Source of the DNA: a virus
Direction: 5' to 3' (one strand)
DNA: 56,067 bases
IMG/VR virus record: IMGVR_UViG_3300024262_000038
Location: 1 to 56,067 of that record
Shown here: positions 1-56,067 of the stretch, in pieces
Position numbering within the stretch: the first letter of the stretch is position 1
How the letters are laid out: every line of letters starts with the position of its first letter
Program-made: the position numbers and the translations under genes
Notes under the pieces: model-generated
Told to the model about the DNA's origin: nothing
The model's input: only the letters and a program-made list of their open reading frames with translations
The model's database searches: none

Positions 1-1639
1 GGAATACTGATGCAGTATTATAGGCTTTAGTACCTTCCCCGAGTGATATGGCACCCAATCCCGCTGCTTCAGTATTCCTTCCCATAGAAATCGATTGGGC
101 CCCTCTAGCTTCAGATTGCCACCCAGCTGAAAAACTACCAAGAGAGCATGCTTTTGTATTTTTTCCAAATGCTGCTGAATATGAACCAACATGAATATCA
201 TCCCAGTTACCTATGCCATCATAACCGGCACGAAACGCTCCTTTATCTCTATTAAAGAAAAATCTCGATGCGTGTGTAAAATCATAATCCAATGTAGGAG
301 ATGCAAAAACAAAATCATTATTGTACGATAGATCAGTCTCTTGAACAACGTCTGCGATTTCCTGGAATGCTCCGCCTCCGCCTCCGCCTCCGCCCGAGAC
401 CGTTCCCGGAATCCAACATGTTCCATTAAAACAAAGCACGCAACCAGAAACAGCACCACTCGTATTAACATCACCCATTATGCTAACAACTGGTGTCATA
501 TTATTCCATTGACCACTTGGTTCATAAACCAAAAATTGACTTGTCACTGGTCCTGCTACAGTAACATCTGTTAAATCATTTAATTGTGTAGCTCCGCCTC
601 CGCCCGAGACTGTTGCAGGAATCCATTGATTGGTTGTTCCATTATAACACAAAACACATCCACCAGCAACACCGGTCGTATCGACATCACACATCATATC
701 AAGTAATGGATTCATATTTGTCCAATCACCACTCGGCGACTTTACTATAAATTGCCCACCAGTTGGAGCTATTACAGTCACGTCACACAAATCATCTAAA
801 TAACCTGCGCCACCAGAAGGTGCACTGACAAATTCTAATGCATCACCACCACTATTAACTTTCAACCAGCAATCAGCAGAATAACTAGTTGGTGTATCTG
901 TCAACTGAATAAATTGTGTTGCGCCACCAGCGCAACCTATGCAAGTGTTAAGTGTTTGAAGATTTACAGCATCTCCCCCACTTGTTGGGTTTGCCAAATC
1001 TGTTATTCTATTATCATCCCAACTAATATCACAGCATGGTGTTATACTACCATCAATGGCAATATAAGCTCCCGAAACATACCAGCAGCAAGCATGAACA
1101 TTTTGCCAATCGCAATACTCTAAATGGTAGTATTCGCAGAGAGATGGGTTTCCACCCTGAAGTCCAGGAAGAGTATTATGACTTCCAAAACCTATTGATG
1201 GTCTTTCTGGAGGACTAGTATCTATGGATATAAAATTACCACTTCCATCAATAGTCACTCTCGCCAATATAAGATGCCATTCTGGATCATAGTCTGCTAT
1301 AGGAATAACATCCATTCTGGCTATACGATAATTTTCTATTTTAGTTTCGATAAATTTATAAACCATTACGACCCAATTATCACCAACAACCCACGTACCA
1401 GTCGATTCTGATAAAGGCATTAAAAATGTTGGGTCCCATCTAAGAACTACATTATCCTTCAGTGCAACACCATTTGTAAACTGCAGTGTTGTCGGATCAT
1501 CAATGGATACGGCCAACCCAGATGCAACACCCCTACCATCAAAAGATAGAGCATATGTCAATCTATTTGTGTGTGATGATTTGTAACTGAAATATGGATC
1601 GACCCCTCTAAGTTGTAAATCATTCCAATTCATAGCCAT
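1..1639 (-). CDS. Tail fibre/adhesin with YadA-head-like repeats (C-terminal part beyond window)
   Basis: The frame opens at an ATG (1639) with GGAGG seven bases upstream and stays open to base 1, so at least 546 residues are present and the C-terminus is missing. The middle (about 340-960) holds roughly three copies of a unit with a Gly-rich linker, a Leu-Asn-Asp-Leu/Asp-Val-Thr-Val strand and a QFLVY-PSG-W-NM segment, a pattern common in phage fibres. Toward base 1 the protein becomes a run of short repeats such as SISMGRNTEAAGLGAISLGE, which match the left-handed beta-roll of YadA-type trimeric adhesins. It is last in the unit that carries the amidase. I infer a trimeric receptor-binding fibre or virion adhesin. 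The family assignment is by repeat pattern only. Confidence 0.75.
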   Translation of the reverse strand, partial: MAMNWNDLQLRGVDPYFSYKSSHTNRLTYALSFDGRGVASGLAVSIDDPTTLQFTNGVALKDNVVLRWDPTFLMPLSESTGTWVVGDNWVVMVYKFIETKIENYRIARMDVIPIADYDPEWHLILARVTIDGSGNFISIDTSPPERPSIGFGSHNTLPGLQGGNPSLCEYYHLEYCDWQNVHACCWYVSGAYIAIDGSITPCCDISWDDNRITDLANPTSGGDAVNLQTLNTCIGCAGGATQFIQLTDTPTSYSADCWLKVNSGGDALEFVSAPSGGAGYLDDLCDVTVIAPTGGQFIVKSPSGDWTNMNPLLDMMCDVDTTGVAGGCVLCYNGTTNQWIPATVSGGGGATQLNDLTDVTVAGPVTSQFLVYEPSGQWNNMTPVVSIMGDVNTSGAVSGCVLCFNGTCWIPGTVSGGGGGGGGAFQEIADVVQETDLSYNNDFVFASPTLDYDFTHASRFFFNRDKGAFRAGYDGIGNWDDIHVGSYSAAFGKNTKACSLGSFSAGWQSEARGAQSISMGRNTEAAGLGAISLGEGTKAYNTASVF

Positions 1640-1651
1640 TATTTTCCTCCA

Positions 1652-2176
1652 TTATTTTCTCAATAGATATTTATTGAGTTTACTATATAATATATCTTTA
1701 AAAAACATTTCACCAGGACAATCTTTATGTGCTTTATCAACTTCCGAGTGTAACATTATATGAGATTGTGGTATTCTAAACCAATACATAATCGGAGCTA
1801 GAACCCTATATGATAATATTTCATACAATCTTGGCTTTGCCATATCCACATTAAAATTTCCAAACATACATACATGAATAGATCTTTCATTATTATTAAC
1901 TTTAGAAAAATAGTCAATTGGACTGCTAAGTGGATACATCATCATTGGTTCATAATCTGGGCCAATATGTTCTATTACAAAGTGAAATGGAACATCTATT
2001 TGACCCTCCATTGTTATTGTATCTTTCTTTAAATACGGAAGCTGAAATTTATTTTTCATATCTTGTTTCAATATTTGATCATCTTTTCCTATGCACCCAG
2101 TTCCATGTAGCACAATATATTTTGGAAATGACTTGAATGGTTTTGTTTTTCTAAAAATTAGAGGTAAAACATTCAT
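1652..2176 (-). CDS. N-acetylmuramoyl-L-alanine amidase (T7 lysozyme/PGRP-like endolysin)
   Basis: A 174-residue protein with the Amidase_2 pattern: YIVLHGTG near the N-terminus (His24), PFHFVIEHIG at 63-72, a SIHVCMFGNF strand at 99-108, and MLHSEVDKAHKDCPG at 141-155. His24, His143 and Cys153 correspond to the zinc ligands of T7 lysozyme. Enzymes of this family cut the bond between N-acetylmuramic acid and L-alanine in peptidoglycan. No signal peptide is visible, so export would need a holin, or the enzyme may be virion-borne because its neighbours look structural. The start follows a weak GGATAA site in the end of the preceding gene. Confidence 0.85.
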   Translation of the reverse strand: MNVLPLIFRKTKPFKSFPKYIVLHGTGCIGKDDQILKQDMKNKFQLPYLKKDTITMEGQIDVPFHFVIEHIGPDYEPMMMYPLSSPIDYFSKVNNNERSIHVCMFGNFNVDMAKPRLYEILSYRVLAPIMYWFRIPQSHIMLHSEVDKAHKDCPGEMFFKDILYSKLNKYLLRK

Positions 2177-2181
2177 AATAA

Positions 2182-2880
2182 TTATCCGTAGACTATAGTA
2201 AGGTTAGGAACTTTAGTATCTAAAATTTCGATCACTTCTCTTTTTTCTGCAATGCCTTCATCTTTTATTCCGGCATTGATTGGTATTTCTCCATACGGTG
2301 TAGTCAGATTTTGAAATTTAGTTCTGATGTTTCCAAGTAATATTTTTATATCTGCTAAACAAAATTTAAGAAAAAACTTTTCCATATGTCCATCAATTGT
2401 ATATAAATCTGATGGATGCACTCTGTCATATGCAACTGCAGCAGCACCAGGACTGGCACCTGAAATACGAATGACATTCGGAAATATAAACTCGAATGAG
2501 AATGTGTAATACCCAAATCTATAAACTAGTCCAGACTCTTCTATGCTTGTCACATATGGGACTGAGCTTTCATAATTTAATATTCCTATAAATGGATGTT
2601 TCTGCATAACAACATCAGAAGCCGATATTATTTCCAGCACTCCAAGAATATTACATCCTTCTGGATCATTGAAGAAAAATTGATTTGGCACCCCTGTTGA
2701 ATTTGCTGTATTGGAAAAATTATAACCAACCATCCTTTTATCTGGCCAATATGAACTGAATTCTGGAATTGTAAAATCATCTAGGTACTGCCACATTTTC
2801 TCATCTGTCAATTCTAGTTTATTAAATGGTAACGCAAGTGTATCCTTTATATATCTCAGAACTTTTTGTTTTGAAAGCAT
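2182..2880 (-). CDS. Putative virion structural protein (neck/tail/baseplate type)
   Basis: A 232-residue protein. I place the start at ATG 2880, eight bases after AAGAGG, rather than the GTG at 2889. The N-terminus (LSKQKVLRYIKDTLALPFNK then a TDEKMWQYLDDFTIPEFSSY segment) and the C-terminus (a helix around FFLKFCLADIKILLGNIRTK, then TTPYGEIPINAGIKDEG and a charged helix) resemble structural proteins annotated in other large myoviruses, where a short amphipathic start precedes a beta domain. It sits between the FEN nuclease and the amidase and fibre genes. Precise role unknown. Confidence 0.5.
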   Translation of the reverse strand: MLSKQKVLRYIKDTLALPFNKLELTDEKMWQYLDDFTIPEFSSYWPDKRMVGYNFSNTANSTGVPNQFFFNDPEGCNILGVLEIISASDVVMQKHPFIGILNYESSVPYVTSIEESGLVYRFGYYTFSFEFIFPNVIRISGASPGAAAVAYDRVHPSDLYTIDGHMEKFFLKFCLADIKILLGNIRTKFQNLTTPYGEIPINAGIKDEGIAEKREVIEILDTKVPNLTIVYG

Positions 2881-2885
2881 TGCAA

Positions 2886-4085
2886 TCACCTCTTACATAA
2901 ATTTATACATATTTCTTCCAACCCTTCGGTTAAATGATATGTTGTCATTATTTCATTCAATTCATCATTATCAATAATATTATCATTAATAAATATATTT
3001 CTAACTTTATCTATTGTATTCCTTCTAAATTCCCAAGTTATGCCAGCATTTCTATTATCTATTTTTTCTGTAAAATAATCATGCATGACATTGTAATCCA
3101 TCATAAATAAATTTTGTCTCCAGCGTTCCTGAACGTGAGACGTTGGATCATTAAAATCGGATATCTTTTTCATCACAGTTGTGTTTTTTATATCTTTAAT
3201 ATCTATTTGTGTTTGTTCTCCCAAAATTATTTTATTGACATGGTCCTCAAAGGAAATTCCGCATTTATGTAATGTAATTAAATAATTGTATGCCGTCTTC
3301 CATCCAACCCGGGGCCAGATCCCAGGAATATCATCTCCTGGGCATCCACCCATTGTGAAAACTAGATCATACCAACTATTATGAAAACTTTCCGATATTT
3401 CTTTTTTTATTAATTTACTCAATATTGTCTTATTGGATATAAACAATGTATCTTTACTTGTCTTATAATATTGGAACACATTATTTCCTAATTTGGTTGT
3501 TTGAAATAAATCATGATCAGATGAAAATAATAGATTTATTATTCCACTATCTGATGTTAGATTTGGATTTTCTTTTAATATAAAATGTGGGATGAAATCT
3601 GTATCTATATTTTTTAACATAACAGATGCAACATCATTCATATTCCCAGCTATCTCATTTAATATTCGCTTTTGGAATTTTAAAACCGACACACCGGACT
3701 TAAACATCAATTCAGGAAGGCTTGTTTTTAGAATCTTCCTCCTACATTTATAACCTTTATCTAGATGCGAATGGTATAACGATGATCCTTCATCCCAATA
3801 CAAAACAAAGTACGTTTTTATTCCTTTCGTTTCAAACCATTCTCTAGTCCTTGCCATAAACATAATGGTGTCATAGACAACTGGAATGGACTTTTCTTTA
3901 TATTTTGCGGATTGGTGCATGCTTAGTATCACATCATCGTAAAATTGTGTCTTTAGACAATTCTGAAGGTCAACATAAATATAAACGCTATGCACCTTAG
4001 TCCCAAAATAATTTTCATAATCGGTCAAAAATTGTTCTGTTTGATTATATTTTAAATAATAAGAAAAGAAATTATATCTGTTCAA
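2886..4085 (-). CDS. FEN-family 5'-3' exonuclease / RNase H
   Basis: A 399-residue protein with the PIN/FEN layout: YIYVDLQN with Asp39 near the N-terminus, LLFSSDHDLFQTT at 185-197 (acidic cluster DHD 190-192), and a helix-3-turn-helix-like GGCPGDDIPGIWPRVGWKTA at 246-265, where GDDIPG matches the G-D-x-x-x-G DNA-binding loop of T4 RNase H and T5 exonuclease. It would remove RNA primers and flaps from lagging strands. It is directly downstream of the sliding clamp, its expected partner. It is longer than T4 RNase H (about 305 residues). The start appears to be TTG at 4085, since no upstream ATG exists and the next ATG is about 56 codons in. Confidence 0.8.
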   Translation of the reverse strand: MNRYNFFSYYLKYNQTEQFLTDYENYFGTKVHSVYIYVDLQNCLKTQFYDDVILSMHQSAKYKEKSIPVVYDTIMFMARTREWFETKGIKTYFVLYWDEGSSLYHSHLDKGYKCRRKILKTSLPELMFKSGVSVLKFQKRILNEIAGNMNDVASVMLKNIDTDFIPHFILKENPNLTSDSGIINLLFSSDHDLFQTTKLGNNVFQYYKTSKDTLFISNKTILSKLIKKEISESFHNSWYDLVFTMGGCPGDDIPGIWPRVGWKTAYNYLITLHKCGISFEDHVNKIILGEQTQIDIKDIKNTTVMKKISDFNDPTSHVQERWRQNLFMMDYNVMHDYFTEKIDNRNAGITWEFRRNTIDKVRNIFINDNIIDNDELNEIMTTYHLTEGLEEICINLCKR

Positions 4086-4829
4086 TTAAATCACTGTTCC
4101 TTTAACATAGAATATGGAATTAATACCTTTAAGATTTGTAGATAATTTTACAGCTGAAATTGCTTTTCCTGCAATTTCTTTATAAAACATATCTAACATA
4201 ACCGAACCACTAAATTTTGTCTGAAAGGGGATAACACTAAATGTTATCTGTGTTTTCTTTTTAAACTTGGTCGCACAGGGCAGATTGTCAATTAATGTTG
4301 ATCTATCAGTCTTCTCACTAGAAATCAGGTTAACACTCGCCTTATCTTTTTCCAAATTGAAATCTAAATTCATCGAATTGAAATGATGAGATATTGTTGA
4401 GATTCTATCCAATAAAATTGGGGACAACTCAAAGCTCAGAATTTTATCTTCATCTTCATCGATCGCAAGTTTTCTTTTTATATCAACAGGCTCAAGATAA
4501 GAATTATTAATAAATTCTGGTGATGCTTGTCTTAAAATAATTTCACTATAATCATCACGGATTTTAACATCATTATCTAAACATTCTATATCAACACCAT
4601 TCTCTGATTTATCAAATAACTTTAATAGAGGAATCTTATTTTTAATAAAAACCAAGCTCAGATTCAATTCCTCTGGAAATAATGGTGACAGATCACCACA
4701 TAATATAGTAGATTTATTGCTTGATCTCTGTGATAGCCGGCTTCCTTTAATATCAACATCTGTGAACAAATTTGTTATAGAATCAACATACCCCAAAAAT
4801 GTTTTAAAATGTTCTTTTGCAACTCTCAT
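4086..4829 (-). CDS. Sliding clamp (T4 gp45/PCNA-like)
   Basis: A 247-residue protein with no catalytic motif, alternating beta/alpha character, an early DVDIKGSRLSQRS...TILCGDLS segment like the PCNA-fold opening, and length close to T4 gp45 (228). The call depends heavily on context: it lies in a minus-strand run with the clamp loader, primase and FEN nuclease, all of which touch the clamp. The ATG at 4829 has AGGAGG six bases upstream and overlaps the stop of the preceding gene by four bases. A structure prediction showing two or three clamp domains would settle it. Confidence 0.6.
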   Translation of the reverse strand: MRVAKEHFKTFLGYVDSITNLFTDVDIKGSRLSQRSSNKSTILCGDLSPLFPEELNLSLVFIKNKIPLLKLFDKSENGVDIECLDNDVKIRDDYSEIILRQASPEFINNSYLEPVDIKRKLAIDEDEDKILSFELSPILLDRISTISHHFNSMNLDFNLEKDKASVNLISSEKTDRSTLIDNLPCATKFKKKTQITFSVIPFQTKFSGSVMLDMFYKEIAGKAISAVKLSTNLKGINSIFYVKGTVI

Positions 4830-5275
4830 TTTTTCCTCCTACGTTTCTTCTTTTTTGGAATAATATTATCATAAATTTTTTCAATCATGTTGTCGGAATA
4901 AACATCCACATCCATGTCTTTATAAAATATTATTTGTCTTTTAACTTTTCCGATACTCATAACAACCACACTGCCCCATGAACTGAAATGGGTTAGTTGT
5001 ATTCTCTGATAATTAATAACAGATACCAAAGTTGTCAATGTCTTAAAACAACTTATTCCATTAATAATCATATACATTTTTCTTCCAATATGAGCAAAAT
5101 AAATTGTATTATTCTCTAGGAGATTGTTATCTAAATACTCTTTCAGATCTAACAATACCTTGAATTTATCAATATACAATTCATGATTTTTACTTTTTTT
5201 ACTAGAAAAAAAAGAATTAAGTTGTTTAACTAATTTTTCTTCTGGTAAATAAAAAGATACAGATTCGCCTCTCAT
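4826..5275 (-). CDS. Unknown protein with Lys/Arg-rich tail, in replication operon
   Basis: A 149-residue protein of unknown function. It starts at ATG 5275 after an AAAGGTGG site; an in-frame GTG at 5281 is less well spaced. The body mixes short hydrophobic strands (TIYFAHIGRKMYMIINGI, VVVMSIGKVKRQIIFY), and the last ten or so residues are almost all lysine and arginine, which could bind nucleic acid. It lies between primase and clamp with tight spacing and overlap, so a replication accessory role is plausible but not shown. Confidence 0.7.
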   Translation of the reverse strand: MRGESVSFYLPEEKLVKQLNSFFSSKKSKNHELYIDKFKVLLDLKEYLDNNLLENNTIYFAHIGRKMYMIINGISCFKTLTTLVSVINYQRIQLTHFSSWGSVVVMSIGKVKRQIIFYKDMDVDVYSDNMIEKIYDNIIPKKKKRRRKK

Positions 5276-5290
5276 ATACACACCACCTTT

Positions 5291-6259
5291 CTATTTCATT
5301 TTTAAAATAATCTTGTCAACCTTCGTTTTTTGTCCAAAATCTTTTCCATTTTTATTATACCAAATTTGAATAGATTTGCACACATTCTTGTATTTATTTA
5401 AATTCTTTTTATAAAAATTTAAATGCACGTCGTCATCAGACAATATTATAATTTTGTCAAAATACGTGACGCATTTTTCTATCATAGTAAATTTAATTGC
5501 TCTATTAAATAATTTGCCAGCAGCAACTGTATATAATTCGTAAGGATCCTCGAAGTGCATGATATTAAATATATCAAATAATCCTTCTGAGACAATTAAA
5601 GTTACTTTTTCTTTTTCTTCTACTAAATTATCGTAAACAAAAAAATCGTTTACTACATCTCCCAACTTCCAAATATAATATCTGAAATCAGATTCCTGGT
5701 CAATATTTCTCAGTATCACCAAACTTTTATTATAAGATAGAAATCCAACAAATTTATCCTGAAAGAAATTAAATAACTTTCGTTTATGTATTTTTATAAA
5801 ATTCCTTTCGGCAAAATCCTTAATATCATATATTATTCTGTCTTTCAACATATCAAACATTTTTACTGTTGGAAATCTATCCATTAAATAATTATATTTA
5901 TTTTCAAATTTTTCTGGATGTTGTTCTGGAATAATCACACTCTTCTTGAAATTTCTATTTATTGTAAAATCTTCGAGCTGCTGTATTGAAAGAGTTTTCA
6001 ACGCATCCTTTTTAATAATAGTAGTTATTCTTTTCTTCACTCCAACCAAATCAAATATTAATTTTTCTATTCTCCCTGCTTCTTCACATCTGACACATCT
6101 GTAAACTGGTTTGGATTTGGAAATATAAAGATGTCCTTTCGTCTTATGCTTTTGCGAATCACCACAATAAATACATCTCGTTATATAGTGACCAGATGTG
6201 TTTTGTATTATAGATAAATTATTTTTCAGGATATCTATAGTTTCCGGTGTATAAATCAT
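5291..6259 (-). CDS. DnaG-type primase (T4 gp61-like)
   Basis: A 322-residue protein with an N-terminal zinc ribbon, CIYC at 29-32 and CVRC at 55-58, flanked by basic residues. A TOPRIM-like domain has VTLIVSEGLFDIF (Ser-Glu-Gly at 224-226) and IIILSDDDVH (acidic triplet at 275-277). These are the metal-binding motifs of DnaG primases. It would lay RNA primers at the fork with the DnaB-like helicase encoded at 31952. The length is close to T4 gp61 (342). The start at 6259 has AAGGA and overlaps the clamp-loader stop by four bases. Confidence 0.9.
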   Translation of the reverse strand: MIYTPETIDILKNNLSIIQNTSGHYITRCIYCGDSQKHKTKGHLYISKSKPVYRCVRCEEAGRIEKLIFDLVGVKKRITTIIKKDALKTLSIQQLEDFTINRNFKKSVIIPEQHPEKFENKYNYLMDRFPTVKMFDMLKDRIIYDIKDFAERNFIKIHKRKLFNFFQDKFVGFLSYNKSLVILRNIDQESDFRYYIWKLGDVVNDFFVYDNLVEEKEKVTLIVSEGLFDIFNIMHFEDPYELYTVAAGKLFNRAIKFTMIEKCVTYFDKIIILSDDDVHLNFYKKNLNKYKNVCKSIQIWYNKNGKDFGQKTKVDKIILKMK

Positions 6260-7215
6260 TTTATTTCCTTCAGAGCCTCTAATGTTTCATATGTGAATGC
6301 CATGAAATGCATTGGCTGAGATGCAACCATATTCAAATTATTACAATATTTGTTTGCCAATACTTTGCATATGGGTAGTGTTGCCTTTTCAAAAAATAAA
6401 TTTTCAAACACTACAGAATAATTTATATCTTTTCTCATTAGTATTTCCTGCAATTTATTTAAACATATTTGACATCGAGAATCTTTAAGTTGATATGCTT
6501 TGAATATATCATTTGCGAGAGCTGCTATTGTTGTCTCGATTGGAATAAGATCATTAGTTGATGGTAGCCTTAATTTTAGCTGATATGTGTATGACTGCAA
6601 CGTATTTAATATTTTCCTAACATCCGGCATAAATAATTTAACAGCACGCGAAACCTCAGCTTCTGAATGTTCCACATTTTCAACATTTAAAACTTGCAAA
6701 CAAAAAGATAGAATTTGTGATTCTGTTAACGGCTTCAATTCATGTATTTGAAACCTAGAAACTATAGCATCCATAAATGCAGAAAATTTGTTGGCTGTGA
6801 AGATAAATCTTCCAACCCTAGTATAAAACTCAATTGGATGTCTCAAAGCCTTCTGAGAATCAGATGTTAGATTATCAGCCTCATCAATAAAAACTATTTT
6901 TATTTTATCCTTGCCAAAAGGTGGACTTGCTAGAAAATTAGGTACTTCTTCTCTTCCAAGAGATATTCCCCTGTTAGCGGAACCATTTATATATAGAACG
7001 TTATCATCTGATTCTGACATAATATTATCTATTAAAATTCTAGAAAGAGATGTCTTTCCTGTTCCGGGAGGCCCGTAGAAGAGAAGATTTGGGATTACTT
7101 TATTTTCTAGACAATGTTTAGCTGCATTCCTAACTGAATCATCCAAAACGAGCTGATCAATATTCGTTGCTCTATATTTTTCAACCCATAAATTTGTCTC
7201 AAAAAAATTATTCAT
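6256..7215 (-). CDS. Clamp loader ATPase subunit (T4 gp44 / RFC-like)
   Basis: A 319-residue AAA+ protein. It has the RFC box LWVEKYRATNIDQLVLDDSV at 9-28, Walker A GPPGTGKT at 48-55, Walker B IVFIDEAD at 107-114, sensor-1 IFTAN near 138-142 and an SRF motif at 153-155 corresponding to the RFC SRC arginine-finger motif. The size matches T4 gp44 (319 residues). It would load the clamp at 4086-4829. It lies next to an unknown gene in the position that gp62 takes in T4. Confidence 0.95.
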   Translation of the reverse strand: MNNFFETNLWVEKYRATNIDQLVLDDSVRNAAKHCLENKVIPNLLFYGPPGTGKTSLSRILIDNIMSESDDNVLYINGSANRGISLGREEVPNFLASPPFGKDKIKIVFIDEADNLTSDSQKALRHPIEFYTRVGRFIFTANKFSAFMDAIVSRFQIHELKPLTESQILSFCLQVLNVENVEHSEAEVSRAVKLFMPDVRKILNTLQSYTYQLKLRLPSTNDLIPIETTIAALANDIFKAYQLKDSRCQICLNKLQEILMRKDINYSVVFENLFFEKATLPICKVLANKYCNNLNMVASQPMHFMAFTYETLEALKEIK

Positions 7216-7879
7216 TTAAAACCTCTTCATTAGTTTCATTTGTATTTGTTGGTTCAGTTTCAGAGTCATTTTTTTCTTCGTCTTCCTCTTCAATTTCCTT
7301 TTCTTTCTCATTATATTTTTCTATACATTCCAGCGGATTTGTTGCATATACCCCATACCATTCCTCGAAAATCATTTTCATAATAGAATAAAACGTGTAC
7401 GGTTTCAACACCTCTCCACCAAGTTGAAGTTCTGCTTCCTTTAGACGTGATATTGCCGCATTATTAAATGAACTAAGAATCCCAATCATTTGAGTTTCTT
7501 GTATTTTATTTTCTACAAAGCATTTGCTGCACAACTCGATTAGTATTTCAAACATTTTAATAATATGTAGATCTGCAGTAGACTCCACATTCTCCGAAAG
7601 TGGTTCATTATTATTAAAATATTTTCTTTTCATCTCTAACACCAAACTAACATCAACAATAAAATGATTCATGCCAAGTAAAAAATACGGATTCTTCTTA
7701 CTTATCACATTTAAATATATTTTCTTGAATATTTTCCAAAGATAATTTAATTCTTTTTCCGTCTTATCATTTCTAACACATCTAATAACCGTCTGCATTT
7801 GTTCGTTTACAAATGAAAGTCTTCTACCTTTAAATTTTTTTAAGCCCGAAAATAAATCAGACACATCATTTTGAAGCAT
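7208..7879 (-). CDS. Unknown helical protein; possible clamp loader small subunit
   Basis: A 223-residue, largely helical protein with a very acidic tail (KEIEEEDEEKNDSETEP region). No diagnostic motif was recognised. It overlaps the start of the gp44-like gene by eight bases, indicating translational coupling. In T4 the clamp loader is gp44 plus the fast-evolving gp62, so a gp62-like role is a positional guess only. Start ATG 7879 follows GGAGGATATGATAA. Confidence 0.65.
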   Translation of the reverse strand: MLQNDVSDLFSGLKKFKGRRLSFVNEQMQTVIRCVRNDKTEKELNYLWKIFKKIYLNVISKKNPYFLLGMNHFIVDVSLVLEMKRKYFNNNEPLSENVESTADLHIIKMFEILIELCSKCFVENKIQETQMIGILSSFNNAAISRLKEAELQLGGEVLKPYTFYSIMKMIFEEWYGVYATNPLECIEKYNEKEKEIEEEDEEKNDSETEPTNTNETNEEVLNE

Positions 7880-8396
7880 TTATCATATCCTCCAATTTTT
7901 TATTCATCTTTTCTTTTTCATCCTTATGTCTAGCAGCAATAGCACTCTCATCTTCCAAATGTTCAAACAGTGAATCATTTTCCATTTTTATAAAACCAAA
8001 AACCTCTAATTGTTTAGAGAAGCACTTTTCGCCATTTTCATCCAGGACATGGTTTCCATTCTCATCTTTCACATCAAATACCAAAACATTTATCTCATGA
8101 ATCCATATATGATTTGTTTCTTTGAAAACTGAAAGACCTTTTATTCTATCTGATATAATTCTAACCACATCCTCTTCTGATGCATTATCTGGATCTATTT
8201 CTTCATCCGACATAATATCTGTACACCCAAGAGTTATAATCCCACTATCGTGGCGATACTTGAAAAACATTTCTGGTGTGTGTTCCATTTTAATTTCTTT
8301 TTCTTTATTTATTTCTTCACCAATAAGTCTGATAAATTTCTTAATGTCTGTTTCCGTAATTCTATACTTCTTATCATTTTCTTTCTTAAAAACCAT
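7866..8396 (-). CDS. Unknown protein, first gene of the replication unit
   Basis: A 176-residue protein rich in Glu, Asp and Lys. It has a central beta-like stretch (IWIHEINVLVFDVKDENGNH) and a helical C-terminus around KDEKEKMNKKLEDMINASK. I do not recognise the family. The start ATG 8396 has AGGAGG seven bases upstream, preceded by the GAGAAC promoter motif. It overlaps the next gene by 14 bases. Confidence 0.65.
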   Translation of the reverse strand: MVFKKENDKKYRITETDIKKFIRLIGEEINKEKEIKMEHTPEMFFKYRHDSGIITLGCTDIMSDEEIDPDNASEEDVVRIISDRIKGLSVFKETNHIWIHEINVLVFDVKDENGNHVLDENGEKCFSKQLEVFGFIKMENDSLFEHLEDESAIAARHKDEKEKMNKKLEDMINASK

Positions 8397-8410
8397 TACA
8401 AATCCTCCTA

Positions 8411-8438
8411 TGTTAATTTAATTATGTTCTCTAAAAAA
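8411..8438 (-). promoter_or_regulatory. GAGAAC promoter motif for the 8396-to-1 unit
   Basis: Minus-strand TTTTTTAGAGAACATAATTA followed by AATTAACA lies about 30 bases before the first start codon and just beyond the terminator at 8461-8495. The same element, a T-rich run, (A/C)GAGAACA and then an A/T run, precedes several other units in the window. Confidence 0.65.
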
Positions 8439-8460
8439 TGAAGAACTAATTTTAAGGGCA

Positions 8461-8495
8461 AAAAAAAGCTCAGCATGTTGTATCATGCGAGCTTT
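8461..8495 (-). terminator. Rho-independent terminator of the ligase/resolvase unit
   Basis: On the minus strand AAAGCTCGCATG and CATGC-T-GAGCTTT form a twelve-pair stem with one bulge and a six-base loop, followed directly by a T run (8461-8467). The stop codon of the upstream resolvase gene (8483-8485) lies inside the hairpin, so the gene ends within its own terminator. Confidence 0.85.
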
Positions 8496-9088
8496 ATTTG
8501 AGTATACAGCCATCGTTTATAAATTAAATAGGCGGCGATTTCATCACGTTGTTTCTTGGAAGCATCGTGATGGCGATTAGCTTGGATGGTTGTAAATGAT
8601 TCGTTAACAAAATAATATCTTTTTCCGGTATATCGCATATAAAGTACTATTATCCTATTAAAACAAAACATAAAACTATCACGTCTGCCATTAAACTTTC
8701 CAATGACGACGTTTTTATATTCATCAATAACCTTTAGTATATCCTGGGTTTTAATCGTCTTGCTTGTGCCATTGCTAGCAAAATACAAACCGGTTACTGA
8801 TGTTCCGAGATCTATGGACACTGTTGAATCATGTTGCTCTATTCCTCTTCCGACTGGTTTGTGTACCCTTATAATTTTCGACGGTGTAATAAGGTATACC
8901 AGCTTATTTAATCTAGTAAGAATATTCACATACAGATGCACATAGTTGTTGTAAGACTGATTTGATACAAACCTGGAGTCTAGCTCTAGACAGACTTTGT
9001 TTGTCATTTTTAATTCATCGAAGAATTGTTCATATGACAAATTTTTTCCATCCTTAATTATATAACGTCCAGATAGTAAGCAAATCAT
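8483..9088 (-). CDS. YqgF/RuvX-like RNase H-fold Holliday junction resolvase
   Basis: A 201-residue protein. The C-terminal half has TVSIDLGTSVTGLYFAS (Asp93), YFVNESFTTIQANRHH (Glu163) and KKQRDEIAAYLIYKRWL (Asp182), matching in order the D-G-x-G, D-E-x-x-T-T and D-x-x-A-A-x-x-I-L motifs of YqgF/RuvX proteins. The first 85 residues are an extension of unknown role. Such an enzyme could resolve recombination intermediates before packaging, the job of endonuclease VII in T4. The start is set at ATG 9088 after GTGGAGGAAGC; an ATG at 9103 would place GGAGG inside the gene. It is the last gene of its unit. Confidence 0.65.
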   Translation of the reverse strand: MICLLSGRYIIKDGKNLSYEQFFDELKMTNKVCLELDSRFVSNQSYNNYVHLYVNILTRLNKLVYLITPSKIIRVHKPVGRGIEQHDSTVSIDLGTSVTGLYFASNGTSKTIKTQDILKVIDEYKNVVIGKFNGRRDSFMFCFNRIIVLYMRYTGKRYYFVNESFTTIQANRHHDASKKQRDEIAAYLIYKRWLYTQIKLA

Positions 9089-9109
9089 GCTTCCTCCACG
9101 CATTCCGAA

Positions 9110-9544
9110 TTAGGTTTGTTCAACCTCTTCCGATTCTTGGTCGGTTTCTTCCGATTCTTGAACACTCTCTTCCTCAATTTTGATTTCTTGAGGTGTCACT
9201 GATTCGATCTGCTCTTTTGTTATTTCCAAGCTCATTCTGTCTATGTTCAGAATGATTCCTTCATAATCTGCAAAGCCATCTGCTTCCATTTTATCCATCA
9301 CTGGATCAAATAGCTTGCCGATTTTGGATGCCAGAAAATCGGATGGGACACCAACAGTCATGCCATCTTTAGATTTGAAGTAACAATAATCAGGTGAACA
9401 ATCAATTTTCTTACAGAAGAGAATCTTGACCTGATCACATCCCTCCACTATGTCTTTTAGCTGAACAGACCCGACGAAATTGTTTTGCATAAATACCGCA
9501 ACAATCTTAGGTTCAACAAACAAGACCTGAACCTCAATCTTCAC
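9110..9544 (-). CDS. Unknown protein with acidic Glu/Ser-rich tail
   Basis: A 144-residue protein with a GTG start (9544) seven bases after AGGAGG. The first 110 residues look like a compact alpha/beta domain with several cysteines (FCKKIDCSPDYCYF). The last 30 or so residues are almost wholly Glu, Gln and Ser. No family recognised. It sits between the peptide-ligase genes and the resolvase and shares their terminator. Confidence 0.65.
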   Translation of the reverse strand: MKIEVQVLFVEPKIVAVFMQNNFVGSVQLKDIVEGCDQVKILFCKKIDCSPDYCYFKSKDGMTVGVPSDFLASKIGKLFDPVMDKMEADGFADYEGIILNIDRMSLEITKEQIESVTPQEIKIEEESVQESEETDQESEEVEQT

Positions 9545-9646
9545 TAATGCCTCCTAAAAATTCTTATACTCATACTATGCACTTATCTTCCCTCGATTCT
9601 CCCTGTGACCCCAGAAATTTAAACCTCCTTTCTTTCTATATATTTA

Positions 9647-10369
9647 TTAGATGGTTGCTGATATTGTTGGAGATCCATATCGCAAACCACAATATGCATC
9701 AGTTGACTCAGTTGACGTGTATGTATAATATTGTGTTGATGCTGTGATTGATGGTGTTGAAACATATGTTGTTGCCCATGTTCCATAATTCGACTGATCC
9801 GGTTGATGGAGGCAATGGTCATTAGCATCATTCAATTTAGAATATTTTTCTGAATATTCAGTGTATGAAATATTATTTTTAACAACATTCACCGCCAGTG
9901 ATATTATTTTTTGGAATATTTCATTATCATAATTAAGAAACAATGATAGGCATTTTTCACAACTATAATTAATTGCATTATATCTTAAATTGCTGAAAAC
10001 ACCTTCGTCTTTTGTAAAGAATATTTTTCCACGTGTATTCCCATAAAATAATCTTCTCAACGTGTTGCAATCGTGGAATTCATAAAACTTCTTCGTCAGA
10101 AATCTTACAATGTTACCAACATATTGCAATGATTTTTCCGAATGAATCTCGCAGCTAATTTGAGCAACATTGATAGAAAATATCATCACTGTTTTGAGAT
10201 TTTTCATATCATTAAGAGTAATAGTTATTTTTGGTGTATCGGATGTAACCATCATTACAAAGAAACTTCTCTTTCCAAACATCATAAAATTTCTATGTCC
10301 AACTGTATTAAACATGCTCCATTTCAACACCCTCTTCCGAAGCAGATCGTCCTGTATCTGTATTATCAT
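9647..10369 (-). CDS. Unknown protein with Ser/Thr/Tyr-rich C-terminus, in ligase cassette
   Basis: A 240-residue protein. The start at 10369 has AAAGGA seven bases upstream and overlaps the ATP-grasp gene by 62 bases; a second start at 10315 would overlap by only eight bases. The body is alpha/beta with scattered cysteines and no motif I recognise. The last 45 residues switch to a Ser/Thr/Tyr-rich stretch (STPSITASTQYYTYTSTEST then AYCGLRYGSP). Because it follows a ligase that joins carboxyls to amines, it could be a partner, a substrate or a third enzyme of the cassette. That is inference from position only. Confidence 0.65.
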   Translation of the reverse strand: MIIQIQDDLLRKRVLKWSMFNTVGHRNFMMFGKRSFFVMMVTSDTPKITITLNDMKNLKTVMIFSINVAQISCEIHSEKSLQYVGNIVRFLTKKFYEFHDCNTLRRLFYGNTRGKIFFTKDEGVFSNLRYNAINYSCEKCLSLFLNYDNEIFQKIISLAVNVVKNNISYTEYSEKYSKLNDANDHCLHQPDQSNYGTWATTYVSTPSITASTQYYTYTSTESTDAYCGLRYGSPTISATI

Positions 10370-11093
10370 TCAACTTTCCTTTGATGTATTTTCTAAATGC
10401 CTTGTATACAAAATTTGCTGATGTTGCATTTGATAAACACGGTGACGAATTTCCTTCCACACAATGTGCGTTCCCTTCAAGATCATAAATTATATCAAAT
10501 GATGCTACAACTATATCCAGTTCATTGATATATTCTGTTATCTTAGAAACGACGGTCTCATCATTATATGATGACATTTCATATTTCCATCCATTGGCTC
10601 CTGTTCTGACAAGCAGACTTCCTGGGTTGTCCCACTTCTGCGTCCAGATCTTTTCTTGCCAAAGGGAATTTCCATATTTATCTACGAATAATCTATATTC
10701 CTTTTTACTTTTTATAAATTTATTTATAAATTTGTATTCGAGTCCAGATAATAACTGTCGCTGAAATCCAAATAATATCAAATGACCTGTTCCATTCATA
10801 TGATATTTCTGGTGGACGATATAAATTTCATCATCCTGCATCTCACAGATTTTCACTCGTTCTATCTCATATGGTAGCCCTTTCCTATTTGTGGAAAGTC
10901 TTCGTATGCCTTTTTTACAATTAACGTCGAAGAGCCTCCCGGCTCCATCGTCATATGAATTGCCCCATCTAATTAATATATCGCATGGCTCCGATTCTGG
11001 AGCACACTCACAATTGAATAACCCAGCTATTGCCTGAGCTGATTCCATAGTATACTTTTCATTATAAACAACGAACATACTCTGATCAAACAT
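10308..11093 (-). CDS. ATP-grasp carboxylate-amine ligase
   Basis: A 261-residue protein ending in a typical ATP-grasp C-terminal lobe: KEYRLFVDKYGN at 131-142, VVASFDIIYDLEGN at 195-208 and CVEGNSSPCLSN at 211-222. Asp200, Glu213 and Asn215 occupy the Mg-ATP binding positions. Members make amide or peptide bonds through acyl-phosphates. I start it at ATG 11093, eleven bases after GGAG; a GTG at 11105 overlaps the ribosome-binding site. It follows a perfect hairpin and the 26-residue peptide gene, and lies in the same unit as a glutamine-synthetase-like ligase (11689-12498). The substrate is unknown. Confidence 0.8.
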   Translation of the reverse strand: MFDQSMFVVYNEKYTMESAQAIAGLFNCECAPESEPCDILIRWGNSYDDGAGRLFDVNCKKGIRRLSTNRKGLPYEIERVKICEMQDDEIYIVHQKYHMNGTGHLILFGFQRQLLSGLEYKFINKFIKSKKEYRLFVDKYGNSLWQEKIWTQKWDNPGSLLVRTGANGWKYEMSSYNDETVVSKITEYINELDIVVASFDIIYDLEGNAHCVEGNSSPCLSNATSANFVYKAFRKYIKGKLNDNTDTGRSASEEGVEMEHV

Positions 11094-11128
11094 ATAATTT
11101 TTCACTCCTTTGGCAACAAAATTTTAAT

Positions 11129-11157
11129 CTTGGATGTGAGGGCCAGTCACATCCAAG
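11129..11157 (-). terminator. Perfect 11-bp hairpin between peptide gene and ATP-grasp gene (possible attenuator)
   Basis: CTTGGATGTGA and TCACATCCAAG pair perfectly around a seven-base loop. On the minus strand the stem is followed by ATTAAAATTTTG, a poor T run. It lies 12 bases past the stop of the 26-residue peptide and 35 bases before the ATP-grasp start. A leaky terminator or RNA-stability element that makes more peptide mRNA than ligase mRNA is the simplest reading. Confidence 0.6.
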
Positions 11158-11169
11158 TTGACGTTATAA

Positions 11170-11250
11170 TTATTCTAATAATACTTCACACTCACTACAT
11201 GGCCCTAACGGGCCTACAAAACTAATTGCGCCAGTTATGAATCCTGACAT
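11170..11250 (-). CDS. 26-residue peptide ending in Glu; candidate ligase substrate
   Basis: A very short frame with one of the strongest ribosome-binding sites in the window (AAAGGAGG, then GTGGTGATTTAA before ATG 11250). The product runs MSGFITGAISFVG followed by PLGPCSECEVLLE. It has a hydrophobic Gly-containing first half, a GPLGPC turn, two cysteines two residues apart and a C-terminal Glu. It is flanked by a carboxylate-amine ligase of the glutamine-synthetase fold upstream and an ATP-grasp ligase downstream, and is closed by a hairpin. It is too small for homology by eye. It could be a modified peptide or protein tag, or a leader peptide. That it is translated is inferred from the ribosome-binding site. 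Confidence 0.5.
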   Translation of the reverse strand: MSGFITGAISFVGPLGPCSECEVLLE

Positions 11251-11688
11251 TTAAATCACCACCTCCTTTGTGTGATCTTGGTTTTATTTCGGCCTTTACA
11301 ACACTTATACTTCACATCAATCTATAACAAGATTACAAAATAATTATAAATCTATATGTTATATGCTACCCGCCAAACAAATATTTACATTATTTCATAA
11401 AAATGGAACAATTGATACTTCATATAGAATTTCTGGGTAGCTACACGCACCTCAGAAAAATGTAAAATTTTTCAACCCCTATCGTAATATCGTCTCACGA
11501 ATGTGTTATATCAAACTTTTTTATCAGAATTGAATATAACTCATGAAACAGGTATGCATCTGTAGAGATGAGTTGGATGTATGCAATCATCCACCACAAT
11601 TCCAGTGAAAATAGATTTATTAAAAAAATACACCAATAATGATGTGGCCGAAACAAATCTATTAAATCGTGGATTTAAGAAATTGAAA
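11251..11688 (-). other. Intergenic region upstream of the 26-residue peptide
   Basis: This is 438 bases without a convincing gene. An A/T-only inverted repeat (arms AAATTGAAAT/ATTTCAATTT) straddles the end of the amidoligase gene at about 11679-11704. A distant inverted repeat GCTACCC/GGGTAGC lies at about 11366-11438 (sequences near 11367 and 11431). On the minus strand TTGTTT, 18 bases, TATAGA is a weak sigma-70-like match ahead of the peptide gene. A 31-codon frame near 11582 lacks a good ribosome-binding site. Confidence 0.4.
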
Positions 11689-12498
11689 TTAAATTTCAAT
11701 TTTATTATCTGCGATATATTTCTGAATTATCGCATTTGCCTTGACGCAGTATGTCTTTGGCATTTTAGTCATGAAATTTTCCCATGTCTCCATATTGACC
11801 TCGGATGGCAACATCTTTCCTCGCACTCTGTGACTATTCCACATGTTGTAGTATGGAAGGAACATCCTCCACTCTTTGGGAGACAGAACTGATTTTATAT
11901 ATTTCAAATGAGTCTTATAATTGACAAGTGTGCTGCCAAATAATTCAACATTGAAATATGTTGAGTACACTATAGATAAAATGCAGAATGCCCATCTTGG
12001 ATCAGATAACCAGGAAGATGGTGTGCGCCATTCTACCGATTTTTTATGATCCTCACGGAACTCATTGCTTTTTCCATAACCCGATTGTTCAACCCTTGTC
12101 TTTCGACCGGGCTCACATAACAAGTATTTATGCTTTTCCCATTCATTCAGAACTTGCCGTATCTCATCTTTCTGTGGGCATTTGTCGAAATGAATATGTC
12201 CTCCTGTTGGAGGAGATCCGACTCCGCCCGCAATCATAATAAACTTATCAATTGAGGGATTCAATTTCTTAAATGCCTTCTCGACCATCACCAACGATAT
12301 TCCCATCTGAGCGATCACAAAAAATGGCTTCCCAGGATCCGGACGGAGTTCAACAACTCTATTTGAATGATCATATCCAATTCTCCCTCCACTTGGAAAT
12401 GCCGGATATTTAAATGACGTAAATTCCGATCCTGATTTTACCTTTGCTTTATAGCCGAATTCTGGATCACATCCTACGAACTTACCTTTATTAGACAC
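11689..12498 (-). CDS. Phage-type COOH-NH2 ligase (amidoligase, glutamine-synthetase-like fold)
   Basis: A 269-residue protein with motifs typical of phage-associated amidoligases: GCDPEFG at 9-15, VVELRPDPG at 48-56, GGHIHF at 99-104 and EWRTPSSWL at 156-164. The acidic and histidine positions would bind two metals and ATP, as in glutamine synthetase and gamma-glutamylcysteine ligase. Members are predicted to join a carboxylate to an amine on a peptide or protein. The start is GTG 12498, seven bases after AGGAGG. The gene is less A/T-rich by eye than its neighbours, which may mean transfer. It heads the unit that holds the 26-residue peptide and the ATP-grasp ligase. Confidence 0.8.
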   Translation of the reverse strand: MSNKGKFVGCDPEFGYKAKVKSGSEFTSFKYPAFPSGGRIGYDHSNRVVELRPDPGKPFFVIAQMGISLVMVEKAFKKLNPSIDKFIMIAGGVGSPPTGGHIHFDKCPQKDEIRQVLNEWEKHKYLLCEPGRKTRVEQSGYGKSNEFREDHKKSVEWRTPSSWLSDPRWAFCILSIVYSTYFNVELFGSTLVNYKTHLKYIKSVLSPKEWRMFLPYYNMWNSHRVRGKMLPSEVNMETWENFMTKMPKTYCVKANAIIQKYIADNKIEI

Positions 12499-12529
12499 GA
12501 AAAAACCTCCTGGGTTGATAAGGGTTTTA

Positions 12530-12550
12530 CGGGTGGTATACTACCACCCC
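12530..12550 (-). promoter_or_regulatory. Hairpin in the amidoligase leader
   Basis: GGGTGGTA and TACCACCC form an eight-pair stem with a three-base loop in the 5' leader, 30 to 50 bases before the GTG start. No T run follows on the coding strand, so an operator or leader RNA structure is more likely than a terminator. Confidence 0.45.
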
Positions 12551-12639
12551 AACCCTCGAGCTAGACTCCACAGCTTGCGCTGCTTTGTGAATAAAAATAT
12601 TTGCCTATTCAAATAATTAATATATGTACTTTTTTGAGA

Positions 12640-12672
12640 TTAACAAAAATTAGCAGTTCTCGTAAATACTAA
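12640..12672 (-). promoter_or_regulatory. Weak GAGAAC promoter motif for the ligase cassette
   Basis: Minus-strand AGTATTTACGAGAACTGCTA then ATTTTTG resembles the element found before other units, but the base after GAGAAC is T rather than A. It is about 160 bases upstream of the amidoligase start and points toward it. Confidence 0.4.
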
Positions 12673-12849
12673 ATTAATAATATTGAAATAATAGAAGTGA
12701 TGAAATAAAAATATCTTTTGTAAAAAAGATTATTTTGTATATTATATGATATTAAATAAAGATAACAAATTTTACTTATGTGTATTAATAAACTATAGAG
12801 AATTATTTTTATGTAAAAAATTTTAAACATAAATTTTTTGCTTACGCGT

Positions 12850-12904
12850 GTATAAACGGATGGTCAACGTTCTTACGAACGCAACACATCCTTCCAATTT
12901 ATAC
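12850..12904 (-). ncRNA. Three-tier stem-loop with GNRA-type loop downstream of helicase gene
   Basis: Reading the minus strand, GTATAAA (12904-12898) pairs with TTTATAC (12856-12850), GGATG (12891-12887) with CATCC (12862-12858), and CGTTC (12881-12877) with GAACG (12872-12868), closed by a GTAA tetraloop. No T run follows, so it is not a standard terminator. It lies 29 bases past the helicase stop codon. A structured 3' end or small RNA is an inference. Confidence 0.4.
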
Positions 12905-12932
12905 CTTTTATATCTTTAAGAGAACTAACTAG

Positions 12933-15900
12933 TTAATTCAAGAAAGCGAATTCTTTTATATGAATTCTTTCCTTCCAAACGAACATAAGTTTATTAGGCT
13001 TATCAATTGTTTGAAGAATTGATTTATTTGCAAAGTCCGTAACCTTTACAATTTTATCATAGATGAATGATCCTATCTTCAAAATTGATTTCCATAAATC
13101 TTGTTTATCATGATGTAATGTATAATTTTGTAAATAAACATTATAATTGCTTTCAAAGTTTTTCCCACCACGATATATTAAATAGTTAGTCAATTTGTCA
13201 TTCAGCGACAAATTGCAATTTTTATCTATGAATTTAGAAATAGTTTTCTTATCATACTTATTTTTATTTATACAATTCAATAGTGTATCTGATATTGGTT
13301 TATAAAATAATTCTTTGAATCTATTATATATAGAACTACCAACTGCAGTGCATGATTTTTGATAATATATATTTCTAGATTGTAATGTATTAAATAGAGA
13401 AAGTACTGTTTTTGAAAATATCTCCAATTTTTTATTTTCGATGATTGTTGGTTTGAGAATACTAAAACAATAATCATCCATGGTTGAGTGATCATAATTT
13501 TTGATCAGACAAATTTTTGCTGTTTCAATTTGAAAGATAAAATGGATTATATAATAACAATCCAACATAGTCTCAACATTGATATGATGTTCCGTTCCAT
13601 TCAAAGATTTCTGGAATATCGCAAGCATTCTGGACATTCCTTTTTTATTGTGCAATGAAAATGATTTTAATAGTTTATCTAGTTCATGGTTGTATTCAGA
13701 TTCTATTCTATTAAATAATTGATCGTTATTCTTTTTAACATGTGAGAATATTTTTCTCATTGATTGCATTTCTTTTTCCAAACTGTTTATAATGATATTG
13801 TTGAATCCAAGTTTCCATTTTTCTTTATAGATTTTCTTATTAATTTTTTTGGATAAAAAAACATTTTCCTTTTCATTTAGATTGGTGGATTCTTTTATTG
13901 CGTTGTAAACCCACTCACTTATTGTTTTTAATGATTCTCTGCCTGTGTCAAATTTTTTGTCAATTTTAGTCACATCGTCAACTTTGTTTTCTTTATCTTT
14001 CTTAATTTCATTATCGTTGTAGTCACAGCGTTTAATATTATATCTCGAACGCTCCATGGCTTCCAAAGCGATTCCTTTCTTATCATTGTATGCATATATA
14101 TAAACAGCTGGTTTCTTTTTAAGAATCTTTCCACGTTCACCGAAGAATCTTCCAAGGGTCTGATTTATAGAATCTGTCATCTTGTTTACTGAAATCTCAT
14201 AATATTTTTCTTTGAGATCTTCATTACGATTCAATTCATCAAATATAGAATCTTCATCGGGTCCAAGTTTATTTCCATATACTTTCATAAATGTTTTTGC
14301 AAGTGATTTTGGATTCTCTGGCGAAATGAAATAATGAACTTCTTTAATAGGATTATCAGACTTATCTCTTTTAATAAATATGTTACTTCCTTTGATAGAT
14401 GTAGATGTTATATCTCCCTCGAACTGATTGTTTGAAATAACTAATATGGATTCGGGATCATCTTTCTTAAGTGATTTTATAAATTCACGAATAGAATCTT
14501 TATTTTTAGAAATAGGAAGCAGATCATTATATTCATTTTTTTCTGTAAAAATATATGCGAGTGCAGATTCACTTTCATTTTCAATTTTATTTGTCCTGTC
14601 TTCAATATTAACACCATCAAAATTGTTTTTCATATATTCAACAGGAATTATTTCTGTTGTTAGAATTATTGTCTGGATATCATTCTCGTAAAAGATGTTA
14701 AAGAAATTTTTCTTTTGACTGTCTGGTACGAATAATAGATTACCAGCTTTGAAATTTTTATCTTGAAAATTTAATGGATTTATAATTTTGAATTCGTTAT
14801 CTTTGAAAAGATCCTTATTCATTGAGAGTTCTGGATCATCTAGAAATTTGACAGCATCTTCAATATTTTTATTATACTTTCTTTTTAATTTGGATTTTAA
14901 ATTATTTATCCTTCTTGACACATTGTGCCTCACTTCATCAGTATCAGCCTCTTTCATATGTTTTTCAGCTAGCTTTATCTGATCCATTATAGTTTCGAGA
15001 CTATCGTATTTTGAAGAATACACGGCAGATGCTGCATTCAGTTCCTCTATAGTTAGGAATGGTGAATTCAATAAAGGAAACTCGTCGAATATCAGTGTGG
15101 CAGAATCAGACCAATATTTTAGATTTTTCTCATTCATTTGTTTGAAGTGATATAAGAAATTACTTTGGTCTATGAAAAATATTTTATTGTTATGTTCTGT
15201 AATTGTATGTTTGAATATATCATTATATTGTTTTGTCGCTTCAGCTAATTCCTTTTTGATTTCATTTAATAATTTTTTACTTAAGAATAATATCTTTATT
15301 TTGTATTTGTCATGGTTTGTATAATTTCCATTGCCAGGGAACACTTCAGATTTGTCCAATTGTATATCTTCTATTATTATAGGTTTCTTGGATTCAAAAT
15401 ATGATTCGTCAATTTTATATGATATTGATCTATAGTCAGGATTCATACAATAACCATCATCATCTATCTTTTCCAAAAATCTTTTTGTTATCCACCATGA
15501 TGTCTTCAGATCGTTAGTGAGAAACTTCTCTACATTATTAAACACCTTGAGGTCCATACAATGATTATATGCGACTGGGTCGGTTTTCTGCATGCTTTCG
15601 ACTACAACCAAACCAATGCCATTTAGTTTTGGATATCTGTGAATATTTTTAATTATTTCATTTAGATGTTTGTAGATCATTCTCGAACTTACCACAAAAT
15701 TTCCACTTAGCGGATTCTTATTAGTTGTATTTTGAGAATTATGCTTCCATTGAAAACGCACCAGTTCTTTCTCTCTGGTATTTTTGTGCTCAAATCTTAT
15801 GCTCTGTGAATCTGTTTTAGAATCTTTCGACACCAAAAAACCATCATATATAAATTCAGTATGCTCGGCATTTATGCCAGACTTGATGTTATCATATAAA

Positions 15901-16196
15901 TCTGGAAATGATGACTTTATAATTTTTCTTAGTATTTCACTTTTGGATTTTAACAATTCTGGGTTTTTTGATTTTTTGTTTTTTGATTGTCCGTGGATGG
16001 AACTGTAACTATTGTATTTTTCGACTGTCTGTTTTATGGACGGGCATATATAAAATATTGCCTTATCTCCATATGAGTCAATTATATCTGGAGGCGGGTT
16101 TGAGAGATTATTGAAAATGCCAAACGACTTTCCACAACCCTCATTCCCACGAAGAACAGTAAATACACTGTTTAATTCTTCATTGTTAATCAACAT
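12933..16196 (-). CDS. Large SF2 helicase-like protein
   Basis: A 1087-residue protein with motif I GNEGCGKS at 17-24, a motif II-like LIFDEFPLL near 368-376, a motif III-like TIILTTEIIP near 505-515, and motif VI QTLGRFFGERGK near 678-689 (Q-x-x-G-R-x-x-x-x-R). The order fits a superfamily 2 helicase or translocase with long insertions and a roughly 350-residue C-terminal helical extension with no recognised motif. The start ATG 16196 has AAAGGAG. It stands alone between its own promoter motif (16271-16300) and a long intergenic region. It is not recognisably a terminase: no nuclease motif was found. Its exact role (replication, transcription or defence) is open. Confidence 0.65.
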   Translation of the reverse strand: MLINNEELNSVFTVLRGNEGCGKSFGIFNNLSNPPPDIIDSYGDKAIFYICPSIKQTVEKYNSYSSIHGQSKNKKSKNPELLKSKSEILRKIIKSSFPDLYDNIKSGINAEHTEFIYDGFLVSKDSKTDSQSIRFEHKNTREKELVRFQWKHNSQNTTNKNPLSGNFVVSSRMIYKHLNEIIKNIHRYPKLNGIGLVVVESMQKTDPVAYNHCMDLKVFNNVEKFLTNDLKTSWWITKRFLEKIDDDGYCMNPDYRSISYKIDESYFESKKPIIIEDIQLDKSEVFPGNGNYTNHDKYKIKILFLSKKLLNEIKKELAEATKQYNDIFKHTITEHNNKIFFIDQSNFLYHFKQMNEKNLKYWSDSATLIFDEFPLLNSPFLTIEELNAASAVYSSKYDSLETIMDQIKLAEKHMKEADTDEVRHNVSRRINNLKSKLKRKYNKNIEDAVKFLDDPELSMNKDLFKDNEFKIINPLNFQDKNFKAGNLLFVPDSQKKNFFNIFYENDIQTIILTTEIIPVEYMKNNFDGVNIEDRTNKIENESESALAYIFTEKNEYNDLLPISKNKDSIREFIKSLKKDDPESILVISNNQFEGDITSTSIKGSNIFIKRDKSDNPIKEVHYFISPENPKSLAKTFMKVYGNKLGPDEDSIFDELNRNEDLKEKYYEISVNKMTDSINQTLGRFFGERGKILKKKPAVYIYAYNDKKGIALEAMERSRYNIKRCDYNDNEIKKDKENKVDDVTKIDKKFDTGRESLKTISEWVYNAIKESTNLNEKENVFLSKKINKKIYKEKWKLGFNNIIINSLEKEMQSMRKIFSHVKKNNDQLFNRIESEYNHELDKLLKSFSLHNKKGMSRMLAIFQKSLNGTEHHINVETMLDCYYIIHFIFQIETAKICLIKNYDHSTMDDYCFSILKPTIIENKKLEIFSKTVLSLFNTLQSRNIYYQKSCTAVGSSIYNRFKELFYKPISDTLLNCINKNKYDKKTISKFIDKNCNLSLNDKLTNYLIYRGGKNFESNYNVYLQNYTLHHDKQDLWKSILKIGSFIYDKIVKVTDFANKSILQTIDKPNKLMFVWKERIHIKEFAFLN

Positions 16197-16270
16197 GGGT
16201 TTACTCCTTTCTTATTTTAATTTTGTTATGCGAAAAAATATTTGATTTTTTTAAGCAATAAAAATGTATT

Positions 16271-16300
16271 CTTGTTTTTGTTTTGTTCTCTAAAAGAAAG
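16271..16300 (-). promoter_or_regulatory. GAGAAC promoter motif for the helicase gene
   Basis: Minus-strand CTTTCTTTTAGAGAACAAAA then CAAAAACAAG lies about 90 bases before the helicase start. It is divergent from the matching element at 16375-16402. Confidence 0.6.
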
Positions 16301-16374
16301 AAATAATGCAATCGTACTGCCTCTGGCATACAAGTAATGAATATCTGTACTTTTAAGCACTAAAAAAATATATC

Positions 16375-16402
16375 TTAATTTTTAGAGAACAATTAAAAAC
16401 AG
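16375..16402 (+). promoter_or_regulatory. GAGAAC promoter motif for the rightward unit at 16441
   Basis: TTAATTTTTAGAGAACAATT then AAAAACAG lies about 57 bases before ATG 16441. With the minus-strand copy at 16271-16300 it makes a divergent promoter region that splits the leftward and rightward halves of the window. Confidence 0.65.
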
Positions 16403-16440
16403 AGTTTCTGTTTTTTAATAAAAACGTGTGGAGGAAAACC

Positions 16441-16722
16441 ATGAGTAAAATTGTCGAGTATCAGATCAACACAACAAAGAGCTATAAAATCATGCCGGGG
16501 TTCTGGGTAAATGTAAAAACAAATCTTCAGATTGGTGAATCTGATAGTGTCGTTTCGCCCAAACTAGATCATAATCTTTGTGTAATAAAACCGATTTGTG
16601 CGATTGCTAGTAAAGTCGATGGTGATGGAACTGTTAATTTGTTGATTGTCAATCATAGTAGAATAGAGGTTGATATAAATGAAGAGGAGGTTTTAGGAAC
16701 AATATTGGTCCTCGTAAATTAA
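16441..16722 (+). CDS. Small all-beta protein, unknown
   Basis: A 93-residue protein starting at ATG 16441 six bases after GGAGG. An in-frame GTG at 16426 lies upstream of the ribosome-binding site. The C-terminal half (GTVNLLIVNHSRIEVDINEE then VLGTILVL) has the strand pattern of a dUTPase-like jelly roll, but none of the dUTPase catalytic motifs are present. It may be a small capsid decoration or head protein. It is first in the 16441-21725 unit. Confidence 0.6.
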   Translation: MSKIVEYQINTTKSYKIMPGFWVNVKTNLQIGESDSVVSPKLDHNLCVIKPICAIASKVDGDGTVNLLIVNHSRIEVDINEEEVLGTILVLVN

Positions 16723-16752
16723 TCAACAAAAAAGAAATAAGGAGATTAATTA

Positions 16753-18324
16753 ATGTCTAAGAAATACGATGAGATGAATTTTTACTTAGGAAGCTTTCTT
16801 CATCAGAATAAAAAAACAAGTTTGCAGCTAAACGGTTATGGCAGATGGAATGACGAGTCATCATCCTTGCAACTATTTTTAAATATTAAATATGGTGCTT
16901 TCAACTACAACATGGCCATAACAGAGGTTTTGGGTTTTCATTTTGTTATTTCAAACTCTTTATCGAAAAGCCAAGCAATAATAGAATTTTCAGGAGAAAA
17001 AATAAAAACAATAGTAGATACTGCGTCAAAAACAATTAAGTGGGAGACGGAGAAAGGGAATTATGAATTTGTTTTTTCCAATGGTCCATCATTATTTTCT
17101 TTTATTCAAACTGTGGCTGGCTTTTATAATTTGTCCGGCAGCATTATAAATAGTTTTGTATTGTCTAATATATTGTCTAATTTTGAAAGTCAGACAAATA
17201 TTATAACAAATAAAATGGTTTCTGTAATTTCCTGCCAAGAAGAAAACAAAAGTGCGGTTGTGGAAGAAAGCGAAATAGATAAAGCATTGGACGCAGTGAT
17301 AGAGAATAATACAGAATTCGATGAAAAAGTATTGGCGCCGATAATGGAAACGGTATCAAAGAAAGTAACAAAAGAAGCATTGTTTGGATTTAACACATTG
17401 GAAAAATTCAACGAATACCTTTCCAGTTTGATAATGGAAGATGATTTTCCGAAAATACTCTCCAACCTACCATTTAATCTAATATATATCCCTGATGAAG
17501 AAATATTATTTTATGGCCTTCAATACGTCAGAAATATCATTAAAACAAAAGGAATTAAGGACAAAGCAATATGTGCACAACCAATTATAATTGGCGAAAG
17601 ACACAAGAATATGAAATTTGTTGGTAGAGAAGCTGCAATTTTATTCCTAAGTTTTATAGAAAGTTTGATGGATGATAGATATAAAGATAATGTTTTGGTG
17701 ATGCTCACTTATAAAGTGTTCCTGGCACCATATTTTCAATATGCGTTTGTTGTCGAAAAAGAGAAGTTGCATGAAGATTTGAAATCTGTCTATGACGATT
17801 TGGGCGCATGGAATACCAACTGGGATTCGATGTGGAATACTATACAGGATATGAAAGTTAAAGTGGAAAAATCAAAAACACAGTTGACAAGTAAAGAAAA
17901 TATTAAAAATATGCTGATGAAATTAGGATCAATTAAATTTATTAATTATGATTCCAATTCATCATTTGAAAGAAATGTTAAGTTGTTTGAAAGTTTATTA
18001 TCACCATCGGATACTGATAAGGAAATCAGATTTGATTCTGATATTATTAAATTTCTAGAATTGGATGAGTCTACAAAAGAATTATTTTCATGTATTATGA
18101 AAGGTTATATAAAAGAAAATAAAACCATAGAAACAAATTTTGCAGATATATCTTCGGATGAAATTGCACCATTTAATGTTAATACTTTGAAATATGTTTA
18201 TTTGTTTGATGTGTCTAACTTAAAGAAATGGATTAGTGATATAACATATGTCAAATCTAAATGTATAGATTTAGATGCTTCATATGTGGACATGTTGAAA
18301 AAATTTATTCCATTTTTAAAATAG
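16753..18324 (+). CDS. Unknown 523-residue protein
   Basis: A 523-residue protein. The first 130 residues are beta-rich (SSLQLFLNIKYGAFNYNMAI region); the rest is mostly helical with many charged residues. No catalytic motif recognised. It is followed ten bases later by another probable virion protein, so a structural or assembly role is possible. The ribosome-binding site is AAGGAGA. Confidence 0.65.
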   Translation: MSKKYDEMNFYLGSFLHQNKKTSLQLNGYGRWNDESSSLQLFLNIKYGAFNYNMAITEVLGFHFVISNSLSKSQAIIEFSGEKIKTIVDTASKTIKWETEKGNYEFVFSNGPSLFSFIQTVAGFYNLSGSIINSFVLSNILSNFESQTNIITNKMVSVISCQEENKSAVVEESEIDKALDAVIENNTEFDEKVLAPIMETVSKKVTKEALFGFNTLEKFNEYLSSLIMEDDFPKILSNLPFNLIYIPDEEILFYGLQYVRNIIKTKGIKDKAICAQPIIIGERHKNMKFVGREAAILFLSFIESLMDDRYKDNVLVMLTYKVFLAPYFQYAFVVEKEKLHEDLKSVYDDLGAWNTNWDSMWNTIQDMKVKVEKSKTQLTSKENIKNMLMKLGSIKFINYDSNSSFERNVKLFESLLSPSDTDKEIRFDSDIIKFLELDESTKELFSCIMKGYIKENKTIETNFADISSDEIAPFNVNTLKYVYLFDVSNLKKWISDITYVKSKCIDLDASYVDMLKKFIPFLK

Positions 18325-18333
18325 GAGGAATCG

Positions 18334-19053
18334 ATGTCGTTATGGGTAACTGATTATGATGTGGAAGTAGAACCAAAAAATGAACGCTTTGATGATTATA
18401 AAACAGAAATAGAATATTATAAGGGAATATTTGATGATTCTGATATAAGTCAGGATGATTATAAGGTTGATTCTAGTGGTATATTGTATCCAGGAATGAG
18501 AAAGGAAACATGGAGAGAAGTTAAAATGGAACTTCCAATGACTTCTGGAGATGGAAAGAAATTTATTTCTAAATTTAGTCTTTATGTTTATTTGAAGGCT
18601 CCTCTCTACACAATTATATGTGATAATAAAGATGAAATTTATGATAGGCATGATATGGTTGTCAATATATGGCCATACATCCATCAACGAAAATTTCTGA
18701 GAAGACACCTGAAACTTGTAACAAAAAACAGTCCATCTATTGATATGTTTAATTTTCCGACTGGTTTTGTCAAGGATGATCTATGGGATCATCTCCATTC
18801 AGAATCATATTTATTTACGAAATCTAGATTGACAATAAAGGATTTCACAGTTCACAATTATGTTGGAAATCTCTTCACTTGGTCCGTAAGTTCTATGAAA
18901 ACGGATAAACCATTGTATATTATCCTTTTAACATATGAATTTATTTCTAGATGTAAAAATCAGAAATTTGTGCGCACGTGTGCCATGGGTATATTTGATG
19001 CAAAATTGACTAAATGGATCAATGATACAAATAGTGATTTACCAAATGTTTAA
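18334..19053 (+). CDS. Putative virion structural protein
   Basis: A 239-residue protein with an acidic N-terminus (about residues 1-50) and an aromatic, beta-rich body (SLYVYLKAPLYTIICDN; TWSVSSMKTDKPLYIILLTY). It starts at ATG 18334 after AGGAGGAATCG. Family not recognised. It is grouped with 19068-20174 upstream of the baseplate genes. Confidence 0.6.
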   Translation: MSLWVTDYDVEVEPKNERFDDYKTEIEYYKGIFDDSDISQDDYKVDSSGILYPGMRKETWREVKMELPMTSGDGKKFISKFSLYVYLKAPLYTIICDNKDEIYDRHDMVVNIWPYIHQRKFLRRHLKLVTKNSPSIDMFNFPTGFVKDDLWDHLHSESYLFTKSRLTIKDFTVHNYVGNLFTWSVSSMKTDKPLYIILLTYEFISRCKNQKFVRTCAMGIFDAKLTKWINDTNSDLPNV

Positions 19054-19067
19054 AGAGGTGCAGTAAA

Positions 19068-20174
19068 ATGGCAAGAGAAATGTATGCAGATCAATTGCAG
19101 TTTGTTAGTAATTTGCTTGGGACTTTTCATAAATCAATACTAGATTTTTTTCTGGATGTTTTCTATACAAGATTTAAGATAGGTGTTATAACCACAGCAG
19201 ATAATTCCGTTTTCAAAATAACAAAGTATTATGAAAACATGGGAAAAGAAATAACAGGAATTCCGTTGCCATGCGTATCTATTGATCCAACGGGAGATTT
19301 AGATCATGACGAGCGTACAAACTATCTATGGAGATATAGTAATCTTGCTGGCGGGTTCGGCGGGAAGTTATATGACCCAATTTATGCAGATGGTCATGTA
19401 AAAATTACACCAGTTTATAATAGATTTCGTGGAACGTATGCTGTATATATGTTTCTAAGTTCCATGGATGAAATGCTTGATATGAAACTGAAATTAATAC
19501 AATATTTCGGTGGAAAGGATAGATATTATAAACCAGATTTTATTCATTCATATTTACATATACCAGCGTCCTTAGTGGAATATAGATACCAGAATGATAT
19601 TCTTGGTATAGATCAGCAATTGGATTGGTCATCATCACTTTTAGAAAATAGATTGTTTAGGGTTATTGCGAAAGATGTATATGCACATCCAATTGTTATG
19701 ACACCAATTATAAGAATGAGTGGGATACCGTCCCCAAGTGCAAATAAATTTGGTGATTCCAATAATATACCAGATTACAGATTGGAGACTACATTCGAAT
19801 ATGAAATGGATTTGCCAGTCTTTCTTATAACCGAAGTAGATTATGAATTCGATTTTTCACAATGTAGATTTTGGGTCACCGGGCATAATGTATACAACCC
19901 AACACATTATGAATTTTTGATTGATCGCAGTCAGCTGACATGTGATAAGAAAGATTATAATAGGAAAAATGTTCTTATTGCTGAACCAGATGTGGACGAA
20001 GAAAACTATGAAGTGGATCTGAAACAAAATATTGGACCAGAAAATATTGTTCAGGTTTTTGATGACGGTGATATGATGCCTGTGGATAGATTAACTACAG
20101 TCGATAATATATTGACTATATCACAAGTCCATGCAAATCACATTTATCATATATTGATTTGGGAGGAAGCATGA
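19068..20174 (+). CDS. Putative virion structural protein
   Basis: A 368-residue, soluble, Tyr- and Asp-rich protein with alternating strands. It begins with a helical stretch (LQFVSNLLGTFHKSILDFFL) and carries an Asn/Gly-rich loop section. No enzyme motif was found. The arrangement resembles baseplate or tail-completion proteins but no family is recognised. The stop overlaps the ribosome-binding site and start region of the next gene. Confidence 0.6.
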   Translation: MAREMYADQLQFVSNLLGTFHKSILDFFLDVFYTRFKIGVITTADNSVFKITKYYENMGKEITGIPLPCVSIDPTGDLDHDERTNYLWRYSNLAGGFGGKLYDPIYADGHVKITPVYNRFRGTYAVYMFLSSMDEMLDMKLKLIQYFGGKDRYYKPDFIHSYLHIPASLVEYRYQNDILGIDQQLDWSSSLLENRLFRVIAKDVYAHPIVMTPIIRMSGIPSPSANKFGDSNNIPDYRLETTFEYEMDLPVFLITEVDYEFDFSQCRFWVTGHNVYNPTHYEFLIDRSQLTCDKKDYNRKNVLIAEPDVDEENYEVDLKQNIGPENIVQVFDDGDMMPVDRLTTVDNILTISQVHANHIYHILIWEEA

Positions 20175-20596
20175 GCAATGTTGTAAATTCCGAAATTTTA
20201 TTGGCGGAGTACCGTGAAAACAGACAGAAAATAAAAGATATGATAGCAGATCTAGAATCAAATATGGTTGTTATAAGAACATTAATCCCAAAAGATACAA
20301 GTGATTTTAGGAAAAGTAAAATATATTTAGAAAATACATTAAAAACAATTACAGAGTTTTATAAACTTATTTTTGATATGAGAAAAGAAATAGGTAAATT
20401 AGTCAAAGACGAGATAGCAATTATAACCAAATTGGGCGAATCTGGTGATGATGATAATATATTTGGACGCATGAAAACGATTGATGCGTTTCTCATTGAA
20501 ATGGGAATATCGTTATCCGACCTAAACAAGATAAAACAAAATAAGGATAAGTTGCTAAGTATTGATAAAAAAGATGAGGAGGAAACTGATGAGTGA
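20171..20596 (+). CDS. Small coiled-coil protein
   Basis: A 141-residue, strongly helical and charged protein ending in an acidic run. The start is ATG 20171 after GGGAGGAAGC; the first in-frame codon (TTG, 20159) lies before the ribosome-binding site. It overlaps uvsX by eight bases, so the two are translationally coupled. Function unknown; a recombination mediator is possible from position only. Confidence 0.65.
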   Translation: MSNVVNSEILLAEYRENRQKIKDMIADLESNMVVIRTLIPKDTSDFRKSKIYLENTLKTITEFYKLIFDMRKEIGKLVKDEIAIITKLGESGDDDNIFGRMKTIDAFLIEMGISLSDLNKIKQNKDKLLSIDKKDEEETDE

Positions 20597-21725
20597 GAAG
20601 AAAATTTTAAAATCAGTCCAGGGTATGTTTGACAGTTTTATAGAAAAGGATGTTGAAGGACTGATTACTGCAAATGAATCTAAATCGACAATTCCAACAG
20701 GAATTGATTTACTGGATTTTTTTCTCGGTGGTGGAATAATCATAGGTGGGTTGAGTTGTATTGCTGGGCGCCCTGGTTGTGGAAAAACAACACTAACAGG
20801 TGGAATCATTGGAAGTGCTCAGAAAGCATTAGAAGGCAAATTACTTTCCGTATATTTAGATTCTGAGAATGCAATGTCAACATTTAGATTATCACAGCTA
20901 GGAGTGAATAATCCAAAAATAAAAGTAAGGGAAGCCAAGACTGTTGAGCAAGTTTTCAGAATAATTGATTCGACTTGTAAATTCATAGAAGAAAATAAAA
21001 AGCAGTTTGAGGATTATAAAACATTAATAGTGTGGGATTCAATAGCAAATACAAAGACTGAAAAAGATTTATTGTCAGATGATATCAATGATACTATTGG
21101 TCTAAGAGCAAGGTTGCTGTCAGCATTACTTCCCAAATATCTGGATAAATTAGAATTGTATAATATCGCATTAGTTGGTATAAATCAATTCAGGGATAAA
21201 ATTCAGATGGGTTTATACAAGCAGCCATCAGATTTGAGATATCTTCAGGGGGATAAGATTCTTCCAGGCGGGAATGCCCTACAATATAATATATCACAGC
21301 TCATTGAACTTAAAGAATCTTCAATTCTCGATGAAAAACAATATGGCTTTAATGGTGTAGTTGTTAAAACCAAATGTTTGAAAAGTAGATTATTCACTCC
21401 AAATGTTGAATTTGAATTGATTTTGGATTATAATTTTGGATTTAGTAATTTTTGGACAAATTATAATCTATTGCGAATTGAAAAAAGAATGACGTCTGGG
21501 AGATGGAGCAAGTTGATAGATCAACCTGATGCAACATGGCAGGGAACAAAAGGCGCGTATGAAAAATATACAACAGACGATGCATTCAAAAAAATGTGGG
21601 ATTCTGAAATAGAATCAACGTTAGCAAATTTAATAAAGCGATATAGGCCGGAAAGGGATGATGTTGTCGAACAGTCAGATACATCAACTCAACCAGAGCC
21701 AACACAAAATATCGACATAGTCTAA
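20589..21725 (+). CDS. uvsX: UvsX/RecA-like recombinase
   Basis: A 378-residue protein with TIPTGIDLLDFFLGGGI (34-50) leading into Walker A GRPGCGKT (60-67), an acidic YLDSENAMS segment (89-97), Walker B LIVWDS (146-151) and a LVGINQFRDKI DNA-loop region, the order seen in RecA and T4 UvsX. The length matches UvsX (391). It forms filaments on single-stranded DNA for strand exchange and recombination-dependent replication. The start is ATG 20589, after GAGGAGG; an upstream in-frame start at 20562 has no such site. Confidence 0.9.
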   Translation: MSEKKILKSVQGMFDSFIEKDVEGLITANESKSTIPTGIDLLDFFLGGGIIIGGLSCIAGRPGCGKTTLTGGIIGSAQKALEGKLLSVYLDSENAMSTFRLSQLGVNNPKIKVREAKTVEQVFRIIDSTCKFIEENKKQFEDYKTLIVWDSIANTKTEKDLLSDDINDTIGLRARLLSALLPKYLDKLELYNIALVGINQFRDKIQMGLYKQPSDLRYLQGDKILPGGNALQYNISQLIELKESSILDEKQYGFNGVVVKTKCLKSRLFTPNVEFELILDYNFGFSNFWTNYNLLRIEKRMTSGRWSKLIDQPDATWQGTKGAYEKYTTDDAFKKMWDSEIESTLANLIKRYRPERDDVVEQSDTSTQPEPTQNIDIV

Positions 21726-21730
21726 AAATG

Positions 21731-21753
21731 CAATTTCGAGAACAAAATAAAAC
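21731..21753 (+). promoter_or_regulatory. GAGAAC promoter motif for the 21775-28445 unit
   Basis: CAATTTCGAGAACAAAATAA then AAC lies in the 49-base gap after uvsX and 37 bases before ATG 21775. Confidence 0.65.
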
Positions 21754-21774
21754 TGTGGAGCGTTTGGAGGAACA

Positions 21775-22242
21775 ATGGAAAAATTTTCCAAAATGCAATT
21801 AAGAATAATTACCGAAAGAATGTGGAGAAGCATTGATAGGATTTTTTCACAAGATGTAAAATCTTTCCTTGAATCCATGACACCATCGGATAAAGTAAAT
21901 TATCTTCTTTGTAAACAACAATTATCATTGACAATTATGAATTGGTGGATGAATGAAAGTTTAAAACCACTTATGTTTGAACCAGAAAAAGCCATATATA
22001 GAACTAAGGAACAGGTGTATTGTGGTCTAATTGAAAATATTCAGACTGGTAAAGATGTCACATCAGACTTGTTGGAATATGCGATGGTCAACATGTTAAT
22101 AGTTCCTAACATTTTAATTTTGACAGAAGACTGTGGCATTGTGCAACGCTATAACAAATCCAGGGGCCAAATAAAATTCGTGAGGGCCGCTATAAAAGAT
22201 TGCGTAAAATGTGGAGCCAAATATAGTGACATGGGAAAATAA
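21775..22242 (+). CDS. Unknown protein with C-terminal Cys pair
   Basis: A 155-residue, mainly helical protein, rich in Met and Trp (LSLTIMNWWMNES), with a CVKC pair near the C-terminus. No family recognised. It starts after GGAGGAACA and its stop overlaps the next start (TAATG). It is the first gene behind a GAGAAC motif in the unit leading to the baseplate genes. Confidence 0.65.
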   Translation: MEKFSKMQLRIITERMWRSIDRIFSQDVKSFLESMTPSDKVNYLLCKQQLSLTIMNWWMNESLKPLMFEPEKAIYRTKEQVYCGLIENIQTGKDVTSDLLEYAMVNMLIVPNILILTEDCGIVQRYNKSRGQIKFVRAAIKDCVKCGAKYSDMGK

Positions 22243-22778
22243 TGGGAAATATTGATAGAATTCTTGATTATGTAGATAAAAAGAAAGTGCGTGAAAATGT
22301 AATAGAAAATAAACAGCTAGATAAAATAGCAAATAATAAGCTGGATAAAGTCATAATAAGAGAACCCATACAATGCACGAATACTAAAGAAGACGTTTGT
22401 ATTCAATCCTTTAAAGATAAGGTTTTTAATATTAGAGCAACAAAAGTGGATGAGACCCAATTGGATTCTAAAAGTATAAAGTCTTTAATTAAAGATTATG
22501 TTGCTGAAAAATTGGGAGTGTCAAAAACAAAATTTAAATATGAAGATAACGAATTTGAAGATTATGGAATTAAAGATTCCGAATTCTATCATATATTTTT
22601 AGTTTTAGATCAGAATTATGTAGACTATAATATTATTAGAGATGTTTGTTGTCGATTGGTTATGAGTGAACAGTTTTTGGAAAAACAGAAAATTATTCTT
22701 TTTTCCATTTTAGATATTAAAATATATATTTTTGAAATTATAATTGAAAAAGATATTATAGAATTTCTTAGGAGGTAA
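22242..22778 (+). CDS. Unknown 178-residue protein
   Basis: Lys- and Asp-rich, with a basic/acidic first half and a hydrophobic C-terminal stretch (IILFSILDIKIYIFEIII) that is more like buried strands than a membrane helix. No motif recognised. It is coupled to the preceding gene by TAATG and followed by AGGAGG for the next gene. Confidence 0.6.
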   Translation: MGNIDRILDYVDKKKVRENVIENKQLDKIANNKLDKVIIREPIQCTNTKEDVCIQSFKDKVFNIRATKVDETQLDSKSIKSLIKDYVAEKLGVSKTKFKYEDNEFEDYGIKDSEFYHIFLVLDQNYVDYNIIRDVCCRLVMSEQFLEKQKIILFSILDIKIYIFEIIIEKDIIEFLRR

Positions 22779-22782
22779 AAAG

Positions 22783-23793
22783 ATGTTACTGGAAGACAAA
22801 GTACGATTGAAGGCCGACGAATATGTACAAGCTATGTCGGTTTTGACATTTCCATTTGTTTACTGGCAAGATGTAGATCCAAATATAATTAGTTTTGCAT
22901 CCACGTATTGTGAATTTTTAACCGGGTTGTATGGTTCAAATAGATTTAAAAGATTATATCGCAATTTTGCACAAGGTTTAAAAAATCAAGAAAAAAATTC
23001 TGTTATGTTTGATAAAGGAACCGTCAGTCTTGTGAAAAAATATTCAGGTGGTGGTGGAGGAAAAGGTGACGATGATGATAAAAAGCAGAAAAATCTCTCA
23101 TTTAATGCTCCAAGTATAGATAATGTAATTCAGCCGATCACAATGAAAATTCCATCTGGGAATGAGGTGTATCTCATTACAATTCAGGCACTTCTTACAA
23201 AACTGAAATTTGATTTCACAGATACATTAGTGAGAGATATAAAAATAAGTGGATCGGGTGTTGTAAATTGGATAACCAAGATCGCCATGAAAAATATCAG
23301 GCGGGCGCTCAACACATCTTTGAATCAGATTATAAAAAAATATCCATCTGTTTTTGATAAATCAGTAGGAACTGAAGTTTTCAATAGAAGTTCATTCGGG
23401 GAGGCATTTCCAGATATCATGAAAACGACCTATTGTTTTGTTGATTTGTCTGAACTCCCACCAGAATATGAAAATAAAATTTTTGATAAAGATGTTTTGG
23501 TTAATATGATATCACTCGGTTGGTCTGGATTTGTTTTTTATATTCCGGAAAAATCTAGATTGATTTTTATTTCCAGACGACTCACATATGATCACATTGG
23601 ATCCGGACAAAGAGTGTCCCCAGATGATTTTGATATCAGATTTGTAAATTTGAATATGCTTAGATCATTTAGCAATTTGGCAGAAAAATCTCAATATTTC
23701 ACAAAAGACCAGCTCGATAAAATAATGTCGAATGTTTCTACTGTCGGCTTTCAAAAGGGACTGTCCATTGCAAGGAAACTGGTACAAAAATAA
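22783..23793 (+). CDS. Unknown protein with Gly/Asp hinge
   Basis: A 336-residue protein in two parts joined by a flexible linker (SGGGGGKGDDDDKK, near 88-101). The C-terminal part has an SFGEAFPDIMKTTYCFVDLS section and a beta hairpin LIFISRRLTYDH. No enzyme motif. Tail or baseplate assembly is possible because the downstream genes are baseplate components. The stop overlaps the next start (TAATG). Confidence 0.6.
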   Translation: MLLEDKVRLKADEYVQAMSVLTFPFVYWQDVDPNIISFASTYCEFLTGLYGSNRFKRLYRNFAQGLKNQEKNSVMFDKGTVSLVKKYSGGGGGKGDDDDKKQKNLSFNAPSIDNVIQPITMKIPSGNEVYLITIQALLTKLKFDFTDTLVRDIKISGSGVVNWITKIAMKNIRRALNTSLNQIIKKYPSVFDKSVGTEVFNRSSFGEAFPDIMKTTYCFVDLSELPPEYENKIFDKDVLVNMISLGWSGFVFYIPEKSRLIFISRRLTYDHIGSGQRVSPDDFDIRFVNLNMLRSFSNLAEKSQYFTKDQLDKIMSNVSTVGFQKGLSIARKLVQK

Positions 23794-24362
23794 TGGATTC
23801 TAATATCATTTGTAAAGGCAACTCTCCACTAGGTGGATTGCCTTTTCAAAGAGAAACATTTTATACTGATAAAGAAGAAAAGAAATTTGTCAAATCAGTT
23901 AAGTCCCTTGTGCGTCAAAGTATGGAATATAGAGAATGGAAGCGATTTCTTATAGAAGATAGAGGATTGGTTGAATGTTTGTTTACAAAAGAAATAATGG
24001 ACGAGTGTACTATTGAATTTCATCATCATCCTATTAGTATGGAAAATATAGTAAATGCTATATTAGATCAGTACATATATAAAGAAAAACCATTTTCTTC
24101 TTTTGACATAGCGACCGAAATAATGATTTTGCATTTTGGTATGAAGATTAGTATTGTTCCCATGGTAAAAACATTGCACGAGAAATTTCATAATGGTTTT
24201 CTTAAAATTCCTATAAATTATGTTATAGGAGATTATAAATGGTTTATGGAGTATTATCCTCTGAGAGAGGAAGCTCTCGATGTAGTTAATAAATACATGA
24301 TTGTTAAAGAAACGAATTTTTTAGGTTGGGATAGAGGAGACACGGACAATGTCATTGAGTAA
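23793..24362 (+). CDS. Unknown protein with His-rich HNH-like segment
   Basis: A 189-residue protein with TIEFHHHPISMENIV and, about 60 residues later, KTLHEKFHNGFL. The pair resembles the His-containing halves of HNH nucleases (H-H-x-P, then L-H-x-x-x-H) but the usual zinc cysteines are absent and the spacing is long. It could be a diverged HNH nuclease or an unrelated structural protein. It sits directly upstream of the gp53-like gene and overlaps it by 14 bases. Confidence 0.6.
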   Translation: MDSNIICKGNSPLGGLPFQRETFYTDKEEKKFVKSVKSLVRQSMEYREWKRFLIEDRGLVECLFTKEIMDECTIEFHHHPISMENIVNAILDQYIYKEKPFSSFDIATEIMILHFGMKISIVPMVKTLHEKFHNGFLKIPINYVIGDYKWFMEYYPLREEALDVVNKYMIVKETNFLGWDRGDTDNVIE

Positions 24363-24750
24363 AATAGATATTGATAGTAAAAATAGATCTATAGAATTAT
24401 ATGATTTGGAATTCTTTAGAAATAAATATCTGATTCATGATGATTTTTTCAAGGGTGGATCCGCTACAATAGATAATCCCTATATTGAATTATTGGCTCA
24501 GAACTATGATTTTCTTAGACAAAATTCTGTTCAGGCCGATCTAGATAAAAAATATATCTTCAGACCAGATTATCTAGCATATGACATCTATGGAACTATA
24601 AGTTTGTGGCATATGTTATTGTTTGTAAATAATTGCTTTACTATAGAAGAATTTAAACTTGAGAAGGTTTATATTCCTACTAAAGGCGCAGTAAGACAGG
24701 TTTTAAGAAATTATATTAAAAATGATATAAAGGAAGTTCAGGAGGAATAA
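24349..24750 (+). CDS. Baseplate wedge protein (T4 gp53-like)
   Basis: A 133-residue protein whose C-terminal half contains FRPDYLAYDIYGTISLWHML and FVNNCFTIEEFKLEKVYIP. The Y-x-x-D-x-Y-G-T-x-x-L-W signature and the following L-x-x-P strand are typical of gp53-family wedge proteins, which clamp baseplate wedges together. Position just upstream of the spike gene supports this. Start ATG 24349 overlaps the previous gene. Confidence 0.7.
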   Translation: MSLSKIDIDSKNRSIELYDLEFFRNKYLIHDDFFKGGSATIDNPYIELLAQNYDFLRQNSVQADLDKKYIFRPDYLAYDIYGTISLWHMLLFVNNCFTIEEFKLEKVYIPTKGAVRQVLRNYIKNDIKEVQEE

Positions 24751-25664
24751 TGGTAAAGAAATTTTCATTAGTCAAACTAAAAAATTACTATGATGATGAC
24801 TATAGAAGGTTTTCATTGAGTTCATCAGGTAAAGATAAAATCCTTTTCAATCTGCTGAAAAATACAAAAATTAGAATTGCCAATAAATTGTTAGATAAAT
24901 TTGTTGATTACTTGATTGAAAATATTGAGCAGATATTCACTGTAAAATCATTCAGAGGCAAAGGTAAGATAGAATTGATTTCAGATAGTAGGTATCCGCT
25001 GAGTTGTTATGTTGATAAAAAAGGAACCGTTCTTATCAATTTCACAAAAAGATTGACTGAATATTCAAAGAGTGAATTGGTGTCGATCATTTCGTATGGT
25101 TTGGTTTACTGGGCGGTTCTTTATGTTCCAGCATTTTCTAATGTGAATTTATGGTTAGACTATCAAGTTGTTATACTCCATAATTTTATGATGAATATGT
25201 TTGGAAAATCGTATGGTGTTTTTAATGATATGGATTTGGTTAATAATTCTATCTATTTATCCACATTGCATTGTGTTGTAAATATGTGGCAACAGCCATT
25301 TAAAAAATATTATTCTAGCACCATTTCAAATTACAACTTAACATCACTAGAAAAATTTCCAGAATTGATTAAAAGTACAACCGATTTAAATAAATTAAAT
25401 TTTGATATCATTAGATGGGTGGATTTATTAGATAAATTTGTCTATTTTGGAATTACAATGCAGGCAATAACATCGAGAATAGCACACCATTTATCATTGG
25501 AAGCGCTTGTTATGTTGGAATCATCTGATAGATTTTTCCCATTAATTTATGCTTCATTGATTTCGGACGCATATGGTAATCTAAGTTATAATCTTCCATA
25601 TGAAACAGCCACACAGATGTCATTAAAAATAACAAAATATTTAATTTCCTCACTGGAGGTTTAA
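24750..25664 (+). CDS. Unknown protein, probable baseplate/tail component
   Basis: A 304-residue protein with a basic N-terminus and a hydrophobic, aromatic helical core. It is placed between the gp53-like wedge and gp5-like spike genes, with a start overlapping the preceding stop. No recognised motif, so the structural call is by context only. Confidence 0.6.
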   Translation: MVKKFSLVKLKNYYDDDYRRFSLSSSGKDKILFNLLKNTKIRIANKLLDKFVDYLIENIEQIFTVKSFRGKGKIELISDSRYPLSCYVDKKGTVLINFTKRLTEYSKSELVSIISYGLVYWAVLYVPAFSNVNLWLDYQVVILHNFMMNMFGKSYGVFNDMDLVNNSIYLSTLHCVVNMWQQPFKKYYSSTISNYNLTSLEKFPELIKSTTDLNKLNFDIIRWVDLLDKFVYFGITMQAITSRIAHHLSLEALVMLESSDRFFPLIYASLISDAYGNLSYNLPYETATQMSLKITKYLISSLEV

Positions 25665-25671
25665 TATTTCT

Positions 25672-26619
25672 ATGAATACAAAGACGTTTTTTGAATTAGG
25701 AACAAATGAAAGAAAGTTATCTTACCATGATTTTTATCGAGCCACTGTCATAGACAACAAAGATAAAGAGAAATTTGGTAGAGTTAAAATCTTCATTCCT
25801 GATTTAATGAAAGAAGATAAATTTGATGATAACGAAGGTCTTTGGGCTTGGCCAGCAAACAATCCTGTTGGTGGTAGAAACAAAGGGGAAAAGAAAGAAG
25901 GAAAAGAACCGAAGCTAGATTGTCATCATTATGGTACATGTTATATACCAGCTGACGGGGCTTTTGTGTGGGTGTGGTTTGAATCAGGAAACCCAAATAG
26001 GCCATACTATATGTGTGGTTTGGATATAAGTCATAAACCAGTACCACCAGAAAACCAGCTCGGGAAAGAATGGTGGAACAAATGGACTATCATGAGGAGT
26101 CCTGATGGTAGAGTTATTATTGTGAGTGATGATCCAGATGATGAGCGTATTGAGATAACTGGGAAGAAAAGATTATATAAGAAAGAAGAAGACGATGCAA
26201 CTGGATCTGTTTACACCATAGATGAAAACCAAACAGTCATTCTTTTAGATGAAAGAGATGGAAAAGAGAAATTGCTGATAAGAGATTATAAAGGAAACTT
26301 TATTAATCTTGTTCAAAAAGACGACACTTTGCATGTTGGAATGAAAGGAAACCTAAAAGTAAAAATAGAAAAAGATACCCATATAACTTTAGAAGGCGAT
26401 GTGAATATCCATGTCAAAGGAAATATTAAATATAAGGTCGATGGAAATATTACAAGAGAAATTGGTGGAAAGGAGACAAGTAAAATTGGAGGTTCGTGGG
26501 AAGTTGAATCAGATGATAAAATAGCTTTTGATGGATCGAATATATACTTGAATTCTGGTGAAGCATCAGCAGATACAGTCTCCCCAGAACCCGAAGAACC
26601 AGAAGGAGAGAGAGACTAA
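25672..26619 (+). CDS. Baseplate central spike (gp5-like, OB-fold plus beta-helix)
   Basis: A 315-residue protein. Residues 17-125 look like the gp5/VgrG OB domain (YRATVIDNKDKEKFGRVKIF; CYIPADGAFVWVWFESGNP; PYYMCG). Residues 200-290 form short repeats with V-x-G-x-I-x-x-K-V-x-G-N patterns like the needle beta-helix of gp5 and VgrG. No lysozyme domain is present, unlike T4 gp5. It trimerises as the membrane-puncturing needle and is followed by a PAAR tip gene, its normal partner. The ribosome-binding site GGAGG is 12 bases from the ATG, longer than usual here. Confidence 0.85.
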   Translation: MNTKTFFELGTNERKLSYHDFYRATVIDNKDKEKFGRVKIFIPDLMKEDKFDDNEGLWAWPANNPVGGRNKGEKKEGKEPKLDCHHYGTCYIPADGAFVWVWFESGNPNRPYYMCGLDISHKPVPPENQLGKEWWNKWTIMRSPDGRVIIVSDDPDDERIEITGKKRLYKKEEDDATGSVYTIDENQTVILLDERDGKEKLLIRDYKGNFINLVQKDDTLHVGMKGNLKVKIEKDTHITLEGDVNIHVKGNIKYKVDGNITREIGGKETSKIGGSWEVESDDKIAFDGSNIYLNSGEASADTVSPEPEEPEGERD

Positions 26620-26873
26620 TGGCAGAAGGTGTTGCAAGAAAGGGCGACGAGTTGGATGATGGGGATGCAATAATAGATGGACCATGCTCCAATAATGTTT
26701 TTATAAATAGTAAAAAAGCTGCTTTAAAAGGAGATGCAACCGATCCAGATGTTGGTGATTTAGATGGTTCGAGAAATGTGTATGTGAATGGTGAAGACCT
26801 TCAGGCAAATGGAGACGAAACAACACTTGGATCTGTAATAACCGAAGCATCAGATAATGTTTTTGTGGGATAG
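26619..26873 (+). CDS. PAAR-domain spike tip
   Basis: An 84-residue protein with repeated PAAR features: VARKGDELDDGDAIIDG at the start, SNNVFINSKKAALKGD, SRNVYVNGEDLQANGDE and a final SDNVFVG. PAAR proteins cap the gp5/VgrG needle with a sharp metal-bound cone. The length is typical. It overlaps the spike stop codon (TAATG). Confidence 0.9.
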   Translation: MAEGVARKGDELDDGDAIIDGPCSNNVFINSKKAALKGDATDPDVGDLDGSRNVYVNGEDLQANGDETTLGSVITEASDNVFVG

Positions 26874-26883
26874 GAGTTATGAA

Positions 26884-27315
26884 ATGAATAATATATTTTT
26901 GGAATTTGCTATTAAATTACTCGAGGCATATAAAGAAAAACAATATAAATATGTCATTCATAAGCATGCTGCGTATAAAGCAGGACTCCATTATGATCTT
27001 AGAATTGAAAAAGATAATAAAAAATTAGATTCATGGGCCGTCAGAAAGGGACCACCGGAAAAGCCAGGAGAGAAAAGATTGGCAGTGAAACAACCAGTTC
27101 ATAAAAGTTGGTGGTTAACATTCAAAGGCGAGATACCAAAAGGAGAGTATGGTGGTGGCAAGTTTGAAATATGGGATACTGGAACACTTAAAAAATTGGT
27201 TGATAGAGAAAATGATATGGTTTTCGAAATAATTTCTTCGAAGAAATTAGAAGGAAAATATATTTTACATAGAATGAGTGGTCAAAATTGGATATTTTTT
27301 AAGGCTAAAAAATAA
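26884..27315 (+). CDS. Stand-alone LigD-type 3'-phosphoesterase domain
   Basis: A 143-residue protein matching the DNA ligase D phosphoesterase domain over almost its full length: YVIHKHAAYKAGLHYDLRIE (23-42), SWAVRKGPPEKPGEKRLAV, FKGEIPKGEYGGGKFEIWD and a final EGKYILHRM. His26, His28, His36, Asp38 and Arg40 fit the metal- and phosphate-binding set. The activity removes 3'-phosphates or 3'-ribonucleotides to make ligatable 3'-OH ends. No ligase or polymerase domain is attached. I start at ATG 26884, eight bases after GGAG; an earlier in-frame ATG at 26857 overlaps the PAAR gene. Confidence 0.85.
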   Translation: MNNIFLEFAIKLLEAYKEKQYKYVIHKHAAYKAGLHYDLRIEKDNKKLDSWAVRKGPPEKPGEKRLAVKQPVHKSWWLTFKGEIPKGEYGGGKFEIWDTGTLKKLVDRENDMVFEIISSKKLEGKYILHRMSGQNWIFFKAKK

Positions 27316-27335
27316 ACACACTTTGGGAGGAATAA

Positions 27336-28445
27336 ATGTTTGAAAAGGAAGTTAAAGATGTATTATCGGTTATCAAAGGTGTAGATGTAAAACCAATGAA
27401 ACCATCCTCTAATATTTCCAAATTGATGTCTAAAATAAAAGTAACAGTAATGAATATAAAGAACCCCACTGTTAGAAGAAAATTAGATTCAAGTTTTGCA
27501 GAGGTTACAAGATTATATAAGGGAATTCTAAAGGATCCTAGTAAAAATAATTTTAATAAATTGCGCATAGCTCTTGTTAATCTGGCAAAGAATAGCAAAG
27601 TCGAATCTAATAATAATATGAACAGATTGAAAGCATCTGCTGTTGGAGGACCTCAGCCCCCAGCTGGGGCGTTTCAAAATATTGATTTTGCGGAAAAAAT
27701 AGTTGATGGGTTTATGTTTTTTCTTCAGATGTTATTTTTTGCAGGGGTTGCTGTGGCGTTGTGGGCGACGGTAAATATAATTATTAATTTACTTCCGTTA
27801 TTATTGGCTGTTATTCAACCAATTCTTTTTACGGTTGTCTTTATTTTTATTATTTTACCATATACAGGGGTGGCATTATATGGAATGTATTTTGCATCAA
27901 AAGGAAAATTTGGTTATTATGCGGATGTATTAACAGAAACTATGAAGGATTTATATAAATCTGATTGGACATTTAACACAATGTGGAAGCTTTTAAAATA
28001 TGCTGCATTGATAACAGTTATAGTTGCAACGGCGATTCCGATATTGGTGGCTGCTACTGGTCTTCCACTTGTTGCAGAAATAAGTGCTATGTTGTTAGGA
28101 CTTTTAAATCTCCCGGTAACTATTGGGTTCTTTACAATGACTACATATTTGCTCTTTAGGTTATACAAACAGATCACCGAAGTATTGGGATTTTCTTATT
28201 TTACTGGGTCATTGAAAGCCATGAGTGAAACATTTATAACAGTTGGTGGAGAAATAATGAGGCTGTTTTATATGGCAAAAGATTCAAGTAAAATACAATC
28301 AGCGCTGGAAAGATTCAAAGATTTCTTTGGAAAACTTAAATTAAAAGGCAAAGATCTGGCTGGAATTCAAGCAGAAGATGTTATAAACTCTTCTCTGAAC
28401 TTCAGTATGATTAAAAACAATGTGATTGATGGTATTAACTATTAA
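27336..28445 (+). CDS. Multi-pass membrane protein, unknown
   Basis: A 369-residue protein with a basic N-terminal 100 residues, then hydrophobic segments around residues 125-190 (FFLQMLFFAGVAVALWATV; LLPLLLAVIQPILFTVVFIF) and 225-280 (ALITVIVATAIPILVAATGL; LNLPVTIGFFTMTTYLLFRL), and a charged C-terminus. Four to five membrane spans are likely. A virion membrane-interacting or inner-membrane channel role is possible. It is the last gene before the next promoter motif. Confidence 0.65.
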   Translation: MFEKEVKDVLSVIKGVDVKPMKPSSNISKLMSKIKVTVMNIKNPTVRRKLDSSFAEVTRLYKGILKDPSKNNFNKLRIALVNLAKNSKVESNNNMNRLKASAVGGPQPPAGAFQNIDFAEKIVDGFMFFLQMLFFAGVAVALWATVNIIINLLPLLLAVIQPILFTVVFIFIILPYTGVALYGMYFASKGKFGYYADVLTETMKDLYKSDWTFNTMWKLLKYAALITVIVATAIPILVAATGLPLVAEISAMLLGLLNLPVTIGFFTMTTYLLFRLYKQITEVLGFSYFTGSLKAMSETFITVGGEIMRLFYMAKDSSKIQSALERFKDFFGKLKLKGKDLAGIQAEDVINSSLNFSMIKNNVIDGINY

Positions 28446-28452
28446 TTTTTTC

Positions 28453-28480
28453 AATTTTTAAAATAGAGAACATAATTAAA
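28453..28480 (+). promoter_or_regulatory. GAGAAC promoter motif for the 28498-36976 unit
   Basis: AATTTTTAAAATAGAGAACA then TAATTAAA lies in the 52-base gap between genes, 33 bases before ATG 28498. Confidence 0.65.
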
Positions 28481-28497
28481 CATGAGAAGGTGTAAAT

Positions 28498-29490
28498 ATG
28501 GGGAGTCCTTACAGCGTTTATTTTGATTGGTTATATGACGGAGCAGATAGTGAATTGCCAGAAGTAGTTATAGATAATAAAAGTAAATTTTCAATTCACT
28601 ATCTGCTTAATCTTTTCATATTAAATCGTAAAGTGTGTCTATATGCCAATAAGTATATTAATAATTTTTATTGTATAGGTCTTTCATTTGAAGATTTTTC
28701 TAAAACAATAAAATTTATTATTCAACAATTCAGCATTCAAAAATCTGATCTTTTTCATTCAAAATTTATCTACGATAGAAAAGACAAAGAAATTTATGAA
28801 ATAATGGATAGATATCCTTATTTGAAATATGGAGATATTGTGTTATTATATGATAGATTTAAGAAACATCACAACGATGATTATAGTAAAAAAATAATTA
28901 AGAAAAAATCGGCCAAACAAAGTAAAATATCTTTCGACAACATAGTGGCTGAATTCAAAGACATAAAGAAAAGTTGTGATGGATGTATTCTAATGGACGA
29001 GCCGATGTGTTTGTTTGATACAAATAGTAAAACAAATATTCTCAATGTTGATATTATGTTTATTGGAGAGGCTCCAGGAATAAAAGACATCGAGGATGGA
29101 AAACCATTTGTCGGCAAGCCTGGGAAACTTTTTAGAAAATATATTAAAGATTATATTGTTAAAAATAAATTAAAATACTTTATAACAAATTCAGTTTTGT
29201 GTCGTCCAATAAATAATATAATGGATCAGAAGTATGTTTCGAACTGTTCTAAAAATTTAGATAAGGTGATCGAACTAGTGAAACCAAAGATGTTGGTTGC
29301 TGTTGGTGCAACAACGATGAATAGGTTGGGATGTGAAGAAAAAATTAGTAAATTTCATGGAAACTCATTTGAATATAATGGGTTAAAGTGTTTTGCTTTG
29401 ATACATCCAAATGCACTACTGAGAAATACGTTTAGTGAATCTGTGTATGAAGAAGATTTTCTCAAATTGGTCAGTCTTCTAAGGGGGTAA
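28498..29490 (+). CDS. Iron-sulfur uracil-DNA glycosylase (family 4-like) with N-terminal extension
   Basis: A 330-residue protein. The C-terminal half is a family 4/5-type glycosylase: IMFIGEAPGIKDIEDGKPFV (186-205), NSVLCRPI (231-238) and LIHPNALLRN (301-310). Cys160, Cys163, Cys235 and Cys250 occupy the four iron-sulfur ligand positions. The first 150 residues are an extra domain with no recognised motif. The enzyme removes uracil from DNA. It starts the unit with QueE, DpdA, helicase and polymerase, so repair is co-expressed with modification and replication. Confidence 0.88.
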   Translation: MGSPYSVYFDWLYDGADSELPEVVIDNKSKFSIHYLLNLFILNRKVCLYANKYINNFYCIGLSFEDFSKTIKFIIQQFSIQKSDLFHSKFIYDRKDKEIYEIMDRYPYLKYGDIVLLYDRFKKHHNDDYSKKIIKKKSAKQSKISFDNIVAEFKDIKKSCDGCILMDEPMCLFDTNSKTNILNVDIMFIGEAPGIKDIEDGKPFVGKPGKLFRKYIKDYIVKNKLKYFITNSVLCRPINNIMDQKYVSNCSKNLDKVIELVKPKMLVAVGATTMNRLGCEEKISKFHGNSFEYNGLKCFALIHPNALLRNTFSESVYEEDFLKLVSLLRG

Positions 29491-29492
29491 TA

Positions 29493-29834
29493 GTGGATTC
29501 ATACAAAGTGAAATTACTTGGACGCAACTTGACGATAGTAAAACAGGATGTGCATCCAGGAGCAGATCCCGAAAATCAGGGCTGCGCTTTTTGTACAAAT
29601 GATTTAGTGTTTGTTAATTCCGCTGATAAAGAATATTCTTTTGATGTGTTGATTCATGAATTGATGCATCATTTTTTTTGGATAGGCGGGCGCAGAGATG
29701 ATGATGAACAATCCAATTTGGAGCATATATGCAATATTGTTCCAGCATTTATAAATGCCATGATAAATGAAAATGGATTTGATATTTTTGGAAAATTGTC
29801 TGTGTGGGTTAGTGAAGAAGAGGAGGGTCAATGA
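29493..29834 (+). CDS. Small HExxH metallopeptidase-like protein
   Basis: A 113-residue protein with VLIHELMHHFFW (HELMH at 55-59), the zinc-binding helix of metallopeptidases, preceded by a Cys-x-x-Cys pair and followed by an EHICNIVPAF helix that could give the third ligand. It resembles minimal IrrE/SprT-type peptidase folds found in phages. The start is GTG 29493 after AAGGGGG. It overlaps queE by four bases. Substrate unknown. Confidence 0.65.
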   Translation: MDSYKVKLLGRNLTIVKQDVHPGADPENQGCAFCTNDLVFVNSADKEYSFDVLIHELMHHFFWIGGRRDDDEQSNLEHICNIVPAFINAMINENGFDIFGKLSVWVSEEEEGQ

Positions 29835-30550
29835 GTAAATCTCTTCCACTTGTCGAAACTGTAGTATCTTGGCAGGGTGAAGGAATATTTCAAGGAGAGT
29901 TATCGTTTTTCCTAAGATTTAAAAGATGTAATAGAAAAGTGCCATGTCCATTTTGTGACACAGTGGAAAGAATAAGTGATTCGTTTGAACATAACATATG
30001 TTTTGATGATCTGTTTAACGTTGCACATACCATAAATGATAAATACGTTATAACTGGCGGCGAGCCAACACTATATAATAATCATCTTGTGGATTTTTTT
30101 AAATATTTGGATTCTAAAATAAAAAATGGAATAGTTTCTAAAGTAACAATAGAAACTAACGGATACAAATTGAAAAATCTAATAGCAAAATTGGAAAATG
30201 GTGTTAGTTTTGTTTTTTTGGAAAATGTATTTTATGATTATTCCCCAAAAGAATTTGATAATCCGGAGGAATATAAAAAGATATTATCCATTGTAGAATT
30301 TTTATATGAAAAATATAATGAAAATTCTTATATTAAGATAGTTGCTTATGATCACAAAGAAAAATACAAATATACAAAACAAATATTAGAAGATTTGACC
30401 AATAGGTTTCCCAAATTATTAATATATGTTATGCCAGAGGGTTCAACATATACAGAAATAATATTGCACGCATCTGAAATTTTATCTATTGTTAAACATT
30501 ATAAATGTAATTTTTCTAGTAGGATGCATTTAATTCATAATTTTTACTAA
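29831..30550 (+). CDS. queE: QueE-like 7-carboxy-7-deazaguanine synthase (radical SAM)
   Basis: A 239-residue protein. It opens with LVETVVSWQGEGIFQGELSF, the QueE substrate-loop signature (E-x-F-x-S-x-Q-G-E-G), then RCNRKVPCPFCDT carrying the cluster cysteines at 33, 39 and 42, and ITGGEPTLY at 74-82. QueE turns carboxy-tetrahydropterin into 7-carboxy-7-deazaguanine, the precursor of preQ0 and of phage 7-deazaguanine DNA bases. The cysteine spacing is C-x5-C-x2-C, not the usual C-x3-C-x2-C. It is directly upstream of the DpdA-like gene. QueD, QueC and FolE were not found in the window. Confidence 0.82.
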   Translation: MSKSLPLVETVVSWQGEGIFQGELSFFLRFKRCNRKVPCPFCDTVERISDSFEHNICFDDLFNVAHTINDKYVITGGEPTLYNNHLVDFFKYLDSKIKNGIVSKVTIETNGYKLKNLIAKLENGVSFVFLENVFYDYSPKEFDNPEEYKKILSIVEFLYEKYNENSYIKIVAYDHKEKYKYTKQILEDLTNRFPKLLIYVMPEGSTYTEIILHASEILSIVKHYKCNFSSRMHLIHNFY

Positions 30551-30562
30551 TGGGAGATTAAT

Positions 30563-31939
30563 GTGAAGTTGATCGATAAAAATGAAGGCTATGTTGCTGC
30601 TGCGGGACTTTCCATATTTGGAAGGTATGATAAAAAAATGGAAAACAAGGATAATATTTATGATAAAATTAAAGACTTAATTTTGAGTTATTGTAATAAA
30701 TCTCTATATTGTTATGCTAGAGGTATAAGCGAACAGCACGGATTCAGAGAATTGAAGCACAACAAATCAATAACCAGAGATATGTTGAGAAGAAAAAATT
30801 ATAATGATTTAACAAAAGAAATGGTTCTGTATATAGATAGCGGGGGTTTTCAATGCGCACTTGGTTATATAAAAAAATCCCAATTGGATTTATATATAGA
30901 TACATACTGTGAATTTTTAATAGAGAATTGTGAACATTATGATTGGGCATTTTCTTTAGATATGCCTCCATTTGATAATTTGTTTCTCGATGCTGATGAT
31001 ATGTTCAAGATAAATATAGATTCATACATTAGATTGTTTGGGAATCTCCCACAACATGTCAGGGAGAAACTTATATTTGTCAAACATTTTAGGACTCCAT
31101 CGCAATATGACGTGTGGAATCGTATAATAAATAATAAGGAAGTGATGAGTGGTTTCGAAAGTAACTATTGGTCAGTTGGTGGTATAGTTGCCAATTTAAC
31201 TGGTGAGCACTTCATTCCTTATATATCTTATTGTATACCATTTTCTGAAATATTTAAATGGTGTTTGGAGAATGATAGAAAAGAAGTTACAATACACATT
31301 CTTGGTGGATGTAGTTACAGGGATATAATGTATTATATATTTGCTAAAAGATATGCTGAATTGAAATTGGGTCTCGTTGTTCATTTTACTTATGATTCGA
31401 CAAGTCTTGCCAGACAGGTTTTGCTTGGTAGATATGTATATATAATAAACGAAAATGGCAGAATGGGAAAATGTAGTTTTAAATCAGATCAGTTAAAAGA
31501 TAAAGTGCAGGGCATGACAGTTAATGATTGGATATATAAATGCATGAGAGATGTTTGTGAGTATGCAGATATCGATATTGAGATGCCAAAAAATATATAT
31601 GGAGAAAAGAATCTCAATCCAGTTGCAGAAATGCTAGTTGTAACATACCAAGTTCATCTATTCAAAAAAATGAGTGATATCTATGAAAAAATTGCGTATT
31701 CCATGACATTAGAAGAAATGGAAAATCAAGATTATTTCGATAGCAAAATAATAGATGTTTTATTTGGAATAAATGATCATAGATATAGTAGAAAATTTAG
31801 AAGTAAAACAAATAATTTTCACAGATCCGTGATGTATTTAGCTACTGGAGATAAAGAGAACAATAGAAAAGTGATAAATTATTACATGGCGAAAGATGAG
31901 TTAAAATTCATAAATGACGTCAGTGTTGATACATTTTAG
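30563..31939 (+). CDS. dpdA: DpdA-like DNA-guanine transglycosylase
   Basis: A 458-residue protein with the tRNA-guanine transglycosylase barrel pattern: VLYIDSGGFQ (Asp92), WAFSLDMPP (Asp133), SVGGIVANLTG (204-214), TIHILGGCSYRDI (243-254) and FTYDSTS (Asp278). DpdA enzymes exchange guanine in DNA for a 7-deazaguanine base. The two Asp residues at 92 and 278 match the general-acid/nucleophile positions of the family. The neighbouring QueE supports DNA rather than tRNA modification. The C-terminal 150 residues are specific to this protein. The start is GTG 30563. Confidence 0.82.
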   Translation: MKLIDKNEGYVAAAGLSIFGRYDKKMENKDNIYDKIKDLILSYCNKSLYCYARGISEQHGFRELKHNKSITRDMLRRKNYNDLTKEMVLYIDSGGFQCALGYIKKSQLDLYIDTYCEFLIENCEHYDWAFSLDMPPFDNLFLDADDMFKINIDSYIRLFGNLPQHVREKLIFVKHFRTPSQYDVWNRIINNKEVMSGFESNYWSVGGIVANLTGEHFIPYISYCIPFSEIFKWCLENDRKEVTIHILGGCSYRDIMYYIFAKRYAELKLGLVVHFTYDSTSLARQVLLGRYVYIINENGRMGKCSFKSDQLKDKVQGMTVNDWIYKCMRDVCEYADIDIEMPKNIYGEKNLNPVAEMLVVTYQVHLFKKMSDIYEKIAYSMTLEEMENQDYFDSKIIDVLFGINDHRYSRKFRSKTNNFHRSVMYLATGDKENNRKVINYYMAKDELKFINDVSVDTF

Positions 31940-31951
31940 GAGGGCACAAAT

Positions 31952-33394
31952 ATGATTTCTGAAATTTTTTTGGATAAAGTTTTAGATTTATACTTTTGTA
32001 AAACAGTGGATTCATATTATGATGAGACAATTGTTAGAAATGATATTATGACGGTATTGGCATATGCATCTAATAACGAACTCCCAATAAGAATTCTTCC
32101 AAAATTTGAATTAGTTAATTATATAATTCATGATGTGGATTGGGATAAAAATTCATCTGATATCGTACTAGAAAATATTTCCTCATCTGATAAATTTTCT
32201 CAGTTTATAGATTTATTGAAGTATAAACAGACAATTTTATTAGATAGGGTCAGATGTCAATCAATTCTTCAGATGATTAATATGAAGAAAGAAGGCATTA
32301 TTATAGAAGAAGATAAGAACATACTGGTAGATTTCTTAGATAAATATGAAAGTGGAGATTTTTCCGGAAGCGAAGAACTCGTTAAAACATATGAAGATAT
32401 GATAAGTAACATATATATTAGAACTCTATTAAAGAAACGATATGATGATACTATTAATATGAATGAGTTTGTTTTTGAAAATGAATTATCACTAGATAAT
32501 TGTTTGAAAATAATAGAAAAAACCAATGATGAAACTACGAAAATAAAAAGTGGACTTCCTATGTTCGATAGGACGACACTGAGAGGTGGTTTTGATAATG
32601 GCAGAATATATATCTTCGGAGGAACTCCTGGTGTTGGAAAATCTATAATGCTTTTAAATCTTCTTTGTGGTGCTACATTCCATCCTGATAATGAAGAAGG
32701 GTTATATTTTTATTTTACGCTTGAAAACTTTATAGAAGAAAGCTTGGACAGAATGATGAAGATAATACCATACCACGATCCAACATTTGGAAAATCTGGT
32801 AATGGTGATCCTAGAGAAGTAATAAAAGGATTGGAAAAATCAAATAAAAAAATTCTCATGAAATATCTTCATCCTTATACTAGCACTGTCAATGATGCTA
32901 TGATCTATATCGACGAAGCAATGGCGAAAACAGGTTTGAAACCAAAAATGATAATCTTTGATTATCTAGATTTATTCTCATCTGTCAACAAAACAGATTT
33001 GTATAGATTGGAACTTGGATATGTGACAATGGAACAGAAAATGGTTGGGATAAAATATTCAGCCCCAGTTATAACCGCAACACAATTAAATGCAGAAGGA
33101 TATAACAAGAATACTCCTGGATTAGGAAGTCTGACCGAGTCTAAGAAAAAAGTGGAGCATGGTGATTTCGTTGGTTTACTGAAAACAGACGATAGTGTTT
33201 CACCCATCAAGGATTTATTTGTACATGTTAGAAAAAATAGAAATGGTCCGCTTGGTGATATTGCATTTAAAATAGACTATGTTAAGATGATCATATCCGA
33301 ACAAAACAAAAACAACTTTTCAAATAGCTCAATTCCTAATATTGGAATTGATACAAGTGATATTATTATTAATCAGGGGGGATTTGGTGATTAA
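31952..33394 (+). CDS. DnaB-type replicative helicase (T4 gp41-like)
   Basis: A 480-residue protein with a helical N-terminal domain (1-180), a linker, and a RecA-like motor: GLPMFDRTTLRGGFDNGRIY leading to Walker A GGTPGVGKS (223-231), a LYFYFTLENF segment (DnaB H1a), Walker B MIIFDYLD (333-340), ITATQLN (DnaB H3) and FVHVRKNRNGPLGDIAFKID (H4 arginine region). It would unwind the fork as a hexamer with the primase at 5291-6259. The length is close to DnaB (471) and gp41 (475). Ribosome-binding site AGGAGGG. Confidence 0.93.
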   Translation: MISEIFLDKVLDLYFCKTVDSYYDETIVRNDIMTVLAYASNNELPIRILPKFELVNYIIHDVDWDKNSSDIVLENISSSDKFSQFIDLLKYKQTILLDRVRCQSILQMINMKKEGIIIEEDKNILVDFLDKYESGDFSGSEELVKTYEDMISNIYIRTLLKKRYDDTINMNEFVFENELSLDNCLKIIEKTNDETTKIKSGLPMFDRTTLRGGFDNGRIYIFGGTPGVGKSIMLLNLLCGATFHPDNEEGLYFYFTLENFIEESLDRMMKIIPYHDPTFGKSGNGDPREVIKGLEKSNKKILMKYLHPYTSTVNDAMIYIDEAMAKTGLKPKMIIFDYLDLFSSVNKTDLYRLELGYVTMEQKMVGIKYSAPVITATQLNAEGYNKNTPGLGSLTESKKKVEHGDFVGLLKTDDSVSPIKDLFVHVRKNRNGPLGDIAFKIDYVKMIISEQNKNNFSNSSIPNIGIDTSDIIINQGGFGD

Positions 33395-33686
33395 ATCTAC
33401 ATTATATGTTGCCATACAAGGATTTATATCTTGTGTGTGTTTTGCATTGATGTCCTCGGCTGTTACATGGATGGCTGGTGAAGAAATTATAAGTATGACA
33501 TTTGGGTTAATATATGCTAAGCAGCTGACTTATATTTATTTTTTGAAATTGAATTTTATTTTATTGTGGACTATTTATTGGATGGAGAAGATTTGGAATC
33601 TTCCGATATTCGAGGCACTCACAATTGTAATAGAAAAATTATTCTCAACTAAAGCTAAAGGAGGAAATGATGAACATACGGTATAA
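33387..33686 (+). CDS. Small two-span membrane protein (holin candidate)
   Basis: A 99-residue protein starting at GTG 33387 after GGGGGGATTT, overlapping the helicase end by eight bases. Hydrophobic segments lie at about 5-28 (YVAIQGFISCVCFALMSSAV) and 44-66 (LTYIYFLKLNFILLWTIYWM), followed by a short charged tail. The size and topology suit a holin, and the next gene is a probable peptidoglycan hydrolase, but no holin family is recognisable. Confidence 0.6.
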   Translation: MIKSTLYVAIQGFISCVCFALMSSAVTWMAGEEIISMTFGLIYAKQLTYIYFLKLNFILLWTIYWMEKIWNLPIFEALTIVIEKLFSTKAKGGNDEHTV

Positions 33687-34335
33687 CCTACAAAAATACT
33701 TGTTTACTCTAATAGGTGACACGGCATTTCATTTAAGCATTACAAAAGAGTATGGATTTAGATTTATGTTTGGAATAAATCCACCATCATATAGCTTCTC
33801 TGGTGATGAATTGTATGATTGTATAGAAAAACTTTTTGATGGTGAGTTTGAACCAGGGGATATATTCTTGAGAAGATATGATTCTTATTTGGACACAAAA
33901 TTTATACCTGGAGAAATGAATCATGCGGGTGTATATGTCGGAAAAGAAAATGGAAAACATCATGTTATCCATGCTTTGTCCCAGGGTGTCATAAAGGAGA
34001 ATGCTGTTAATTTTTTAAGGACAGATCATTTCGTAGTATTTAGACCCAATATTCCCAAAGAGCTGAGAAGTGAAGCAGCCATATCAGCATATGATTACTT
34101 AGGGAGACCTTATGATTTTGATTTCAAATTTACAGACGATTCTAGATTGGCATGTACCGAACTCATCGGCGCATGTTATAAAAAATTCAGCGATGTATAT
34201 AAATTTAATATGAAACAACGGTTTGGAAGAATTACTTTAATTGCTGATGATATTTTCTTATCAGATGGTGAAATAGTGTTTCATACCAAGAGCATAGAAG
34301 ATTTCAATATTTGGAAATTGAAGAACAAAAATTAA
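33667..34335 (+). CDS. YiiX/permuted NlpC-P60-like hydrolase
   Basis: A 222-residue protein with the permuted papain-like pattern of the YiiX family: EPGDIFLRR (62-70), EMNHAGVYVG (His86), HVIHALSQGV, and DDSRLACTELIGACY (Cys163), with YDYLGRPYDFDF just before the Cys. A Cys163-His86 catalytic pair is inferred. Relatives cleave amide bonds in cell-wall peptides or act on lipids. It overlaps the small membrane protein gene by 20 bases, which suggests a lysis or entry pair. No signal peptide seen. Confidence 0.7.
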   Translation: MMNIRYNLQKYLFTLIGDTAFHLSITKEYGFRFMFGINPPSYSFSGDELYDCIEKLFDGEFEPGDIFLRRYDSYLDTKFIPGEMNHAGVYVGKENGKHHVIHALSQGVIKENAVNFLRTDHFVVFRPNIPKELRSEAAISAYDYLGRPYDFDFKFTDDSRLACTELIGACYKKFSDVYKFNMKQRFGRITLIADDIFLSDGEIVFHTKSIEDFNIWKLKNKN

Positions 34336-34354
34336 AAATAAGAGGAAGAATTTA

Positions 34355-36976
34355 ATGTCTTTTTTGATGAATGAGATAAAACCAATCATGGAGAAATTCA
34401 ACAATCCTGGTTTGTTAGATATTCAATATTTGAAAAATAATTTGTATTATATTTTTAGATCTGATGGTGATAAAAAATTAATTTACAAATATAAAGGTGA
34501 TACAAATTATTATTATTACAAAAATGATAGAAGTGTTGAGGCGACAGAAAGTATTAGTAATTGTGAAATGGTGTATGGTAATTATAATAAAGTGCGAAGA
34601 TACACCGAAGATAGTTCATTTGAACAGGATTTCAATATTGCAACAAGACATGCGCTGGATTTCTATTTGAGCAATCCAAACAATGATGCTAAATATAGAA
34701 TTTTATTTTTAGATATAGAATTAGATTTGAAAAATTGCAATGGAATGCCAAGTAATATGAATGCGAGTGCTCCAATATGCATGATATCTTATGGCACGGA
34801 TGTTGACAACATAAAAACACTATCTTTGGAAAGTCCAAAGATAAATAAAGATAAATGGAAAAACACTACCATGTTCTTTGAATCGGAAAAGGAAATGCTA
34901 AATTATCTAATAATGGATATCCGAACGATGAATTTGGATATTTTGACGGCATGGTATGCATATTTCGACTATGGTTATATTATGGGCAGAATGCAGTATT
35001 TGAAAATGGACTATAGTAAATTGTCTCCAGTTGGGCATGTTAGTATGAATCCAAAATATAAAGAAATAATATATGGTGGGTTTGTTATTGTCGATTTATT
35101 GGAAATTTATAAGAATTTTTCTCTCGGAGAATTATCATCATATAAACTCGATATGGTTGCTCAGCATGAATTGAAAGAAGGGAAGCACAAATTCGAAGGG
35201 GATATTAGAACACTATTTGAGAGAGATCCAGATAAAATGATTGAATACAATAAACAGGATGTTGCTCTCATATGTAGGATTAATAAAAAGAAGAAACATA
35301 TCGAGCTTCAGAACAAACTACGAACTTTTTGTGGGATGACGTGGAAAAAATCACTCTCAACCATAGGTCTCATTGATGGATTGCTGGTGAAATTTTCCAG
35401 ACAAAATAATCATGTTATACGTTCTAATAGAAAATCCAAAGCAATAGAACCCATCCGGGGCGCGTATGTTAAAACACCGAAAGGTGGAATATATGAATGG
35501 GTTATTGATTTGGATTATAGTGCACTATATCCTTCAATAATTAGATCATATAACATGGGCATGGAAACTATACTCGCCGATATAGATGAGAAAGTGGCTT
35601 TTAATTATTTATATAAAGGTGAACTTCCAGAAACCGAAGTAAAAATTAGGCTATTCCCATATTCAAACAAAGAAAAATATGATCTTATCACGCCAGACAG
35701 ATTGAAAGAAATGATAGATGAAAACTATTTGACTCTGAATGGGGCATTCTTTAAGAAGCACGATCGTGGAATATCTCTATATAATACAATCTTAACAAGT
35801 TTGGATAAACTTAGAAAGGTTTACAAAAATTTATATAAAGAATATTTGGAAAAGGGCGAGGAAGAAGAATCTGATAAAAATTATATTGCACAGTGGGCTG
35901 TAAAGATTCTTTCGAATGCTATGTATGGAGCATTGCAGAATGAAAATTACAGATATTTTAATCCAGTTCTTGGATCTGCCGTTACATCCACTGGTCAAGA
36001 ATTAATTAAGATGACTGGTATGGCTGTTGATAGTGCTTTAGAAAAAGATGAAAAAATAACAAGCTTAGATTTTAATTATATCATCAAAAAATTTAGAAGT
36101 GAGTTTTATCTAGATGATATAACAACCAAAGATGTTATCTACACTGACACAGATTCAATATTTATTGAAATGGACGCCTTGCTAAAGAAAAATAAAAGCA
36201 AGGATTATGTTAAAGACATCCTAGAATATTGGGTTCCATATATATCAAATGTCGTGAATGAAATATTTATTAAAGATAATTATATTGGTTTTCATAAATT
36301 GGATAAGAATAATTGTTTTTTGGATGTTAAACAGGAATGGATTGCCAGAAGAATGTATATGGTCGTCAAGAAGAGATATGCATATTGGATGATTAATAAT
36401 GAAGGTGTCGAGGCTGATAAAATAAAAATAACTGGGCTGGACAATAAACGGTCAGATGTTTCTCAATTCACGAGGGATAAGCTGTCGACATTATTTGAGA
36501 TGATATTAAAGTCTGAAGAGAAGGTAGATATATCCCAATTATTAGATTTTATGCATATCGCGGAGAGTGAAATGATGAGTCTTATTAAAAATAGAAACAT
36601 ATGTATTGGGAGGCCAGTCAATTTTAACAAAGAATTAAGTGAATATAAAAATATGCCGCAACACATAAAAGGGATGCTGACGTGGAATGAAATAATGAAC
36701 GAAGATTTTGCAGCGGGGACAAAAGGATATTTGTATACAATAAATGGAATAGATACATCATTTTTAGATAAGGTGCAACTTAAGAAGTATTCTAAATTTT
36801 TAAAGACAAACACATTCAAATCAGTTGATTGTATAGTAATTCCACAAGAGTATGATTTTGTTCCAGATCAGTTTATTTTAAATTCAATAGACATATTGGA
36901 TAAGGGCTGGAAAAAAATAGTAACAAGAATTTTAAATCCAATTTTCCAATTGGAAATGGAATTAGAAACATTTTAA
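34355..36976 (+). CDS. Family B DNA polymerase (T4 gp43-like)
   Basis: An 873-residue protein with all core motifs. The 3'-5' exonuclease has LFLDIELDL (Asp120, Glu122), a LTAWYAYFDYGYI segment and EYNKQDVALI. The polymerase has motif A DLDYSALYPSII near 385, motif B KILSNAMYG near 517 and motif C YTDTDSIF near 596. Length is close to T4 gp43 (898). It is intact and unsplit and should be the replicative polymerase working with the clamp at 4086. Ribosome-binding site AGAGGAAG. It ends the 28498-36976 unit. Confidence 0.97.
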   Translation: MSFLMNEIKPIMEKFNNPGLLDIQYLKNNLYYIFRSDGDKKLIYKYKGDTNYYYYKNDRSVEATESISNCEMVYGNYNKVRRYTEDSSFEQDFNIATRHALDFYLSNPNNDAKYRILFLDIELDLKNCNGMPSNMNASAPICMISYGTDVDNIKTLSLESPKINKDKWKNTTMFFESEKEMLNYLIMDIRTMNLDILTAWYAYFDYGYIMGRMQYLKMDYSKLSPVGHVSMNPKYKEIIYGGFVIVDLLEIYKNFSLGELSSYKLDMVAQHELKEGKHKFEGDIRTLFERDPDKMIEYNKQDVALICRINKKKKHIELQNKLRTFCGMTWKKSLSTIGLIDGLLVKFSRQNNHVIRSNRKSKAIEPIRGAYVKTPKGGIYEWVIDLDYSALYPSIIRSYNMGMETILADIDEKVAFNYLYKGELPETEVKIRLFPYSNKEKYDLITPDRLKEMIDENYLTLNGAFFKKHDRGISLYNTILTSLDKLRKVYKNLYKEYLEKGEEEESDKNYIAQWAVKILSNAMYGALQNENYRYFNPVLGSAVTSTGQELIKMTGMAVDSALEKDEKITSLDFNYIIKKFRSEFYLDDITTKDVIYTDTDSIFIEMDALLKKNKSKDYVKDILEYWVPYISNVVNEIFIKDNYIGFHKLDKNNCFLDVKQEWIARRMYMVVKKRYAYWMINNEGVEADKIKITGLDNKRSDVSQFTRDKLSTLFEMILKSEEKVDISQLLDFMHIAESEMMSLIKNRNICIGRPVNFNKELSEYKNMPQHIKGMLTWNEIMNEDFAAGTKGYLYTINGIDTSFLDKVQLKKYSKFLKTNTFKSVDCIVIPQEYDFVPDQFILNSIDILDKGWKKIVTRILNPIFQLEMELETF

Positions 36977-37005
36977 AATTGTAAAACGAGAACAAAATAA
37001 AAACG
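36976..37005 (+). promoter_or_regulatory. GAGAAC promoter motif for the 37064 unit
   Basis: AAAATTGTAAAACGAGAACA then AAATAAAAAC starts at the last base of the polymerase gene, about 75 bases before ATG 37064. Confidence 0.65.
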
Positions 37006-37063
37006 ATGATATAGTAACATCGAAAAATTTTTAACATTCTAATGTTTGGGAGGATGAATTACC

Positions 37064-38347
37064 ATGAAGAAAACTAGATCCGATCATTTAATCGAAGCCG
37101 CGGAAACACTAAGAAGAATATTTTATGAAGAATATGAAGAGGAACCGGTTCTCAAGACAACCAAAGAAATTGAAGATGAAGAAGGAGCAAACCGTGCCGA
37201 ATTTCTAAATTCTCTAAAAGATCTCAAGGACGACGAAGTCCCTGCTGAGATGCCCGAAGGTGAAATGAGTGGCGAAGAAATGCCTGCAGAAGGTGAAGAA
37301 ACAACTTTTGAAGCACCCGCAGAAGGTGAAGAAATGGCTGCCGAAGGTGAAGAAATGGCCGCTGAAGGCGAAGCCGGGGAAGGTGCAGGTGAAGAAGTAG
37401 AAGCTGTAGGCGAAGAAGAAGAAGAAGAAGAAGTAGAAGAAAGTTGGAGAGAAAGTTGGAGAGAAAGTTTAACAGAATCCGAAGAAGGACTCGAAGACTT
37501 GGAACAACTAGATGCGGATGATAGTCTTGAAAATGAATCAGAGGTTGAAGTAAAAACTGGACCCGTTGATGGCGGAAAGCTCGAAGAGCAAAGAGCATCA
37601 GGTGGCCCACAAGCTTCCAGAAGATCAGAATTGGAAGAACAGCAAGATGGCGTTGAGGATGTGGTTCAAATTGAAATTGAAGACGAGATGGATGAGATGG
37701 AAGTTGCATCAGGTGAACAATTCGATGCAGGTCCGGCAGAAGAAGTTTACGAAGTAGAAATGGGTGGTGAGGAAATGGCTGACGAAGAAATGCCTGCAGA
37801 AGTACCCATGGAAATGGATGATGAAGATGAAGAGGGAGAAGAAGTAGAAGAAAGAGAGCAGGAAAGTGCCAATCTACTTAGAGAATTTCAGAAATTAGAA
37901 TCTGAAATGAGACAAATAATGAAAAGTTCTATAATCCAGGAAGATCTCGAAATGGCAGACACATACCTGGATGATCTTATCGAGCAGGTCAAAACTGAAG
38001 GGATGCCTGATACAGTTTCGGCTGAATTCGATGTAATGGATACTGGAAAAGCAAAACCTAAGACTGTGGATCTTGGAGACGAATATTCAGAACTTGATAT
38101 TTTCAAGGAAGATTTAGATTTCTTCGAGGAAGAAGCCGAAGGTAGTGATGTGCTCGATGAAAAGTACCCAGAAACAGATACAGATGAAGTCATTGAGAAT
38201 GAAGACGAAGGTCTCGCCGCTCAAGAAAAACCGGAAGGTGGAACAGGACTCAAAGAAAATAAGACTTATCATCAACTTCAAGATGAAGAAGATTATGAAG
38301 AATTTGAGGAATGGCTTCGTTTCGGAACTGATAAAAAGAAGAAATAA
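37064..38347 (+). CDS. Hyperacidic low-complexity protein
   Basis: A 427-residue protein dominated by Glu, Asp, Ala and Met. Residues 60-125 carry imperfect repeats of EMPAEGEE/EMAAEGEE, followed by a pure Glu run and ESWRESWRESLTES. A helical region near 265-315 (LLREFQKLESEMRQIMKSSI) separates a second acidic tail, and the last residues are Lys-rich. There is no catalytic motif. A scaffold or prohead-core role is plausible given the downstream head genes; DNA mimicry is another option. It has its own promoter motif and GGGAGG site, suggesting high expression. Confidence 0.7.
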   Translation: MKKTRSDHLIEAAETLRRIFYEEYEEEPVLKTTKEIEDEEGANRAEFLNSLKDLKDDEVPAEMPEGEMSGEEMPAEGEETTFEAPAEGEEMAAEGEEMAAEGEAGEGAGEEVEAVGEEEEEEEVEESWRESWRESLTESEEGLEDLEQLDADDSLENESEVEVKTGPVDGGKLEEQRASGGPQASRRSELEEQQDGVEDVVQIEIEDEMDEMEVASGEQFDAGPAEEVYEVEMGGEEMADEEMPAEVPMEMDDEDEEGEEVEEREQESANLLREFQKLESEMRQIMKSSIIQEDLEMADTYLDDLIEQVKTEGMPDTVSAEFDVMDTGKAKPKTVDLGDEYSELDIFKEDLDFFEEEAEGSDVLDEKYPETDTDEVIENEDEGLAAQEKPEGGTGLKENKTYHQLQDEEDYEEFEEWLRFGTDKKKK

Positions 38348-38363
38348 TTGAGGAGGAATTATA

Positions 38364-38711
38364 ATGAGATATTTAGTTTATGTTAAACTTCCAGGCAAAA
38401 TGATTGAGTGGAAGAGAGGAATGTTCAGAACTCCTCTGAGACTTATAATGCATGGCGAAAAAGAGTTGGAAGAATACAAAATTAGACTGAAAGCTGCTGG
38501 CATTCTCCCTCATCAATATGAAGTTTCAGAATTAGACAAAAAGGATGAAAAGAAAGAGGTCGCAGTACAAAAATCAGAAAAACCTCTCAAGGACATTAAA
38601 CGTGAAGTTAAAGAGCAGGAGAATGTTCCCTTTAAAAAGTCTGATGAGAAAAAAGAATTAAAAGAATCAAAAGATAAAGGTGTTAGTGATAAGGATAAGA
38701 AGGAAAAATAA
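38364..38711 (+). CDS. Small Lys/Glu-rich protein paired with the hyperacidic protein
   Basis: A 115-residue protein with a folded-looking N-terminus (MRYLVYVKLPGKMIEWKRGM) and a 60-residue lysine/glutamate-rich disordered tail. It starts after GAGGAGGAATTATA, 16 bases past the hyperacidic gene, and is closed by a terminator. Opposite charge and co-transcription suggest that the two products may bind each other. Function unknown. Confidence 0.7.
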   Translation: MRYLVYVKLPGKMIEWKRGMFRTPLRLIMHGEKELEEYKIRLKAAGILPHQYEVSELDKKDEKKEVAVQKSEKPLKDIKREVKEQENVPFKKSDEKKELKESKDKGVSDKDKKEK

Positions 38712-38732
38712 GTAACTTCTTATTTAATATAA

Positions 38733-38771
38733 TGGGGAGGGGGATATATATAACCCTTCCCCTATTTTTTT
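38733..38771 (+). terminator. Rho-independent terminator after the acidic/Lys-rich pair
   Basis: GGGGAGGG and CCCTTCCCC pair around an A/T-rich loop (GGATATATATAA), followed by TATTTTTTT. It separates the 37064-38711 unit from the portal genes. Confidence 0.85.
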
Positions 38772-38805
38772 CGTAAAAAATGTGTATGTGTCAGGAGGAT
38801 TAATA

Positions 38806-39108
38806 ATGAAATTTACGTTTTTTGTATCCAACATACCTAAACCAATTATAATTACAACAGATGATCAGGACAGAAATGAAGCTCAGGATATTATTCAAAA
38901 AGCTATGTCCAATTCTTTGGTTTTGTGTATAGAAAATCATGCGGAGTTTGCAATAATTCGCGGATCAACAATAAATTTCGTCCTAGGTCATTCAATAATT
39001 GATGTCGACGAATCGTGCAATGCATCTAATTGTAAGATTCTTGAGGGTGTCAGAATATCTATACCAGTAGAGATGAATACCGAAGATTCGGAAGTTGAGG
39101 TTAATTGA
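38806..39108 (+). CDS. Unknown 100-residue protein
   Basis: Starts at ATG 38806, six bases after AGGAGG; an in-frame GTG at 38782 precedes the ribosome-binding site. It is beta-rich with a helix (NEAQDIIQKAMSNSLVLCIE) and an acidic tail. No motif recognised. No GAGAAC motif lies between it and the terminator at 38771, so read-through or another promoter must serve the portal unit. Confidence 0.65.
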   Translation: MKFTFFVSNIPKPIIITTDDQDRNEAQDIIQKAMSNSLVLCIENHAEFAIIRGSTINFVLGHSIIDVDESCNASNCKILEGVRISIPVEMNTEDSEVEVN

Positions 39109-39110
39109 TT

Positions 39111-39539
39111 ATGACATGGTTTATAATTTGTTTTTTATCCGTGATTTTAATTATATATACAATTTTTAATAGTCTAAGATGTGTTATGGATTTAAGGATA
39201 AAATATACTGAAAACTATGAAAAAATAAACGATATAATAATATATAAAGCAACACAAAGTTATGATTTATTTAGGATAAGAGATTTGGCTGTTTATATAA
39301 ATAATGACACCAGAATGACTCAAGAAGAATTTATATCATATGCGAAATCGTATAGGGATTTTTTTAAGTTATTTTGTGGTGATGTAATATATTCGCTTGC
39401 TTGTAAAATATATGGCGGAGAAAAACAGCTAAAAATTTATTTGACAATCATTTTTCACAATTTTATTATAGATGATAAATTGGTAAAAGCATCCGAATCA
39501 TTATATGAAAAATTGCTCAAAGAGGGGAATAATAAATGA
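39111..39539 (+). CDS. Small protein with N-terminal membrane anchor
   Basis: A 142-residue protein starting at ATG 39111 with an immediate hydrophobic segment (MTWFIICFLSVILIIYTIFN) and a soluble helical rest containing several Tyr and Cys residues. A single-span membrane protein with a cytoplasmic domain is likely. It overlaps the portal gene start by four bases. Function unknown. Confidence 0.6.
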   Translation: MTWFIICFLSVILIIYTIFNSLRCVMDLRIKYTENYEKINDIIIYKATQSYDLFRIRDLAVYINNDTRMTQEEFISYAKSYRDFFKLFCGDVIYSLACKIYGGEKQLKIYLTIIFHNFIIDDKLVKASESLYEKLLKEGNNK

Positions 39540-41461
39540 ATATTTTTGATATGATGTTACAAAGACTACTTGGAGGAGAAGGCGATCCAACAGGACTTGA
39601 TACTGATGCGGTTATAAATGAAATAGTAAAGGAAAAGCAATTAGGCAGAACCGATTCTTTTCTACAAGTTATAGGCAAATTGGTTTCGGAAAATAAAAAT
39701 AAAGATTCTTTTTCTGGTTCTGAAATGTCCGAAGTGGTCAATAAAATGTTCGGTGGTGCGACAGTAGATTCTTTTAGACAATCTATGGCTGAGCGCATCG
39801 GCAGATACAGAGAATATGATGCAATCGTTAGGAAAATACCATATGCTAAAAGAGCACTTGAGGTAATATCATCAGAGGTGTTGGCCCCGGATAGTATAAC
39901 GGATTCCAATTTTAATATTAGAAAGAAACGAGAAGTTGTAGACAATGAAAAAGAAAATGAAGTTAAAAGAAATATTATAGAAATACTAGAGATAACCGAA
40001 ATGAAGAAAGAATCTAAAAAGTTTGTTAAAACAGCATGTAAGTATGGAGATTCTTTTATTGAATTGATTGATATGAATAAAGAATTAAAAGAAAAAGGAA
40101 TTTTAGTAGAATCATTAAATTTGAGTGAAAGTTTTGTTGAAGAGAGTAAAAACATTAAGCTCGAAGGTGTTAACATAAATCTTAAAATTTGCTCGTCACC
40201 ATTTGATAAAATATCTTTATTAATGGAAGATAACTCAGCATCTGGCGGAAAGTCAACAGTGGGTGATCAGGTTGTTGACAAGGCAAAAATACAAGAAGAA
40301 GAGTATGTAGATAAATCAAGTCTTGATGATATATTATTAATCAAACATAACCCAGGGCTTGTTGTTAGAATCGGTGAGCAGGTTTGCTTCGGATATATAA
40401 TTTTTCCAAAAGACTTATTGAGCGCACCAAAAATAGAAAATAATATTCTATACAAAAGTTCTGGTAATGATAATATGAAAGAATTCTTAAAAAAGATTAA
40501 GAATCAATTATCACATAATAAAGAAATAGCATATGAAATTGATAAGAATCGTGATTTAAAGATCATGCTGACAAAATTATATTTGTTTTATAATGAGATG
40601 AATAATATGGGAATGGGCTCAGACGCAGAAATCAGATTTGTACCCCCAGAATTAATGTTCCATTTCAAAATAGATTCGGATGATTATGATCCATTTGGTG
40701 AATCAATTTTTGCAAATCAGGAATTTGATGCGAAGATAATTGTTCTGTTTAAAATTTCAATGACATTAATGAGATTGACAAGATCCACAGAAAAGCGTTT
40801 GATAGCCTTGGAGATGGGTGTTGAGAAAAGTGTTAGAAACATAATAGAGAGATGGAGAGAATTATATGAAAGAAGAAAATATTCCATTGCCGATTCTGGA
40901 GGAATAGATTCTGTCCCATCCTTGATAACTACATTCGAAGATATTTTCATTCCGATGAAAGATGGTAAGAGATTTGTAGAGTTTGATACTATATCTCCGC
41001 CAGCTGGATTAGATGCCAAGGTTGATGACTATAAAGCGATGCGCGATTCATTCATAGCAGGATTAAATGTTCCTCCACCATATCTCAGTGTTGAGGAAAA
41101 CATAGAGAGTCGTGCAACATTATCACATGAAAATATTATGTTTGCTAAAACGATTATAAATCTTCAGAAAGGTTTTGAATCGACTCTTAATAAATTAGTA
41201 AAAACCATTTATAGAATCGTCTATCATGAAGATTGTAGTTTTATGGATGTTACATTTCCAAGACCAAAAAGTGCTGAATTGACAAGAGAGAGTGAATATT
41301 TTAATTCTCTTAAAGATTTCAAGGCAGTTGTTAAGGAATTGGATCTTTCCGAAGAGAAATTTATTAATAAATATATTGATAGTGATTTGTTAGATAAAAC
41401 TGAAAGCGATATTGAAAAGGAGATTTCTAATCATGGTGAAGAAGAAGAACCAGCATTTTAA
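39536..41461 (+). CDS. Portal protein (T4 gp20-like)
   Basis: A 641-residue protein with gp20-like features: a helical N-terminus, RYREYDAIVRKIPYAKRALE leading to a EVLAPDSITDSNF segment, ACKYGDSFIEL, RFVPPELMFHFKID, and a long central helix before a SVEENIESRATLSHENIMFA segment. Position directly upstream of the protease and capsid genes matches T4-like order (20, 21, 22, 23). Twelve copies form the head vertex for DNA entry. The C-terminus is acidic. Confidence 0.82.
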   Translation: MNIFDMMLQRLLGGEGDPTGLDTDAVINEIVKEKQLGRTDSFLQVIGKLVSENKNKDSFSGSEMSEVVNKMFGGATVDSFRQSMAERIGRYREYDAIVRKIPYAKRALEVISSEVLAPDSITDSNFNIRKKREVVDNEKENEVKRNIIEILEITEMKKESKKFVKTACKYGDSFIELIDMNKELKEKGILVESLNLSESFVEESKNIKLEGVNINLKICSSPFDKISLLMEDNSASGGKSTVGDQVVDKAKIQEEEYVDKSSLDDILLIKHNPGLVVRIGEQVCFGYIIFPKDLLSAPKIENNILYKSSGNDNMKEFLKKIKNQLSHNKEIAYEIDKNRDLKIMLTKLYLFYNEMNNMGMGSDAEIRFVPPELMFHFKIDSDDYDPFGESIFANQEFDAKIIVLFKISMTLMRLTRSTEKRLIALEMGVEKSVRNIIERWRELYERRKYSIADSGGIDSVPSLITTFEDIFIPMKDGKRFVEFDTISPPAGLDAKVDDYKAMRDSFIAGLNVPPPYLSVEENIESRATLSHENIMFAKTIINLQKGFESTLNKLVKTIYRIVYHEDCSFMDVTFPRPKSAELTRESEYFNSLKDFKAVVKELDLSEEKFINKYIDSDLLDKTESDIEKEISNHGEEEEPAF

Positions 41462-41885
41462 GTTTTTGACCGAGTCTTCCGAATCGAAATGGTTGTCACG
41501 ACAAATTGTTAATGTTATATTCAATTTCGACAGGGCATTCCAAAGATTTAGGAGATTTTTCCCAAATTGCGCTTTCAATGATCTGATAAATGATAGAATA
41601 TCTATAATGCATGAGATCGTGGGAGAGATGCAGGAAAACATGCCCGACATGACGATATTGAAAAGATTGTTGGAAAGCATTTTAAAAATCATATGGACAA
41701 TAGATAAACAAATGGTTAATTATATGAAACAAGAAAGAGAAAAGGAAATAAAAGAAGAGAAAGAATATAAAGAAGAAATTAAAGATAAAAAAGAAGATCA
41801 AGATGATATAAAGAATCAGCAAATTAGTAATAAAGAAGAAGTGATGAAAGATATAAATGAAGATAATATGCGGATGAAGCAATAG
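41433..41885 (+). CDS. Unknown protein with highly charged coiled-coil tail (possible prohead core)
   Basis: A 150-residue protein starting at ATG 41433 after AAGGAGATTTCTAATC and overlapping the portal end by 29 bases. Residues 1-90 are helical; the rest is Lys/Glu-rich (KEIKEEKEYKEEIKDKKEDQ). The composition and its place between portal and protease recall T4 gp67/gp68 core proteins, but no homology is evident. Confidence 0.6.
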   Translation: MVKKKNQHFKFLTESSESKWLSRQIVNVIFNFDRAFQRFRRFFPNCAFNDLINDRISIMHEIVGEMQENMPDMTILKRLLESILKIIWTIDKQMVNYMKQEREKEIKEEKEYKEEIKDKKEDQDDIKNQQISNKEEVMKDINEDNMRMKQ

Positions 41886-41897
41886 GGAGGATACAAT

Positions 41898-42548
41898 ATG
41901 AATCGCTTTTTAATATCAGAAAGTGCCACTTTTGCAAAACGGGCTATAATTGAAAAGCTTCCAAATAAAGTAATATTCAAAGCAATATTGCAGACGGTAG
42001 ATGGTAAAAATAGAAATGGAAGAGTATATACAAAAGCTGCGTTACAGGATGCACTCAAATTTAAAATGGAAACGTTAGTGAATCCAAGAGGATTCGTTGG
42101 TGAATTGGATCATCCAATGATTTCTGATTATAGAGACGAACAAGCTGTTGAAATGCGATTATCAACTGTTCTTTGGGATAGATGTTCACATGTTATAACA
42201 AAATTTTGGTTTGAGAATAATGAACTCTGGGGGATAGTTGAATCAACATTGTTTGGAGTTGGTGATCAAATTGTTAAGATAATTAAAGATGACGTGCCAC
42301 TTGGTTTTTCCCTTAGGGCAATCGGACAGGGAAATAGAATGGGCGATCACATACTAGTTGATCAGATTGATTATTTAGTTTCTTATGATGCTGTTTCAAC
42401 ACCATCACATATGGAAGCACATTTCAAAAGTCTATCAGAAGAAAGATTTTTTAATATTCAAGAAAGTCTAAAATTCAATCCGGGTATGATTGAAAGTAAA
42501 GTAAGTTTTGAAAAAATATTATTCGAAACATTAAATAAATGGGCATAA
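41898..42548 (+). CDS. Prohead protease (T4 gp21-like)
   Basis: A 216-residue protein with KVIFKAILQTVDGKNRNGRV at 24-43, RGFVGELDHPMI (His72 at 72) and DVPLGFSLRAIG (Ser138), plus DYLVSYDAVSTPSHMEAHF. His72 and Ser138 match the catalytic pair of the S77/U9-type phage head proteases. It would process scaffold and capsid during head maturation. It sits between portal and capsid genes as expected. Ribosome-binding site GGGAGG. Confidence 0.88.
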   Translation: MNRFLISESATFAKRAIIEKLPNKVIFKAILQTVDGKNRNGRVYTKAALQDALKFKMETLVNPRGFVGELDHPMISDYRDEQAVEMRLSTVLWDRCSHVITKFWFENNELWGIVESTLFGVGDQIVKIIKDDVPLGFSLRAIGQGNRMGDHILVDQIDYLVSYDAVSTPSHMEAHFKSLSEERFFNIQESLKFNPGMIESKVSFEKILFETLNKWA

Positions 42549-42566
42549 TTATATTTGGGAGTTATT

Positions 42567-43337
42567 ATGAAAATTAAATTATCAAAAGACAATTTGCATT
42601 TTCTAGCAGAGTGTATAAAAATAGAAACAGTGAATGAGTCGATCGGTTTTATAGAATCACCACAGATAAAAACAATATTGGAAATGGATGATAAATATAT
42701 TGTTGAAAAATTCTTGAATGAAATTGCAGGTGCCACAGCAACATTTGGTCCAATTATCACAATGATCGGAAACCTCGTTGTAAATAACATTGGAAAACTG
42801 GCAACTGGGTTGGTTATTGCGATGACTGCATCGGTTGGTCAAAAAACCGATACCATGATAAAATCTAAACAGGGAATGAAGCAAAAGGCTTTAGATGATG
42901 CTATGGGTGAATCCTATACATTTAAAGAGGAAGCAGAACCAAACGATACAAAAGCAGATATTCAGCAAGTTAAAGAAATTAAAAACAACACCATGCAAAA
43001 CAAATTATCATTCTCTGATCTTATTAAGAAAGGAGAATACAAAAAGGCAATACCATATTTAAAAGAAATGATTAGAGATTTGTCAAAAATGCTTAGTTTG
43101 AAGGTGAAATATCATGCGGATAAAATAAATATAGATATTCCAAATAATTTTCTTGCTTCTGTTTCTATGTGGCTTTCTTTGGTAGCAGTTGGTGTTGTAG
43201 GTGCTCGACTTTTAATTCCAATTGGAAGAAGGTTCATGAATTTTTTCAGAGGTAATAATCCTGAAGAAGCAAAAAAATTCGGAGACAAAGCAAAAAAATA
43301 TTTAGTAAATGTGAAAAAACAATCAGATGCTAAATAA
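42567..43337 (+). CDS. Unknown protein with two hydrophobic segments
   Basis: A 256-residue protein starting at ATG 42567 after GGGAG. Hydrophobic segments are at about 52-88 (PIITMIGNLVVNNIGKLATG then LVIAMTASVG) and 195-217 (ASVSMWLSLVAVGVVGARLL), separated by a charged helical region. It could be an internal head protein with amphipathic helices or a membrane protein. Its head-cluster position favours the first, but this is uncertain. Confidence 0.6.
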   Translation: MKIKLSKDNLHFLAECIKIETVNESIGFIESPQIKTILEMDDKYIVEKFLNEIAGATATFGPIITMIGNLVVNNIGKLATGLVIAMTASVGQKTDTMIKSKQGMKQKALDDAMGESYTFKEEAEPNDTKADIQQVKEIKNNTMQNKLSFSDLIKKGEYKKAIPYLKEMIRDLSKMLSLKVKYHADKINIDIPNNFLASVSMWLSLVAVGVVGARLLIPIGRRFMNFFRGNNPEEAKKFGDKAKKYLVNVKKQSDAK

Positions 43338-43360
43338 TTAAAAAATGCCTAGTAAACAAG

Positions 43361-43382
43361 TGTTTTTCGAGAACAAAAAAAT
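43361..43382 (+). promoter_or_regulatory. GAGAAC promoter motif for the capsid unit
   Basis: TGTTTTTCGAGAACAAAAAA then AT lies only 20 bases before ATG 43395. The ribosome-binding site GGAGG begins nine bases after GAGAAC. If this is a promoter, transcription must begin within about eight bases of the motif. Confidence 0.65.
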
Positions 43383-43394
43383 GGAGGGCGGAAT

Positions 43395-43676
43395 ATGATT
43401 CAATTATACGAACAAAAACAAAATCACAAACAGAATTTAATTGATTCGATGTTGGAGATTGTGACCCAAGGTTATGGGTCGGAAGGGAAAAGAGTTAATT
43501 TTCTTAATGCTAAAATGAAAGAAGCTCTGTCAAAACTAGATGTACTAAGAAAGAAATTAAAAATAACAGTGAGTCAAGAAAAATTTTTAACAGGAAAGCT
43601 TATTAAATCGGAAGAAACGATTGCGAAAAATCTTTCTAAACTTAAAAAGTTAATTAAAGAGGTTGATAATGATTAA
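43395..43676 (+). CDS. Small coiled-coil protein (possible scaffold/core)
   Basis: A 93-residue, almost wholly helical protein with heptad-like spacing (NAKMKEALSKLDVLRKKLKI; IAKNLSKLKKLIKEV). It is the first gene of the unit that carries the capsid gene. Scaffold or prohead-core function is inferred from composition and position, as for T4 gp22. It overlaps the next gene by eight bases. Confidence 0.65.
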   Translation: MIQLYEQKQNHKQNLIDSMLEIVTQGYGSEGKRVNFLNAKMKEALSKLDVLRKKLKITVSQEKFLTGKLIKSEETIAKNLSKLKKLIKEVDND

Positions 43677-44079
43677 GATCATTGGATCTGAAAAAAGTGA
43701 TTATCCTGCTGGTAGGTTAGCAGAGATTAGGAATAAGTTTGGTTTTTACCTAAAGCCTTTTATTGAAAGAGAGAATGAAGATAAAAGAAAGAATTATTTA
43801 GGCATATTGGATAAAACTAAGAATATTCTAAAACAGCTCAATGAAAGAATGATAAAATTAAAAAATTTGAATTATGAATATAACAAGATGCAGCTAAGTG
43901 AAAAGATAGTCAAAAATTTAATATTCATTACAGAAAAAAGATTTTTATCACCACAGCTTAGGGCTGATATAAAGACAATTATGAAAAAATTAAAAATTAT
44001 GTCTTTAAAAGAATTAGAAAAACAGAACGAAATAGTAGAAACAGTTAAGTCAAAAATATTGGAAAATATTAGGAGGTAA
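43669..44079 (+). CDS. Small helical basic protein (possible scaffold/core)
   Basis: A 136-residue, Lys-rich helical protein starting at ATG 43669 after AGAGG. It has coiled-coil character (LKQLNERMIKLKNLNYEYNK). It ends five bases before the capsid gene, whose strong AGGAGG lies in its last codons. A scaffold or core role is inferred only. Confidence 0.65.
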   Translation: MIKIIGSEKSDYPAGRLAEIRNKFGFYLKPFIERENEDKRKNYLGILDKTKNILKQLNERMIKLKNLNYEYNKMQLSEKIVKNLIFITEKRFLSPQLRADIKTIMKKLKIMSLKELEKQNEIVETVKSKILENIRR

Positions 44080-44084
44080 CCCCT

Positions 44085-45578
44085 ATGAAGAAGAACGCAA
44101 GTTTTGTAACTAAAGACCTTCTGATCGAAAGCTTCAGAAGCGTAAAGAAAAATTTTAGCATCGATCTACAGAATCCACTTCAAAATCTGAATGTCCTTGC
44201 CAACACAAAGGCATTCGATTATTATATTGAATCACTGTGTGAACCATTTGTTGATGCACACGACAGAATCAATATTAAAACTATGGCCAAAGGCACAAGG
44301 CAGACATTGCTCATGGAAAACGCAAAAGGATCACTCTCACATTATGAAGTGCTCTCTCTTCCATTGATACCGATTTTCTACCCTAGGCTCATTGCCAAGG
44401 ATCTTGTAACTTTTGCAACAACAGACAAACCAGAAATCATCAAACCAGTGATGAGAGCCAAATTCAACAGATGGAATGATCCGGCTGACTACGCAGCACC
44501 TTCCATGGATACAGATATTTCTAGAGGTCCGACTCTTGGAGTTCCTGGTGGATTTGTATGTGCAATTCCGGGCTCAACAGATCTTTTAGATGCAGCAGGT
44601 GGTCTAACACCAGCATCAGCACATATCGAAAGGGATCTTAAGATTCTCGAGATTACTGATGGCGCAAACGTTGCTGTAGTTGAACAAATTACAACCGTTG
44701 ATGGTAACTTCTATATCCCAGTAACTCTTGGCGCAGCCACAGATGTTATTACGGGTAAAGTAGATTTCCAGAATGGTATGATTACATTCAGCTCAGTGAA
44801 TGGCGTGGCAACACAAGCCAAGGTTGAGGCAACAGTTTCAATCGAAGAAAATACAGTTTCTTCAAAACTGGAAATTGAAATTGACAAGATCAGAATTCCT
44901 ATCGTCGATAGGCAGATTGAAGTCTCTTACACTATCCAACAGAAGATGGATGTTAAATCGCTGTATGATATTGAGCTCGAATCAATCATTCTCGATCTGA
45001 TTGGATCACAGATTGCTCTTGATCTGGATAGTTTTATCCTTAAGTCACTAACCGGTGTTGTTTATAAACCATCCTTGGTCCCAGCATCACATATTCAGTC
45101 TTTCAGGAAAAATCCTCCTGCTGGTTATGATTGGGGTCCAAAGAGCTGGCACGAGAATATCGTGACAAACATCAACGAAATCGCAGCACAAATTTCTATC
45201 GACACTAGACTTGGTGAAGCCAATGTCATCGCTTCAAATACACTGAATGCTGCTCTGCTTCGCGATCTTAACACCTATAGGGTTGATTATGACCGCCAGG
45301 GTAAATCAGTAATCGGTTATAAAGCTGCTGAAATTGAAGGCGGAAATATGTCCGTGATCGATAGCCCTGTTCAGGAACTGAACAAAATGTTACTGGTTTA
45401 TAAACCAGGACCGAATGAAGAACATAAATCAGTTTACTACCTGATTATGCATACACCTGGATTGGTTATTCCGTATCCTAAGGGCTACAAACCATCCTTC
45501 AGTGTGCTGACAAGGTATGGTACTGCTTTCATTCATCACAAAGGTTTGGGCGTGCTCGAAATAGACCCATCCGCGTAA
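44085..45578 (+). CDS. Major capsid protein (T4 gp23-like, HK97 fold)
   Basis: A 497-residue protein. The N-terminal 60 residues may be a cleavable propeptide (helical, Gln/Asn/Leu-rich). The C-terminal half carries the gp23-like pattern KIRIPIVDRQIEVSYTIQQK, a DIELESIILDLIGSQIALDL helix (the HK97 spine), and a final FSVLTRYGTAFIHHKGLGVL beta region. Codon use is clearly richer in G and C than its neighbours, as expected for the most expressed gene. It is followed by a strong terminator. Start ATG 44085 follows AGGAGGTAACCCCT. Confidence 0.85.
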   Translation: MKKNASFVTKDLLIESFRSVKKNFSIDLQNPLQNLNVLANTKAFDYYIESLCEPFVDAHDRINIKTMAKGTRQTLLMENAKGSLSHYEVLSLPLIPIFYPRLIAKDLVTFATTDKPEIIKPVMRAKFNRWNDPADYAAPSMDTDISRGPTLGVPGGFVCAIPGSTDLLDAAGGLTPASAHIERDLKILEITDGANVAVVEQITTVDGNFYIPVTLGAATDVITGKVDFQNGMITFSSVNGVATQAKVEATVSIEENTVSSKLEIEIDKIRIPIVDRQIEVSYTIQQKMDVKSLYDIELESIILDLIGSQIALDLDSFILKSLTGVVYKPSLVPASHIQSFRKNPPAGYDWGPKSWHENIVTNINEIAAQISIDTRLGEANVIASNTLNAALLRDLNTYRVDYDRQGKSVIGYKAAEIEGGNMSVIDSPVQELNKMLLVYKPGPNEEHKSVYYLIMHTPGLVIPYPKGYKPSFSVLTRYGTAFIHHKGLGVLEIDPSA

Positions 45579-45624
45579 TACAAGCCCTCCTGTTTGATAC
45601 AGGTTTGATAAAACATACATTTTT

Positions 45625-45661
45625 AGACACCTTGGAATTTTTTCCAAGGTGTCTTTTTTTT
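45625..45661 (+). terminator. Strong rho-independent terminator after the capsid gene
   Basis: AGACACCTTGGAA and TTCCAAGGTGTCT form a 12- to 13-pair stem with a short T loop, followed by eight or more T. It isolates capsid transcription from the RNA polymerase unit. Confidence 0.95.
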
Positions 45662-45775
45662 GTTTTTATTATGCCAAAAATAACGATTAAAAATAATAGT
45701 TCTCCTTTTTGTTTTTTTGTTTGAAATGAAGTACATATATTCTAACAAAGAAAACTTTTTCGTGGAGGACTTCGA

Positions 45776-47194
45776 ATGAAACTTAATCACATCAAGGACA
45801 AGACTGGAAGGTTTGGGGAATTCGTGTTTGCTGATAAATCTAAATGGAAATTTAATATTAAAAATGCTTCAATGCGAAACTCATATGAAGAAATATTTGA
45901 TTTCATCAGAGGATCGGCACTCTTGATTCCTAGATACAATGATTTTATGAAAAGCATGACAACTTATTTTGATACTTCGGATTGGGACAATTTTTTCAAA
46001 ACATTAGAAGAGATTCGCGAATTATCAAAAGAAAGATTGAAAATAATGGATTTAGATATTTCAAGTTATTGCAACCCAGCAAAGAAAACTTCAAAGTCAT
46101 TATATATAGATAAAGAAATGATGGAAGATCTTTTAGAAACAATAATATCTTTAAAATTAATATCTCCTTTTATTTTTGATAAGAATAATTTTTCGGAATA
46201 TTGGTATAAAAAATTCATGTATACCGTAACTGGAAAATTATATGATACTGGTTTTGTTGATATTCTCTATAAATTAATAAGACAGATATCTTTTAAGTTT
46301 TCTTTATCTGATAAAAATCTTTGGAATTTAGTTTCCATTAAATATGGATATCAAAATGTTGGATACTCTTTAATGATGTTCAATTGCTTTATGCATCAAT
46401 TTTTAGTAACATATGATTTTGGAGCAAAAAAGAATCCAATGACTTTTATTGTTTCTATTATAAATGAAAGTTTCACATGGCTAATCAGAACAAATATAAA
46501 CTCTACAATAATTAATGACAGCAATGAAAATTATTTCGAACAATATTTAATGTCCCTAGATATAGATAAAATGATAATGAATGAATCCATGTTTAATAAT
46601 CATATCCTTTTTGGTTTGAAATATTTATTTGATAAAGAAACTGTTGATAAGATGATTTTAAGATCAACAGAATCAACTGTTTCCCCTATAATGTATACGA
46701 TTGGAAATCTATTAACTTCAAAAATTACAGGAATTTCTACAAGTTTTTTAAATGAGAGAAAAACACATTATATTATTCTCAATAATATTTTTATTTCACA
46801 ATTAATATCCAAGTTATATCCAAACGATCCTTTCTTCCAAAAACTCGCACTGCTATTAAGAGTAGTTAAGAATAAGAAAAATAATCTTAGCAAAAATATT
46901 AGAAAGAAAACCATTAAAAAACATTATAAAACAATAATGGAAAAAGATGTGAGTTTCTATGGAATTAAAGATAAAAGTATAATAATCAACATATTGAATT
47001 ATATCATTGAAGATTTGAGACTTCCAAGCGTTTATGATGTTGTTAAAGGATCAGTCGTAACAATACCTGAAGATTGGGTGGAAATAATATTAGATACATT
47101 AATTAAATTATTTGATGAGAAGAATGATGAATTTGATAAAATAAGGAAATTTTTCTTATCCATGGTTTCCATGGAACGAAATCTGGATGTTTAA
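45776..47194 (+). CDS. Unknown 472-residue protein heading the RNA polymerase unit; candidate specificity subunit
   Basis: A soluble, helical, Asn/Lys/Ile-rich protein with no recognised motif. It starts after GTGGAGGACTTCGA and precedes a 92-residue gene and then beta' and beta. Jumbo-phage non-virion RNA polymerases of the phiKZ and AR9 type carry an extra subunit of about 450 to 520 residues that reads the promoter. The size and operon position fit such a subunit, but sequence similarity cannot be judged by eye. It may equally be an unrelated late protein. Confidence 0.65.
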   Translation: MKLNHIKDKTGRFGEFVFADKSKWKFNIKNASMRNSYEEIFDFIRGSALLIPRYNDFMKSMTTYFDTSDWDNFFKTLEEIRELSKERLKIMDLDISSYCNPAKKTSKSLYIDKEMMEDLLETIISLKLISPFIFDKNNFSEYWYKKFMYTVTGKLYDTGFVDILYKLIRQISFKFSLSDKNLWNLVSIKYGYQNVGYSLMMFNCFMHQFLVTYDFGAKKNPMTFIVSIINESFTWLIRTNINSTIINDSNENYFEQYLMSLDIDKMIMNESMFNNHILFGLKYLFDKETVDKMILRSTESTVSPIMYTIGNLLTSKITGISTSFLNERKTHYIILNNIFISQLISKLYPNDPFFQKLALLLRVVKNKKNNLSKNIRKKTIKKHYKTIMEKDVSFYGIKDKSIIINILNYIIEDLRLPSVYDVVKGSVVTIPEDWVEIILDTLIKLFDEKNDEFDKIRKFFLSMVSMERNLDV

Positions 47195-47206
47195 AGGAGG
47201 GAGTAT

Positions 47207-47485
47207 ATGAGTGAATTTGACAACATTATTAAAAATGTTTTATACATTCCCGGAATTGTTTGCATTGAAGACCATTCTGAAAGTATAACTTTAAAGAAAT
47301 ATCTAAGAGAATATTTTGACACAGATAAAACTAAATATGTTATTCAGCCCCCTAGGATAGTTAATAAAGAAGATGTTATGAAAGGATTAATAAATCCCAA
47401 GATTGTGTTTGGGGTAGATGAAGATCTGCATGAATCTAAACACAATATACTAGAAGGATTTTTGGAATATGAAGAACAAAAATAA
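47207..47485 (+). CDS. Unknown 92-residue protein upstream of rpoC-like gene
   Basis: An acidic small protein with two cysteine-free alpha/beta segments and an acidic end (ILEGFLEYEEQK). It starts after AAAGGAGGG with ideal spacing. No similarity to omega or sigma factors could be recognised. Its place directly before beta' suggests an RNA polymerase accessory protein, by position only. Confidence 0.65.
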   Translation: MSEFDNIIKNVLYIPGIVCIEDHSESITLKKYLREYFDTDKTKYVIQPPRIVNKEDVMKGLINPKIVFGVDEDLHESKHNILEGFLEYEEQK

Positions 47486-47509
47486 ATATGAACAGAGGAG
47501 TTGCGACTC

Positions 47510-50500
47510 ATGGCTGAACAAACAAAATTAAATTTAATGGATTTAGAAAGCTTCTGCGCTCATCTTCCAATAGTCAACGACTCGAAGATTTTTAAAAGTG
47601 AAAAACTACAGCAGTTTTCTGATATGGGTCTGTTTAGTCCAATTATTTTTGGAATGAAAGGGAGTGAGAAGTTTAGGTCTGCCTATGCTTGTATAGATTT
47701 GAGGGTTAAAGTATTCAATCCTGTTGTATATTCTATCTTAACAAGATTGGATAAGAAAATAGATAGGATAGTGAATGAAGATTTAGGCTTTAATGTTTTG
47801 GATGATGGTTCTATTGAGCTATCAGAAAAAGACGCATCACATTATGGGATCATCGGTTTGATAGAATCATTTAATTCCCTGCGTTTCCGCGCAGATACAC
47901 ACGATAGAAAAATATTTGTGGAAATAATAAATAATAGTAGGAAGAAAGTATTCACATCCAAAATACCGATCATACCTCCTGAGAAACGACCAATATATCC
48001 GAACAGACAGACCGGGGAATTTATGCCGGACGAACTTAATGAACATTATATAAAGGTTATTAAGATATGTAGATCAATTCCATCCAATCTGGATGGTTTT
48101 GATGAACTGACAAGATCTACGTTCGTTTCTAAGATACAATTGGCATATAATACATTATATGAGTTTGTTAAATTGAAGCTTGGAAAGAAGGCAGGATATT
48201 ATAGATCTAATCTTTTGGGAAAAAGAGTGGACCACAGTGGGCGTGGAGTAATTGTCGGAGATCCAAATATACCCCCGAATAAAATTGGAATTACCATGAG
48301 AATTGCCGTCAGGATATTTGAACCATTCATTCTACATAACTTGTTACAACAGGAAAAAGAGTATTATGATTTATTTTCAGAAATGTATCCAAAGGAAGAT
48401 TACATTGAAAAGTGTAAAAAGATTCTAAAAGATATAAGTCAGAGTATGATCAAAGTTGAACATCCGATATATACCGAAATTAAGAAGATTACTATTCGTG
48501 TTTCTAAAGATAGGGTTGTTTGTGCAAAACGTGATCCGGCTTTGCAGCGTGATAGTTGGAGGGCATTCGAACCGATAATAGTTGATGGAAATATCATACG
48601 TATAAATCATGCCAGTTGTGAAGGATTTGGTGCAGACTTTGATGGCGATACAATGGCAATATATTCTTTAATGACAGATGAAGCCACTGAAGAAGCCAGA
48701 AGATTGATGATGACAATGGAATCTCATAAAGGAATGAATCAGCCAACTCTCGATCTTAAAAAAGATATTTTTCAGGGAATATACATTATGACACGTGATT
48801 ATCCAATCAAAGAAACGTATACTGGCAGCATCATAGATGTAGATAATATGTTGAAAAATATAGAAAAAGGAATAGAGATAAAAGGAACTGTGATGACAGT
48901 TGGCAAATATTTATTTAATAGTGCATTTAAAGAATATGCTGATGACAAAGGATATATTTTAGAAACAGTAACTAGCAAATCATTCAGCAAATTAATCAGA
49001 AAACTTCTAGCATATTATAAAGAAAAATTACATGAAGTCATACAAAGATTACAAGAAATGGCATATAAAATTATTACAATATATCCAAGAAGTATTATAC
49101 TTGATGATCTCCTGATAGCAGAAGATAAAGAAATTATTAAATTGAGGGAAATATTTAAAAAGACTGATGATCTAATAGAAAAAACAAACTTAGTAAGTCA
49201 AATGGGGGCAGTGATATTAGATAGATTGAAGAAGACGGATTCGGCTTTATATGATTCTATTATATCCGGTGCATCGGGTAAGATGTCACAGATAACTCAG
49301 ATGTTGGGTGTTAAAGGTTTGATATCTGATGCGAACAATAACTTGACAATTTCTATATCATCATCATTTGTTGATGGACTCAAACCATCTGAATATTTTG
49401 AGTCTGGTAGTGGAGCGAGAAAAGGTCTTGCTGATAGAACGCTGAAGACAGCAGACACTGGATATCTAACAAGAAAGCTTGTTTATGCACTTAGTTGTTG
49501 TAAATTGTCTGAAGATATTCATGATTGTAAAACAACAAGAACATTCAATATACCAAATGATTCGGATATAGCTGGAAGAGTTGTGGGACGAAATGTATTG
49601 GAAGGTGATACACTTATTGAGTTAACGCCTGCCAATGTAAATAAATTTAAAATTTTGAAATTGAGATCACCTATATTTTGTAAGTCGAGAGAAATATGTC
49701 ACACGTGTTATGGGAAACTTAGAGAAATAATTAAGACCCGCAACATTGGGGTATTGTCAGGCGAATCAGTAGGAGAACGTGGAACCCAGCTTGTTATGAG
49801 GACATTCCATACTGGTGGTATTGTATCTGTTCAAATATTTGATGTTATAGATGCATTTTTGAAAAATCAAACATGGTTGGATAAATCGGAGTTGTCAAAG
49901 TGGCTCATTCAAAATCAACAAAACCTTATTTCAGTACAGCCAATTAAAATAGAAATTTTATTAGACACAATTCAAAAAAGCTCCATTTATGAAACACAAG
50001 AAGGGAATTTAATTATTCCAAGTTTGGCAATGGTTATAACACATCCAACTAAAGGAAGAATACTTCTCGAGGCTGATACTGGTGTAACATTGTTGAAAGA
50101 TTATTTTGTCTTTGTGGATAAACATAAAATAGTGATGGAAACTAAACCAAACACGCCATTTATGATTATTGCAGATCAGGATGATAACTTCTCATTAATT
50201 ATAGATCAGTTAGTTTCATACCTAGATAAAAAGGAAAGTGTCAGAAATATTCTCTCAGTATTCAATAGAATATGGGAAAAATATAAAGATGTTTCTACTT
50301 TAGATCTGGTCCATGTCGAAGTGCTATTATCACAAATTCTCAGAGATAAAGATAATAATAGACTATTGGCAAGATTGACAAAAGAATGGAATCCATATAA
50401 AGTTGGAGTAAAATCTATACCATATTTAGATAACTGGAAACTGGGTCTTATGTTTGAAGATGTTCAGAATGCTGTACAGCAGGCTTTAATAACCTCCCAT

Positions 50501-50560
50501 TATCAAGATACCGAGGGAGTTGTTCAAATGGATAGTTCCATATTAGAAATGTTGTATTAA
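47510..50560 (+). CDS. rpoC: RNA polymerase beta' subunit (bacterial type, unsplit)
   Basis: A 1016-residue protein with the beta' core in order: GLFSPIIFG near 38, NLLGKRVDHSGRGVIV near 234, the metal loop GADFDGDTMAIY near 375, the bridge helix KGLADRTLKTADTGYLTRKL near 642, zinc-site cysteines DCKT (near 676) and CKSREICHTCYG (near 722), and the trigger loop GERGTQLVMRTFHTGG near 763. The N-terminal zinc ribbon of bacterial beta' is missing, and the invariant Asn before ADFDGD is Gly. E. coli beta' has 1407 residues, so this is a compact form. Start is ATG 47510 after GAGGAG. Confidence 0.97.
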   Translation: MAEQTKLNLMDLESFCAHLPIVNDSKIFKSEKLQQFSDMGLFSPIIFGMKGSEKFRSAYACIDLRVKVFNPVVYSILTRLDKKIDRIVNEDLGFNVLDDGSIELSEKDASHYGIIGLIESFNSLRFRADTHDRKIFVEIINNSRKKVFTSKIPIIPPEKRPIYPNRQTGEFMPDELNEHYIKVIKICRSIPSNLDGFDELTRSTFVSKIQLAYNTLYEFVKLKLGKKAGYYRSNLLGKRVDHSGRGVIVGDPNIPPNKIGITMRIAVRIFEPFILHNLLQQEKEYYDLFSEMYPKEDYIEKCKKILKDISQSMIKVEHPIYTEIKKITIRVSKDRVVCAKRDPALQRDSWRAFEPIIVDGNIIRINHASCEGFGADFDGDTMAIYSLMTDEATEEARRLMMTMESHKGMNQPTLDLKKDIFQGIYIMTRDYPIKETYTGSIIDVDNMLKNIEKGIEIKGTVMTVGKYLFNSAFKEYADDKGYILETVTSKSFSKLIRKLLAYYKEKLHEVIQRLQEMAYKIITIYPRSIILDDLLIAEDKEIIKLREIFKKTDDLIEKTNLVSQMGAVILDRLKKTDSALYDSIISGASGKMSQITQMLGVKGLISDANNNLTISISSSFVDGLKPSEYFESGSGARKGLADRTLKTADTGYLTRKLVYALSCCKLSEDIHDCKTTRTFNIPNDSDIAGRVVGRNVLEGDTLIELTPANVNKFKILKLRSPIFCKSREICHTCYGKLREIIKTRNIGVLSGESVGERGTQLVMRTFHTGGIVSVQIFDVIDAFLKNQTWLDKSELSKWLIQNQQNLISVQPIKIEILLDTIQKSSIYETQEGNLIIPSLAMVITHPTKGRILLEADTGVTLLKDYFVFVDKHKIVMETKPNTPFMIIADQDDNFSLIIDQLVSYLDKKESVRNILSVFNRIWEKYKDVSTLDLVHVEVLLSQILRDKDNNRLLARLTKEWNPYKVGVKSIPYLDNWKLGLMFEDVQNAVQQALITSHYQDTEGVVQMDSSILEMLY

Positions 50561-50569
50561 GGAGATAAG

Positions 50570-53500
50570 ATGTCTGAAAAATTAGTATTGCAAGAAGCCA
50601 AACGTCCTAGTCAGTTTATGTTGTTTACGACTGCTGACAAACGACTTTTCATAACAGCCAAAGATAAAGTTGCGTTGGTTTATTTTTCAGAAAACAATAA
50701 ACCATTATTAGATCTTTATCCAAAAATGAATATACCTATTGCTTATATACGTAATATTTTAATTCCGAGATTTATTTATAAATTTATTAGAATGGTTCCT
50801 AAGGGGAGTCAATTACAAGCAATAAGAACAGCATATAAACTGATGCCGTTTATGAAAGAAGATAAAATTCTGGATGTGGGTAGGCCGTTTTATTTTGACT
50901 TCAACCCCTTGATAAGTACTATACATAATAAATTTACAAACTTGAGACAGAACGTGCCATTTGTAATGTTGTCAAACATTTTAAATAATTATATAAAAGA
51001 ATTCAATGCAAAAGGTTATAAGACGATTGTGATGTATCATGTAAATACAAGACAGGCGTTTGATAAAAATATATTCAAAAGGAAAATATTTCCATTTCTC
51101 AAACAAATACAGCTTGGTTCTAATTATTTTGATGAAATGTTTTTACTGAATGAAAATTTGGATTCTGTTACGTATCGTTTATTATATAGAAAGAATGATG
51201 AAAGATTTAGTATGTCTAAACTTTTTTCATTCTTAAAGATAATGAAATTTGATGTTCCTGAAAATACATCAGAGGAAATGACAAAAGAACTTCCCGATGA
51301 AAAAGATTCTGAGATTACACCAACCACAGATAATGTTGTTGTGACTCCACCATCTGTATCAGAAACTGATGGAAATATGTTAAAAAATAATAAAAAATTC
51401 AGAGAAGAGAAAGATACAATAGATGACGAATCAATTAAGGAAGTCGTGCGATCAAATATAACAAGTGGAAAAACCAAGGAATTACAAAAAGAAATAAAAA
51501 CAGATGATGATATTGCTGTAGAATTGCTCAAACACACATTAAACACCCCAGAAGAAATTGCTAAGAAAGCTGTGACGAAGCATGGTCCGAAAGCAGTTAT
51601 TGAAAAAACAAAAGAATTTATGCTCCCATCTTTTGATATACAGAATAGATCGAAACATCCTTTGACAAAGAATGTAGATTTAAAAAAGATACACAATAAC
51701 CAACTTCTCAATAATGTTATGGTAAAAAGAATAAATGAGGTAACGCAGCTACAGGATGAGTATGTTGAGGAAATATTGGGTTCATATAAAGATAAAGATA
51801 TTCCAGTTAAACTACTTGGGGTGACAAAAGAGATTGTCCAGAGTAGTTCAACAGAAATATTTAAAAGTGTGTTCATACAATATAATGCCAAAATGAAATT
51901 AGCAAATGGACAGATACAAAATATTAGATTCAAGGTTCCGGCTATTATAGAAAATAATTATATCTATATTAATGGAATGAAAAAAGTTTTAATAAATCAA
52001 TTAATAGCAAATCCAATTTACTTCCCAAAACCATATTTAGCATATGTGCATTCTATATATGCTACAATAAGATTGGAATATAAAGCTTTTAAAGAACCAT
52101 ATTTTAGTTTATTTTGTTCTGGTTTGAAGATGCCATTTATGATTGGTTTTTTGGCCGCATTCGGAGAGGAAGGTTTATATTCGTCATTTGGAATAAAAAT
52201 CGTAAGAGGTGATGTCGTAGATCAGGATAAAATTTCCGTAAATTTAAAAACTAAAGATTCTAAGATATCCGTAGTTTTTGAAAATAAAGAATGGGAAATT
52301 CTGAAAAATGACTTTATTAGAGTTGCAAAATATACAATAAAGTTCATGGATGGGAAATATATTTGGAATAATGTAATTTCTGCGATGACCGGGAGCAAAA
52401 ATGCCAAATATAATGTACAAACAGTTCATGCTAATATTATTGATAAACAGACAAAAGAAATTCTTTTATCTAATAATGAACCAACAAATATAATTGATAT
52501 TTATAAATTTATTATACCTAAATTGATGGAGGGATATTTTCAGGCTAGAAATGATATAAGCAAGATGAGAGTTAGGAGTACTGAAATTATTCCTATGGCT
52601 ATAAAACAGGTTTTTGATTTGGCATATTCTCGTTATAATGGTGAAACTAAACTTAGAAATAAAGCTGTCAAGCTCGAAATAGATCAAAATAGAATTATGT
52701 CTGATATATTAACATCCGCATTGACACAGACTGCTGAGTATGTCAATCCACTGGAACAAATTTCCACGATCACCCGTGTCACATATCGTGGTGTTGGTGG
52801 CATAGATGCAAAAGCAGAATTGCTAGAAATGCGCGGTGTCCATCCGGAATATTTTGGAAACATAGATCCAATAGATACACCACAATCATCTGCAATTGGC
52901 ATGGTTCAGAATTTAACGAATGGTGCAAACTTCAGGACTAAATATGGGCATCTTGTTTCTAAAAAAATAGATGATAATCTTAAAACTGGAATGCTTAGCC
53001 CAACCACATCATTGATACCATTTATTGAAAACAATGAACCGACTAGAATGATCATGGCATCCAACCAAATGAAGCAATCGCTTCCAATTATATACAATGA
53101 AGTTCCTGCTGTTCAAACTGGTTATGAATCTTTTATAGCAAATTATTGTTCAGGAGAATTTATAGTTACGGCAGAAGGTTCGGGAAAGGTTATAGAAGTT
53201 TCAGATAATAAGATAAAGATACAATATAAAACAGGTGAAATAGATGAGGTGGATGTTGGAAGAGTTGTTTTGAGAAGTGGTCAGAGTTATCATAGCATTA
53301 GTGAATTGAAATCTGAAGTTCAGACTGGTGATGTTGTGAAAGCTGGACAGGTATTAGCATCGAACCATTTATTTAAGAATGGTCAGTTGGCACTTGGAAG
53401 AAATCTACTATGTGCGTTTATGCAATGGAAGGGTGCCAATTTCGAAGACGGAATAATAATACGAAAAGGGCTGGCCGAAGAACAAGCATTGACCAGCAGG

Positions 53501-54718
53501 CATTCAATGGTATATGAAATATTTCTTTCCCAGAAGGATGAGCTCATTGATTATAATATTGAAATGGATGGAAAGATAGATGATAGACATATTCTTGTAG
53601 AATTTGTACCAGAAAATATTGTTCCACTATTGGGCGAAATGGACGAATATGGCGATTTGGATATAACTACAGAGAAAACAATAACCTTGAAATCCACTAA
53701 AGGAATCATATATTCTGTTGAAGTTTTTTGCAACCATAAATCACTCAATCCGACAATGACAAAGTTGGTTAATAAATTTGGGAATCCAAAGCGAGTCGGG
53801 CAATATACTATTCGTGGTGAGAAAATTGATGGTACAATGATTAAGGTATATGTTGAAACAGAAAAAGATATAAAAGACGGTGATAAACTTTCTAATAGAT
53901 ATGGTAACAAAGGTGTTATAACTTTAATGGAAGATGATGATAAGATGCCTGTAACTCCATGGGGTGATAAAATTGATATTATTTTAAATCCTTTTGGAAT
54001 CTATGGGCGTATTAACATGGGTCAGGTGTTCGAACTTTACTGTGGTCTAATTTCTAAAAGAATAGCTGATGAGTCCAGGAATTTAACCAAGATTGCATTC
54101 ACCAAATTGATGGTGAGAATTATGACACAGTTGGACAATACTGCTGACAAAAAAATAAAGAAGGAAGTTATAAATTCACTTATGAAGATGTCTGAGAAAG
54201 ACTTTCAGGTATTGAGAAATGAGAAGTTCTTTCCAATAATTGTACCTCCATTTGATGCACCTAAAACTAAACACATTATGGAAGTTATAAAAATATTAGG
54301 ATTAAAAACTAAATATAAACTACATCTTCCTGAATATAATATGAAAACGAAAGATGGAGTTCCAGTTGGTTATATGTTTATTCAGAAATTGGAACATATG
54401 GCTGAGAAGAAACTTTCCGTTAGATCGGTTGGTGCATATTCACAAAAAACTAAACAACCATCAGCGGCCTCCAAGGAAAGAGGTCAGATGGTTGGAGAAA
54501 TGGATAGTTGGGTATTATCAGCGTATGGAGCGGAAAAGATCATAAAAGAATTATTTGGCCCTGCGAGTGATGATATGGCTCTTAAAAGAAAAATGATGAC
54601 TGACATTTTGATGAATGGCCATGCCAATCTTCCAGATCAAAGAAAAATAAACCCAGCACTAGAATTGACCGAAGATTATATGATAATAATTGGTTTGGAA
54701 GAAACTAGTGTTTTATAA
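50570..54718 (+). CDS. rpoB: RNA polymerase beta subunit (bacterial type, unsplit)
   Basis: A 1382-residue protein matching bacterial beta over its C-terminal two thirds: HPEYFGNIDPIDTPQSSAIG near 756-775, KDGDKLSNRYGNKGVI near 1102-1117, DIILNPFGIYGRINMGQVFE near 1139, and GQMVGEMDSWVLSAYGAEKI near 1305. These form the active-site lobes and the clamp contact with beta'. Residues about 235-320 are an acidic, low-complexity insertion with no bacterial counterpart, and the N-terminal lobe is strongly diverged. It follows beta' after nine bases with AAGGAGA. No alpha or sigma subunit was found. Confidence 0.97.
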   Translation: MSEKLVLQEAKRPSQFMLFTTADKRLFITAKDKVALVYFSENNKPLLDLYPKMNIPIAYIRNILIPRFIYKFIRMVPKGSQLQAIRTAYKLMPFMKEDKILDVGRPFYFDFNPLISTIHNKFTNLRQNVPFVMLSNILNNYIKEFNAKGYKTIVMYHVNTRQAFDKNIFKRKIFPFLKQIQLGSNYFDEMFLLNENLDSVTYRLLYRKNDERFSMSKLFSFLKIMKFDVPENTSEEMTKELPDEKDSEITPTTDNVVVTPPSVSETDGNMLKNNKKFREEKDTIDDESIKEVVRSNITSGKTKELQKEIKTDDDIAVELLKHTLNTPEEIAKKAVTKHGPKAVIEKTKEFMLPSFDIQNRSKHPLTKNVDLKKIHNNQLLNNVMVKRINEVTQLQDEYVEEILGSYKDKDIPVKLLGVTKEIVQSSSTEIFKSVFIQYNAKMKLANGQIQNIRFKVPAIIENNYIYINGMKKVLINQLIANPIYFPKPYLAYVHSIYATIRLEYKAFKEPYFSLFCSGLKMPFMIGFLAAFGEEGLYSSFGIKIVRGDVVDQDKISVNLKTKDSKISVVFENKEWEILKNDFIRVAKYTIKFMDGKYIWNNVISAMTGSKNAKYNVQTVHANIIDKQTKEILLSNNEPTNIIDIYKFIIPKLMEGYFQARNDISKMRVRSTEIIPMAIKQVFDLAYSRYNGETKLRNKAVKLEIDQNRIMSDILTSALTQTAEYVNPLEQISTITRVTYRGVGGIDAKAELLEMRGVHPEYFGNIDPIDTPQSSAIGMVQNLTNGANFRTKYGHLVSKKIDDNLKTGMLSPTTSLIPFIENNEPTRMIMASNQMKQSLPIIYNEVPAVQTGYESFIANYCSGEFIVTAEGSGKVIEVSDNKIKIQYKTGEIDEVDVGRVVLRSGQSYHSISELKSEVQTGDVVKAGQVLASNHLFKNGQLALGRNLLCAFMQWKGANFEDGIIIRKGLAEEQALTSRHSMVYEIFLSQKDELIDYNIEMDGKIDDRHILVEFVPENIVPLLGEMDEYGDLDITTEKTITLKSTKGIIYSVEVFCNHKSLNPTMTKLVNKFGNPKRVGQYTIRGEKIDGTMIKVYVETEKDIKDGDKLSNRYGNKGVITLMEDDDKMPVTPWGDKIDIILNPFGIYGRINMGQVFELYCGLISKRIADESRNLTKIAFTKLMVRIMTQLDNTADKKIKKEVINSLMKMSEKDFQVLRNEKFFPIIVPPFDAPKTKHIMEVIKILGLKTKYKLHLPEYNMKTKDGVPVGYMFIQKLEHMAEKKLSVRSVGAYSQKTKQPSAASKERGQMVGEMDSWVLSAYGAEKIIKELFGPASDDMALKRKMMTDILMNGHANLPDQRKINPALELTEDYMIIIGLEETSVL

Positions 54719-54728
54719 TTTTAACGAC

Positions 54729-54766
54729 AAAAAAATGGGTGATTAATTTCACCCATTTTTTATTTT
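54729..54766 (+). terminator. Bidirectional terminator between convergent units
   Basis: AAAAAATGGGTGA and TCACCCATTTTTT pair around TTAATT, with T runs on both strands. It lies between the beta gene (plus) and the small gene at 54778 (minus) and can stop transcription from both sides. Confidence 0.9.
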
Positions 54767-54777
54767 AGTAAATCCTT

Positions 54778-55029
54778 TTAGACGAATATTTTTTTGATAG
54801 CGTTTGTCATTTTTATCAAAATTATATCCTTCATTCCGCATTCGCAGATTTGTTCTATTAAAGCATAAAGTCCCCCATCACTGAATTCCCCATTTTCTTC
54901 CCTCACATTCATTCTTACGCTCGGCACTGCCGATCTCCCCAATTTTAAAATTTTATTGCATTTCTTGCAATTAGTATTGCCTAAAAATATACTCAATGCG
55001 GCATACTGCTGTTTGGTTAAACAATACAT
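54778..55029 (-). CDS. Small Cys-rich (zinc-ribbon-like) protein
   Basis: An 83-residue protein with NCKKCNK (two cysteines) near residue 20 and ICECGMKD near residue 62, giving four cysteines in a C-x2-C ... C-x-C layout that could bind one zinc. It starts at ATG 55029 after GAGGTGAACA. No family recognised; small phage zinc ribbons often bind nucleic acid or host transcription factors. It converges on the RNA polymerase unit. Confidence 0.65.
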   Translation of the reverse strand: MYCLTKQQYAALSIFLGNTNCKKCNKILKLGRSAVPSVRMNVREENGEFSDGGLYALIEQICECGMKDIILIKMTNAIKKIFV

Positions 55030-55368
55030 TGTTCACCTCAATAATTTTAGTATGACCTCTCTCAATGGTGTTTCTCAATAGAATTTCTTTTTTTTAATTT
55101 AAAATTTTGTTTGAATTCCTTAAACCGTTAACTTTCTTTTTTTTAAATTATTTTCGAAATATGGATATTGGATTTTTGTAGTTAGATTATTTCTATTTGA
55201 CTAGTACGAAGAATAATATCCCGAGATATCCATAAAGCTAGTTATTGCGTTATATACGCCTCCTTGATAATATTATTTTGTTATTTATGTGTCCAAGCTT
55301 TTGTTAATACAATAACTAAAGCATAATTTTTTTATCCACGAAAAAAGGGGCCGTGCCCCTTTAAAACG
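55030..55368. other. Intergenic A/T-rich region
   Basis: This is 339 bases without a gene. On the minus strand an orphan AAGGAGG near 55255 is followed by no good start codon within 15 bases. The right end carries the terminator of the gene at 55369. Nothing else was recognised. Confidence 0.5.
55341..55363 (-). terminator. Rho-independent terminator of the gene at 55369
   Basis: On the minus strand AAAGGGGC and GCCCCTTT pair around ACG, followed by a TTTT run (55341-55346), immediately past the stop codon. Confidence 0.9.
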
Positions 55369-55848
55369 TTATAGTCGAAGCGATCCGATTCTTGCACCCT
55401 TAATAAGATCGGCTTCCTCATTCATAGCTTCTCTGATCCCTTTCAGGATCGTGCGGAGAACTTTACACTGCTCTTGATTTTCTCCACTAATGGATATACC
55501 GCTTTCAATTCTTTTCTTAATTTCTTCCTTATCCCAGATTGCATGAACCCTTTCTGGGTTATCTGTTGGGATAAATTTTGTGTATACCAACTGACCCTGA
55601 AACAGATCTTCTAATGCGATCGATTCGTTTCTGCTCATCGTTTTGATAAACGGTGAGCCGGTACATGCCACTCTGTAGTGGCCCTCATTCCCATATATGG
55701 CCACAGTCATCTTAGAACTTTTGCGCTCCATCAATAGAGCTGTCCCTTTCAGTAATTTCCCCATCCCGACAAACGGCATGCTAGCCACTGTCAGTGGGAA
55801 CATTGCTACGTTCACTGCTGCCTGTCCCATCGTGCTCCTGTTCATGTT
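55369..55848 (-). CDS. Unknown 159-residue protein
   Basis: Starts at ATG 55848 five bases after AAGGAGG; the longer frame to 55992 overlaps the upstream gene and ignores this site. The N-terminus is hydrophobic and Met-rich (MGQAAVNVAMFPLTVASMPF), then alpha/beta with a charged helical C-terminus. Base composition is visibly less A/T-rich than the main body of the window. It may be a small membrane-associated or host-takeover protein. No motif recognised. Confidence 0.7.
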   Translation of the reverse strand, partial: NMNRSTMGQAAVNVAMFPLTVASMPFVGMGKLLKGTALLMERKSSKMTVAIYGNEGHYRVACTGSPFIKTMSRNESIALEDLFQGQLVYTKFIPTDNPERVHAIWDKEEIKKRIESGISISGENQEQCKVLRTILKGIREAMNEEADLIKGARIGSLRL

Positions 55849-55849
55849 A

Positions 55850-56067
55850 CCCTCCTTCGTATTCTGTTCTGGCCAGTTTGTATACAGTTTTTCTGACCCT
55901 TGCTCTGCATTTGTCCATTGGCACTGTGTGCCATTTTTCAATGAGCCCATTCCATTTTCCATCAGCTGTCTCACCAAATAGAAAATTTCCAAACCATTCT
56001 TTGAATCTCCTGCCTGTTTGTTTTGTCCTCCTCCAAGGACCGGGAAATTGATTATTAAATTTTCTCA
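55850..56067 (-). CDS. Unknown basic protein (start just outside window)
   Basis: An open frame in a different phase from the gene at 55369 runs from the window end to a TAA at 55850-55852. It encodes about 71 residues beginning RKFNNQFPGPWRRTKQTGRR and continuing to KVYKLARTEYEGG-like residues (KTVYKLARTEYEGG). The last two bases of the window are consistent with an ATG beginning one base beyond it. It is very Arg/Lys/Trp-rich. It is followed one base later by the next start codon, so the two are coupled. Family unknown. Confidence 0.65.

Follow-up and report, generated by a model that had tools for sequence, protein, structure and literature searches.

Which acceptor do two ligases of unrelated folds work on when their genes lie ~0.6 kb apart on one strand of a viral genome, and does a tiny ORF between them supply it? 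These questions are raised by a minus-strand gene run in a 56,067-nt stretch of viral DNA, hereafter called the window. The source virus is a large, little-known phage. Single-protein searches of IMG/VR with its GS-fold ligase, ATP-grasp ligase, DNA polymerase and capsid protein returned no near relatives; the sole exception was a contig that overlaps the window and stems from this virus itself. By sequence comparison, the locus is a divergent, reduced form of the predicted phage amidoligase cassette of phiEco32-, LUZ24-, PA11- and crAss-like phages. The reading that we prefer, with a probability of about 0.6, is that of such a reduced cassette whose two ligases would modify a common acceptor one after the other in the infected cell. 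The four minus-strand ORFs were confirmed between positions 9647 and 12498 of the 56-kb fragment, and the features of the locus are, from 5' to 3':

12640..12661, minus strand: GAGAAC promoter-like motif, 5' of the GS ligase gene
11689..12498, minus strand: GS-fold COOH-NH2 ligase, 269 aa, with a match to PF14395
11251..11688, minus strand: 438-nt stretch in which no gene is convincing, at the place of the class-II glutamine amidotransferase of phage relatives
11170..11250, minus strand: 26-codon ORF MSGFITGAISFVGPLGPCSECEVLLE, preceded by the Shine-Dalgarno sequence AAAGGAGGTG
11129..11157, minus strand: perfect 11-bp hairpin, CTTGGATGTGA-CTGGCCC-TCACATCCAAG, after the stop codon of the 26-codon ORF and before the Shine-Dalgarno sequence of the ATP-grasp gene
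10308..11093, minus strand: RimK-like ATP-grasp ligase, 261 aa, found with a window-free profile of phage ATP-grasps
9647..10315, minus strand: orphan partner protein, 222 aa, with a Ser/Thr/Tyr-rich tail, starting at ATG 10315

An earlier note on this DNA had placed the four genes correctly, and two of its start codons were revised. The ATP-grasp gene most likely starts at ATG 11093 and not at GTG 11105, because this GTG sits within the gene's own Shine-Dalgarno sequence. For the partner gene, ATG 10315, just within the end of the ATP-grasp gene, is the most likely start and shortens the product from the 240 residues first given to 222.

The GS-fold ligase matches PF14395 (COOH-NH2 ligase type 2) with 55.3 bits, the curated cut-off being 25, and retains the family residues seen in the members aligned here: GxDPE (G9, D11, P12, E13), the second-strand Glu (E50), GGHxH (H101/H103), the Arg (R148) and ExR (E156/R158). 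Its structure model, built from 27 sequences (pLDDT 82, pTM 0.83), matches Dop, PafA, YbdK and glutamine synthetase in the PDB, the best match being Dop/PafA (E 4e-4), which supports the GS fold and a distant resemblance to Pup ligases. The window enzyme shares the GS-type fold with these pupylation enzymes but only ~10% identity, and the window lacks a Pup-like substrate. A tblastn search of 50,697 phage records with this ligase gave no match even at E 10; the phiEco32 ligase is matched by 305 phage records.

The second ligase gave no family match when searched as a single sequence, and no Pfam family at E <= 1. It was detected at E 1.4e-9 by a profile of nine known phage ATP-grasps from which the window sequence had been left out, and it carries the invariant ATP/Mg residues of the fold (E132 and R134 of ExR, K148, D200, E213 and N215 of ExN). 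The structure model has a pTM of 0.71, with a low-confidence middle part, and matches synapsin, LysX/ArgX, RimK, Ddl (D-Ala-D-Ala ligase) and graspetide ligases, while the phage family profile (ten rows, the window ATP-grasp being one of them) matches RimK at 1.6e-8, then cyanophycin synthase and graspetide ligases. The protein thus has the fold and Mg/ATP residues of RimK, LysX-ArgX and cyanophycin synthase, whereas its sequence similarity to them lies at superfamily level only. Membership in the R2K ATP-grasp clade (PMC4431377, PMC7824862) was considered and is not supported, no R2K-type Pfam match being found for the window ATP-grasp. Profiles, models and active-site residues agree with the earlier proposal of two ligases of unrelated folds that join carboxylates to amines: the motifs quoted for both are present in the sequence, as are, in both enzymes, the metal and ATP residues whose absence had been named as counting against it. 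Both enzymes are likely to form amide bonds.

PF14395 and ATP-grasp ligases occur together in phiEco32, the LUZ24-like PhiCHU, PA11, KpnP_VR7901, Vibrio 1.293.O and an Alcaligenes phage, as well as in Citrovirus, two crAss-like phages and an uncultured podovirus, and their usual companions are some of a class-II glutamine amidotransferase (GAT-II), a PF12224 amidoligase and a gamma-glutamyl cyclotransferase. The idea that these genes form a cassette originates with Iyer et al. 2009, whose prediction, as summarised in PMC11318856, is a receptor modification that excludes competing phages; the cassette genes are listed without function in PMC3890496. Although hundreds of phage genomes contain amidoligase cassettes, our literature search found no report of their product, which figures there as a prediction only, and we know of no biochemical test of any of the phage enzymes. 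The window resembles the phiEco32-type cassette (phiEco32 gp77-gp88, LUZ24-like, PA11, Citrovirus, crAss-like Asinivirinae) in pairing a PF14395 GS ligase with a RimK-like ATP-grasp near replication genes. It differs in that its GS ligase belongs to another clade, at 17-24% identity, and in that no GAT-II, PF12224 amidoligase or cyclotransferase was detected in the 56-kb fragment. GAT-II was found in 12 and the cyclotransferase in seven of the 16 records searched, and neither was found in the window or the overlapping contig; the PF12224 search, without a match in the window, also matched no control genome. As the window is a fragment, the whole virus may carry the missing companions.

These companions bear on an alternative in which the product is a small gamma-glutamyl metabolite, with glutamylation serving as a handle for later removal by a cyclotransferase, a scheme known from butirosin synthesis. 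The presence of a gamma-glutamyl cyclotransferase and a GAT-II in related phage cassettes speaks for such a route; neither enzyme was detected in the window, and the spore-coat neighbours of the host version described below favour a macromolecular acceptor. We consider the metabolite possible but unlikely.

Closer relatives of the window enzyme, within its GS clade, came from alignment-based scans and fall into uncultivated phages and 75 loci in spore-forming Bacillota. In the tree, the window GS ligase groups with these uncultivated phages and host fusions, split from the classic phage type 2 enzymes with a support of 100/99. Its own branch is very long (2.9 changes per site) and its position inside the clade tentative; given this branch length, the window enzyme may act on another substrate than the related enzymes do. 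Many of the uncultivated phages share the gene order GS-long, GAT-II, ATP-grasp, small protein, sigma-like protein, GS-short. Such loci (L013, L014, L096 and others) have in common with the window the GS clade and a small low-complexity-tailed protein after the ATP-grasp gene, in these loci the 'KVR' protein; the window differs by its single GS ligase, its lack of GAT-II and a partner with no detectable kinship to that protein.

The Bacillota proteins, mostly ~450-620 aa long, consist of an N-terminal degenerate phage-type ATP-grasp followed by a full, intact PF14395 domain. The window-free phage ATP-grasp profile recognises the N-terminal part in ~20 of these fusions, with a best E of 1.2e-8. 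They combine in one protein the GS clade and the ATP-grasp family of the window, and differ from it in that the ATP-grasp part is truncated, with its catalytic Glu mostly lost, and in their spore-coat setting. CotE or YheC/D-like genes lie within ~6 kb of the fusion in 72 of the 75 loci, the other three being short pieces (3.7-7.8 kb) where a contig ends or from contigs that are themselves small. Fusion in spore formers and recurrent adjacency in many phages together provide good evidence that both folds work together, as the functional coupling proposed earlier had it, and the CotE and YheC/D setting hints at protein or surface modification. Furthermore, the fusion offers a handle in culturable bacteria and suggests macromolecule modification as the common chemistry.

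Could the two ligases be leftovers of a once larger cassette in decay that persist only by chance, with a spurious 26-aa ORF between them? GAT-II is missing from its usual slot, which is occupied by the geneless-looking 438-nt stretch, and the GS branch is very long, as decay would have it. Against this, both enzymes are uninterrupted, without internal stops, and retain their invariant active-site residues, and the Shine-Dalgarno sequences are good; we judge decay very unlikely. As to the 438-nt stretch itself, no Rfam family was matched there, a 53-aa ORF inside it has anti-coding codon usage (-0.26 bits/codon), and a decayed GAT-II, considered as a candidate, was not recognised in it.

In the preferred reading of a reduced cassette, the ATP-grasp enzyme would use ATP to convert a carboxylate, by RimK kinship probably that of an amino acid or of a peptide or protein terminus, into an acyl-phosphate that is then joined to an amine. 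A further amide bond would come from the GS-like enzyme; as with glutamine synthetase and PafA, the carboxylate used is probably a terminal one or one of a side chain. The two would work one after the other on a single acceptor during infection, most likely a protein, of either host or phage, or a polymer of the host surface, and its alteration would benefit the phage through shielding, through host takeover or by keeping out other phages. Both the kinship with RimK and the spore-coat genes beside the host version favour a macromolecular acceptor. This two-enzyme version would be simpler to test than the many-gene amidoligase cassettes.

The remaining question is that of the 26-codon ORF, for which an excellent ribosome-binding site had been pointed out, and rightly so: it is the only short ORF of the window with a strong intergenic Shine-Dalgarno sequence, frames of fewer than 10 codons being set aside. 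Its codon score of 0.03 is similar to that of the neighbouring genes, and both features suggest that the ORF is probably translated and, from sequence comparison, probably lineage-specific. No relative of the 26-aa peptide beyond chance was found in the phage collection. In a comparison with 16,762 short ORFs from related loci, its best score was 37, shuffled queries reaching 36-51, and the slot beside the ATP-grasp gene is occupied in relatives by GAT-II or by unrelated small genes.

The earlier note had taken the peptide for the product of the cassette or for a tag, and had itself named the lack of a conserved short peptide in homologous loci as evidence to the contrary. In a Pup-like version of this idea, the peptide would be a tag or building block ligated through its C-terminal Glu to phage or host proteins. 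The strong Shine-Dalgarno sequence, the location of the gene between the ligases, the C-terminal Glu and the proximity of the GS model to PafA/Dop are in its favour. Pup is a disordered protein of 60-odd residues that ends in Gly-Gly-Gln/Glu, and pupylation relies on this conserved small tag, whereas the window peptide ends in VLLE, is hydrophobic with Gly, Pro and Cys, and has no counterpart in any of the related loci. Moreover, a terminal Glu is unremarkable, being found in 6% of the ORFs of at least 120 aa in these loci. Since no relative of the peptide was found anywhere searched, the peptide-substrate idea is not supported, though a tag confined to this one lineage would be compatible with these results; we rate tagging as distinctly improbable.

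In a RiPP-like variant, the ATP-grasp enzyme would cross-link side chains of the 26-aa peptide in the manner of graspetide ligases and the GS ligase would add a further amide. The family profile and the model match CdnC, AMdnB and PsnB among other enzymes, and Ser, Thr and Glu are present in the peptide. However, RimK and cyanophycin synthase score equally well or better, the gene run has neither exporter nor protease, and the peptide shows no leader/core pattern. Graspetides have a conserved precursor beside the ATP-grasp gene, and none was found across the loci here; we hold this variant to be highly improbable. The hairpin offers another view of the ORF. The 181-nt segment that holds it folds better than its shuffles (z -2.6), and its placement fits a translated leader no less well than a substrate gene. 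Of the possible roles of the 26-aa ORF, we take that of a small gene peculiar to this lineage, or of a leader translated ahead of the ATP-grasp/partner portion of the transcript, to be the most likely, and not that of a conserved substrate.

The partner protein has no significant Pfam match, no PHROG match and no counterpart in 15 related records, so that it may be either of the things proposed earlier, an acceptor or a third enzyme. Homology between it and the small protein encoded after the ATP-grasp gene in related loci was considered and rejected, the two being not alignable. A Pup-like reading of that small protein of the relatives, with C-termini such as EEEEG, DEG, TEEL and similar, was also rejected, because most of the acidic ends are encoded by the Shine-Dalgarno sequence of the next gene. 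A minimal two-enzyme protein-modification module resembling the one that spore formers seem to operate on their coat, with the orphan peptide or the Ser/Thr/Tyr-tailed partner as dedicated acceptor and without the pathway companions, would make the locus a peptide- or protein-ligation system of the phage; it appears to us rather improbable.

The reduced cassette that we favour is preceded by the GAGAAC-like motif noted earlier. This motif occurs 16 times in the window, and 10 occurrences fall in the intergenic gaps, which make up 7.7% of it (binomial P 3.9e-8), an enrichment that makes it resemble a phage promoter element. The GAGAAC elements plausibly serve the phage's own multi-subunit RNA polymerase, the genes of which lie at 47501-54718. 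At the other end of the run, a consensus scan found no terminator 3' of the partner gene, where a shared one had been described. The next minus-strand GAGAAC after the cassette is found only at 8431, so that the transcript may extend over 9110-9544 and the RuvC-like gene at 8483-9103.

At ten positions of the window, the GAGAAC motif stands in the same context, preceded by a T-rich and followed by an A-rich stretch:

8431, 12661, 16290 and 45704 (-), GAGAAC copies
12920, 16385, 21738, 28466, 36988 and 43369 (+), GAGAAC copies

This element is likely a promoter element of the phage, which has genes of its own for the beta and beta-prime subunits of RNA polymerase (47501-54718). The leader of the GS-fold ligase gene (12499-12670, -) contains a strong nested hairpin immediately upstream of the Shine-Dalgarno sequence, and the gene itself has a G+C content of 39%, against 32% for the window.

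The upstream signal of the 26-codon gene located between the two ligase genes, AAAGGAGG...TTTAAAT, has a second copy at 9617-9631(-) and no further one in the window. No ATG, GTG or TTG start lies at a usable distance after this copy, and an ATT-initiated reading gives ISGVTGRIEGR, with a faint likeness to the beginning of the 26-residue peptide (MSGFITGAI). The copy is possibly a decayed duplicate.

Among the related loci of uncultivated phages, L013, L015, L096, L098, L100, L104 and L107 encode a small protein, "KVR", after the ATP-grasp ligase; its tail is of low complexity, and its acidic C-termini are mostly encoded by the Shine-Dalgarno sequence of the next gene. In spore-forming Bacillota (Cohnella, Paenibacillus, Thermoactinomycetaceae, Syntrophomonas and Heliobacterium), a degenerate phage-type ATP-grasp domain is fused to an intact PF14395 ligase (L020-L094), with CotE or YheC/D adjoining; this fusion is a candidate spore-coat modification enzyme.

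Three other genes of the window are as follows:

28498-29490 (+), uracil-DNA glycosylase
29831-30550 (+), radical-SAM protein resembling QueE by eye, possibly of a 7-deazaguanine route
33667-34335 (+), amidase of the permuted papain-like type (match to Peptidase_C92 at E 2e-18), possibly an amide hydrolase in the same virus as the ligases

Finally, IMG/VR contig 3300009149_000127 corresponds to window positions 23053-56067, with a match of 99.94% over the compared stretches 29355-41973 and 41085-48575, and, judged from contig coordinates, extends ~2.9 kb beyond the window end.
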